Shown here: piece after piece, positions 1-40,034 of the stretch | How the letters are laid out: each line of letters begins with the position of its first letter | Numbering within the stretch: position 1 is the stretch's first letter | Origin: Oscillospiraceae bacterium | GTDB lineage: Bacteria > Bacillota > Clostridia > Oscillospirales > Ruminococcaceae | DNA length: 40,034 nucleotides | Direction: 5' to 3' | NCBI GenBank assembly: GCA_017460955.1 | Contig: JAFTZY010000078.1 | Span: forward strand, 1-40,034 | The notes under the pieces: generated by a model | Databases searched by the model: none | Seen by the model: only the letters and a program-made list of their open reading frames with translations | Told to the model about the DNA's origin: nothing | Program-made: the position numbers and the translations under genes

Positions 1-40
1 CCCCCCCCCACGCCCCCCGATTTCGGGGCTGCCGCCCCGG
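1..40. repeat. GC-rich stem-loop repeat fragment at window edge
   Basis: The first 19 bases are almost pure C (read on the minus strand, a G run interrupted by CGT). They are followed by a short perfect hairpin, CGGGGC (24-29) with GCCCCG (34-39) around a TGCC loop. The minus-strand G-run pattern GGGGGGCGTGGGGGG closely resembles GGGGGGCGCGGGGGG at 24383-24397, so both may belong to one dispersed intergenic repeat family. The element is cut by the window edge. No gene is visible in bases 1-123. Confidence 0.4.
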
Positions 41-67
41 ACCCTGCTATACTTTTTTGACAGCCCG

Positions 68-95
68 AGCCGCCATAAGGGGACTTATGGCGGCT
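68..95 (-). terminator. 12-bp perfect hairpin after cbiC (terminator-like)
   Basis: AGCCGCCATAAG (68-79) pairs perfectly with CTTATGGCGGCT (84-95) around a GGGA loop, about 29 bases beyond the cbiC stop on the minus strand. There is no U tract directly after the stem on either strand, so this is not a textbook intrinsic terminator. It may be a 3' end stabiliser or a processing or termination site for the cobalamin transcript. Confidence 0.4.
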
Positions 96-123
96 TGATT
101 CCTCAGAAAAACGGCTGCCGCAC

Positions 124-750
124 TCACCGTCCGCCCTTCAGATACAGCAGCGCATTGCAGCACGCGGCGGCGACATTGCTGCCCCCCTTGCGGCCGCGGT
201 TGACGATGCAGGGGACGCCGCTTTCGATGATCCCCTCCTTGGAGGCCACCACATTGACAAAGCCCACGGGCATCCCGATGACGAGCGCCGGCCGGAAGGT
301 CCCTTCCTTCATGTGCTCGCACAGGCGCACGAGCGCAGTGGGGGCATTGCCGACCACATAGATCACATTTCCCGAAAGCGCTGCCGCCCTGTCCACGCAG
401 GCACTCGCCCTTGTCGTGCCGCGCTCCCGGGCAAGGCGTGCGACCTCCTCATCCGCCATATAGCACACCGCCTTGCAGCCGCAGCGCTGCAGGGCGCTTT
501 TGTTGATCCCGGAGAGCACCATGTTCGTGTCCGTCACGATCGTCGTCCCCGGCACGAGCAGGGAGAGTGCATAGGGGATGACCTCCGGGGGGCAGTGGAG
601 CGTATCGGCATAGGAGAAATCCGCCGTGGTGTGGATGAGCCGGAAGAGCACCGAGCGCAGGGGCTCTGGGGCCTCGCGGCCAAGCTCCTCTTCGATGATC
701 GCAAAGCTGCGCCGCTCGATGTCCTCCGGACGAACGTATTCAAGCTCCAT
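124..750 (-). CDS. cbiC: CbiC, cobalt-precorrin-8 methylmutase
   Basis: 208 residues, the usual size for CbiC/CobH. It moves the C-11 methyl group to C-12 of cobalt-precorrin-8 to give cobyrinate, without a cofactor, in the cytoplasm. The family's catalytic histidine is visible at about residue 40 in RLIHTTADFSYA. Further family blocks are TDTNMVLSGI, the IYVVGNAPTAL segment and the C-terminal GRKGGSNVAAACCNALL. Start choice: ATG at 750 lies 6 bases from a GGAGG; the in-frame ATG at 756 touches the ribosome site, and the 5' extension to 933 is antisense-like sequence inside cbiP. It overlaps the end of cbiP by 11 bases and is the last gene of the operon. Confidence 0.93.
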   Translation of the reverse strand: MELEYVRPEDIERRSFAIIEEELGREAPEPLRSVLFRLIHTTADFSYADTLHCPPEVIPYALSLLVPGTTIVTDTNMVLSGINKSALQRCGCKAVCYMADEEVARLARERGTTRASACVDRAAALSGNVIYVVGNAPTALVRLCEHMKEGTFRPALVIGMPVGFVNVVASKEGIIESGVPCIVNRGRKGGSNVAAACCNALLYLKGGR

Positions 751-2215
751 GTACATCCTCCTCCATGATCCTGCGCACACGCGCCATGTCCAGGTGTGCC
801 CGCACACCCTCGGCCAGTGCGGCAAACTGCGTCTCCCGGAAGGCATCCCGGTCAAGTCCGCCCCCCGCAAAGGGGAGCCCCCTTCGCTCACACAGCGCCC
901 GGATGAGTGCCCCGGAGACCTGCGCCCTGTCAAAAAAGCCGTGGATATAACAGCCCGCAGCGTGGCCGCACACGCTCCCCCCCGCGGTGGTCAGGGGCGG
1001 CCCCGGATCGTCCGTGACGCCGTGGTGGATCTCATACCCCGAAAAATGCGCCCCGTGAAGGCACGAGAAGAAGCCCTCCTGCACAAGACAGGTCCCCTGC
1101 GTCCGGGAGCGGTGCTTCTCCCCGGCAAGCACTGTCTCCCCGGCAAGCAGGCCGAGTCCCCGGATGCTGCCGCCGCCCTCGACGCCCTCCGGGTCCGAGA
1201 CCGTGCAGCCCATGAGCTGGTAGCCGCCGCAGATGCCGAATACGGGGACACCGAGCGCATGCAGACGCACGATGGCCGCCCCGAGCCCGCTCTCCTGCAA
1301 AAAACGCCCGTCCGCTATGGTGCTCTTGGTGCCGGGGAGCACGATGAGGTCGGGGATGCCAAGCCGGGACGGTGCGTCCACATACCGCACACGCACGCCG
1401 TCATACTGCGTGAGGGGATCGAGGTCCGTGAAATTCGAGAGGCGGGGCAGACGGATGACGGCAATGTCCACCCCCTCACCCGTTGCGGCATGCAGCTTTG
1501 CAGAGAGGCTGTCCTCGTCCTCAAGCTCACAGGTCAGATGGGGGATGACCCCGAGCACGGGCAGGCCGCTGCGCTCCTCGAGAATGCGCACACCCTCGTC
1601 AAAGAGCGAGGCATCCCCGCGGAAATTGTTGACGATGAGTCCCCGGACCAGGGAGCGCTCCTCCGGCTCGAGCAGGGAAAGCGTTCCGAGGAGCTGCGCG
1701 AAGATGCCGCCCCGGTCGATGTCCCCGATAAGCAGCACCGGCGCTCCCACGGCGCGGGCAAGTCCCATGTTCACGATGTCGTCACGCCGCAGATTGAGCT
1801 CACAGGGACTGCCCGCCCCCTCGATGACAAGCACGTCGTACTGCGCCTGCAGGGAGCGGTAGCATTCGAGGATTACGGGCATGAGCCTGTGCCGGTACCG
1901 GAAATACGGCACGGCCCCCATATCCGAATGGACACGCCCGCGCACGATCACCTGGGAGCCGGTATCGGTCGTGGGCTTGAGGAGGACCGGGTTCATCCGC
2001 ACATCCGGCTCGAGCCCCGCGGCCTGTGCCTGCATCGCCTGGGCGCGTCCGAGCTCGAGCCCGTCCGGGGTGATGTAGGAATTGAGTGCCATGTTCTGCG
2101 CCTTGAAGGGCGCACAGGGGATGCCGTCCACGTGCAGGATGCGGCACAGCGCGGCTGTCAGGAAGCTTTTGCCGACGTTCGACATCGTCCCCTGCAGCAT
2201 GATCCGTCCCTTCAT
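740..2215 (-). CDS. cbiP: CbiP, cobyric acid synthase
   Basis: 491 residues. It amidates four peripheral carboxylates (b, d, e, g) of adenosylcobyrinate a,c-diamide using glutamine and ATP. The N-terminal dethiobiotin-synthetase-like ATPase domain starts with the P-loop GTMSNVGKS (about residues 9-17), and a C-terminal class I glutamine amidotransferase domain carries the nucleophile Cys in FGICGGYQLMG. Start: ATG at 2215, 6 bases after GGGAGGTG; an upstream in-frame GTG at 2224 lies inside the ribosome site. The ATG overlaps the cobD stop as ATGA, implying translational coupling. SNVGKS in place of the commoner SNAGKS is a minor substitution. Confidence 0.95.
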   Translation of the reverse strand: MKGRIMLQGTMSNVGKSFLTAALCRILHVDGIPCAPFKAQNMALNSYITPDGLELGRAQAMQAQAAGLEPDVRMNPVLLKPTTDTGSQVIVRGRVHSDMGAVPYFRYRHRLMPVILECYRSLQAQYDVLVIEGAGSPCELNLRRDDIVNMGLARAVGAPVLLIGDIDRGGIFAQLLGTLSLLEPEERSLVRGLIVNNFRGDASLFDEGVRILEERSGLPVLGVIPHLTCELEDEDSLSAKLHAATGEGVDIAVIRLPRLSNFTDLDPLTQYDGVRVRYVDAPSRLGIPDLIVLPGTKSTIADGRFLQESGLGAAIVRLHALGVPVFGICGGYQLMGCTVSDPEGVEGGGSIRGLGLLAGETVLAGEKHRSRTQGTCLVQEGFFSCLHGAHFSGYEIHHGVTDDPGPPLTTAGGSVCGHAAGCYIHGFFDRAQVSGALIRALCERRGLPFAGGGLDRDAFRETQFAALAEGVRAHLDMARVRRIMEEDVHGA

Positions 2216-3225
2216 GTGATACACCTCCCAATTGCGTCAATGAGCCGGTCATTCTCCGGCGCCGTCCGGATGCAGACCCGGTAGAAATCCGCCCCGAGTC
2301 CCGGAAAGCTCTCGCAGCTTCGGATGAGGATCCCCTGCCGCAGGAGGGGGGCGTACAGCGGATGGGGACTTTTAAAAAGCAGGAATCCTGCATCCGACGG
2401 GAACACCTGCATCCCCATCTGTGTGAGCGCCGCGGCAAGGCGGGGGCGCTGCACATCAAAGAGCGCACGCGCCGCCCCTGCATGCGCCTTTTCTTCCACA
2501 CAGGCAAGTCCCGCCGCCTGCGCCGGTGCCGATACGCTCCAGTACTGCCCCGTCTCCCGGATGCGCCGTGCCGTCTCCCCGTCCCCGCACAGGCAGTAGC
2601 CGATGCGCAGCCCCGGGATGCAGTGGGTCTTGGTGAAGGCATGGAGCGTGAGGACATGGGGCAGCAAGGGGGGCAGCACGGCATGCGTAAAGGGTAAGAA
2701 GCAGGTATCGAGGAGAAGGCGGCTGCCCGTTTTGGCGCAGCGCTCTGTGATGCGTGCAAGGAGCGCATCGCCGATGAGCTGACCCGTGGGATTGTTCGGG
2801 CTGCACAGGAGCACAAGGGAGATCTCCGGTGTGATGTCCTGCAAAATGCGCTCGGTCAGGGCGAAGCTTTCCACCATTTCCAGCATATGGTACTGCACTG
2901 CCGCACCGCACTGCACGGCGGCGCGCTCGTATTCCCCGAAGCCCGGAGCACACAGCAGCACACGCTTGGGGCGCAGCGCCGCAAGGGTCCTGAAGAGCAG
3001 ATCGTCCGCGCCGTTCCCGCACACCACCTGTTGGGGGGATACGCCGTGGTCCTCCGCGACGGCACGGCACAGCACCGTGCAGTCCGGGTCCGGGTAATGC
3101 GCCCAGAGCGCGGCACTTTCCATGACTGCCCGCGTAACGCGCTCCGGGCAGCCCAGGGGATTGAGATTGGCCGAGACATCCAGCGTGACCGGATGGGTGA
3201 AGATATTGCCGCCGTGGCGCTGCAT
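2212..3225 (-). CDS. cobD: CobD, threonine-phosphate decarboxylase (PLP enzyme)
   Basis: 337 residues, fold-type I aminotransferase-like. It decarboxylates L-threonine O-3-phosphate to (R)-1-amino-2-propanol phosphate, the linker attached by CbiB, encoded just upstream. Visible motifs are the N-terminal FTHPVTLDVSANLNPLG, YPDPDC, CSPNNPTG (about 141-148), and HAFTKTHCIPGLRIGY, in which Lys199 should hold PLP. The usual DEAF-type block before the lysine reads DTCFLPF here. Start: ATG at 3225, sharing its A with the cbiB stop, 8 bases after GGAGGG; a longer GTG reading at 3252 has no ribosome site. In the Salmonella naming this is CobD, not the CobD of Pseudomonas, which equals CbiB. Confidence 0.92.
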   Translation of the reverse strand: MQRHGGNIFTHPVTLDVSANLNPLGCPERVTRAVMESAALWAHYPDPDCTVLCRAVAEDHGVSPQQVVCGNGADDLLFRTLAALRPKRVLLCAPGFGEYERAAVQCGAAVQYHMLEMVESFALTERILQDITPEISLVLLCSPNNPTGQLIGDALLARITERCAKTGSRLLLDTCFLPFTHAVLPPLLPHVLTLHAFTKTHCIPGLRIGYCLCGDGETARRIRETGQYWSVSAPAQAAGLACVEEKAHAGAARALFDVQRPRLAAALTQMGMQVFPSDAGFLLFKSPHPLYAPLLRQGILIRSCESFPGLGADFYRVCIRTAPENDRLIDAIGRCIT

Positions 3226-4190
3226 CAGAGCATCCCTCCAAACAAAAGGCACCGCAGGCCCATGCAGAGCACAAGGACCGCGGACGAGGTCAGGTACATC
3301 AGGACATTGGCGCGGGCGATGTCCTGCGGCTCGATGGGCCTCAGATCATCCCCGATAAAGGGCTTGCGGCAGAGCTGCCCGAAATACCACGCATCCCCCG
3401 CAAGCCGGACACCGAGCGCCCCGGCACAGGCGGACTCCGTCTGCGCGGAGTTGGGGCTTGCATGCTTTCGGGCATCGCGCCGCCAGATGCGCCAGGCCCT
3501 CTTCGCGCTCAGTCCCGCCAGCGGGGACACGGCGATCATCACAAGGGCGGTGAGCCGGGAGGGGAGGTACCCGAGCACATCATCGAGCTTTGCGGCAAAG
3601 CGGCCCAGGTCCGCATAGCGCTCGTTGCGGTAGCCGATCATGGAGTCCATCGTATTGCACGCCTTGTAGAAAAAGCCCGTGATCGCACCGCCCAGCGCCA
3701 TGGAAAGGAGGGGCGCTGTCACGCCGTCGGTCGTGTTCTCCGCCACGGTCTCCACCGCCGCACGGGTGATCCCCGCGCCATCGAGCACGGCCGTGTCCCG
3801 TCCCACGATCATGGATACCGCACTGCGGGCAGCGGGGATATCCCCGGCGGCAAGGGCACGCTGCACCTTGGTGCTCTCCTTTTGCAGGCAGCGGGCGGCT
3901 AAAAGATAGTAGCACAGCACGCTCTCGACGCACAGCCCCAGCACGGTATGGATCCGGTAGCACAGCAGCAGAAGGAGGAGGGGAGCGGCGGTCCAGGTAA
4001 GGAGCACGCACAGGGCCAGCAGCACGCCGCCGCGCCGCAGATCCCGCATCCGGGCGCGCACCGCCCCTTCAAGTGCGGTGATCTGCCGCCCGATAAGGCG
4101 TACCGGATGGGGCAGGGTGTACGGATCTCCGAGCAGGGCATCGAGCAGGAATCCCGCAAGCAGCGGAACAGCAGGGAGCAGTGATCTCAT
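3225..4190 (-). CDS. cbiB: CbiB, adenosylcobinamide-phosphate synthase
   Basis: 321 residues, integral membrane protein. It joins aminopropanol phosphate to adenosylcobyric acid, giving adenosylcobinamide phosphate at the membrane. Family signatures are DALLGDPYTLPHPVRLIG near the N-terminus, ENTTDGVTAPL (about 150-160) and FYKACNTMDSMIGYRNERY, with hydrophobic spans at about 5-20, 45-80, 185-205 and at the C-terminus. Start: ATG at 4190 with GGAGG upstream, overlapping the phosphatase stop as ATGA; the long in-frame extension upstream is a shadow of the phosphatase gene. Confidence 0.94.
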   Translation of the reverse strand: MRSLLPAVPLLAGFLLDALLGDPYTLPHPVRLIGRQITALEGAVRARMRDLRRGGVLLALCVLLTWTAAPLLLLLLCYRIHTVLGLCVESVLCYYLLAARCLQKESTKVQRALAAGDIPAARSAVSMIVGRDTAVLDGAGITRAAVETVAENTTDGVTAPLLSMALGGAITGFFYKACNTMDSMIGYRNERYADLGRFAAKLDDVLGYLPSRLTALVMIAVSPLAGLSAKRAWRIWRRDARKHASPNSAQTESACAGALGVRLAGDAWYFGQLCRKPFIGDDLRPIEPQDIARANVLMYLTSSAVLVLCMGLRCLLFGGML

Positions 4191-4750
4191 AAGGCCTCCA
4201 GTCCGGTGACGGTACCGGAGGCATACTCCCCGGCAAAGCCGCCGCCGTTTCCGATGGTGTGTGCGTAGTAATCCCGCTGCGGCAGGGCACGCCGGTGCAG
4301 GATGGACAGGATCGTGCCGCCGTGGACGATGAGCGTCACCGACCGGGCGCCGGCATGTGCCTGCATGAGCGCATCGAAGGCGGCCACACAGCGCTGCGCC
4401 GCCGCATCCAGGGATTCCTCCGCTCCCGGACAGGGCAGGCTGCCGCCGCTTTGCAGCCACGCTTCATAGGCGGGGGTGCCGCTCAGCTCAGCATGGGTGT
4501 GCCCTTCAAATTCCCCGAAATCGCACTCGCGCAGCCCCTCGCACAGCACCGGGTCCATGCCGGGGTAGAGGATGCGGGCCGTTTCAAGACACCGGCGCAT
4601 CGGCGAGCAGATGAGGACCTCGCACGGCGGCGCACTGATCCCGCGCAGTGCCGCACGCCCCTCCTCGCACAGCCCCTCGTCCGTGCGCCCGATGAAGGCG
4701 CGGTGCAGGTTCCCGGCCGTCGCCCCGTGGCGCAGAAGATAGAGCTTCAT
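4187..4750 (-). CDS. cobC: CobC-like histidine phosphatase (alpha-ribazole phosphatase)
   Basis: 187 residues of the histidine phosphatase (phosphoglycerate-mutase-like) superfamily. The RHG phospho-acceptor motif is at residues 7-9 (His8). ICSPMRRCLETA, the acidic block RECDFGEFEG and the second catalytic His143 in LIVHGG are all present. In this context it probably removes the 5'-phosphate from alpha-ribazole phosphate or adenosylcobalamin phosphate in nucleotide-loop assembly. It sits between the CobU-like gene and cbiB with ATGA overlaps on both sides. The superfamily membership is certain; the substrate is inferred from the operon. Confidence 0.85.
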   Translation of the reverse strand: MKLYLLRHGATAGNLHRAFIGRTDEGLCEEGRAALRGISAPPCEVLICSPMRRCLETARILYPGMDPVLCEGLRECDFGEFEGHTHAELSGTPAYEAWLQSGGSLPCPGAEESLDAAAQRCVAAFDALMQAHAGARSVTLIVHGGTILSILHRRALPQRDYYAHTIGNGGGFAGEYASGTVTGLEAL

Positions 4751-5139
4751 GCGGATCCTCCCTTCAGATGCACGGGGATGCCGCAGTGCAGGCGCACCAC
4801 CTCATCGGCCGCAGCTGCAAGCAGACATCCGCAGCGTCCGGCCTGCTCCCGCCATGTCCTGTCGTCGGGATCGAGGGGGACGATGCCGCAGCCGATCTCG
4901 GTCTGCACGACAATGAGCCGGGGGGCGGTGCGGATGAGGGAGCGCGTGAATGCCTCCGGAGAGGCCCCCTCTATGAGTAGGCGCCGGACAAGGCTTTCGT
5001 ACCGGATGACGCAGCGGGCCCCCGCGACCTGTGCCGGCTCACAGTGCGCACCGTCGAGGATGTCCGCCGGGGCAAGGCCGAAGCGGCGGGAGACGTAATC
5101 CCGCTTGCCCTGTGCGGCACCGCCGGTGATGAAGATCAT
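4747..5139 (-). CDS. Short CobU-like protein with degenerate P-loop
   Basis: 130 residues, shorter than normal CobU (about 175-180). The N-terminus MIFITGGAAQGKRDYVSRRF matches the CobU P-loop region, but the final Ser/Thr of GxxxxGK(S/T) is Arg. The C-terminal half (EIGCGIVPLDPDDRTWREQ, then AGRC and AAAADEVVRLHCGIPVHLK) matches the last third of CobU/CobP. The middle segment that carries the guanylylated histidine is missing. A full-length cobU lies two genes upstream, so this may be a non-catalytic or specialised paralogue, or act in another cobinamide step. Start: ATG at 5139 within the GGAGGG-ATGGT-ATG context, overlapping the cobS stop. Confidence 0.75.
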   Translation of the reverse strand: MIFITGGAAQGKRDYVSRRFGLAPADILDGAHCEPAQVAGARCVIRYESLVRRLLIEGASPEAFTRSLIRTAPRLIVVQTEIGCGIVPLDPDDRTWREQAGRCGCLLAAAADEVVRLHCGIPVHLKGGSA

Positions 5140-5906
5140 ACCATCCCTCCTGTCAGCTTGTGTGCGAGCACCAGTGCCGTCAGGCACCATACCTCGCACA
5201 GGGAAAGAAACCATCCCGCCGTATCCCCCGTTACGCCGCCGAACTGCGAGAGCGCGGCCGCCCGGTAGCGGCACAGCACGAGCGCGGCAGTACACAGCGT
5301 AAGGCAGCCGCCCCGCGGATCGAGGAACAGCAGCAGGCCGGCAGCGGCAAGTCCCGTCACGGTGAGCACGCCAAGGGAGACGGCCCTGTCCGCGGGTGCC
5401 ACGAAGCTTTGCAGGGAGCCGTCCTTGCGTGCGCCGGGCAGGCAGATGGCGCTCATGGCGCTGAGCACACGCGAGAGCACGGGGATGCATGCCGCACACA
5501 GGGTCTGCCGGAGCGTTGTGAGCTCCGTATACAGCGCCGTCTGCCAGAGCAGGAGCGCACACAGGCCGATGACGGCAAAGGCGCCGACATGGGGATCCTT
5601 GAGGATGGCAAGGCGGCGTTCCCGGTCGCCGTAGGAATTGCGGGCATCCGTGACATCGCAGAAGCCGTCGAGGTGGATGCCGCCGGTGATGAGCACGCCA
5701 AGGAGCGTGCAGCCCGCGGCAAAGAGCACCTGCCCGATGAGGAGGCGGCTGCACACAAGACGCCACACAACGACGGATGCGCCGAGCACCGCGCCGACTG
5801 CCGGGAAGGAGCACAGCGCATACCGGCGGTTCTCCTCCTTCCAGGGGAGCTGCGGCACGGGTAGCCGCGAATACATCAGAAATGCTGTCAGAAGTGACCG
5901 GAGCAC
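5136..5906 (-). CDS. cobS: CobS, adenosylcobinamide-GDP ribazoletransferase
   Basis: 256 residues, polytopic membrane protein. It condenses adenosylcobinamide-GDP with alpha-ribazole (phosphate) to form adenosylcobalamin (phosphate). Family motifs are GGIHLDGFCDVTDA, the LKDPHVGAFAV block and QFGGVTGDTAGW near the C-terminus. There are at least five hydrophobic spans. Start: GTG at 5906 (VLRSLLTAFL) preceded by AAGGGGGAA fits the family length; it lies 19 bases inside cobU. An ATG further in (5876) would remove the first membrane-proximal residues. The upstream part of the open frame is cobU shadow. Confidence 0.92.
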   Translation of the reverse strand: MLRSLLTAFLMYSRLPVPQLPWKEENRRYALCSFPAVGAVLGASVVVWRLVCSRLLIGQVLFAAGCTLLGVLITGGIHLDGFCDVTDARNSYGDRERRLAILKDPHVGAFAVIGLCALLLWQTALYTELTTLRQTLCAACIPVLSRVLSAMSAICLPGARKDGSLQSFVAPADRAVSLGVLTVTGLAAAGLLLFLDPRGGCLTLCTAALVLCRYRAAALSQFGGVTGDTAGWFLSLCEVWCLTALVLAHKLTGGMV

Positions 5907-6421
5907 GGCGCTTCCCCCTTTCTTACGATGGGAATGCCAAAGACGCATTCCGTCACAAGGTCGGATACGGACGCAGCATAGGCATTGACAGCCCCGAGTG
6001 CGCACAGATACCGTCCCGTTTCCGGCGGATAGTCCCCAAGGTCATATCCGACGTCGTTCGAGACCATCACCAGATGGCGGCACTGCCTGCGCAGCGCATC
6101 GATCCCCCGGCGGATGCAGGGCAGGGGGTCATGCACCCCGTCCGCCCGGAACATCTCATTGGCGCACAGATTCCCAAGGTCCTCCAGCAGCACCGAGCAT
6201 CCCGGCGGGAGTGTGAGCCCTCCAAGATCCCGGGGACACTCGAGCGTGACAAAGCCCTTGCCGGCCCGGGCAAGGCGGTGCCTTGTGATGATGTGCTGCG
6301 CCTCCTCCCCGAACGGCTCCATGGTGGCAAGGTAGCAGCGCTGTCCGGGAACGCCCTCCAGAAGGGACTCGGCATAGCCGGATTTGCCGCATTTCGAGCC
6401 GCCGATGACAAGCGCCGTCAT
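5888..6421 (-). CDS. cobU: CobU, adenosylcobinamide kinase / phosphate guanylyltransferase
   Basis: 177 residues, full length for the family. It phosphorylates adenosylcobinamide and transfers GMP from GTP to make adenosylcobinamide-GDP, the CobS substrate. The P-loop GGSKCGKS is at residues 7-14, followed by CYLATMEPFGEEA. His48 in ITRHRLAR corresponds to the region of the guanylylated histidine in the Salmonella enzyme. The conserved C-terminal block with VSNDVGYDL in place of the usual SNEVG is also present. Start: ATG at 6421, overlapping the cobT stop as ATGA. Confidence 0.93.
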   Translation of the reverse strand: MTALVIGGSKCGKSGYAESLLEGVPGQRCYLATMEPFGEEAQHIITRHRLARAGKGFVTLECPRDLGGLTLPPGCSVLLEDLGNLCANEMFRADGVHDPLPCIRRGIDALRRQCRHLVMVSNDVGYDLGDYPPETGRYLCALGAVNAYAASVSDLVTECVFGIPIVRKGEAPCSGHF

Positions 6422-7461
6422 GAGAGCACCTCATAGGGCGCAAGACCGAGCGTCTCAAAGCTGTGCGCACTGCGGTACACGGCCAGCGCTCCCTCGAGCA
6501 GCGGCACGAGCAGCACGCCCCCCGTGCCCTCCCCAAGGCGCAGTCCGGCGCGGATGGGGGCATTGAGGCCGATGAGGGCGAGCAGTCCCTCCCCGGCGGG
6601 CTCCCCGGAGCAGTGGCTTGCCAGCATGTAGTCCCGGCTGACCGGTGCGATGGCAGCGGCAACGGCAGCGGCAGCGGCGCTGATGACGCCGTCGATGATA
6701 ACGGTGATGCCGTACACCGCACCGCCCAGGAAGAGCCCGGTCATCCCGGCGATCTCAAAGCCGCCGAGTGCCGAGAGCACCCCGATCGGGTCCGCCGGGT
6801 CCGGGGCATTCACGGCGATGCCCCGCTCGATGACGGCGCATTTGCGGGAGAGTCCCGCATCCGAGAGCCCCGCGCCCCGTCCCGTGACCTCGCGGGGGGG
6901 CCGGTGCAGCAGGACGCTTGCGATGGCGGAGGCACTTGTCGTGTTCCCGATGCCCATCTCTCCTGCGATGACAAGACGCAGCCCCTTGTTTGCCAGCTCC
7001 TGCGCAAGGTCCATCCCATGGCAGATGGCCTGCACGGCCTGCCCCCGAGTCATGGCAGGTCCCTGCGTGAAGCTGCGCGTTCCCGCACCGACACGCAGAT
7101 CGCGCACGCCGGGGCAGGGTGCCTTCATCCCAAGATCCGCCGCGATCACCTCGATGCCGAAGGGCGCGGCGATCGCATTGATATTCGAGGTGCCGCCGGC
7201 AATGGCACGGGCGCACATGGCCGTGACCTCACTGCCCGACTGGGAGACACCCTCCTCCACGATGCCGTGGTCCGCACAGAGCACGGCAGCACAGCACGGC
7301 GAGAGCGTCACCTCCGGGGTGCGCTGCACGGCGGCAAGGCGGCAGATCTGCTCCTCGAGGTGCCCGAGGCTCCCGAGCGGCTTTGCCACAGTGTTCCAGT
7401 GCTTTTGCGCGGCAGCGTAGGCGGCGCTGTCGGGGGGCGTGAGATGTTCAAGTCGTTCCAT
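6418..7461 (-). CDS. cobT: CobT, nicotinate-nucleotide:dimethylbenzimidazole phosphoribosyltransferase
   Basis: 347 residues. It activates the lower-ligand base to alpha-ribazole phosphate. Motifs are KPLGSLG (27-33), CADHGIVEEGVSQ (62-74), AGEMGIGNTTSASA (166-179) and the catalytic glutamate at residue 311 in LRLGEGTGG, equivalent to Glu317 of the Salmonella enzyme. Start: ATG at 7461, 5 bases after GGAGG; an in-frame ATG at 7473 has no ribosome site. It overlaps cbiA by 14 bases. No bluB or bza benzimidazole synthesis gene is in the window, so the lower ligand may be salvaged or made elsewhere. Confidence 0.95.
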   Translation of the reverse strand: MERLEHLTPPDSAAYAAAQKHWNTVAKPLGSLGHLEEQICRLAAVQRTPEVTLSPCCAAVLCADHGIVEEGVSQSGSEVTAMCARAIAGGTSNINAIAAPFGIEVIAADLGMKAPCPGVRDLRVGAGTRSFTQGPAMTRGQAVQAICHGMDLAQELANKGLRLVIAGEMGIGNTTSASAIASVLLHRPPREVTGRGAGLSDAGLSRKCAVIERGIAVNAPDPADPIGVLSALGGFEIAGMTGLFLGGAVYGITVIIDGVISAAAAAVAAAIAPVSRDYMLASHCSGEPAGEGLLALIGLNAPIRAGLRLGEGTGGVLLVPLLEGALAVYRSAHSFETLGLAPYEVLS

Positions 7462-8773
7462 GGCATCCTCCATAGGCAAGGCAGGCATCGGCAAAGCGCC
7501 GTGCAATGGCCGGATCCTGCCGGAAATACAGATGCGGGAAGCCCGCATAGAGCCGCTCTCCCGCATAGCCCGTGTACCACTGTCTGCCGTCGGACTTGCG
7601 GCACAGGAAGTCCTCCCCGCAGCCGGTGCTGTCCCAGTAGTGGAATTCATGCGCCTTCAGAGGGGCATTGCCCAGGAGCGAGGGGACATCCGTCTGCATC
7701 GTGACATACCCGAAGCGGCCAAGGCGGTCCCTGGGAAAGCCCTCCTCCGGGAACACGTCCGCCATGGCATAGCGCTCCCCCTCCCGCGTCACGAGCGTGC
7801 GGTGCAGGTAGAGAAAGCCACCGCATTCGGCAATGACGGGCATTCCGTCCAGGATGCGCGCCCGGATACCCGTTCGCATGGACACGTTCTCCGAGAGGGC
7901 CTTCGCATACAGCTCCGGATACCCGCCGCACAGGATGAGCCCGTCCGCTTTTGGCACTGCTGCATCGTGCAGGGGGGAGAAGAACACGAGATCGCATCCG
8001 AGCTCGCACAGGAGCGAGAGGTTCTCCTCATAGAGGAAGCAGAACGCCTCATCCCTTGCACAGGCGATCACGGAATGGCCGTCCACGGGCCCGATCCGGG
8101 GCGGGGTGTATGCGGGCAGGGGCGTATCGGGCAGGGAGAGGAGGGCATCAAGGTCGATGTGTGCCGCAGCAAGAGCGCCGAGGGTATCGAGTGCGGTCCG
8201 GAGCCCGGAGAGCTCATCGGCGGTAACAAGCCCTAAATGCCGGCTCGGGAAGGCGGGCGCACCGGGCGGCAGAAAGCCGAAGTATCCCGTGTGCAGTGCC
8301 TCACAGAGCGCACGCATCCGCGGCGCCAAGCGCTCGGGCAGGCGGTTGAAGAGAAAGCCCGCGATGCGGTTCGGGGTGCGGTAGGAGAGAAAGCCCTGCA
8401 TGACGGCCCCCACCGATTCCTGCATCCCCTTGCAGTCGATCACGAGGATGACGGGGGTGTTCGTGAGGAGCGAGAGCGCATGGGCCGAGGCCTCCCCGCC
8501 GTCATAGAAGCCCATCACGCCCTCGATGACGGACACCTCCCCGCCGTGCGTATCCAGCAGATGCAGCAGGGTATCCCGGCCGCAGAAGAAGCTGTCGAGG
8601 TTGCACGAGGGCATCCCCAGCACGCGCCGGTGGAACATCGGGTCGATGTAGTCAGGGCCGCATTTGAAGGCAGCGGGGGAACTGCCGCGCATTTGCAGCG
8701 CCCGCAGCACAGCGCAGGTCACCGTGGTCTTGCCGCAGCCGCTGGATGTTCCCGCCAGCAGCACGCGCCTCAT
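7448..8773 (-). CDS. cbiA: CbiA, cobyrinate a,c-diamide synthase
   Basis: 441 residues. It carries out glutamine- and ATP-dependent amidation of the a and c side chains of cobyrinate. The P-loop AGTSSGCGKTT is at residues 7-17, followed by FKCGPDYIDPMFH. The VIEGVMGFYDG block and the C-terminal amidotransferase nucleophile in IAECGGFLYLH are both visible. It differs from CbiP in the CGPDYIDP signature. Start: ATG at 8773 after GGGAGGG, sharing ATGA with the cbiET stop; the upstream in-frame extension is cbiET shadow. Confidence 0.95.
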   Translation of the reverse strand: MRRVLLAGTSSGCGKTTVTCAVLRALQMRGSSPAAFKCGPDYIDPMFHRRVLGMPSCNLDSFFCGRDTLLHLLDTHGGEVSVIEGVMGFYDGGEASAHALSLLTNTPVILVIDCKGMQESVGAVMQGFLSYRTPNRIAGFLFNRLPERLAPRMRALCEALHTGYFGFLPPGAPAFPSRHLGLVTADELSGLRTALDTLGALAAAHIDLDALLSLPDTPLPAYTPPRIGPVDGHSVIACARDEAFCFLYEENLSLLCELGCDLVFFSPLHDAAVPKADGLILCGGYPELYAKALSENVSMRTGIRARILDGMPVIAECGGFLYLHRTLVTREGERYAMADVFPEEGFPRDRLGRFGYVTMQTDVPSLLGNAPLKAHEFHYWDSTGCGEDFLCRKSDGRQWYTGYAGERLYAGFPHLYFRQDPAIARRFADACLAYGGCHGTT

Positions 8774-9951
8774 GTGGCCCTCCCCGTGACAAGGTACACG
8801 GGATTGAGCGCACGCATGAGGGTGTGCGTCCCCACACGGCTCCCGCGGGCCGCACACAGCTGTGTGACTCGTGCCTCCGGGAGGAGCGCCTGTGCCTGGG
8901 CGAGCGTTTCGAGCGAGATCGCAGAGACCGTCACGAGCGCATGGGGACTGCGCCTGCGGACCTCTCCCAGAATGTCCGGGAGCCGGCCTGCGCTGCCGCC
9001 GATAAAGACCTTGTCGGGGGCGGGGAGGTCCTCCGGGAGGCATGCCGGGGCCGTCCCCTCGTACACATGGAGGTTGTCCGCGCCAAACTGCCTTGCATTC
9101 TCCTGCGTCAGGCGCACGGCCTCGGGCTCCCTGTCAAAGGCATACACCGCCCCGAACGGGCAGTGCAGCGCCATTTCCACGCTCACGGAGCCCGTGCCGC
9201 AGCCGATGTCCCAGCACCGGTCCTCCGGCGTGATGCAAAGCCCTGCCACCGCGAGCGCCCGGATCTCCCGCTTTGTCATGGGGATGCGCGAGCGCACGAA
9301 GGCATCGTCCGGGATGCCGCAGGGCGTGTACGGACAAAAGTCCTCGTTTTCCGTGACAAGCACGGCAAGGGGCGCATCGGGGAGCGCACACAGCTCCTGC
9401 GCCGTGCCGGTGAGCACGGACTCCTCCGGCCCGCCAAGGCACTGTCCCACCCGGACCGTCACATCGGACAGCCCGAATGCGCAGAGTCTTTCGCAGACAG
9501 CCGCTGCGGTGTATCTGTGATCGAGCAGGAAGAAGCAGTACCGGTGGCTGCGGACATGCACCGCGATGCTGCCCTCCCGGCCGTGCAGGCTCACACAATG
9601 CATCCGCTCCCAGGGCAGCTCCATGCGGGCGCAGGCATATTGCAGGGAGGAGATGCCGCAGAGAAGCCGCACCGTATGCGCTCCCCGCAGCGCCGGCAGG
9701 AGCGTCTGTGCTGCGCTGTAAAAGCCCGTGTCCCCGGACAGGAGCACACAGGCATGTGTCCCGCCGCAGCGCCCGAGGAACGCAGCGGTCCCGGACGGGG
9801 TGTAGCTCTCAAAGAGCACCTTGCCGCTGTCCCTGTAGGGCAGGAGCATCCGGGGCGCACCGATGAGCACATCGGCCCGTGCGACGGCGGATGCCGCCTC
9901 CTGCGTCAGGGTCGCACCGGACATCCCGGTGCCGATGAGATCGACCTTCAT
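8770..9951 (-). CDS. cbiET: CbiET fusion, cobalt-precorrin-7 C5-methyltransferase / precorrin-6B C15-methyltransferase (decarboxylating)
   Basis: 393 residues, two domains. Residues 1 to about 205 are a tetrapyrrole methylase (CbiE), beginning MKVDLIGTGMSG with the LLSGDTGFYS block. From about 212 on is a class I SAM methyltransferase (CbiT) beginning GIPDDAFVRSRIPMTKREIR, with the SAM-binding DIGCGTGSVS at 248-257. Together they methylate C-5 and C-15 and decarboxylate the C-12 acetate, as in CobL of the aerobic pathway. Start: ATG at 9951, 6 bases after GGAGG, overlapping the cbiJ stop. Confidence 0.94.
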   Translation of the reverse strand: MKVDLIGTGMSGATLTQEAASAVARADVLIGAPRMLLPYRDSGKVLFESYTPSGTAAFLGRCGGTHACVLLSGDTGFYSAAQTLLPALRGAHTVRLLCGISSLQYACARMELPWERMHCVSLHGREGSIAVHVRSHRYCFFLLDHRYTAAAVCERLCAFGLSDVTVRVGQCLGGPEESVLTGTAQELCALPDAPLAVLVTENEDFCPYTPCGIPDDAFVRSRIPMTKREIRALAVAGLCITPEDRCWDIGCGTGSVSVEMALHCPFGAVYAFDREPEAVRLTQENARQFGADNLHVYEGTAPACLPEDLPAPDKVFIGGSAGRLPDILGEVRRRSPHALVTVSAISLETLAQAQALLPEARVTQLCAARGSRVGTHTLMRALNPVYLVTGRAT

Positions 9952-10691
9952 GGGGTACCTCCTTCCTCTTTGAGCAGCGCAAGGATCCGGGAAAACGTCA
10001 GTCCCGTATCCGGGGGACGCAAAAGCGTGAGCATGGAAATGCCGCAGCGTCTGGCAGCCTCGCATTTCTCCGGAAAGCCCCCCGCCCTGCCGCTCTCCTT
10101 GCTCACGAGGACCGCCGCACCGCTCTGCCGGATGTGGGCGATGTTCTCCTCCACGGAGAAGGGCCCCTGCGCAAGGAGCAGGTGGGACGGCGGGATCCCG
10201 AGGGCAAGGGCCGCCTCCCGCGCCGAGGGCAGGGCCCGGATCCACAGCCGCTCCCGGTGATCCGGGAGCACGGTGAGTGCGGGGAGGGCCTTGCTGCCAA
10301 GGGTGGACAGGATATTGCCCTCCCATCCGCGCAGCCGCGCAAGGAGCACCTCCATATCCTGCACGCTCTCCCCGTAGGGGATGTCCGAGCGCTCCCTGCA
10401 AAGCCGCTCACAGCGTATCCCCAAGGCGTTGGCGGCAGTGCGGATGTTCCCGCTTGCCTCCCGCGCAAACGGGTGCGTGGCATCGATCACAAGGGCGGGG
10501 GAGAGCGTTTGCATGAGTGCAGCCATCCCCGCCGCATCGAGCGCCCCCGTGCATACGCGCACCCCCTGCGGCAGGAGCTGTGCGCCAAGGGGGGTGGTCA
10601 CGCTCACGCAGACGCTGATCCCGGCGTTTGCGCAGTATTCGGCAAGCGCACGCCCCTCCGTGGTGCCGCCGAAGAGCAGGAGCCTACACAT
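9948..10691 (-). CDS. cbiJ: CbiJ, cobalt-precorrin-6A reductase
   Basis: 247 residues. NAD(P)H-dependent reduction of the corrin macrocycle to cobalt-precorrin-6B. The N-terminal glycine motif LLLFGGTTEGRALAE (4-18), the IDATHPFAREASGNI block (about 93-107) and the C-terminal VSKESGRAGGFPEK block are characteristic of CobK/CbiJ. Start: ATG at 10691 is about 6 bases from GGGGGT; ATG at 10697 touches it. The start overlaps the cbiH stop (10684) by 8 bases. Confidence 0.92.
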   Translation of the reverse strand: MCRLLLFGGTTEGRALAEYCANAGISVCVSVTTPLGAQLLPQGVRVCTGALDAAGMAALMQTLSPALVIDATHPFAREASGNIRTAANALGIRCERLCRERSDIPYGESVQDMEVLLARLRGWEGNILSTLGSKALPALTVLPDHRERLWIRALPSAREAALALGIPPSHLLLAQGPFSVEENIAHIRQSGAAVLVSKESGRAGGFPEKCEAARRCGISMLTLLRPPDTGLTFSRILALLKEEGGTP

Positions 10692-11415
10692 CCGCATACC
10701 CCCGCGGTGTGACCATGCGTCCGGAGTGGATGCAGGTCTCGTGATTGCCGATGTAGACGGTGGTGAACATGTCCACCCGCGTCTGTGAAAGCTCGGACAG
10801 CGTGAGAAGGCGGCTCTCCTGTCCCTCCCGTCCGATGTTGCGCACGATGCCGCAGACCGTGTCCGGACTGCGGTGGGCAAGGAGGATCTCACATGCGTGC
10901 CTGAGGTGATCCGGGCGCTGCCGGGAGGAGGGGTTGTAGAGAACGATCACCAGATCCGCCATCGCCGCATACATCAGGCGCTTTTCGATGCGCTCCATGG
11001 GTGTGAGGAGATCCGAGAGACTGATGACGGCAAAGTCATGCGTCAGGGGCGCCCCGAGCACGGCCCCGCCGGAGAGCGCGGCCGTCACGCCCGGTACGAT
11101 GCGCACCTCCACCTCCGGGAACCGCTCTGCAAGCTGGAGGGTGAGCCCCGCCATGCCGTACACGGCGGCATCCCCGCTGCATACGAGCGCGGCGGTGTGT
11201 CCGGCATCGGCGAAGGACAGCGCAGCCAGGACGCGCTCGCGCTCCCCGCGCATGCCGGTGTGCTCGGCACGCTTGTCCGGGAACACCGCCGACAAAAGCC
11301 GGATATACGTTGTGTAGCCGAAAAGACGCTCGCTCTCCTCGAGAGCCGCTCTTGCCTCAAGGGTCATCCCCCCGGCGCTTCCGCAGCCAAATCCCACTAC
11401 ATACAGCCGTTTCAT
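10684..11415 (-). CDS. cbiH: CbiH, cobalt-precorrin-3 C17-methyltransferase
   Basis: 243 residues, tetrapyrrole (SAM-dependent) methylase fold. It methylates C-17 and drives ring contraction in the anaerobic route. The motifs MKRLYVVGFGCGSAGGMTLEA, YTTYIRL, CSGDAAVYGMAGL, PGVTAALSGGAVLGAPLTHDF and VLYNPSSRQRP are diagnostic of CobJ/CbiH. Start: ATG at 11415 with GGAGG five bases upstream, overlapping the cbiG stop. There is no C-terminal extension or fusion to CbiG, unlike in some Clostridia. Confidence 0.94.
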   Translation of the reverse strand: MKRLYVVGFGCGSAGGMTLEARAALEESERLFGYTTYIRLLSAVFPDKRAEHTGMRGERERVLAALSFADAGHTAALVCSGDAAVYGMAGLTLQLAERFPEVEVRIVPGVTAALSGGAVLGAPLTHDFAVISLSDLLTPMERIEKRLMYAAMADLVIVLYNPSSRQRPDHLRHACEILLAHRSPDTVCGIVRNIGREGQESRLLTLSELSQTRVDMFTTVYIGNHETCIHSGRMVTPRGYADV

Positions 11416-12446
11416 GGCATCCTCCTGTCAAAGTCGATCGTAAGGTGGCACTGCGCTGCCGCTACGGTCACGCCCTGTGCCGCCTCCTTCGGGTATAAAA
11501 GCACGCCCTCGCTGCAAAGCACGGCGCTGCGCTCACAGACATTGTCCGCACCCACGGTCCGCTCCACAAATGGGGAGGCGGAAAATTCCCCCGGCACGGC
11601 CATGAGCGCTTTCGCGGAATAGGTATGCAGCGCCAGCGCATGCGCCCTGCAAAAGGCAAGGAGCCCGGGCTCCTGCGCCTTCACATCGATGGAGGCCGCT
11701 GCCCGCACGCGCTCCGGGGCGAGCGCATGACGGGTGAGGAAGTCCTGCACCCGCGCTTCGATGACCGCCTGCGGTATCCCCCTGCGGCAGCCGATCCCGA
11801 GCACGATGTCCTGCATGGTGAGGGTGAGGGTCACGGGAAAGGGCGCCTCCTGCGGATCGTCCGTGATGCAGATCCCCACGCGGCAGCTCGTATCTCCTTC
11901 ACGGAGCCCCGCCGGGATGTGCTGCACGGGACAGCGGCTGACAAGGCCCACCGGTTCCCCGTCAAGGAGTGCTGACGCGACCGCCTTGCAGGCGTGCATC
12001 GAGCCGATGTGCAGATGATTGGCCGCGGCAAAGCAGTCGGGGGAGAGGAGCCCGCGGGTGTCGGTGGCGGTGGTGAGGCAGGCCTGTGCGCCCAGGGCAT
12101 CGGCAAGGCGCAGGCTCAGGGCATTGGCCCCGCCGAGGTGACCGGACAGCACGGGGATGACAAAGCGCCCCGCCTCATCGAGGACGAGCACCGCAGGGTC
12201 CGTGCGCTTGTCCTGTAAAAACGGCGCACACATGCGCACGGCAATGCCGCAGGCGCACACGAACACGAGCGCGTCGTATTCCCGGAAGAGCCCCCCCACA
12301 AGTGCATGCAGGGACGTAAACGTCTGTGCCTGCACATCCGTATGGGGGGCATAGCAAAAGCGGTCGGATGCCTCTCCCAGGACATTTGCAATGCGCTGTG
12401 AAAGCCTGCGCCCCCCTTCCGTCAGGGAGATGACCGCCGCTTTCAT
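11412..12446 (-). CDS. cbiG: CbiG, cobalt-precorrin-5A hydrolase
   Basis: 344 residues. It opens the delta-lactone of cobalt-precorrin-5A and releases the two-carbon fragment as acetaldehyde. The N-terminal CbiG domain shows the FVCACGIAVRMCAPFLQDKRTDPAVLV pattern (written here in two parts: FVCACGIAVRM and LQDKRTDPAVLVLDE), then VIPVLSGHLGGAN. The C-terminal domain begins VLGIGCRRGIP (about 236-246) and holds AAASIDVKAQEPGL. Start: ATG at 12446 after GGGAGGGG; it overlaps the cbiF stop as ATGA. It is a single gene, not fused to cbiH. Confidence 0.94.
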   Translation of the reverse strand: MKAAVISLTEGGRRLSQRIANVLGEASDRFCYAPHTDVQAQTFTSLHALVGGLFREYDALVFVCACGIAVRMCAPFLQDKRTDPAVLVLDEAGRFVIPVLSGHLGGANALSLRLADALGAQACLTTATDTRGLLSPDCFAAANHLHIGSMHACKAVASALLDGEPVGLVSRCPVQHIPAGLREGDTSCRVGICITDDPQEAPFPVTLTLTMQDIVLGIGCRRGIPQAVIEARVQDFLTRHALAPERVRAAASIDVKAQEPGLLAFCRAHALALHTYSAKALMAVPGEFSASPFVERTVGADNVCERSAVLCSEGVLLYPKEAAQGVTVAAAQCHLTIDFDRRMP

Positions 12447-13195
12447 ATCCCCTCCCGGTAGAGGGTCGTAAAGTGCGCATCATAGAGCTTTGAGAGCTCA
12501 TAGGAGGACCCGAGGAAATGTCCCACCGCGATGAGGGCGGTGCGGGTGATGCCGTTTTCCTGTGCCGTCTGCGGGAGGGTATCGACCGTGCAGCGCAGGA
12601 CCTTCTCGTCCGGCCAGCTGGCCTTGTAGACGATCGCGCAGGGCGTGTCCGGGGCATAGCCGCCCGCAAGGAGCTGCGTGCGCAGTCCCTGCGTGAGCGA
12701 GGCACTCAGGAAGATCACCATGGTCGCACCGTGGGCGGCAAGGGCGGCGATGCGCTCACGCTCCGGGACCGCCGTGCGGCCCTCCATCCGTGTGAGGATG
12801 ACGGTCTGGGACACGCCGGGGAGCGTGTATTCCGCACGCAGGGCCGCTGCCGCGCCGCAAAAGGCGCTCACGCCTGGACAGATCTCGTAGGGGATCCCCC
12901 GCGCATCGAGCGCATCCATCTGCTCGCGGATCGCCCCGTACAGGCAGGGGTCCCCCGTATGCAGGCGCACGGTCATGCGCTTTTGCGCCTCTGTGCGCTC
13001 CATGACGGCGATGACCTCCTGAAGCGTCATGCATGCGCTGTTGTGGATCTCACAGCCCTCCGGGGCAAGCTCCAGGAGCGCCGGATTGACCAGGGAGCCT
13101 GCGTAGATGATGCAGTCAGCGCGGGAAACAAGGCGCTGCCCGCGCACGGTGATGAGGTCCGGTGCGCCGCAGCCGGCGCCGACGAAATATACCAT
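12443..13195 (-). CDS. cbiF: CbiF, cobalt-precorrin-4 C11-methyltransferase
   Basis: 250 residues, tetrapyrrole methylase. SAM-dependent methylation at C-11. Family motifs are MVYFVGAGCGAPDLITVRG at the N-terminus, IYAGSLVNPALL, RLHTGDPCLYGAIREQ, ICPGVSAFCGAAAAL and VYKASWPDEKVLR. Start: ATG at 13195, 6 bases after GGAGG, which itself lies in the last codons of cbiD; the two genes are separated by one base after the cbiD stop. Confidence 0.95.
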   Translation of the reverse strand: MVYFVGAGCGAPDLITVRGQRLVSRADCIIYAGSLVNPALLELAPEGCEIHNSACMTLQEVIAVMERTEAQKRMTVRLHTGDPCLYGAIREQMDALDARGIPYEICPGVSAFCGAAAALRAEYTLPGVSQTVILTRMEGRTAVPERERIAALAAHGATMVIFLSASLTQGLRTQLLAGGYAPDTPCAIVYKASWPDEKVLRCTVDTLPQTAQENGITRTALIAVGHFLGSSYELSKLYDAHFTTLYREGI

Positions 13196-13196
13196 A

Positions 13197-14318
13197 TCAT
13201 GCCTCCGTCATGGCCCGCAGCAGTGCATCTGCACGGGCAGTTCTGAGAAGAGTGTCCCCGGTAAAGCCGATGGCCGCGACGGGGACGGCATCGCGCACGC
13301 GCCGTGTGAGCGCCTGGCCGATGCGTGCAGAGAGCACCTCGAGTACGGCGGGGAGATGCCCGTCCTGCGCGAGCACGGCAAGGGCGGCATCCACGGTCAC
13401 GCAGTCCGGGAGCGCCTGCAGCACGGGCAGCGGCACCCCGGCGATGACGCCGCAGGTGATGAGCACCTCCATGCGCCCGTCCGCATAGGACGAGTGGGTG
13501 TTCATGATCCCCGCACCGAGCTTGACGAGCTTGCCCAGATGCCCGATGAGGAGGATCCCCGAAAAGCCGAGGGATACCCCGATGTCAAGCGCCTCCCCGA
13601 TAAAATTGCTGCACTTGACCGCACGCTCTGGCGGCACGGGCAGGGACAGGCGCAGAAATTGCTCGCTGTAATTGCCGATCGTCAGGAGCAGGGAGGCTTC
13701 CCCCATGGCCCTGTGCATCCGGGCTTCGGTGCGGATGGTGTCGATGACGGCCCGGGAGCTCATGGGCTCGACGATGCCGCTTGTGCCGATGACGGACAGC
13801 CCCCCCTCGATGCCAAGGACCGGATTGTACGTTTTGCGGGCAAGCGCCTCCCCCCCGGGGATGCTGAGAATGACGGAAAAGCCCCCCGCATAGCCGCAGG
13901 CAGAAGCGACGGCCGCAAGTGCCTCCCCGATCATGCGCCTTGGCACGGAATTGATGGCCGATGCCCCCACGGGCTGGTCGAGCCCGGGCTTGGTCACCCT
14001 GCCGATGCCCTCACCGCCCGTGATCGTGATCCCGCTCTCACAGCGGGTGACCTCGGCCCGCACGAGCACGCCGTTTGTGATGTCCGGGTCATCCCCGCTG
14101 TCCTTGCGCACCGCACAGACCGCGCAGCCGTCCCGGAGCATCCCCTCCTCCACGGGGAGGGTCAGGGCGATGCCGGAGGGGGTGGTCAGTGCCGTCTGCA
14201 AGGGACGCTCCCCCGTGAGCAGGAGCCTTGCCGCCGCAGCAGCAGCAGCGGCAGCACAGGTGCCGGTCGTAAAGCCGCAGCGCAGCCCCTCCGGCGTGCG
14301 CAGCTGAGCATCGTTCAT
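13197..14318 (-). CDS. cbiD: CbiD, cobalt-precorrin-5B C1-methyltransferase
   Basis: 373 residues. Methylates C-1 of the corrin ring with SAM and marks the anaerobic pathway. The N-terminal signature GLRCGFTTGTCAAAA (11-25) is followed by an unusually long alanine run of nine. Further family blocks are KDSGDDPDITNG, GEGIGRVTKPGL and IGHLGKLVKLGAGIMNTHS. Start: ATG at 14318 with GGGAGG about 7 bases upstream. This is the first gene of the 16-gene cobalamin operon, with the promoter only about 35 bases away. Confidence 0.95.
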   Translation of the reverse strand: MNDAQLRTPEGLRCGFTTGTCAAAAAAAAARLLLTGERPLQTALTTPSGIALTLPVEEGMLRDGCAVCAVRKDSGDDPDITNGVLVRAEVTRCESGITITGGEGIGRVTKPGLDQPVGASAINSVPRRMIGEALAAVASACGYAGGFSVILSIPGGEALARKTYNPVLGIEGGLSVIGTSGIVEPMSSRAVIDTIRTEARMHRAMGEASLLLTIGNYSEQFLRLSLPVPPERAVKCSNFIGEALDIGVSLGFSGILLIGHLGKLVKLGAGIMNTHSSYADGRMEVLITCGVIAGVPLPVLQALPDCVTVDAALAVLAQDGHLPAVLEVLSARIGQALTRRVRDAVPVAAIGFTGDTLLRTARADALLRAMTEA

Positions 14319-14352
14319 AGTACACCTCCCTGCATGAACTTTATACTACTCT

Positions 14353-14381
14353 ATTATAGAACGGATCCCCGGAAATGTCAA
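14353..14381 (-). promoter_or_regulatory. Promoter of the cobalamin operon
   Basis: On the minus strand, TTGACA (14381-14376) and TATAAT (14358-14353) are both perfect sigma-A hexamers with a 17-base spacer. The predicted start near 14346 leaves a leader of only about 28 bases to the cbiD ATG. That is far too short for a cobalamin riboswitch (about 200 bases), so B12 control, if any, must act by another mechanism. Confidence 0.9.
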
Positions 14382-14428
14382 GGTCCCAAGGAAGCGTGTA
14401 AAAATTTAAGCCGTTCATAAAATATACA

Positions 14429-14457
14429 TTGCATCTGTCAAAATTTCGTGCTATAAT
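14429..14457 (+). promoter_or_regulatory. Promoter of the diguanylate cyclase-lipoprotein operon
   Basis: TTGCAT (14429-14434), 17 bases, TATAAT (14452-14457). It is divergent from the cobalamin promoter with about 48 bases between the two -35 elements, so a shared regulator is possible. The leader to the ATG at 14511 is about 48 bases. Confidence 0.75.
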
Positions 14458-14510
14458 GAAGGGAACAGATCATGCAGAACATGCAAATAATCTTCCAACG
14501 GAGGGTGAAT

Positions 14511-16031
14511 ATGAAAACTGCTCAGGAAGTGGACCCCGGGCGGGTCGGACGGCTCCGGCGCTACCTGATCCTCGGCTATGCCGGCGTGGTCGTTGTGGCG
14601 ATCGTGTTTGTCTCGTTCCTGGCCATCCGCACGACCGACCGGGTGCTGAAAAACAAGGTCAGCACCATGGCGAGCGCACTCAATGTACAGATGAAGCTCA
14701 ATCTGGACAGCTACCTGTCCCGGATGGAGACCATCGGCACGCTGGCCTTTGCGATCCCCGAATCCTATACCTACGATGCCACCGCCGAGGGGCTCGATGA
14801 ATATGAAGCACTTGCGACAGAAAAGGAGATCTCCGACAAGCTCTACAGCCTGTGTATCATGGAGAACTTCGTCGATTACGGCATCGTTTACCGCAACAAC
14901 CATACCGTCGGCAAGATCTCGAACGGCACCGTGACCCAGTTCGGGGACAGGCTCTTCGAGGACCTGCATTCCATGGTCTCCCGCCAGCGTACCCGCGACG
15001 GCTGGAGCGCGGGCTACGGGGACAATTTCAAGCGCATCTACTACGTCAAGGAGATCCACGACAATGCCATCCTGGTCATTTCCTTCTATACCACCGAGCT
15101 CGAGAGCGTGTTTGACAACCCGGAAATGCTCGGGGATATGCGCATCTGCCTGACCGATCAGGCGTACCGCACGCTCTATGCCTCCGACGGGGCAAGTGCG
15201 CTGGGCACACCGCTCAAGGATGCTCTCATGAGCCGCATCCAGGGTCATGAGCAGGCCACCGTGATCGATGACGAGTACCTGGTCACCGTCAACCGCTGCG
15301 GGGATGACTGGTACGTCATCTGCTCGATCCCGACGCGCATCATCCTCGAAGAGAAGAACGAGATGCGCCTGTACATCCTGGCAGCAGCCCTGATCGCTGC
15401 CGTCCTGGCCGTCCTGCTCGGCGCCGTCATCTCCATCAAGCTGTCCGATTCCGTGACGCATATGGTGACCGCCCTTGACAACAAGGCGCACATCGACCAG
15501 CTCACAGGCATCCTCAACAAGCGCTCCTTCGAGGAGTACACCCAGACCCGGCTGCAAAGCGCACTGGTCATCGAGCAGCATGCCCTGATCCTTCTGGACG
15601 TGGACAATTTCAAGGGCGTCAACGACACCCTCGGCCATGCCTACGGCGATGAGGTGCTCGCCCGGATCGGCTCGGCGCTGCGTGCCGTGTTCTCGAGCGA
15701 CGATTTCCTCGGCAGGATCGGCGGCGACGAGTTCTGCATCTTTATGAATACCGCTGCCCCCGAGGGCACCGATTACAGGCGCTTTGTGGAGGAGAAGTGC
15801 CGCCGGCTGGCGGAGACCTTCCGCGGCATGTACACCGGTGACAACAAGGACTACAAGATCTCGGCCAGCATCGGCATTGCCCTGTTCCCGGAATGCGGGC
15901 AGGAGTTCGGGACGCTCTACACCTGTGCGGACAAGGCGCTCTACGGCTCGAAGGCCGCCGGCAAGGATACCTATACGTTCTATGACGCATCCATGGCGGA
16001 TGCCGGTACGAGGGAGGCGGATGCCACATGA
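14511..16031 (+). CDS. Membrane-anchored diguanylate cyclase with extracellular sensor domain
   Basis: 506 residues. TM1 at about 18-38 and TM2 at about 287-309 flank a roughly 245-residue extracytoplasmic domain that looks like a Cache-type sensor (inferred from layout). The cytoplasmic GGDEF domain spans about 325-495, with HIDQLTGILNKRSF, LLDVDNFKGVNDTLGH and an intact RIGGDEFCIF (GGDEF at 404-408), so it should make cyclic di-GMP. No RxxD inhibitory site is seen five residues before GGDEF. Start: ATG at 14511 after GGAGGG; an in-frame ATG at 14472 lacks a ribosome site. The next gene, a sugar-binding lipoprotein, overlaps it by 4 bases and is translationally coupled. Confidence 0.93.
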   Translation: MKTAQEVDPGRVGRLRRYLILGYAGVVVVAIVFVSFLAIRTTDRVLKNKVSTMASALNVQMKLNLDSYLSRMETIGTLAFAIPESYTYDATAEGLDEYEALATEKEISDKLYSLCIMENFVDYGIVYRNNHTVGKISNGTVTQFGDRLFEDLHSMVSRQRTRDGWSAGYGDNFKRIYYVKEIHDNAILVISFYTTELESVFDNPEMLGDMRICLTDQAYRTLYASDGASALGTPLKDALMSRIQGHEQATVIDDEYLVTVNRCGDDWYVICSIPTRIILEEKNEMRLYILAAALIAAVLAVLLGAVISIKLSDSVTHMVTALDNKAHIDQLTGILNKRSFEEYTQTRLQSALVIEQHALILLDVDNFKGVNDTLGHAYGDEVLARIGSALRAVFSSDDFLGRIGGDEFCIFMNTAAPEGTDYRRFVEEKCRRLAETFRGMYTGDNKDYKISASIGIALFPECGQEFGTLYTCADKALYGSKAAGKDTYTFYDASMADAGTREADAT

Positions 16032-17281
16032 AAAGGCTGACAGCAGCAGTCACGGCCTGTGCGATGCTCCTGTGCAGCGGATGCACGAGCGCACAGGTGG
16101 TCCAGTCCCGGAAGGTCCGCAAGGAGATCACCCTGTCCTGGTGGGGGAACGATGCCCGCAATGAGTACACCCTCGCGGCCGTGCAGGAATTCGAGGCACT
16201 GTACCCGGAGATCAAGGTCAATTGCAGCTATTCGGAGTGGTCGGGCTATGAAGCCCGCAGCCGTGTGCGGATGATCTCGGATACGGAGGCGGACGTGATG
16301 CAGGTCAATTTCAGCTGGCTGTCCGAGTATTCCCCGGACGGCACGGGCTATTATGACCTCGAGCAGCTCGATCCGGACAAGCTCGATCTGACGGTCTTTA
16401 CGGACAATGCGCTGTCCTACGGCCGGATGAACGGCACGCTCAATGCCGTGCCGATCGCCATGAACGCGCAGACGGTCTACATCAACAAGACGGTCTATGA
16501 CAGCTACGGACTCGCGCTCCCGGAGACATGGGATGAGCTGTTTGCGGCAGCGAAGGTCATGCAGAAGGACGGGGTGTACCCGATCTCCTGCGGCTCGAAG
16601 TCGATGTGGCTGTACCTGATCGCCTATGCCGAGCAGAGCTCCGGGCGCAGATTCCTTGATGAGAACGGGAAGCTCGGGTTCACAAAGGATGATTTCCAGT
16701 GCATGATCGAGATGTATGTGCGTCTGATCGGGGAGAACGTGACCCCGCAGGTGGAATACTACGAACGGCTCAACCTCGGGGACGGCACCTATGCCGGGAC
16801 CGTGGCATGGGTGAGCGATGCAGTCAACTACATGGGCGATGCGATCGCAAACGGCTATGAGATCATCCCCGTCAATTATACCGCACTGACGCCGGAGCGC
16901 AGCGGGGAGGGCTGGTATGCCAAGCCCGCGACGATGTATGCGGTCAGCAAGAACACGGAGCATCCGGAGGAATCGGCGCTGCTGCTGGATTTTCTGCTCA
17001 ACAGCGAGGAAATGGCCATGCTCCAGGGCGTGGAGAAGGGCATCCCGCTGAGCAGTGCAGCGCGTGAGGTGCTCGAGGGGGAGAATATGCTCCAGGGCGT
17101 GCAGTACGATGCCTCGCAGAAGATGGAGTCCTATGAGGACCTTGGCGAGATGCAGCCGCTCCTTGAAAATTCCGCCCTCATCGATCTGTTCGTGGAGGAC
17201 TGCAACAAGGCACTGTATGAAAAGGCCGATGCCGCCGCTGCCGCCGCCGAGGTGTACCACGCGTACAGAGAAGCAGGATAA
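16028..17281 (+). CDS. Extracellular solute-binding lipoprotein, family 1 (carbohydrate type), without permease genes
   Basis: 417 residues. The signal peptide MKRLTAAVTACAMLLCSGC ends in a lipobox-like site with Cys19 as the lipidated residue (Cys rather than Leu at -3). The mature protein has the layout of family 1 sugar-binding proteins: ITLSWWGNDARNEYTLAAVQEFE, YPEIKV, PIAMNAQTVYINKTVYDSYGL and PETWDELF. No ABC permease or ATPase is nearby. Its start overlaps the upstream diguanylate cyclase (ATGA), so it probably presents a ligand to that sensor or shares a permease elsewhere. The C-terminus has a short alanine-rich run (DAAAAAAEV). An intrinsic terminator follows. Confidence 0.9.
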   Translation: MKRLTAAVTACAMLLCSGCTSAQVVQSRKVRKEITLSWWGNDARNEYTLAAVQEFEALYPEIKVNCSYSEWSGYEARSRVRMISDTEADVMQVNFSWLSEYSPDGTGYYDLEQLDPDKLDLTVFTDNALSYGRMNGTLNAVPIAMNAQTVYINKTVYDSYGLALPETWDELFAAAKVMQKDGVYPISCGSKSMWLYLIAYAEQSSGRRFLDENGKLGFTKDDFQCMIEMYVRLIGENVTPQVEYYERLNLGDGTYAGTVAWVSDAVNYMGDAIANGYEIIPVNYTALTPERSGEGWYAKPATMYAVSKNTEHPEESALLLDFLLNSEEMAMLQGVEKGIPLSSAAREVLEGENMLQGVQYDASQKMESYEDLGEMQPLLENSALIDLFVEDCNKALYEKADAAAAAAEVYHAYREAG

Positions 17282-17287
17282 TACAAG

Positions 17288-17316
17288 AAACTCCCCCGGT
17301 CCGGGGGAGTTTTTTT
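17288..17316 (+). terminator. Intrinsic terminator of the cyclase-lipoprotein operon
   Basis: AAACTCCCCC (17288-17297) pairs with GGGGGAGTTT (17303-17312) around GGTCC, followed by a T run to 17316. On the minus strand the same stem is followed by TTTCTTGTAT, so it could also stop transcripts coming from the YitT-family gene. Confidence 0.93.
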
Positions 17317-17341
17317 GCAGCTTCTGAAAGCCTGGGGCCCG

Positions 17342-18202
17342 TCATTCCTCCTTCGGCTGATAGAACCAGCCGATGAGCTTCTGGGTCTTGACCTCGTTGA
17401 TGAAGGCGTCGGGATCCGCCTCCCGCACAGCCTTGATGACGCGCTTGGACTGCGCAGCCGAGACGATCGAGTACACGACATTGCGCTCGCAGTGCTCGAA
17501 GGAGCCCTCCCCCTCGAGGATCGTTGCGCCGTGATGGCTCACGGCATAGATCGCATCGCTCACCTCCTGCGGCAGGGTCGTGACGATGAACAGCGTGCTC
17601 TGCTGGAACTTCTTGTACAGCATCCGCAGCACCGTCGTGGAGGTGTACTGGAAAATGATCGAATAGAGCGCCTTGTCCCAGCCGAAGAACAGCCCCGCCA
17701 CGCCCAGGATCACGGCATTGCAGGCAAGGATGATGTTGAACGAGTCGATGCCGCTGCGCTCGGACAGGAAGATCGAGATGAAGTCCGTGCCGCCCGAGGT
17801 CGCCCCGGCATTGAGGCAGATGCTGATGGCAAGGCCGTTGATGATGCCGCCGAAAATGCTGATGAGCAGGACATCCTGCGTGATGAAGGTGTCCGGGATG
17901 AGGTCGGTGAACACACTGTTTAGGACGATCATCACGCACGAGTAGAGCGTGAATTTCCTGCCGATGAACCGAAAGCCGATGTACACCGGCACCGTGTTGA
18001 GCAGGATGTTCACCACACTGAACGGCACGGTGATCCCCGCGGCAAGCTGGACCACGCGCTGGATGAGGATGGTCAGTCCCGAGACGCCCCCCGGATACAG
18101 ACCGCCCGTGTTGACAAAGGTCTTGGTGTTGAGCGCCATGAGCGCTGCGGCGGCAATCACCGCCGTGATCGTCACCAGATCCTTCTCCGGCCGGAATTTC
18201 AT
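17342..18202 (-). CDS. YitT-family membrane protein with C-terminal DUF2179 domain
   Basis: 286 residues. Residues 1 to about 205 hold five or six membrane segments with the family motifs NTGGLYPGGVSGLT (31-44) and CLNAGATSGGTDFISIFLS. The cytoplasmic C-terminus (about 210-280: FIVTTLPQEVSDAI, HGATILEGEGSF) fits DUF2179. The molecular function of YitT proteins is not established. Start: ATG at 18202, 6 bases after GGAGG. It is the third gene of the minus-strand GH42-DUF389-YitT run, 24 bases after the DUF389 stop. Confidence 0.9.
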   Translation of the reverse strand: MKFRPEKDLVTITAVIAAAALMALNTKTFVNTGGLYPGGVSGLTILIQRVVQLAAGITVPFSVVNILLNTVPVYIGFRFIGRKFTLYSCVMIVLNSVFTDLIPDTFITQDVLLISIFGGIINGLAISICLNAGATSGGTDFISIFLSERSGIDSFNIILACNAVILGVAGLFFGWDKALYSIIFQYTSTTVLRMLYKKFQQSTLFIVTTLPQEVSDAIYAVSHHGATILEGEGSFEHCERNVVYSIVSAAQSKRVIKAVREADPDAFINEVKTQKLIGWFYQPKEE

Positions 18203-18226
18203 AGAATGCCTCCTTCACCGGATCCG

Positions 18227-19003
18227 CTATTGATCCAAAAACATCAGATACGTCAGCAAAATGCTGGGGATGAGAACGATGATGGCATTGCGCAGCATCG
18301 CCTTCTTGACCTTCCGCCACTGCTTGTCCGACAGCGCACGCACCTTCGGGATCTTCAGAAGATCGAGGATGAGCACGGCTGCCATGAAGATGAAGTAGCA
18401 GTTGACCATGAACAGGTACGCTGCGCCCGCGAGCATCTGCCACTCAAAATGCGCGATCGAGTACCCGCAGGTACACAGCGGCGGCATGAGTGCGGTCGCA
18501 ATGGCCACGCCGGGGATGACGTTGTTGGCCTTGTCCGCACGGGTGTTGCCGATGATGCCGGCCACGCCGCCCGCGGTGGCGATCACGACATCGTAGATCG
18601 ACGGCTGCGTGCGGGCAAGCAGCTCGGAGGAGGGTGCATTGATGGGGGAGAGCGTAAAATAGGTCACCGAGACGATCAGACTGATGATGACCTGTACGAA
18701 GAAGCCGAACAGACTGCGCCGGAAGCGATGCACATCCGCTGCCGCCGTCCCGTAGGCGGTGGCAAGGATGGTGCCCATGAGGGGCGAGATGAGCATGGCA
18801 CCGATGATGACGGCGGTCGAGCCGGTATTGAGCCCCACCGAAGCGATCAGGATGGCACAGATGAGGATGCACATGTTCGTGCCGGTCACCTGTCCGCCGC
18901 TGATGATGCGCTGCTTGATCTCCTCGTGACTTGCGGTGTCCTCCGTGAGGGAGAAGGCCTTTCGCAGCGTGTGCCGGAGATCGTGAAGAATGGGCAGCCT
19001 CAT
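18227..19003 (-). CDS. DUF389 integral membrane protein
   Basis: 258 residues with about six hydrophobic segments. The central motifs GSTAVIIGAMLISPLMGTIL (61-80), ATAGGVAGIIGNTRADKANNVIPGVAIATALMPPLC (given in parts: ATAGGVAGIIG and VIPGVAIATALMPPL) are typical of DUF389 proteins. Function is unknown. Start: ATG at 19003 overlaps the stop of the beta-galactosidase gene (ATGA), and its own ribosome site is weak, so it likely depends on translational coupling. The long N-terminal domain of some DUF389 members is reduced here to about 40 residues. Confidence 0.88.
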   Translation of the reverse strand: MRLPILHDLRHTLRKAFSLTEDTASHEEIKQRIISGGQVTGTNMCILICAILIASVGLNTGSTAVIIGAMLISPLMGTILATAYGTAAADVHRFRRSLFGFFVQVIISLIVSVTYFTLSPINAPSSELLARTQPSIYDVVIATAGGVAGIIGNTRADKANNVIPGVAIATALMPPLCTCGYSIAHFEWQMLAGAAYLFMVNCYFIFMAAVLILDLLKIPKVRALSDKQWRKVKKAMLRNAIIVLIPSILLTYLMFLDQ

Positions 19004-21036
19004 CTGCGCAGCACCCGGCAGGAGAAGCCGTCCACTGTCAGCGTGCCCTCACACACCTCATGACGGAGCAGATCCTCATAGCTGCACTCAAGTGCAAGGC
19101 TCAGGGGCGTATCCAGGAAATTCTGTACAAAGACGATGCGCCGCCCCTCGGCATCCTCCCGCCAGGTCAGGCTCATCCCCTCGGGGACGCTCGTCTCCAT
19201 GGCACGCTCGAGGTTGAGCTGGGGTACGAGCTCCGAGAAGAAATCCTCGTAGAAATCATCCTCCGCACCGGCTGCCACATGGAAGGCAAGCCCCCGCCCG
19301 AAGGCATTGAGCGTCACGGCAGGGGAGCCCTTGTAGTAATCCTCCCCGAAGGTGCCGAGCACGCGGCAGGTGGTCGGACGCACGATCTCACAAAGCTGCA
19401 CGGCGCTGTATTCCCGGTCGCGCAGAACGATGGTGTTGTGCTCGCCGTCAAAGAGGGCATCGACCTCCTCGACCCAGAAGCCCATCACATCCGAGAGCTT
19501 CTCGGGCGTCGCCTCCCCGAGCAGGCACAGGTCGGTGTCGTTGACCACACCCGTGAAGGCGGTCGTGACCAGCGTGCCGCCCGCATCCACGAACTGCCGC
19601 AGCCGCTCCTGGACCCCGTCGCGGAACATATACAGCATGGGTGCGATGACAAGCTCATAGCCGCTCAGGTCCGCGGTCTGCCCGACCACGTCCACATTGA
19701 TGCCGCTGCGCCAGAAGTAGCGGTAGCATTTCTGGAGCGTGCCGAAATAGTCCAGGCCCTCATTGCGCGGACCGCGGATCACATCGAGCAGCCAGCGCAC
19801 CTGCGGATCGAACACGATGGCGGCCTTCGCAGGCGTAGAGGTGCCGTACACGGCGGCATCGAGTGACTCGAGCATCTCCCCCGTGCGCGTGACCTCCCGG
19901 AAGGTGCGGGTGTCGGACGTGCCCGTGTGCGAGATGACGGCGGAGTGGAATTTCTCACAGCTTCCCCGGCTCTGCCGGATCTGGAAGTACTGCCCGGAAT
20001 CGGCGCCGTGTGCCACAGCATTGGCAATGGCAAGCGTCTGCATGCCGGGCTTTTTGAGCTTGCTGACATTGTGCCAGTTGGTGGTGGAGGGGGTGTTCTC
20101 CATCAGGAGGAAGGAGCGGTCCTTGAGCGAACGCATCATGTCATGGGACAGGCTCTCGCACATGGCCACATTCTGGTTCCCCCACGGGGCATGCCACTGC
20201 GGGTAGCTGTCCCAGGAGATCACATCGAGGGGCTCTGCAAGCTCATAATAATCGAGCCCGTAGGCATAGAGCCCCATGAAATTGGCCGTTACGGGGATGG
20301 ACGGATCCACGGATTTAACGGCGTCGATCTCAAGCTTCATGAAGTCGCGGGTCTGCTTTGTGACAAAGCGCTTCCAGTCGAGGGTCAGGCCGTGGATGGA
20401 ATCCTCGCCGCGGGGGGAGGGACTGCGCACCTGCGACCAGTCGGTGTAGGTGTGGGACCAGAAATGCGACCACCAGGCGATGTTGAGCGCCTCGAGCGTG
20501 CCGTATTTTTCCCGGAGATACCCCCGGAAGGCCTCCTGGCACAGCTCGCAGTGGCACTCGCCGCCGAATTCGTTCGAGATATGCCACAGGATCACCGCCG
20601 GATGGGACGCATAGCGCTCGGCAAGCTTTTTGTCGATGATCCCCACGCGCTCACGGTAGGCGGGGGAGGTGTAGCAGTGGTTATGGCGCTGTCCGAAGAA
20701 ATTGCGGTGCCCGTCCTCACTGACACGCAGCACCTCCGGGTACTGCTGCGCAAGCCACTGCGGCCTTGCGCCGGAGGGGGTGGCCAGCACCGTATAGATG
20801 CCGTTTTTGTACAGGTCGTCGATGATCCCATCGAGCCATGCAAATGTAAAATGATCCTGCTGCGGCTCGAGGGCAGCCCAGGAAAAAATGCCGAGGCTGA
20901 CGCAGTTGATGTGCGCCTTACGCATGAGACGGATGTCGTCCTCGAGGATCTTCGGGTCGTGCAGCCACTGTTCGGGATTGTAGTCGCCGCCGTGGAGCAT
21001 GTGCGGAAATTTCGGTGTAGCAGGGTTGTGCAGCAT
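19000..21036 (-). CDS. GH42 beta-galactosidase
   Basis: 678 residues, cytoplasmic (no signal peptide). Hydrolyses terminal beta-galactosides. The (beta/alpha)8 domain shows GGDYNPEQW (16-24), the acid/base Glu156 in WHISNEFGGE, and the nucleophile Glu313 in LLMENTPSTTNW. Cys121, Cys161, Cys163 and Cys166 (the CHCELC cluster) fit the structural zinc site of GH42 enzymes. Then come a Rossmann-like trimerisation domain (from about 390) and a small C-terminal beta domain. Start: ATG at 21036, 6 bases after GGAGG; the long upstream extension of the frame crosses the promoter. First gene of the operon with DUF389 and YitT genes; no transporter or LacI-type regulator is adjacent. Confidence 0.95.
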   Translation of the reverse strand: MLHNPATPKFPHMLHGGDYNPEQWLHDPKILEDDIRLMRKAHINCVSLGIFSWAALEPQQDHFTFAWLDGIIDDLYKNGIYTVLATPSGARPQWLAQQYPEVLRVSEDGHRNFFGQRHNHCYTSPAYRERVGIIDKKLAERYASHPAVILWHISNEFGGECHCELCQEAFRGYLREKYGTLEALNIAWWSHFWSHTYTDWSQVRSPSPRGEDSIHGLTLDWKRFVTKQTRDFMKLEIDAVKSVDPSIPVTANFMGLYAYGLDYYELAEPLDVISWDSYPQWHAPWGNQNVAMCESLSHDMMRSLKDRSFLLMENTPSTTNWHNVSKLKKPGMQTLAIANAVAHGADSGQYFQIRQSRGSCEKFHSAVISHTGTSDTRTFREVTRTGEMLESLDAAVYGTSTPAKAAIVFDPQVRWLLDVIRGPRNEGLDYFGTLQKCYRYFWRSGINVDVVGQTADLSGYELVIAPMLYMFRDGVQERLRQFVDAGGTLVTTAFTGVVNDTDLCLLGEATPEKLSDVMGFWVEEVDALFDGEHNTIVLRDREYSAVQLCEIVRPTTCRVLGTFGEDYYKGSPAVTLNAFGRGLAFHVAAGAEDDFYEDFFSELVPQLNLERAMETSVPEGMSLTWREDAEGRRIVFVQNFLDTPLSLALECSYEDLLRHEVCEGTLTVDGFSCRVLRR

Positions 21037-21080
21037 AATGTTCCTCCGTTGGTAGTGTTCGGGCGATTCCATACATCTAT

Positions 21081-21110
21081 ATTGTACCATGTTTGCCCCG
21101 CACAGCACAA
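21081..21110 (-). promoter_or_regulatory. Promoter of the GH42 operon
   Basis: Minus strand: TTGTGC (21110-21105), 18 bases, TACAAT (21086-21081), giving a leader of about 38 bases to the ATG at 21036. The sequence just 5' of the -35 reads TTTGTCGATTG, which is one mismatch from a Spo0A box (TGTCGAA). The intergenic stretch 21111-21230 holds nothing else that I can recognise. Confidence 0.6.
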
Positions 21111-21236
21111 TCGACAAATTCCATAAATTTGAAAGCACGCCATTGGGCAGTTTCACCAAAGCGCCGGTGCGTCCGGCAGGAATCCCAAATCCGGCCCCGC
21201 AGATTTGTTGAATTTGTTCAATAATTTGCACAGCTA

Positions 21237-21265
21237 TTGACTTTTGTGTATCGAAATGTTATAAT
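21237..21265 (+). promoter_or_regulatory. Promoter of the GGDEF-EAL gene
   Basis: TTGACT (21237-21242), 17 bases, TATAAT (21260-21265), a near-consensus sigma-A promoter. The leader to the ATG at 21339 is about 65 bases. Confidence 0.88.
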
Positions 21266-21279
21266 ATCTGTGTATCGAA
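21245..21279 (+). repeat. Direct repeat flanking the -10 element (candidate operator)
   Basis: TGTGTATCGAA occurs at 21245-21255 and again at 21269-21279, a 24-base period, with one copy in the promoter spacer and one just past the -10 box. Two identical 11-mers placed this way suggest a repressor site, but no cognate regulator is visible nearby. Confidence 0.4.
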
Positions 21280-21338
21280 GCGTGCTCCGGCAGGCGGACA
21301 TGCGGAGAGAAGCGGACTTTCAGGAAGGAGGTGCCGGC

Positions 21339-23318
21339 ATGAAGGAGCGGATCGCGCACTGGCTGGGACTCGAGCAGAAGTCCCCCTATGTCAGGAATTA
21401 TTTCTATGCCACCAATATGCGTGCGAGCATCTATATGGCACTGGTCGTCGTCGTATTGGAGGTGTGGATGATCGTGCGCACCACGGTCACCTATTTCAAG
21501 CCGACCAACACCTATCCATTGCAGTATTATCTGCGCAATTATTACCTGTACTACTTCATCCTCCTTGCCGCCGGCACGCTCATGCTGGTCTTTGCCGTGC
21601 GCTTTCTGCGGGGGAAGAAGGACCATCCGGCACTCGGCCGGTCGATCCAGTGGGTTTTTTCCTTCATCTGCCTGTATTTCGGCATCATGGTCTCCGTCAA
21701 TGACTATGCCAAGGGGGAGCAGATCCTCACCTTCCTGACCATGGAGCTGTTCGTCATCTGCCTGCTGACCTGGCGGCCCATTGTCGCCTTCCTCATCCTG
21801 ACGGTCTCCTACGGGATCTACGTCTGGCGCATCAGCGGCATCGTTCCGGTCAATGTCCGGCTTCGGGCGATCGAGGGCGGTACGGAAGCGGCGGCGGGCC
21901 TGACTGTTGCCACGAAGATCAATTTGTTCACCATGTGGCTGTCCACGCTGATGTTCAGCATCAGCAACTACAACAAGACGCTCTCCCAGGCCCGCAAGGA
22001 CGAGGACCTCGAGGGCATGAATGCGCGTCTGAGCGAGATCTCCGTCAAGGATGAGCTCACGGGCATCCACAACATGTTCCACTTCCGCAGTGAGGCCGAA
22101 AAGCTTCTTGGCTACGTCACCACGGACAAGGGGAATATCGCGTTTTTGTTCTTTGACATCGAGAATTTCAAGTCCTACAACGAAAAGTACGGCTTCCACG
22201 AGGGCAATGACCTGCTCATGCGCGTCGCACAGATGATGGAGCGGGAGTTCGAGGGGTCGCTCGTATCCCGGTACTCCGATGACCATTTCGTGGTGCTCAC
22301 GCGCTATGCAGCCTGTGAGGAGCATGTGCGGCATCTCTCCCACGCCGTCAAGACCCTGCAGCGGGAGGTCCATCTCGAGCTCAAATGCGGTGCCTACCGG
22401 CCGGCCGACGGGGAATCCGATCCGAGTCTCGCGCTCGACCGCGCCCGCTTTGCCTGCAACTGCATCAAGAAGCATTACGACTGCGCCTTCCGGCTCTACG
22501 ACAAGGCGCTCGAGGACGATTTCCACCGCAAGCAGTACATCGTCAACAACATCGACAATGCCATTGAAAACGGCTATATCAAGGTATTCTACCAGCCCGT
22601 CGTCTCCACACAGGACGGCTGCATCTGCGGCCTTGAGGCACTTGCACGCTGGCTCGATCCCGCCTACGGGCTCCTGCCGCCCGGTGCCTTCATCGGTATC
22701 CTCGAGGAGTACCGGCAGATCCACAAGCTCGACCAGTGCATCATCCGGCAGGTGTGCCGGGATTATCGCCGTGCGGCCGACCAGGGGCTGCCCTTTGCGC
22801 CGGTGTCTCTCAATTTCTCCCGGCTCGATTTCGAGCTGTGCGACATCGTGGACTACGTCCAGACACAGGCACAGGCCTACGGCGTGCCACGGGATTTCCT
22901 GGACATCGAGATCACCGAGAGCGCACTGACCGAGCAGCATGACTATCTCCAGAACGCCGTCAGAAAGCTGCGCGATTCCGGCTATAGGGTATGGCTCGAC
23001 GATTTCGGCAGCGGCTATTCCTCGCTCAATGTCCTCAAGGATTATCAGTTCGATGTCCTCAAGATCGACATGAAATTCCTCTCGGATTTCGGCAGCAACG
23101 AAAAGGCGCAGCCGATCCTGGAGAACATCGTCTCCCTGACTCGGCAGCTGAACATGGTCTCACTGACCGAGGGCGTGGAGACGCAGGAGCAGTTCGCATT
23201 CCTGCGTGATATCGGCTGTGAGCGGGCACAGGGCTATCTGTTCAGCAAGCCCGTCCCGATCGAGCAGCTCCGGGAGCGCATCCGCACCGGGGAGCTGCAC
23301 ATGGCCAAGGCCTCTTAA
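21339..23318 (+). CDS. Membrane GGDEF-EAL protein; probable cyclic di-GMP phosphodiesterase with degenerate GGDEF
   Basis: 659 residues. Residues 30-215 carry five or six membrane segments, an uncharacterised membrane sensor. The GGDEF domain (about 235-390) has SDDHF at 313-317 in place of GGDEF, so it should be unable to make cyclic di-GMP. The EAL domain (about 400-650) is complete: EAL at 433-435 in GLEALARW, Asn492 in LNFSRLDF, Glu524 in EITESA, DDFGSGYSSL (554-563), KIDMKF and EGVET (611-615). It should hydrolyse cyclic di-GMP. Start: ATG at 21339 after AGGAAGGAGG. The HD-GYP-like gene follows 32 bases later, probably co-transcribed. Confidence 0.93.
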   Translation: MKERIAHWLGLEQKSPYVRNYFYATNMRASIYMALVVVVLEVWMIVRTTVTYFKPTNTYPLQYYLRNYYLYYFILLAAGTLMLVFAVRFLRGKKDHPALGRSIQWVFSFICLYFGIMVSVNDYAKGEQILTFLTMELFVICLLTWRPIVAFLILTVSYGIYVWRISGIVPVNVRLRAIEGGTEAAAGLTVATKINLFTMWLSTLMFSISNYNKTLSQARKDEDLEGMNARLSEISVKDELTGIHNMFHFRSEAEKLLGYVTTDKGNIAFLFFDIENFKSYNEKYGFHEGNDLLMRVAQMMEREFEGSLVSRYSDDHFVVLTRYAACEEHVRHLSHAVKTLQREVHLELKCGAYRPADGESDPSLALDRARFACNCIKKHYDCAFRLYDKALEDDFHRKQYIVNNIDNAIENGYIKVFYQPVVSTQDGCICGLEALARWLDPAYGLLPPGAFIGILEEYRQIHKLDQCIIRQVCRDYRRAADQGLPFAPVSLNFSRLDFELCDIVDYVQTQAQAYGVPRDFLDIEITESALTEQHDYLQNAVRKLRDSGYRVWLDDFGSGYSSLNVLKDYQFDVLKIDMKFLSDFGSNEKAQPILENIVSLTRQLNMVSLTEGVETQEQFAFLRDIGCERAQGYLFSKPVPIEQLRERIRTGELHMAKAS

Positions 23319-23350
23319 CAGATCATTTCTTCCGGACAGGAGGGTCCGAC

Positions 23351-24259
23351 ATGCACTACCTGATGTATGTGCTCATCGCGCTCGGCGCAGCGATGATGGT
23401 CACAAATATATACCGGTACATCTATTTTCTCCATGAGATGCGGGATGTGCTCTCCGCCGGCAGGCGCCGGGACAGGATCTGGAAGTATGTGGCGCTCGTG
23501 CTGCTCTTCTTCTTCCTGATCGGCTATGTTGCCATCACCTTCACGCAGGAGCCCAGTATGATCCTGGCGCTCATCCTGTTCGGCGGCAGCCTGTTCGTAT
23601 GCATCGTGCTCACGCTCATGCGCAATCTGCTGAATACCGCCAAGGAGCGAAGCATCGATGTGGCCGAGGTCCTCATCGGCGTGATCGACGCCCGGGACCC
23701 GAACCTCAACGGCCACAGCCGTCACGTCCAGCATCTGACGATGGCCCTCTACCGGCATCTGCCCGTTTCCATGCGCCGCGACATCAGCGCCGTGAGCCTG
23801 GAATATGCCGCCCTCATGCATGATGTGGGCAAGCTCGGTGTTCCCGAGCACATCCTCAACAAGCCCGCCCGCCTGACGAAGGAGGAGTGGGAGATCATGC
23901 AGCAGCATCCGAAGATCGGTGTGGAGATCCTCAAGCCCCTCGGGTCGTTCTCCCACATCGAGCCGTGGATCCTCTATCATCACGAGCGTGTGGACGGGAA
24001 GGGCTATTACAAGCTCAAGGGGACGGACATCCCGCTGGCCGCCCGGATCATCGCCGTGGCGGATACCTACTCGGCCATCACCATGCGGCGTTCCTACAAG
24101 GCGCCGCGCACCCATGAGGAGGCCATCGCCGTGATGCGGGAGGTGGCCGGCTCCCAGCTGGATGCCGTGCTGGTGGATTTTTTCTGCACCATCCCCGAGG
24201 CGGAGCTTGCCGCCTGTGCGCCGGAAATGATCGAGCTTGGAAATATGCATAGGACCTGA
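23351..24259 (+). CDS. Membrane HD-GYP-like phosphohydrolase
   Basis: 302 residues. Three membrane segments (about 3-20, 45-64, 70-90) precede an HD domain from about 100. HSRHVQHLT (122-130), MHDVGKLGVPEHILNKP (156-172; HD at 157-158) and HHERVDGKGYYKLKG (210-224) fit the HD-GYP family, which degrades cyclic di-GMP. The signature GYP itself reads GYY, a variant seen in uncertain members, so the substrate is not secure. Start: ATG at 23351 after AGGAGGG. It is the second gene after the EAL protein and is followed by a terminator. Confidence 0.88.
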   Translation: MHYLMYVLIALGAAMMVTNIYRYIYFLHEMRDVLSAGRRRDRIWKYVALVLLFFFLIGYVAITFTQEPSMILALILFGGSLFVCIVLTLMRNLLNTAKERSIDVAEVLIGVIDARDPNLNGHSRHVQHLTMALYRHLPVSMRRDISAVSLEYAALMHDVGKLGVPEHILNKPARLTKEEWEIMQQHPKIGVEILKPLGSFSHIEPWILYHHERVDGKGYYKLKGTDIPLAARIIAVADTYSAITMRRSYKAPRTHEEAIAVMREVAGSQLDAVLVDFFCTIPEAELAACAPEMIELGNMHRT

Positions 24260-24263
24260 ACGC

Positions 24264-24297
24264 AACAGGAAGACCGGACCGGCCTTCCTGTTTTTTT
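24264..24297 (+). terminator. Intrinsic terminator after the HD-GYP-like gene
   Basis: AACAGGAAG (24264-24272) pairs with CTTCCTGTT (24284-24292), with CCGG/CCGG able to extend inside the loop, followed by seven T at 24291-24297. Confidence 0.92.
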
Positions 24298-24390
24298 GTG
24301 CGCCCCCGCGCCGGGATCGGGGAGCGCAGCGGATGAATATCCCGCAAACAACCGCCAGGCTCCTGGCCAAGACCTGAAAACAGGGGGGCG

Positions 24391-24466
24391 CGGGGGGACT
24401 TACGTCCCCCCGTAAGAAAAAGAAAAAAGCCCCCTCCCCTCCCGCGAAGCGGGAGAAGGGAGGGGG
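24391..24466. repeat. GC-rich double stem-loop intergenic repeat
   Basis: Two hairpins lie side by side. CGGGGGGAC (24391-24399) pairs with GTCCCCCCG (24404-24412). After an A-rich spacer, CCCCCTCCC (24430-24438) pairs with GGGAGGGGG (24458-24466), enclosing CTCCCGC-GAA-GCGGGAG (24439-24455). A G-rich tail (GGTTGGGGGTGGG) follows. On the minus strand the second stem is followed by a T-rich run, so it would act as a terminator there, although no minus-strand gene reads into it. The rest of 24300-24556 has no gene. Confidence 0.6.
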
Positions 24467-24556
24467 TTGGGGGTGGGCAGCCCGTGCCGGGATCTTCACC
24501 CATCCGCGTGTGCATACATATAGTGTAATACACATGGTCCTCATGTGAATCTACGG

Positions 24557-24595
24557 AAAGGAGCGTCCGGGGGAGACTCCGGACGATCGGATAGG
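24557..24595 (+). promoter_or_regulatory. Ribosome site separated from cotJA start by a hairpin
   Basis: AAAGGAG (24557-24563) is directly followed by the inverted repeat CGTCCGG (24564-24570) / CCGGACG (24579-24585), and the ATG of cotJA is at 24596. Linear spacing is too long (32 bases), but a folded hairpin would leave about 10 bases, a workable distance. Either the hairpin bridges the gap or the weak GGATAGG next to the ATG is used. Confidence 0.4.
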
Positions 24596-24829
24596 ATGGA
24601 ACTTCATGCATTTGAGAAAATGGCCGCCGCCGCACAGGAGCGCCCGGAGGAGCGCCCGATGATGCGGCCGCAGCCGATGGGGGTGTTCCCGGATGTCACA
24701 CCGCCGGGCATGGCATACGTCCCCTTCCAGCAGTGGGGGGATGTGTATGAAGCGGAGCAGGGGATGCAGCAGGGGACAATGTTCCCGGTGCTGGATATGC
24801 CCTTCTGCATGGGAGGTGAGCGCGGATGA
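24596..24829 (+). CDS. cotJA: CotJA, spore coat-associated protein
   Basis: 77 residues. The conserved CotJA core is present: PGMAYVPFQQWGDVY (37-51), then EQGMQQGTMFPVLDMPFCMG. In Bacillus CotJA anchors CotJC in the inner coat of the spore. The start is uncertain: ATG at 24596 is chosen because it gives the usual length, although the good Shine-Dalgarno lies 5' of a hairpin; ATG at 24620 is an alternative. Overlaps cotJB by 4 bases. Confidence 0.85.
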   Translation: MELHAFEKMAAAAQERPEERPMMRPQPMGVFPDVTPPGMAYVPFQQWGDVYEAEQGMQQGTMFPVLDMPFCMGGERG

Positions 24830-25083
24830 TGAACCGGTGCCAGCTCATGCAGCGCATCCAGCGCTATGATTTTGCGCTCTATGACCTCCAGCTCTACCTG
24901 GATACGCATACGCAGTGCCGGGAGGCCATGGCGCTGTTCGAGCGCTACCGCCAGGCACGCGCGGGGGCAATGGAGGAGTATGTCAGACGCTTCGGGCCCG
25001 TCAAGGCACTCCAGACGGATACCGGCGCCGAGCAGTGGACCTGGGGACAGGGCCCGTATCCGTGGGAAAGGGAGGCGAACTGA
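24826..25083 (+). CDS. cotJB: CotJB, spore coat protein
   Basis: 85 residues. QLMQRIQRYDFALYDLQLYLDTH (in parts: QRIQRYDFALYDLQLYLDTH), then ALFERYRQAR and a C-terminal WTWGQGPYPWE match the CotJB family, whose members end in a W-x-W-x-x-x-P-W-PWE-like pattern. The two consecutive ATG codons at 24826 and 24829 follow GGGAGGTGAG; either may be used. Second gene of the cotJ operon. Confidence 0.9.
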   Translation: MMNRCQLMQRIQRYDFALYDLQLYLDTHTQCREAMALFERYRQARAGAMEEYVRRFGPVKALQTDTGAEQWTWGQGPYPWEREAN

Positions 25084-25085
25084 GT

Positions 25086-25706
25086 ATGTGGACGTATGAG
25101 AAAAAGCTGCAATACCCCGTGAAGATCAAAAACCCGAACCCCCAGATGGCACAGGTCATCATGAGCCAGCTTGGCGGGCCGGACGGGGAGCTCGGGGCGT
25201 CGCTGCGGTACCTGAACCAGCGCTATGCCATGCCGAACGACGAGGCCAAGGGCCTGCTCACCGACATCGGCACCGAGGAGCTCGCGCATATGGAGATGGT
25301 CTCGGCCATCATCTACCAGCTCACGAGGAATCTGTCCGAGGCGGATATCAAGAAGTACGGCTTTGACAAGTACTTCGTCGATCACACGGGCGGCATCTAC
25401 CCGGTGTCGGCTGCCGGCGTGCCGTTCACAGCGGCCTACTTCCAGTCGAAGGGCGATGCCTTCGCGGACCTGACCGAGGATATGGCCGCCGAGCAGAAGG
25501 CAAGGGCCACCTATGACAACATCCTGCGCCTGGCGGACGATCCGGATGTCATCGATCCCATCCGCTACCTGCGCCAGCGCGAGGTCGTGCATTTCCAGCG
25601 CTTCGGCGAAGCCATGCGCATCGTGCAGGACAGCCTCGATGCCCGCAATTTCTACGCCTGCAATCCGTCCTTTGATAAAAAGTGCGGCAAGCGGCGGGGA
25701 AGATGA
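25086..25706 (+). CDS. cotJC: CotJC, spore coat manganese-catalase-like protein
   Basis: 206 residues of the ferritin-like manganese catalase family. Metal-ligand type motifs are GTEELAHMEMV (about 60-70), the DLTEDMAAEQKARATYD block (given to 17 residues) and REVVHFQRFGEAM near the C-terminus. N-terminal MWTYEKKLQYPVKIKNPNP is typical of CotJC. It may break down peroxide at the spore surface. Start: ATG at 25086, about 11 bases after GGAGG and 2 bases past the cotJB stop; the longer open frame from 24915 is cotJB shadow. Confidence 0.93.
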   Translation: MWTYEKKLQYPVKIKNPNPQMAQVIMSQLGGPDGELGASLRYLNQRYAMPNDEAKGLLTDIGTEELAHMEMVSAIIYQLTRNLSEADIKKYGFDKYFVDHTGGIYPVSAAGVPFTAAYFQSKGDAFADLTEDMAAEQKARATYDNILRLADDPDVIDPIRYLRQREVVHFQRFGEAMRIVQDSLDARNFYACNPSFDKKCGKRRGR

Positions 25707-25741
25707 GAAAAAGAGCCCGGCGTTTCAAACCGCCGGGCTCT
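25707..25741 (-). terminator. Intrinsic terminator of the ABC-F gene (convergent with cotJC)
   Basis: GAGCCCGGCG (25713-25722) pairs with CGCCGGGCTC (25731-25740). Read on the minus strand the stem is followed by TTTTTCTC, a proper U tract, three bases beyond the ABC-F stop. On the plus strand there is no T run, but the stem may still end the cotJ transcript. Confidence 0.88.
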
Positions 25742-25743
25742 GC

Positions 25744-27342
25744 TCATGCTCTGTGCTTCTTCCAGTCCAGATATTCCTCATAGGTCCCCGCTCTGTCAAT
25801 GCAGCCGTCGGGGGTGATCTCAATGATCCGGTTGGCCACCGTCTCGAGCATCTCATGGTCGTGCGAGGAGAACAGCACCACGCCCTTGAAGGCCGTCAGG
25901 CCGTTGTTGACCGCCGCGATGCTCTCCAGATCCAGGTGGTTGGTCGGCCGGTCGAGCAGGAGCACGTTCGAGCCGAACAGCATCATCCGCGAGAACATGC
26001 ACCGTACCTTCTCACCGCCCGAGAGCACACTGACCGGCTTGTACACATCGTCCCCCGAGAACAGCATCCGTCCCAGGAAGCCGCGCAGGTATGTCTCCGT
26101 CTGGTCCTTGACAGCATACTGCTGCATCCATTCGATCAGATTGAGCTCGCCCGTGTCGAAATATTTCGCGTGATCCACCGGGAAATAGGAGACCGAGGTC
26201 GATACGCCCCATTTAAAGCTGCCCGCATCCGGCACTTCCTCCTCCATGAGGAGCTTCATGAGCATCGTGATCGCCTGCTCGCTCTCGCCCACAAAGGCGA
26301 TCTTGTCCGTGCGGCCGACCGTGAAGGAAACATTGTTCAGAAGCTTGACGCCGTCCACGGTCTTGCACAGGCCGTCCACCTGGAGCACATCCTTGCCGAT
26401 CTCCCGGTCGGCCTCAAAGCCGATGAACGGGTAGCGCCGGCTTGAGGCGGGCATCTCCTCCACCGTGAGCTTGTCAAGGAGCTTGCGGCGGGCGGTCGCC
26501 TGTCCGGATTTGGACTTGTTGGCCGAGAAGCGCTCGATGAAGGCCTTGAGCTCGCGGATCTTGTCCTCGGTCTTCTTGTTCTGCTGCTTTTGCAGACGCT
26601 GCATCATCTGGCTCGATTCGTACCAGAAGGCATAGTTGCCCACATACATTTTGATGCGCGTGTAGTCGATGTCCACGATGTGCGTGCAGACATTGTTCAG
26701 AAAGTGCCGGTCATGGGAGACCACGATCACCGTGCCGAAGTACTCGGCCAGGAAGTCCTCGAGCCAGCGGATGGCATCGATGTCCAGATGGTTGGTCGGC
26801 TCGTCGAGCAGGATGATGTCGGGATTGCCGAACAGCGCCTGTGCCAGCAGGATCTTGACCTTCTCATTGCCCGAGAGGGTGTCCATCTGCATGTACAGAA
26901 GCTCCTCGGGCAGTCCCAAGCCCTGCAGGAGCTTGGCGGCATCGGATTCGGCCTCCCAGCCGCCGAGCTCGGCAAATTCGCCCTCGAGCTCCGAGGCGAG
27001 GACACCGTCCTCCTCCGAAAAATCCTCCTTGGCATACAGCGCATCCTTCTGCTCGCGGATCTCATAGAGCCTTGCATTGCCCATGAGGATGGTGTCGAGC
27101 ACCGTGTACGCATCGAAGGCGAAATGGTCCTGCCGCAAAATGCTCATGCGCAGGCCCTTGTCCACGGTGACCTCGCCGGTCGTCGGCTCGAGCTCTCCGC
27201 ACAGGATCTTCAGAAAGGTGGATTTCCCGGCACCGTTGGCACCGATGACACCGTAGCAGTTGCCGCCGGTGAATTTGAGATTGACGTTCTTGAACAGCAA
27301 AGAGCCCCCGAAGGACAGGCTCACATCGCTCACTGTGATCAT
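25744..27342 (-). CDS. ABC-F family ATPase, YkpA type
   Basis: 532 residues, two ATPase domains without membrane segments, close in layout to Bacillus YkpA/E. coli YbiT. ABC-F proteins bind the ribosomal E site. NBD1 is normal: Walker A GANGAGKST (34-42), LSGNE, LLDEPTNHLD (178-187). NBD2 has a Walker A without GK(S/T) (VGESEQAITM, 351-360), which is also degenerate in YkpA, an intact LSGGE, and LLLDRPTNHLD in which the catalytic Glu is Arg465. The linker (about 240-300) is rich in charged residues. Start: ATG at 27342, with AAGGAG about 9 bases upstream. Confidence 0.92.
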   Translation of the reverse strand: MITVSDVSLSFGGSLLFKNVNLKFTGGNCYGVIGANGAGKSTFLKILCGELEPTTGEVTVDKGLRMSILRQDHFAFDAYTVLDTILMGNARLYEIREQKDALYAKEDFSEEDGVLASELEGEFAELGGWEAESDAAKLLQGLGLPEELLYMQMDTLSGNEKVKILLAQALFGNPDIILLDEPTNHLDIDAIRWLEDFLAEYFGTVIVVSHDRHFLNNVCTHIVDIDYTRIKMYVGNYAFWYESSQMMQRLQKQQNKKTEDKIRELKAFIERFSANKSKSGQATARRKLLDKLTVEEMPASSRRYPFIGFEADREIGKDVLQVDGLCKTVDGVKLLNNVSFTVGRTDKIAFVGESEQAITMLMKLLMEEEVPDAGSFKWGVSTSVSYFPVDHAKYFDTGELNLIEWMQQYAVKDQTETYLRGFLGRMLFSGDDVYKPVSVLSGGEKVRCMFSRMMLFGSNVLLLDRPTNHLDLESIAAVNNGLTAFKGVVLFSSHDHEMLETVANRIIEITPDGCIDRAGTYEEYLDWKKHRA

Positions 27343-27381
27343 GGTATTCGCTCCTTCCAGCCGTATATGGCATACTCTAAT

Positions 27382-27411
27382 AGTATACCATAGGAGGGAG
27401 GAGAAAAACAA
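27382..27411 (-). promoter_or_regulatory. Promoter of the ABC-F gene
   Basis: Minus strand: TTGTTT (27411-27406), 18 bases, TATACT (27387-27382). The leader to the ATG at 27342 is about 33 bases. The -10 is good and the -35 moderate. Confidence 0.6.
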
Positions 27412-27434
27412 TTTCCGAAAATGTAGAAAAAGGC

Positions 27435-27463
27435 TTGCATTCTGCGCCGGAATATGTTATAAT
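27435..27463 (+). promoter_or_regulatory. Promoter of the 89-residue protein gene
   Basis: TTGCAT (27435-27440), 17 bases, TATAAT (27458-27463); the same -35 variant as the promoter at 14429. The predicted leader is about 25 bases to the ATG at 27495. Confidence 0.75.
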
Positions 27464-27494
27464 ATAACAAATCCCATACAGAGAGGAGCGGCGA

Positions 27495-27764
27495 ATGATG
27501 TTCAAGGTCACTGTGAAGGGCGGGACGCTGTCCCAAAGAGAGATCGACGAGTATATTTTCTACACCAAAAAGAAGTACGGGACCGTGCTGCCGGAGCATC
27601 TGGAGATCATCCTGGAGGTGGACGGGGACTATGTGAACATCACATACGATCCGCCCATGCGCTTTGGCGCCTTTCGTGCCACGGACTATCTGGTCAATGA
27701 CACGGGAAAGCTCAATGCGTCAAAGTACGCCGAGCAGCAGGATAAGATCCCGAATACGGTATGA
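27495..27764 (+). CDS. Small conserved-looking cytoplasmic protein, function unknown
   Basis: 89 residues, no signal peptide or membrane segment. It has its own promoter, a GAGGAG ribosome site, two adjacent ATG codons (27495, 27498) and its own terminator, so it is surely a gene. The core reads IDEYIFYTKKKYG, LEIILEVDGDYVNITYDPP, then FRATDYLVND, KLNASKYAEQQDKI. The Y-L-V ... N-A-K-x-AE pattern recalls short proteins annotated as anaerobic ribonucleotide reductase-associated in Clostridia, but this is a loose resemblance from memory and I do not assign a function. Confidence 0.8.
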   Translation: MMFKVTVKGGTLSQREIDEYIFYTKKKYGTVLPEHLEIILEVDGDYVNITYDPPMRFGAFRATDYLVNDTGKLNASKYAEQQDKIPNTV

Positions 27765-27784
27765 TGCGCCGTGACGGGCACCTT

Positions 27785-27820
27785 GGACGGAGGGGAGACC
27801 TTCCGTCCTTATTTTATTTT
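27785..27820 (+). terminator. Intrinsic terminator after the 89-residue protein
   Basis: GGACGGA (27785-27791) pairs with TCCGTCC (27802-27808), followed by TTATTTTATTTT (27809-27820). The T tract covers the stop codon of the convergent spo0A gene. Confidence 0.85.
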
Positions 27821-28620
27821 GCGGAAAGCATCCGGCTCAGGCCGCCGCTCTGAACAAGACCGCCGCTCTTGCGCTGGAGGCGCAGCTTGTCCGTGATGAG
27901 GGCAATGAATTCCGAATTGGTGGGCTTGCCCTTGCAGGTGTTGACCGTGTAGCCGAAGAAATCATTGAGCATATCCAGATCCCCGCGGTCCCATGCGATC
28001 TCAATGGCGTGGCGGATGGCACGCTCGACACGGGAGGGCGTGGTGTTGAACTGGCTGGCGACCGCCGGATACAAAAGCTTCGTGACGCTCTCAAGAAGCT
28101 CTGCATTGTCGATGGAGGCCAGGATCGCCGCCCGCAGATAGTGATAGCCCTTGATGTGGGCGGGAACGCCGAGCTGATGGATCACATCGGTCACGATGAG
28201 CTCGAGATCACCGCCGCGCTCGCTCCGGGGTACTGTACCGGCCGTCAGGCTCGTGATCCGGTCGGCAAGCGCGGACAGATCAAAGGGACGCAGCATGAAA
28301 TAGGCAGCGCCCTGCTCCATGATCTGGCGCTCCACAAAGGGGTTGTCATATCCGGAGGTCACGATGAAGGCCGGGAATTTCAGGGAGCGCTCCCGGACCG
28401 CCGCCTTGGTGCGCTTGATGAGCTCAATGGCGTCCATGTGCGGCATGACTGCCTCGATGAGCACCACGTCCGGCTGCTCCTCAAGGATCGTATTGTATAA
28501 AAGGTTCCCGTCCTTGCGCCGGGTAAAGGCATACATCCCGCAGTTGCGCAGCGCACTGGCCGTTGTGATGCCGTAATCCACAGTGTCGTCTCCGATGAGC
28601 ACTTTGGTTTTGTTGTTCAT
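27814..28620 (-). CDS. spo0A: Spo0A, master regulator of sporulation, with altered receiver active site
   Basis: 268 residues. The C-terminal DNA-binding domain (about 150-260) is typical: [66 protein letters not shown]. The N-terminal receiver keeps the acidic pair Asp11-Asp12 and Thr88, but the phospho-acceptor position, Asp56 in Bacillus, is Glu56 in [13 protein letters not shown]. The conserved Lys of the LKPFD motif is Arg111 (MLRPFD). Both codons (GAG, CGT) were checked in the sequence. It may therefore be unable to accept phosphate in the normal way or be in a permanently active-like state. Start: ATG at 28620 ([10 protein letters not shown]) after CAGGAG; a longer in-frame ATG at 28653 lacks a ribosome site and spans it. 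Confidence 0.94.
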
Positions 28621-28653
28621 TTGCTCCTGCTCCTCCTTTGCTCTACAAAGCAT

Positions 28654-28682
28654 ATTTTATCATAAAATGGGGGAAGTTGCAA
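28654..28682 (-). promoter_or_regulatory. Promoter of spo0A
   Basis: Minus strand: TTGCAA (28682-28677), 17 bases, TAAAAT (28659-28654), about 34 bases from the ATG. Looks like a vegetative sigma-A promoter; no second, sigma-H-like promoter was recognised. Confidence 0.7.
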
Positions 28683-28733
28683 CGGGGAGAAAATAAGGGA
28701 TCCCGTTGAAGTTGGACGATTTTGCGCGGATCG

Positions 28734-28740
28734 TGTCGAA
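28734..28740 (+). promoter_or_regulatory. Candidate Spo0A box upstream of spo0A
   Basis: TGTCGAA, an exact match to the core 0A box, lies about 52 bases 5' of the spo0A -35 element. A 7-mer is weak evidence alone; its position makes autoregulation plausible. The remaining 28741-28960 holds a small hairpin (28799-28814, CTCCGG/CCGGAG) but no gene that I can support. Confidence 0.35.
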
Positions 28741-28972
28741 GCCTGACTGTGAAGAAGCTGTGGAGACCTCCGCGCCTGTGCTTTAAGGGGGCGGGACGCT
28801 CCGGCCTTCCGGAGGGGTCTTGTACAGGATCCCTAAATCGGAGGAGAGAAAAAGTGATATTATGCAAAGATCGGACAGGAACTGCTAACTTGTCCAATAT
28901 GGCTGCATGTGGAAAAACGCACCGGTCCGTCAGCACCGGGTATCCAAGGAGCATGAAGATTCACAATACACG

Positions 28973-29001
28973 GAATATGCAGAATAATATGCATAATATT
29001 C
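28973..29001 (+). promoter_or_regulatory. Candidate ArgR operator upstream of the arginine cluster
   Basis: An AT-rich island in a GC-rich genome holds the inverted repeat GAATAT (28973-28978) / ATATTC (28996-29001) with TATGCA/TGCATA inside. It is followed by CATTCA (29001-29006), which resembles ArgR/AhrC half-sites (TGAATA/TATTCA). It sits about 60 bases 5' of the argG -35. A second AT-rich patch, GCATATCTATGC (29043-29054), overlaps the region next to the promoter. Confidence 0.4.
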
Positions 29002-29062
29002 ATTCAAAACGCAGCTTTTTCCGGATTTCAAAAAATTAAGCTGCATATCTATGCAAAAAGAC

Positions 29063-29091
29063 TTGACAATACCACCCGGATGGTGTATAAT
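29063..29091 (+). promoter_or_regulatory. Promoter of the arginine biosynthesis cluster
   Basis: TTGACA (29063-29068), 17 bases, TATAAT (29086-29091): a perfect sigma-A promoter. The leader to the argG ATG at 29157 is about 58 bases. No other promoter was recognised up to argF, so the whole cluster may depend on it. Confidence 0.92.
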
Positions 29092-29110
29092 GATAGTGTT
29101 TTAAAACACA

Positions 29111-29134
29111 GGACCTCTTCGGAAGGAGGGGTCC
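29111..29134 (+). promoter_or_regulatory. Hairpin in the argG leader
   Basis: GGACCTCTTC (29111-29120) can pair with GAGGGGTCC (29126-29134 region), closing on a GGAA-type loop with wobble pairs. It sits between the transcription start and the argG ribosome site (AGGAGGGA). There is no T tract, so it is not a terminator; it could stabilise the messenger. Confidence 0.4.
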
Positions 29135-29156
29135 GCGGATTCAGGAGGGAACCATC

Positions 29157-30392
<1,236 letters not shown>

Positions 30393-30401
30393 GGAAATAA
30401 G

Positions 30402-30965
30402 GTGACCATCGTGAGCGATACGGATAAGGAACAGGCCGTGAAGGCCGACCGCACCAGGGTACTCAGTGACCTCGATGACCGGGACGTGGACTTTGACGAG
30501 GAGACGGAGCTGGCCGCTGCAAAGGGGCCGGTCGCCAAGAAGGTCGTCAAGGACGAGAACCTGCGCACTGCCGTCTTTGAGGAGGTCGATCTCGAATGCG
30601 CCGTGTTCAGCAATGCCAATATGCTCTGCTCGGCCGTGATGGGAACGAACCTGGACGAGGTGCGTATCGAGGAGTGCAGCATGCAGCATGCGCAGTTCCG
30701 CAACCTGGCCATGAAGTACGCTTCCTTCCAGGCCGTGGATATGCACAAGACCGTCTACCGGGATGTCAATCTGGTACACACGGATATGAAGCATACCGCC
30801 ATTCAGGATTCGCATTTTACGCATGTGACGTTCAACGACAGCACATTCAGGGACTGCGCGTTCGAGGGCGCGGATTTTGAGAACTGCATCTGGGACGATG
30901 CGAAGATCGAGGGCGTTCCCGTGCGGGATCTGCTTGCAGCCTACAAGGAGCTGCACAATTCGTAA
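30402..30965 (+). CDS. Pentapeptide-repeat-like protein between argG and argH
   Basis: 187 residues. After a charged N-terminal segment of about 55 residues, the region 58-165 has a five-residue periodicity of A(D/N/V)(L/F/M)xx type: TAVFEEVDLECAVFSNANM, then AQFRNLAMKYASFQAVDMH and STFRDCAFEGADFENC. This suggests a right-handed beta-helix. No signal peptide. Start: GTG at 30402 with AGGA six bases before; GTG at 30411 is equally possible. It is co-oriented with argG (9-base gap) and followed by a hairpin before argH. Role unknown; no fluoroquinolone-resistance (Qnr) specific features could be judged. Confidence 0.82.
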   Translation: MTIVSDTDKEQAVKADRTRVLSDLDDRDVDFDEETELAAAKGPVAKKVVKDENLRTAVFEEVDLECAVFSNANMLCSAVMGTNLDEVRIEECSMQHAQFRNLAMKYASFQAVDMHKTVYRDVNLVHTDMKHTAIQDSHFTHVTFNDSTFRDCAFEGADFENCIWDDAKIEGVPVRDLLAAYKELHNS

Positions 30966-30986
30966 TCATTTGATATTTCGCAAGCT

Positions 30987-31020
30987 CGGAGGCTTTCCGA
31001 TAAAGCCTCCGGCGTTTGCA
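30987..31020 (+). terminator. Hairpin between the pentapeptide gene and argH (weak terminator or attenuator)
   Basis: CGGAGGCTTT (30987-30996) pairs perfectly with AAAGCCTCCG (31002-31011). The downstream sequence GCGTTTGCATTT is only partly T-rich. No promoter for argH is seen after it, so read-through is expected; it may set argH and later genes at a lower level than argG. Confidence 0.55.
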
Positions 31021-31042
31021 TTTCTAACGGGGAGGAAGGATC

Positions 31043-32425
31043 ATGGCACTTTGGGCCGGCAGATTTTCAAAAGAGGTGGACAGCACTGTCAATGCGTTCA
31101 ACTCCTCCATCAGCTTTGATGCCAGAATGTTCGCACAGGACATCCGCGGCAGCATCGCACATGCGACCATGCTCGGGGAGTGCGGTATCATTGAAAGCTC
31201 GGAGAGCGAAGCCATTGTGAAGGGGCTCCAGGGGATCCTGGAGGACATTCAGAGCGGCGCACTCGTATTCGATCCGAATGCGGAGGACATCCACATGTTC
31301 GTGGAGGCGGAGCTGACCAAACGCCTTGGCAGCACCGGAAAACGGCTGCATACCGCAAGATCCAGAAACGACCAGGTCGCACTGGACATCCGGCTGTACC
31401 TGCGCGATGAGATCGCAGAGATCAAAGACCTTGTCCGCCGCCTGATGGAGACCATCTGCGATCTTGCAGCGGCGCATACCGAGACGATCATGCCCGGCTA
31501 TACGCACCTGCAAAGAGCGCAGCCGATCACGTTCGCCCACCATCTTCTTTGCTATGCACAGATGCTGCGGCGGGATATGGGGAGACTCGAGGATACCGCA
31601 AAGCGCATGAACGAGAGCCCCCTGGGCTCGGGCGCACTGGCCGGTACGACCTACCCCATCGACCGCTTCCGGACAGCGCAGCTCCTGGGCTTTGATGCCC
31701 CCACCGCCAACAGCCTGGACGGCGTGTCCGACCGGGATTTCTGCGTGGAGCTCGGATGTGCGCTCTCGCTTCTGATGACGCACCTGTCGCGCTTTTCCGA
31801 GGAGATCATCCTGTGGTGCTCGTGGGAATTCAAGTTCGTCGAGCTCGATGATGCCTATGCCACGGGCTCGTCGATCATGCCGCAGAAGAAGAACCCCGAT
31901 GTGACCGAGCTCATCCGCGGCAAGACCGGCAGAGTGACGGGTGATCTTGTGACGCTCCTGTCCATGCTCAAGGGCCTGCCGCTGGCATATAATAAGGATA
32001 TGCAGGAGGATAAGGAGGCCATTTTCGACGCCATCGACAATGTCAAGCTCTGCGTGACCACCTTCATCCCCATGCTCTCGACCATGCGCGTGCTCCCGGA
32101 CAACATGCGTGCTGCCGCTGCCCGCGGCTTCATCAACGCCACCGACTGCGCCGACTATCTCGTCAAGAAGGGCATGCCCTTCCGGGATGCGTACAAGATC
32201 ACCGGGACGCTCGTGGCAAGGTGCATCGCCGAGGGACTGACCCTCGAGACGCTGCCGATCGAGGCCTACCGGGAAATGACGCCGCTCTTTGACGAGGACG
32301 TCTACACCGCCATCAGCCTGGATACCTGTGTGCGGGAGCGCTCGTCCTACGGCGGCCCCTCGCCGGAGGCCGTGCGTATGCAGCTCGATGCGCTGCGTGC
32401 ATGGCTTGAGACGGACCGCGCATGA
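31043..32425 (+). CDS. argH: ArgH, argininosuccinate lyase
   Basis: 460 residues. Splits argininosuccinate to arginine and fumarate. Fumarase/aspartase superfamily: MALWAGRFSKEVD at the N-terminus, HTARSRNDQVALD (about 104-116), GYTHLQRAQPITFAHH and the catalytic loop GSSIMPQKKNPD (about 273-284). ATG at 31043 follows GGGAGGAAGG. Its stop overlaps the next small gene (ATGA). Confidence 0.97.
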   Translation: MALWAGRFSKEVDSTVNAFNSSISFDARMFAQDIRGSIAHATMLGECGIIESSESEAIVKGLQGILEDIQSGALVFDPNAEDIHMFVEAELTKRLGSTGKRLHTARSRNDQVALDIRLYLRDEIAEIKDLVRRLMETICDLAAAHTETIMPGYTHLQRAQPITFAHHLLCYAQMLRRDMGRLEDTAKRMNESPLGSGALAGTTYPIDRFRTAQLLGFDAPTANSLDGVSDRDFCVELGCALSLLMTHLSRFSEEIILWCSWEFKFVELDDAYATGSSIMPQKKNPDVTELIRGKTGRVTGDLVTLLSMLKGLPLAYNKDMQEDKEAIFDAIDNVKLCVTTFIPMLSTMRVLPDNMRAAAARGFINATDCADYLVKKGMPFRDAYKITGTLVARCIAEGLTLETLPIEAYREMTPLFDEDVYTAISLDTCVRERSSYGGPSPEAVRMQLDALRAWLETDRA

Positions 32426-32634
32426 AACGCCGTGCGGTCAAATTCATCCTGGCGCTGACGGCGCTCTCGGCCATCGTCTGGTTTGCCGGGGAGCTCCTGA
32501 TCGGCGCATTCATCAACAGCTATGCCATCTCCGTGATCTGGGGGATCGTGTGCCTGGTGGGCTGCTGTGCCTACAGTCTGTGGAAATGCCCCCGCGAACC
32601 GGAGCCGGATGATGAGGATGACGAAGAAGAATAA
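32422..32634 (+). CDS. Small two-helix membrane protein with acidic tail
   Basis: 70 residues. Two hydrophobic segments (about 7-27 and 33-53) and a C-terminal tail PEPDDEDDEEE. The N-terminus KRRAVK suggests the tails face the cytoplasm. Its ATG overlaps the argH stop and argC starts 13 bases downstream, so it is co-translated with arginine enzymes. No known family recognised. Confidence 0.75.
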   Translation: MKRRAVKFILALTALSAIVWFAGELLIGAFINSYAISVIWGIVCLVGCCAYSLWKCPREPEPDDEDDEEE

Positions 32635-32647
32635 GGAGGACGGTGCC

Positions 32648-33592
32648 ATGTCCGCATCAGTTTATATTGACGGTCAGGCCGGTACAACGGGCCTGAAGAT
32701 CGTATCCCGCCTGGAAGCCCGGGACGATATCACGCTTCTGAAGATCGCCGATGAGGATCGGCATAACAATGACAAACGCGCCGAAATGATGGCGCGGGCG
32801 GATTTCACCTTCCTGTGCCTGCCCGACGACGCCGCACGCGAGGCCGTGGCGCTCGCCGGCGGCAGAACACGCTTCATCGACGCATCCACCGCACACCGGA
32901 CAAATCCTGACTGGGCCTACGGCTTCCCGGAGCTCGGGGCGGCATTCCGTGAGAAGATCGCCTCCTCTGACAAGACCGCCGTGCCCGGCTGCTATGCAAG
33001 CGGCTTTGTGTCCCTCCTGCATCCCCTGGTGAAGGCGGGGATCGTACCGGCGGACTATCCGGTCTTTGCCTATGCGACCTCCGGCTACAGCGGTGCCGGC
33101 AAGAAGGCCATTGCGGTGTATGAGAGCGGGGACCGCCCGGCGGAGTTCGGCTCCCCCCGGCAGTATGCGCTCTCCCAGCACCACAAGCATCTCCCGGAGA
33201 TGCAGAAATTCTCCGGGCTCACCCATACCCCCATGTTCAACCCGATCATCTGCGATTACTACAGCGGCATGGTCGTGTCCGTTCCGCTCCAGACAAGGAC
33301 GCTTGGCAGCAAGGTCACACTTGCGGCCGTGAACGAGACGTACCGGGCACATTACGAGGGCGCAAGGCTCGTCACGGTCAATCCCGTGATGGCCGATGAG
33401 GAGCAGAAGAGCTTCTTCCTTGCCTCGAACACGCTGTCCGGGCAGAACAAGCTCGAGATCTTCACCTTCGGCAACGACGAGCAGATCCTGCTGTGTGCCC
33501 GCCTTGACAACCTCGGCAAGGGTGCGTCGGGTGCGGCGGTGCAGTGCCTGAACATCATGATGGGGATCGACGAGACCACGGGTCTGCTGTGA
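32648..33592 (+). CDS. argC: ArgC, N-acetyl-gamma-glutamyl-phosphate reductase (short type 2 form)
   Basis: 314 residues, the shorter class of ArgC. NADPH-dependent reduction of N-acetylglutamyl phosphate. N-terminal nucleotide-binding YIDGQAGTTGLKI (6-18), catalytic Cys115 in AVPGCYASGF, and HKHLPEMQKFSG with the conserved histidine region. Start: ATG at 32648 after AAGGAGG; the frame extends upstream into the small membrane protein but has no ribosome site there. Confidence 0.95.
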   Translation: MSASVYIDGQAGTTGLKIVSRLEARDDITLLKIADEDRHNNDKRAEMMARADFTFLCLPDDAAREAVALAGGRTRFIDASTAHRTNPDWAYGFPELGAAFREKIASSDKTAVPGCYASGFVSLLHPLVKAGIVPADYPVFAYATSGYSGAGKKAIAVYESGDRPAEFGSPRQYALSQHHKHLPEMQKFSGLTHTPMFNPIICDYYSGMVVSVPLQTRTLGSKVTLAAVNETYRAHYEGARLVTVNPVMADEEQKSFFLASNTLSGQNKLEIFTFGNDEQILLCARLDNLGKGASGAAVQCLNIMMGIDETTGLL

Positions 33593-33605
33593 GGAGGGTC
33601 ATTCC

Positions 33606-34883
33606 ATGAAAATGAAGGAATTCAAGGGCTTTGCCTTTGTAGAGGGCGGCGTCTGTGCTGCCAAGGGATTTCGTGCCGGCGGCATCCACTGCGGTCTGGC
33701 GCACAAGGCGCTGACGGAGGATGCACCCGCAGCACCGGTACAGGGAAAGCAGAAAAATGACCTTGCGATCATCTGCGCCGACAAGCCCTGTACGGCAGCG
33801 GCCATGTATACGACCAACAAGGTCCAGGGCGCTCCCATTGCCGTGACCAGACGGCACCTGAGCGATGGCAGGGCGCAGGCCGTGATCGTCAATTCCGTCA
33901 ATGCCAATACCTGCAATGCCGACGGCGCGCAGAAGGCCGAGCGGATGTGCAAGGCAGCCGCCGATGCACTCGGGCTTGCACCGGAGGACATCATCGTCGC
34001 CTCCACCGGCGTCATCGGGCAGCCCCTGCCCATTGAACCGATCGAACAGGCAGTTCCCGAATTGGCACAGAGTCTGAGCGAGCACGGCAATGCAGCGGCA
34101 GTCGAGGCCATCATGACCACCGATACCCGCCCCAAGGAGGCGGCCGTGGAATTTTCCCTGGGCGGCGTGACCTGCCGTATCGGCGGCATGCTCAAGGGCA
34201 GCGGCATGATCCATCCGAACATGGCCACCACCCTGACCTTCCTGACCACCGACTGTGAGATCGCTCCCGGGCTCCTGCAGCAGGCGCTGCGGGATGTGGT
34301 CGGACTCACGCTCAACCGCGTCAGCGTGGACGGCGATACCTCCACGAACGATATGGTCTGCATCTTGGCCGGGGACGGGGCCGGAAACGAGCCCGTCCAT
34401 TCCGAGGGCGAGGCCTACGATACCTTCCGCGATGCGCTGTATGCTGTGCTGATGAATTTAGCCCGCATGATGGCAAGGGACGGCGAGGGCGCCACCAAGC
34501 TCATCGAGTGCCTGACGGACGGCGCAGCCGATGACCGGACGGCCGAGATCGTTGCAAAATCCGTCATCACCTCGAGCCTTTTCAAGGCCGCTGTTTTCGG
34601 CGAGGACGCCAACTGGGGCCGCATTCTCTGCGCGGTCGGCTATGCACCGGCGGAGTTTGACATCTCTCGGGTGGATGTGACGCTCGCGTCCGCCGGGGGG
34701 AGTATCCTCGTGTGCAAAAACGGCGCCGGCGTGGACTTCTCCGAGGCACTTGCCAAGCAGATCCTGTCCGAGGAGGAGATCCTTGTGCATGTCACGATCG
34801 GGGACGGCATCGGCACCGCCGTGTGCTGGGGCTGCGATCTGACGTATGATTATGTCCGCATCAACGGCGATTACAGAAGCTAA
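33606..34883 (+). CDS. argJ: ArgJ, glutamate/ornithine N-acetyltransferase
   Basis: 425 residues. Transfers the acetyl group from N-acetylornithine to glutamate, making the pathway cyclic; it may also use acetyl-CoA. The precursor cleaves itself before Thr208 in the block GSGMIHPNMATTLTF (normally ...MATML...), where the new N-terminal Thr is the nucleophile. STGVIGQPLP (133-142), GDTSTNDMV and NWGRILCAVGYA are family motifs. ATG at 33606 after GAGGAGGG, 13 bases after argC. Confidence 0.96.
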   Translation: MKMKEFKGFAFVEGGVCAAKGFRAGGIHCGLAHKALTEDAPAAPVQGKQKNDLAIICADKPCTAAAMYTTNKVQGAPIAVTRRHLSDGRAQAVIVNSVNANTCNADGAQKAERMCKAAADALGLAPEDIIVASTGVIGQPLPIEPIEQAVPELAQSLSEHGNAAAVEAIMTTDTRPKEAAVEFSLGGVTCRIGGMLKGSGMIHPNMATTLTFLTTDCEIAPGLLQQALRDVVGLTLNRVSVDGDTSTNDMVCILAGDGAGNEPVHSEGEAYDTFRDALYAVLMNLARMMARDGEGATKLIECLTDGAADDRTAEIVAKSVITSSLFKAAVFGEDANWGRILCAVGYAPAEFDISRVDVTLASAGGSILVCKNGAGVDFSEALAKQILSEEEILVHVTIGDGIGTAVCWGCDLTYDYVRINGDYRS

Positions 34884-34896
34884 GGGGTTGACGAGC

Positions 34897-35775
34897 ATGG
34901 AAGAGATGAAGGAAAGCATTTCCACAGCGGTCAGGGCAAGGGTCATCATCGATGCCCTGCCGCATATCCAGAAATACAACAACAAGGTCGTTGTCATCAA
35001 GTACGGCGGCAACGCCATGACCAATGAGGTGCTCAAGCAGGCGGTCATGAGCGACATCGTCCTGCTCACGCTCGTGGGCGTCAAGGTCGTGCTCGTCCAC
35101 GGCGGCGGCCCGGAGATCAATGAGATGCTCGGGCGTCTGGGGATCGAGAGCCGCTTCATCGGCGGGCTGCGGTACACGGACGAAGCCACGGTCGATGTGG
35201 TCAAGATGGTGCTCTCGGGCAAGGTCAACAAGGAGCTGGTGACGCTCCTGTCCGGCACGGGCGGATGCGCCGTGGGACTGTGCGGCATCGATGAGAACAT
35301 GCTCCTGGCCGAGCGTGCCTACGGGCCGAATGACGAGGACCTGGGCTTTGTCGGGAAGATCTGCAAGGTCAACACCAAGCCCATCACCGATGCGCTCACA
35401 AACGGCGTCATCCCGGTCATTGCCACGGTCGCATGCGACGAGCAGGGACAGGCATACAATATCAATGCCGACACCGCTGCCGCCCGCATCGCCGCCGAGC
35501 TCAAGGCGGAGAACCTCATCCTCCTGACCGACATCGTGGGACTTCTGCGGGACAAGGACGATCCGTCCACCCTGATCTCCCAGGTCAATGTCAGCGAGGT
35601 GCCCTTCATGAAAAAGCGCGGCATCATCTCCGGCGGCATGATCCCGAAGGTGGACTGCTGCGTGGAGGCCGTCAGACGGGGCGTGAAAAAGACCGCCATC
35701 ATCGACGGGCGCGTGCCGCATTCCATCCTCATTGAAATGCTGTCAAACGAGGGCATCGGCACGCAGTTCCGATGA
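34897..35775 (+). CDS. argB: ArgB, acetylglutamate kinase (arginine-sensitive type by layout)
   Basis: 292 residues. Phosphorylates N-acetylglutamate. Amino acid kinase motifs: VVIKYGGNAM (about 31-40), VHGGGPEINEMLGRLG (substrate loop), RYTDEATVDVVKMVLSGKVN, NINADTAAARIAAEL. The N-terminal helix before the first strand and the C-terminal EMLSNEGIGTQF are features of the arginine-inhibited, hexameric class, so feedback control is likely (inference). Start: ATG at 34897 with AAGGGG about 9 bases before, 13 bases after the argJ stop. Confidence 0.96.
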   Translation: MEEMKESISTAVRARVIIDALPHIQKYNNKVVVIKYGGNAMTNEVLKQAVMSDIVLLTLVGVKVVLVHGGGPEINEMLGRLGIESRFIGGLRYTDEATVDVVKMVLSGKVNKELVTLLSGTGGCAVGLCGIDENMLLAERAYGPNDEDLGFVGKICKVNTKPITDALTNGVIPVIATVACDEQGQAYNINADTAAARIAAELKAENLILLTDIVGLLRDKDDPSTLISQVNVSEVPFMKKRGIISGGMIPKVDCCVEAVRRGVKKTAIIDGRVPHSILIEMLSNEGIGTQFR

Positions 35776-36191
35776 AGCTGATCCTTGCCTCTCCCGTGAT
35801 CGTGTCCGTGCTGTGCATCGTGCTCGGCCTTGTGCCGGAGCTCCATCCGCAGATCCGGCACAGGCGCTATGTACGCGCCCGGGTCACCGGCAGTGCCGTG
35901 CAGCGCGTCCATCGGCGCGGCTCCGGCGAGATGCGCGCACTCGCGCCAAGGCTGCGGTTTGAAACGGATGAGGGGCCGGTCGATGCCGTCTCCCGGCGCT
36001 TTCTGCCGGAGTGGCAGTACAGCTACCGGACGGGCGAGGAGATCCGCATCTGCTACGATGCGAGGAACCCCTCCCTGTGCGAGCCGGTCCGGCACCGGCA
36101 CAGCCTGCGCAGGCCCGTGTGCCTGTGCGTCGGGATCGGGACACTGATCGCGTATACCGCACTTGCAGTGCAATACTATGGAATCATCTGA
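35772..36191 (+). CDS. DUF3592-like two-pass membrane protein
   Basis: 139 residues. Hydrophobic segments at about 3-22 and 115-133 flank a basic domain of about 90 residues. YSYRTGEEIRICYDARNPSLCEP (in part: RTGEEIRICYDARNPSLCE) resembles the Y-x-x-G-x-x-V-x-V-x-Y-x-P-x-N-P block of DUF3592. Its ATG overlaps the argB stop (ATGA); argD follows after 27 bases. Function unknown. Confidence 0.75.
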   Translation: MKLILASPVIVSVLCIVLGLVPELHPQIRHRRYVRARVTGSAVQRVHRRGSGEMRALAPRLRFETDEGPVDAVSRRFLPEWQYSYRTGEEIRICYDARNPSLCEPVRHRHSLRRPVCLCVGIGTLIAYTALAVQYYGII

Positions 36192-36218
36192 TGTTTTAAT
36201 GTGTTAAGGAGTGGAGTT

Positions 36219-37385
<1,167 letters not shown>

Positions 37386-37387
37386 AG

Positions 37388-37861
37388 ATGGAGCTGAGGA
37401 TCATACCCAAGGGCGGCGGAAAATACATCATCAATGACCCCAAGGAGCGCACGATCTATACGGTCACCAAGGCCAAGAAGCTGTTCGGGAATCCCATCAC
37501 CACCCTGCACGATGCCAGCGGCTATGCGCTGTACACGATGCAGCGGACGGCATCGGGAAAGAAGCCGGCCTTCGATATTTTCTTCAATGACCAAACGGTC
37601 ATCAAGGTCAGCTGCAAGTCCCTGTATGTGGACCCGAGTGTGCTCTTTGAGTCGGATAAGACGAAGATCGAGCTCAAGGGAACGGACGATTATAAGGATT
37701 ATAAGATCCTGTCGGGCAGGCAGCAGATCGGTGAGATGCATACCGAGCGCCAGACCAACAACGAGCCGATGTACCAGCTCGTCATTGACGACCCCTATTT
37801 TGACGATTATATCCCGCTGCTGGCCGTAGCGGCGGATAAGTGCTTTTCCAAAATCAAGTAA
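37388..37861 (+). CDS. LURP-one/Tubby-C-like fold protein
   Basis: 157 residues, no signal peptide or membrane segment. The alternating short beta-strands with IYTVTKAKKLFGNPITTLHD (in part: VTKAKKLFGNPITTLHD), YALYTMQR, YKDYKILSGRQQIGE and YQLVIDDPYFDD, and the spacing of basic residues before each strand, resemble LURP-one-related (Tubby C-terminal-like) proteins common in Firmicutes. Start: ATG at 37388, 6 bases after GGAGGG; ATG at 37382 touches it. It begins 3 bases past the argD stop and precedes argF by 19 bases. Confidence 0.72.
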   Translation: MELRIIPKGGGKYIINDPKERTIYTVTKAKKLFGNPITTLHDASGYALYTMQRTASGKKPAFDIFFNDQTVIKVSCKSLYVDPSVLFESDKTKIELKGTDDYKDYKILSGRQQIGEMHTERQTNNEPMYQLVIDDPYFDDYIPLLAVAADKCFSKIK

Positions 37862-37880
37862 CCGATACAGGAGGTAACCC

Positions 37881-38798
37881 ATGAAACATTTACTGAAAAT
37901 GCTGGACCTGAGCCAGCAGGAGATCTTTGACATTCTCGACCTTGCCGACAAGCTCAAGTACCAGACCAAGCACGGCATCCCGCATCCCATCCTCGAGGGA
38001 AAGACCCTGGGCATGATCTTCCAGAAGGCCTCCACCCGCACCCGCGTCTCCTTCGAGACCGGCATGCACCAGCTCGGCGGCTATCCGCTCTTCCTGTCGG
38101 CAAACGACCTCCAGATCGGCCGCGGCGAGCCCGTGCAGGATACCGCCCGCGTCCTCTCCCGCTACCTCGACGGCATTATGATCCGCACCTTCGCTCAGCA
38201 GGAGGTCGAGGACCTGGCAAGCTACGGCTCCATCCCGGTCATCAACGGCCTGACGGATTTCTGTCACCCCTGCCAGGTGCTGGCGGATCTGCTGACCATC
38301 CGTGAGTATAAGGATACCTTCGACGGCCTGAAGATGTGCTACATCGGTGACGGCAACAACATGGCCAATTCCCTCATCGTCGGCGGCCTCAAGGCCGGCA
38401 TGGCCGTGTCCGTGGCCTGCCCGGACGATTACCGCCCCGATGCACAGGTGATGGATTTTGCCGCCGGATACGACTGCTTCTCCATCACAAGCAGCCCGCT
38501 CGAGGCAGCTGCCGATGCCGATGTGCTCATCACGGACGTCTGGTCGTCCATGGGCATGGAGGCCGAGATCGAAAAGCGCAAGATCGCCTTCAAGGGCTAC
38601 CAGATCAACGACGAGATCATGGCTGCCGCCCATGCCGATGCCATGGTGATGCACTGCCTGCCCGCCCACCGCGAGGAGGAGATCACCGCGAAGGTGTTCG
38701 AGGCCCATGCCGCCGAGATCTTCGACGAGGCCGAGAACCGTCTCCATGCGCAGAAGGCCGTCATGGTCAAGCTCATGTCCGACGAGAATGCCGGCTGA
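37881..38798 (+). CDS. argF: ArgF, ornithine carbamoyltransferase
   Basis: 305 residues. Makes citrulline from ornithine and carbamoyl phosphate. Carbamoyl-phosphate motif FQKASTRTRVSFE (48-60), DFCHPCQVLADLLTI for ornithine/carbamoyl phosphate, and MHCLPAHREEEI (about 255-266). ATG at 37881 with AGGAGGTAACCC upstream, the strongest ribosome site of the cluster. Last gene of the arginine run. Confidence 0.97.
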   Translation: MKHLLKMLDLSQQEIFDILDLADKLKYQTKHGIPHPILEGKTLGMIFQKASTRTRVSFETGMHQLGGYPLFLSANDLQIGRGEPVQDTARVLSRYLDGIMIRTFAQQEVEDLASYGSIPVINGLTDFCHPCQVLADLLTIREYKDTFDGLKMCYIGDGNNMANSLIVGGLKAGMAVSVACPDDYRPDAQVMDFAAGYDCFSITSSPLEAAADADVLITDVWSSMGMEAEIEKRKIAFKGYQINDEIMAAAHADAMVMHCLPAHREEEITAKVFEAHAAEIFDEAENRLHAQKAVMVKLMSDENAG

Positions 38799-38818
38799 TC
38801 CCAAACATACCATTGAAA

Positions 38819-38854
38819 CGATCAAGCAGCCGGCATCTGCCGGCTGCTTGATCG
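38819..38854. terminator. Long perfect palindrome between convergent argF and membrane-protein genes
   Basis: 16-17 perfectly paired bases, from CGATCAAGCAGCC (38819-38831) to GGCTGCTTGATCG (38842-38854), close on a four-base loop. There is no T run on either side. Its place between two convergent stops (38798 and 38860) suggests a bidirectional terminator or a messenger end-protecting stem. Confidence 0.6.
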
Positions 38855-38859
38855 CTGTA

Positions 38860-39612
38860 TTATGGGTACAGTGATTGGAGGATCAGGATGACTGTAAGGA
38901 GGTCGGGTCCGGAAAGAATATACAGCTCCAAGGCACGGGGGATCTTTTTGTCGCTTTTCGCAAACAGCAGATATGCAGCGGTTATGAGAAGGCTGCCGAT
39001 CAGTACCGGAAGGGACGGGACCTGCCCCTGCTGCCTGGAAAAGAAGGCGATCCCGAAAAGTCCTGCAAAAATAAGATACAGTGCCGTATCGGAGCCCGCG
39101 GATGTCTTGTCGAACGTGTACAGGTCATTCTGATCGGTGATGAGGTACCCGTACCCGATCACGATCGTGCCCACGACCACAGGAGCACAGAAGGGGTACA
39201 GGCGCTCCCACAGTGCTATTGCACAAATGGCGGCATAAAAAATCGTTCTTGCCAGTTCCATCCAGAAGCGTCTCCCGGAAATATGCCGTTTCAGAAAATC
39301 AGCAAACGGGAAATGTTCCGGATACCGCATAAACAGCAGTTCCCGGAAGCCGCTGCGATCCGTCAGCACAGCGGCGATCAGAATGAGCACAGTATCATAT
39401 CGGTACATCGCATGCTCATGCCCGGAGATACCCAGATACAGGCTGAATCCGATCACCAGCACACCGGCCAGGATACCGAGAAGTATTTTTACAGCAAGAA
39501 ACCGTTTCTTCCTTCGCTTCGTTTCAGCCCGCTGCTCTCGCAGACGCTGTCTTCGCGCTGCTTCCTCGGAAGAGAGCCGCTTTCTGCGGCGATGCCGATG
39601 CTTGCTCCCCAT
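38860..39612 (-). CDS. Hypothetical polytopic membrane protein
   Basis: 250 residues. A strongly basic N-terminus (about 1-38, alternating Arg/Lys/Glu) is followed by six or seven hydrophobic segments (about 41-61, 70-85, 120-137, 143-157, 175-190, 200-217 and 235-248). No catalytic motif or family recognised. Its codon use and AT content differ slightly from the arginine genes (more A/T third positions). It has its own promoter and a GGGAGGGG ribosome site before ATG 39612. Single-gene unit convergent with argF. Confidence 0.8.
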   Translation of the reverse strand: MGSKHRHRRRKRLSSEEAARRQRLREQRAETKRRKKRFLAVKILLGILAGVLVIGFSLYLGISGHEHAMYRYDTVLILIAAVLTDRSGFRELLFMRYPEHFPFADFLKRHISGRRFWMELARTIFYAAICAIALWERLYPFCAPVVVGTIVIGYGYLITDQNDLYTFDKTSAGSDTALYLIFAGLFGIAFFSRQQGQVPSLPVLIGSLLITAAYLLFAKSDKKIPRALELYILSGPDLLTVILILQSLYP

Positions 39613-39640
39613 GAGATCCCCTCCCGATACGTTTTCCTAT

Positions 39641-39669
39641 ATCATACCACGCTGCAGCGATCCTGTCAA
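39641..39669 (-). promoter_or_regulatory. Promoter of the hypothetical membrane protein gene
   Basis: Minus strand: TTGACA (39669-39664), 17 bases, TATGAT (39646-39641). Leader of about 22 bases to the ATG. Confidence 0.88.
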
Positions 39670-39756
39670 TGTGTCCGTGGCAGCAAGCGGGGATAAGACC
39701 TATCATAATTGTGCAAAATTATGAAATTCAACATGGATTTGAAGCATTTCTTCTGC

Positions 39757-39785
39757 TTGACAAACTGTGGAAGCTGTGGTATAAT
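39757..39785 (+). promoter_or_regulatory. Tandem promoter P1 of a probable rRNA operon
   Basis: TTGACA (39757-39762), 17 bases, TATAAT (39780-39785); both hexamers perfect. It lies 104 bases upstream of a second perfect promoter with the shared block GTGGTATAATAA, a layout typical of Firmicute rRNA operons. Confidence 0.85.
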
Positions 39786-39860
39786 AATTAAGTCGTCAGG
39801 GGACAGGCTCCCCGCGAGGACATACCGCAAAAATTTCCGAGAAAAAGTTTGAAAAAGGGC

Positions 39861-39889
39861 TTGACAAGATCGGAGAAATGTGGTATAAT
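39861..39889 (+). promoter_or_regulatory. Tandem promoter P2 of a probable rRNA operon
   Basis: TTGACA (39861-39866), 17 bases, TATAAT (39884-39889), preceded by an A/T-rich UP-element-like tract (AAAAATTTCC, GAAAAAGTTTGAAAAAGGG at 39828-39860). Confidence 0.88.
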
Positions 39890-40034
39890 AAATAAGCTGT
39901 CGCGAAGAGCGGCAAGCGCACTGCATCTTGAAAAGTGAACAATGCTAAGAAGGCAAGAAAAGACTGAAACTGGAACCCTTGTTGATTCTTAGGAATCAAG
40001 AGAGAAGTCAAGTACGAGACTAAAAAACGTACCA
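39890..40034 (+). other. Probable rRNA leader (16S gene lies beyond the window)
   Basis: No open frame. The leader holds TGCATCTTGAAAAGTGAACAA (39922-39942 region; TGCATCTTGAAAA resembles an rRNA boxA antitermination site) and the hairpin TTGATTC (39982-39988) / GAATCAA (39993-39999). Tandem perfect promoters plus a non-coding leader fit an rRNA operon, but the 16S start is not in the window, so this is inference. Bases 39670-39756 hold nothing I recognise. Confidence 0.6.

Follow-up and report, generated by a model that had tools for sequence, protein, structure and literature searches.

Can a sporulation master regulator be used without the aspartate through which it is switched on? This question is raised by a spo0A gene on a contig of an Oscillospiraceae bacterium (assembly GCA_017460955.1, contig JAFTZY010000078.1), whose whole stretch of 40,034 nucleotides was analyzed and is here called the window. 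In bacilli and clostridia, sporulation is described as being launched by one key switch, the phosphorylation of Spo0A (PMC3533761), and all spore formers are said to have Spo0A activation in common (PMC11115286). A first-pass annotation of the window reported a Spo0A with Glu at the phospho-acceptor site and proposed that the regulator is uncoupled from the phosphorelay or sensor kinases.

The window encodes a Spo0A orthologue without the acceptor aspartate

The spo0A gene covers 27814..28620 on the minus strand, as annotated, and encodes 268 amino acids; on that strand of the window, AAAGGAGG directly precedes its ATG. The protein matched the Spo0A equivalog model TIGR02875 over its full length (246.4 bits, cut-off 200), and it contains a Response_reg domain (PF00072, 36.2 bits, cut-off 30.2) and a Spo0A_C domain (PF08769, 148.5 bits). 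The DNA-binding domain could be aligned to 1lq1 over 115 residues without a gap, which agrees with the claim that it is conserved. The source genome, a draft of 84 contigs that is 90.8% complete, gave this single PF08769 match, so the second Spo0A that the first-pass annotation had named as evidence against its reading was not found at this level of completeness. The equivalog match, the intact recognition region and the locus known from relatives show that the protein is the Spo0A orthologue of this genome.

In alignments to the solved receivers 5wq0, 1dz3 and 9phz, residue Glu56 (codon GAG, 28453..28455, minus strand) was matched to the Asp of LDIIMPHLDG with no adjacent gap, and Arg111 (28288..28290, minus strand) to the Lys of LKPF. 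Both replacements had been called by eye and are borne out by these alignments, in which the acceptor position of the window Spo0A is not filled by any alternative Asp. The acidic pair Asp11 and Asp12 is present, also as claimed, but the switch residue had been misplaced: Thr88 matches a hydrophobic residue, and the switch Ser/Thr position is the following codon, Ser89 (28354..28356, minus strand). With Glu56 the protein lacks the acceptor Asp of phosphorylation-activated response regulators, and as a receiver fold with the phospho-Asp replaced it belongs with the aspartate-less receivers (ALRs).

Asp56 has been lost repeatedly within the family

Site 56 was mapped in one Spo0A per genome for 150 of 174 own-family genomes (38 from the source genus and a family draw of 138, with two common to both), and the 24 others offered just a fragment, a gene with an in-frame stop or no near-full match among those listed. 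The results showed Asp in 110 proteins, Glu in 30, Asn in five, Ser in three, and His and Ala in one each. A class draw of 148 genomes gave 104 outside-family genomes above the cut-off, from which 14 same-genus near-duplicates and four partial or interrupted genes were removed; four rows below the TIGR02875 cut-off, two of them non-Asp56, were added, giving 90 mapped genomes from 45 other families. Here, Asp was found in 83, Glu and Asn in two each, and Gly, Ser and Ala in one each. Non-Asp56 proteins thus make up 40/150 in the family and 7/90 elsewhere in the class (Fisher p 3e-4, kinship ignored). With one row per group, they were seen in 28 of 107 own-family genera as compared to 1 of 45 other families. 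When the rows below the TIGR02875 cut-off were left out, four in each set, the counts were 36/146 (the removed rows having A, N, N and N, and no Glu) and 5/86.

Eighty named Spo0A loci, from relatives labelled Ruminococcus, Oscillospiraceae or less exactly, included six with Glu56: RUG14155 (L039), SRR14411301_bin.8 (L040), UBA3855 (L041), E13__bin35 (L059), RGIG3652 (L061) and SUG144 (L109). One had Ser56 (Ruminococcus flavefaciens XPD3002, L099) and one was unreadable; since these loci are partly on the same contigs as those of the genome set (G handles), the two sets were not summed. Within the source genus, Glu56 was present in six genomes (G000, which is the source genome, G002, G015, G025, G028 and G030).

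Loss of Asp56 is a recurrent trait of this family and not a singleton. The first-pass annotation had suggested that the site be mapped in relatives; there Glu56 does recur, and the picture of a one-off is replaced by that of a family trait. Arg111, presented as a further oddity, is real but not specific, as eight of the 31 own-genus Spo0As carry Arg, six of them together with Asp56.

These data also bear on the trivial explanation that codon 56 is a sequencing or assembly error. The source genome is a draft with at least one duplicated contig among its 84, which leaves some room for such an error, but Glu56 is found in other species, encoded by both GAG and GAA, and the Glu56 genes of the genus occupy the same locus as its Asp56 genes. 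An error at this codon is therefore hardly credible.

Glu56 arose repeatedly, with purifying selection on the receiver in a sister pair

In a careful tree of 31 own-genus rows and 14 near relatives, made with column 56 excluded, Glu56 required six changes, at least four of which were forced by well-supported branches. Glu56 has thus arisen independently at least four times around the genus. A single clade of the six own-genus Glu56 proteins was rejected (p-AU 4e-6). A FastTree tree of 156 rows implied at least 27 changes between Asp and non-Asp, a number that tree error could inflate, and held 18 independent Asp/non-Asp pairs on supported branches. Losses of Asp56 were inferred to number 24.4, about 19.3 of them leading to Glu. 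In the survey of aspartate-less receivers in PMC4395418, Glu is the commonest replacement of the phospho-Asp, at 26%, and the share seen here exceeds this value (binomial p 8e-8, events treated as independent). Part of the bias can be ascribed to a general preference for an acidic pocket, since Asp11, where replaced, was also mostly exchanged for Glu (25 of 36 rows, one gap aside).

Between the Glu56 sister species L003 and L008 the receiver had a dN of 0.022 and a dS of 0.36, giving a ratio of 0.06 for this one pair. In 23 pairs of Glu56 lineages and their nearest Asp56 relatives, the Glu56 receiver had evolved faster in 14 and slower in nine, which is not a significant acceleration (p 0.09). 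Within the genus, mean receiver identity was 0.72 for pairs with a Glu56 member vs. 0.77, a trend that runs against our main reading. The window receiver does not look like decay, and the first-pass annotation was right to describe the gene as intact.

The receiver pocket has drifted throughout the family

The full pocket set (acidic residues at 11 and 12, D56, S/T89 and K111) was retained in 58 of 149 own-family proteins, one gapped row being set aside, vs. 69 of 90 elsewhere in the class. Site 56 ranked second in receiver conservation outside the family and 24th inside it. Receivers of different own-family genera shared a mean identity of 0.34 and their DNA-binding domains one of 0.70, as compared to 0.40 and 0.62 between families elsewhere in the class. 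Relative to the other Clostridia sampled, this family holds the output domain tighter and the phosphorylation chemistry looser. Losses at the other pocket sites were compared with non-Asp56 in the 18 independent pairs on supported branches, and no coupling was detected (median p at least 0.375 for each site): 4.8 pairs changed the same way and 1.4 the other way for D11, 2.5 and 2.2 for D12, 0.7 and 2.0 for S/T89, 3.9 and 3.7 for K111, and 4.5 and 1.3 for P60.

Residues of the receiver fold behaved differently from the variable catalytic ones, as P112, G38, P50, D63 and G104 were near-invariant in own-family receivers (conserved at 0.90 or more). Such a pattern, with purifying selection on the receiver and with the aspartate-less receivers with other inputs described in PMC4395418, would also suit a pseudo-receiver that binds another signal or partner and does not read phosphate, with Glu56 being only structural. 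Against it, the own-genus loci, searched with six queries, showed no conserved neighbours of spo0A apart from argG, an ABC-F gene and a small ORF. We consider a ligand- or protein-regulated pseudo-receiver rather unlikely.

The loop after site 56 shows variation of its own. In 21 of the 80 named loci, this loop lacks its MP and has Gln at position 60 (typically D-I-T-A-Q-N-G-D), with Asp56 mostly kept; these loci are from Ruminococcus flavefaciens and relatives (L077-L079, L082-L084, L086, L087, L090, L091, L094, L096-L098, L101, L103-L105, L107, L110 and L111). The same-genus genome G033 has an ordinary Spo0A (L030) and a second full-length Spo0A-like protein (L134, G033:C31:18700-20700; 208 bits) with Asp56 and a different loop. 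In several genomes of the genus, additional matches to the C-terminal part only of the Spo0A model were found, at G009:C20, G013:C27, G001:C72, G005:C31, G002:C30 and G037:C13, in ORFs of 130-230 aa with a Spo0A-type DNA-binding domain and no evident receiver.

The spo0A locus and a predicted 0A box

The divergent neighbour of spo0A in the window is argG (29157..30392, plus strand; argininosuccinate synthase by Pfam), which marks a conserved locus by adjoining spo0A in 28 of 31 own-genus loci. SpoIVB was encoded near spo0A in 27 of 30 other-family loci, in 25 of 31 own-family loci (30 plus L134) and in 28 of the 80 named loci, but in none of the 31 own-genus loci, and the spoIVB of the source genome is on a different contig from spo0A. 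This indicates that spo0A has moved off spoIVB in the genus. Outside the genus, the Glu56 loci L059, L061, L148 and L165 are in the spoIVB-spo0A pair, and L109 (Glu56) and L099 (Ser56) are outside it.

The small ORF facing the end of spo0A (27495-27764, plus strand, 89 aa) has no Pfam match and has homologues in 23 of 31 own-genus loci. Elsewhere in the window we noted anaerobic-type (cbi) cobalamin genes on the minus strand (2212-13207; CobD/CbiB, CobU, cobyric/cobyrinate amidotransferase, CbiG and precorrin methylases) and, on the plus strand, a GGDEF-EAL protein (21237-23318) followed by an HD-domain protein (23351-24259), and an Mn-catalase (24915-25706).

In the gap between spo0A and argG, the 0A-box heptamer TTCGACA lies at 28734..28740 on the minus strand, at positions -120 to -114 relative to the spo0A start codon. 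Among the 30 own-genus loci with enough upstream sequence, 19 had the exact heptamer in the 250 bases preceding spo0A, as compared to a mean of 1.35 and a maximum of 4 in shuffled sequence, and the upstream sites shared one orientation in 21 of 23. Among the own-genus Glu56 loci, the box was found in four of the five that could be tested; it is missing in L027, and the upstream sequence of L008 is too short. Upstream of spo0A, the box was seen in 25 of 30 other-family loci, nine of 30 loci from other own-family genera and 13 of 66 named loci. A 9-base 0A-box pattern, allowing one mismatch, gave 15 matches over the whole window vs. 6.07 expected, none of them at spo0A. The intergenic region is common to spo0A and the divergent argG, and the box could therefore also serve argG.

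Kinases of the source genome

The proposed uncoupling from phosphorelay and kinases stands in part. No Spo0B was found above cut-off in the source genome (a sub-threshold match lies inside a 451-aa kinase-like ORF), which is in favour, but at least one unpaired HisKA kinase is present. The genome holds 20 HATPase_c matches vs. 21 receivers. From a reading of the coordinates, 14 of the 20 HATPase_c ORFs have a receiver gene on the same strand within about 2.5 kb, and two are GyrB and MutL. The unpaired HisKA kinase is C75:12985, with the nearest receiver 3.6 kb off; C24:46618 (with an in-frame TAG) and C71:277 are close to contig ends, and C49:128011 is a 300-aa HATPase_c_2 protein. Given the unpaired kinase and the matches at contig ends, direct-acting orphan kinases may be present.

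Going by receiver chemistry, a histidine kinase would be unable to activate a Glu56 Spo0A by normal phosphotransfer to Asp56. Phosphorylation could nevertheless still switch the protein if it took place on Glu56 itself or elsewhere, for instance on an Asp or Ser close by. The retained Asp11, Asp12 and Ser89 and the kinases with no neighbouring regulator are compatible with this, and Glu is in principle phosphorylatable (PMC4395418). However, the same passage of PMC4395418 knows of no example of Glu phosphorylation in bacterial signalling, and our alignments show neither a gap nor a shifted Asp at site 56. Continued switching by phosphorylation is thus very improbable.

SpoIVA and GPR accompany Glu56 in the genus

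SpoIVA, SpoIVB and the spore protease GPR were all above cut-off in the source genome. A 784-aa SpoIIE-like ORF reached 101.8 bits with the SpoIIE phosphatase domain PF07228 and 141 bits with TIGR02865, below the TIGR02865 cut-off of 490.8. The SpoIVA of the source genome appears twice, as G000:C62 and G000:C8:36500-41500 (L360 and L359) are 100% identical over 5001 bases; C62 is therefore probably assembly redundancy and not a second SpoIVA locus. Of the 38 own-genus genomes, 34 contained SpoIVA and 34 contained GPR; both were present in all six with Glu56. Among the own-family genomes tested, SpoIVA was present in 29 of 35 with non-Asp56 vs. 82 of 86 with Asp56 (absent in six and four, respectively; p 0.033), and a full receiver set was seen in none of 10 SpoIVA-less vs. 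39 of 111 SpoIVA-bearing genomes (p 0.029, the gapped row counted as not full).

The slight association of non-Asp56 with missing SpoIVA counts against our main reading, and it would be expected if sporulation is being lost, with Spo0A retained to control other stationary-phase genes, with a relaxed requirement for its phosphorylation, and with Glu56 as one step in a slow drift that neither activates nor is regulated. The lack of full receiver sets in SpoIVA-less genomes, the family-wide drift of the pocket, the low-scoring SpoIIE-like protein and the missing spore genes listed for Ruminococcus albus 7 in PMC3533761 point the same way. Against drift of this kind stand the low dN/dS between the Glu56 sisters, receivers that are not significantly faster, replacements that are strongly biased to Glu, and SpoIVA and GPR in every own-genus Glu56 genome and SpoIVB in the source genome. 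Sporulation loss is in our opinion unlikely, but it is an explanation to be taken seriously.

A possible mode of control

The reading we prefer, with a probability slightly below one half (about 0.48), is that this Spo0A is an aspartate-less receiver that cannot be switched at Asp56 and is set by its amount and by dimerisation, while Glu preserves the acidity of the pocket. Glu56 would hold the receiver near a dimer-competent state, and Spo0A activity would be determined mainly by how much of it is made. Feedback through the predicted 0A box upstream of spo0A could tune this amount, and partners at the receiver surface perhaps contribute. Simple mimicry of phospho-Asp by Glu is disfavoured, as an Asp-to-Glu exchange alone is insufficient for constitutive activity in Spo0A according to PMC4395418, citing Green 1991. 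Possibly, receivers of this family had already shifted to activity without phosphate, and loss of Asp56 would then be tolerated. The pocket drift in Asp56 members fits such a prior shift, without proving it. The unpaired HisKA kinase and the lack of a 0A box in L027 and in many relatives count against control by amount and dimerisation.

For this bacterium and for those relatives that lack Asp56 and have spore genes, the textbook scheme of sporulation control probably does not hold. A wider and more doubtful proposition is that sporulation entry in the whole family has been freed from Spo0A phosphorylation: a receiver dimerising without phosphate would have lost its Asp repeatedly, mostly to Glu, and autoregulated abundance would set commitment, possibly even in Asp56 species.

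Comparison with known systems

Asp-less receivers as such have been described before. What seems to be new here is natural, recurrent Asp-less Spo0A orthologues in genomes with spore genes; prior mention elsewhere is possible, and no natural Spo0A without the acceptor Asp was found in the titles and opening abstract lines of openly licensed PMC papers, among the matches listed. Where spore genes are present, such orthologues are either exceptions to the phosphorylation rule or signs that sporulation is being lost, and both outcomes matter for gut commensals and for understanding the rewiring of master regulators.

The window protein shares with the phosphorylation-activated Spo0A of TIGR02875 the two-domain build, with a score above the equivalog cut-off, a near-identical DNA-binding core and a gene preceded by a predicted 0A box, but differs by the missing phospho-Asp, by Arg in place of the pocket Lys and by a gene that is not beside spoIVB. 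Clostridial Spo0As are activated directly by orphan kinases, and Ruminococcaceae are named among the families without a phosphorelay (PMC11210211), to which the absence of Spo0B above cut-off corresponds; in those proteins the conserved Asp is needed for phosphorylation and dimerisation, whereas the window Spo0A has none. As in the ALRs RitR and ChxR (PMC4395418), the phospho-Asp is replaced and the first acidic residue kept. Unlike the ALRs described there, the window Spo0A retains the complete acidic pair together with Ser89 and is still basic at position 111, and its output domain is Spo0A_C; in the family, Glu accounts for 30 of the 40 non-Asp residues vs. 26% in the ALR survey of the same paper.
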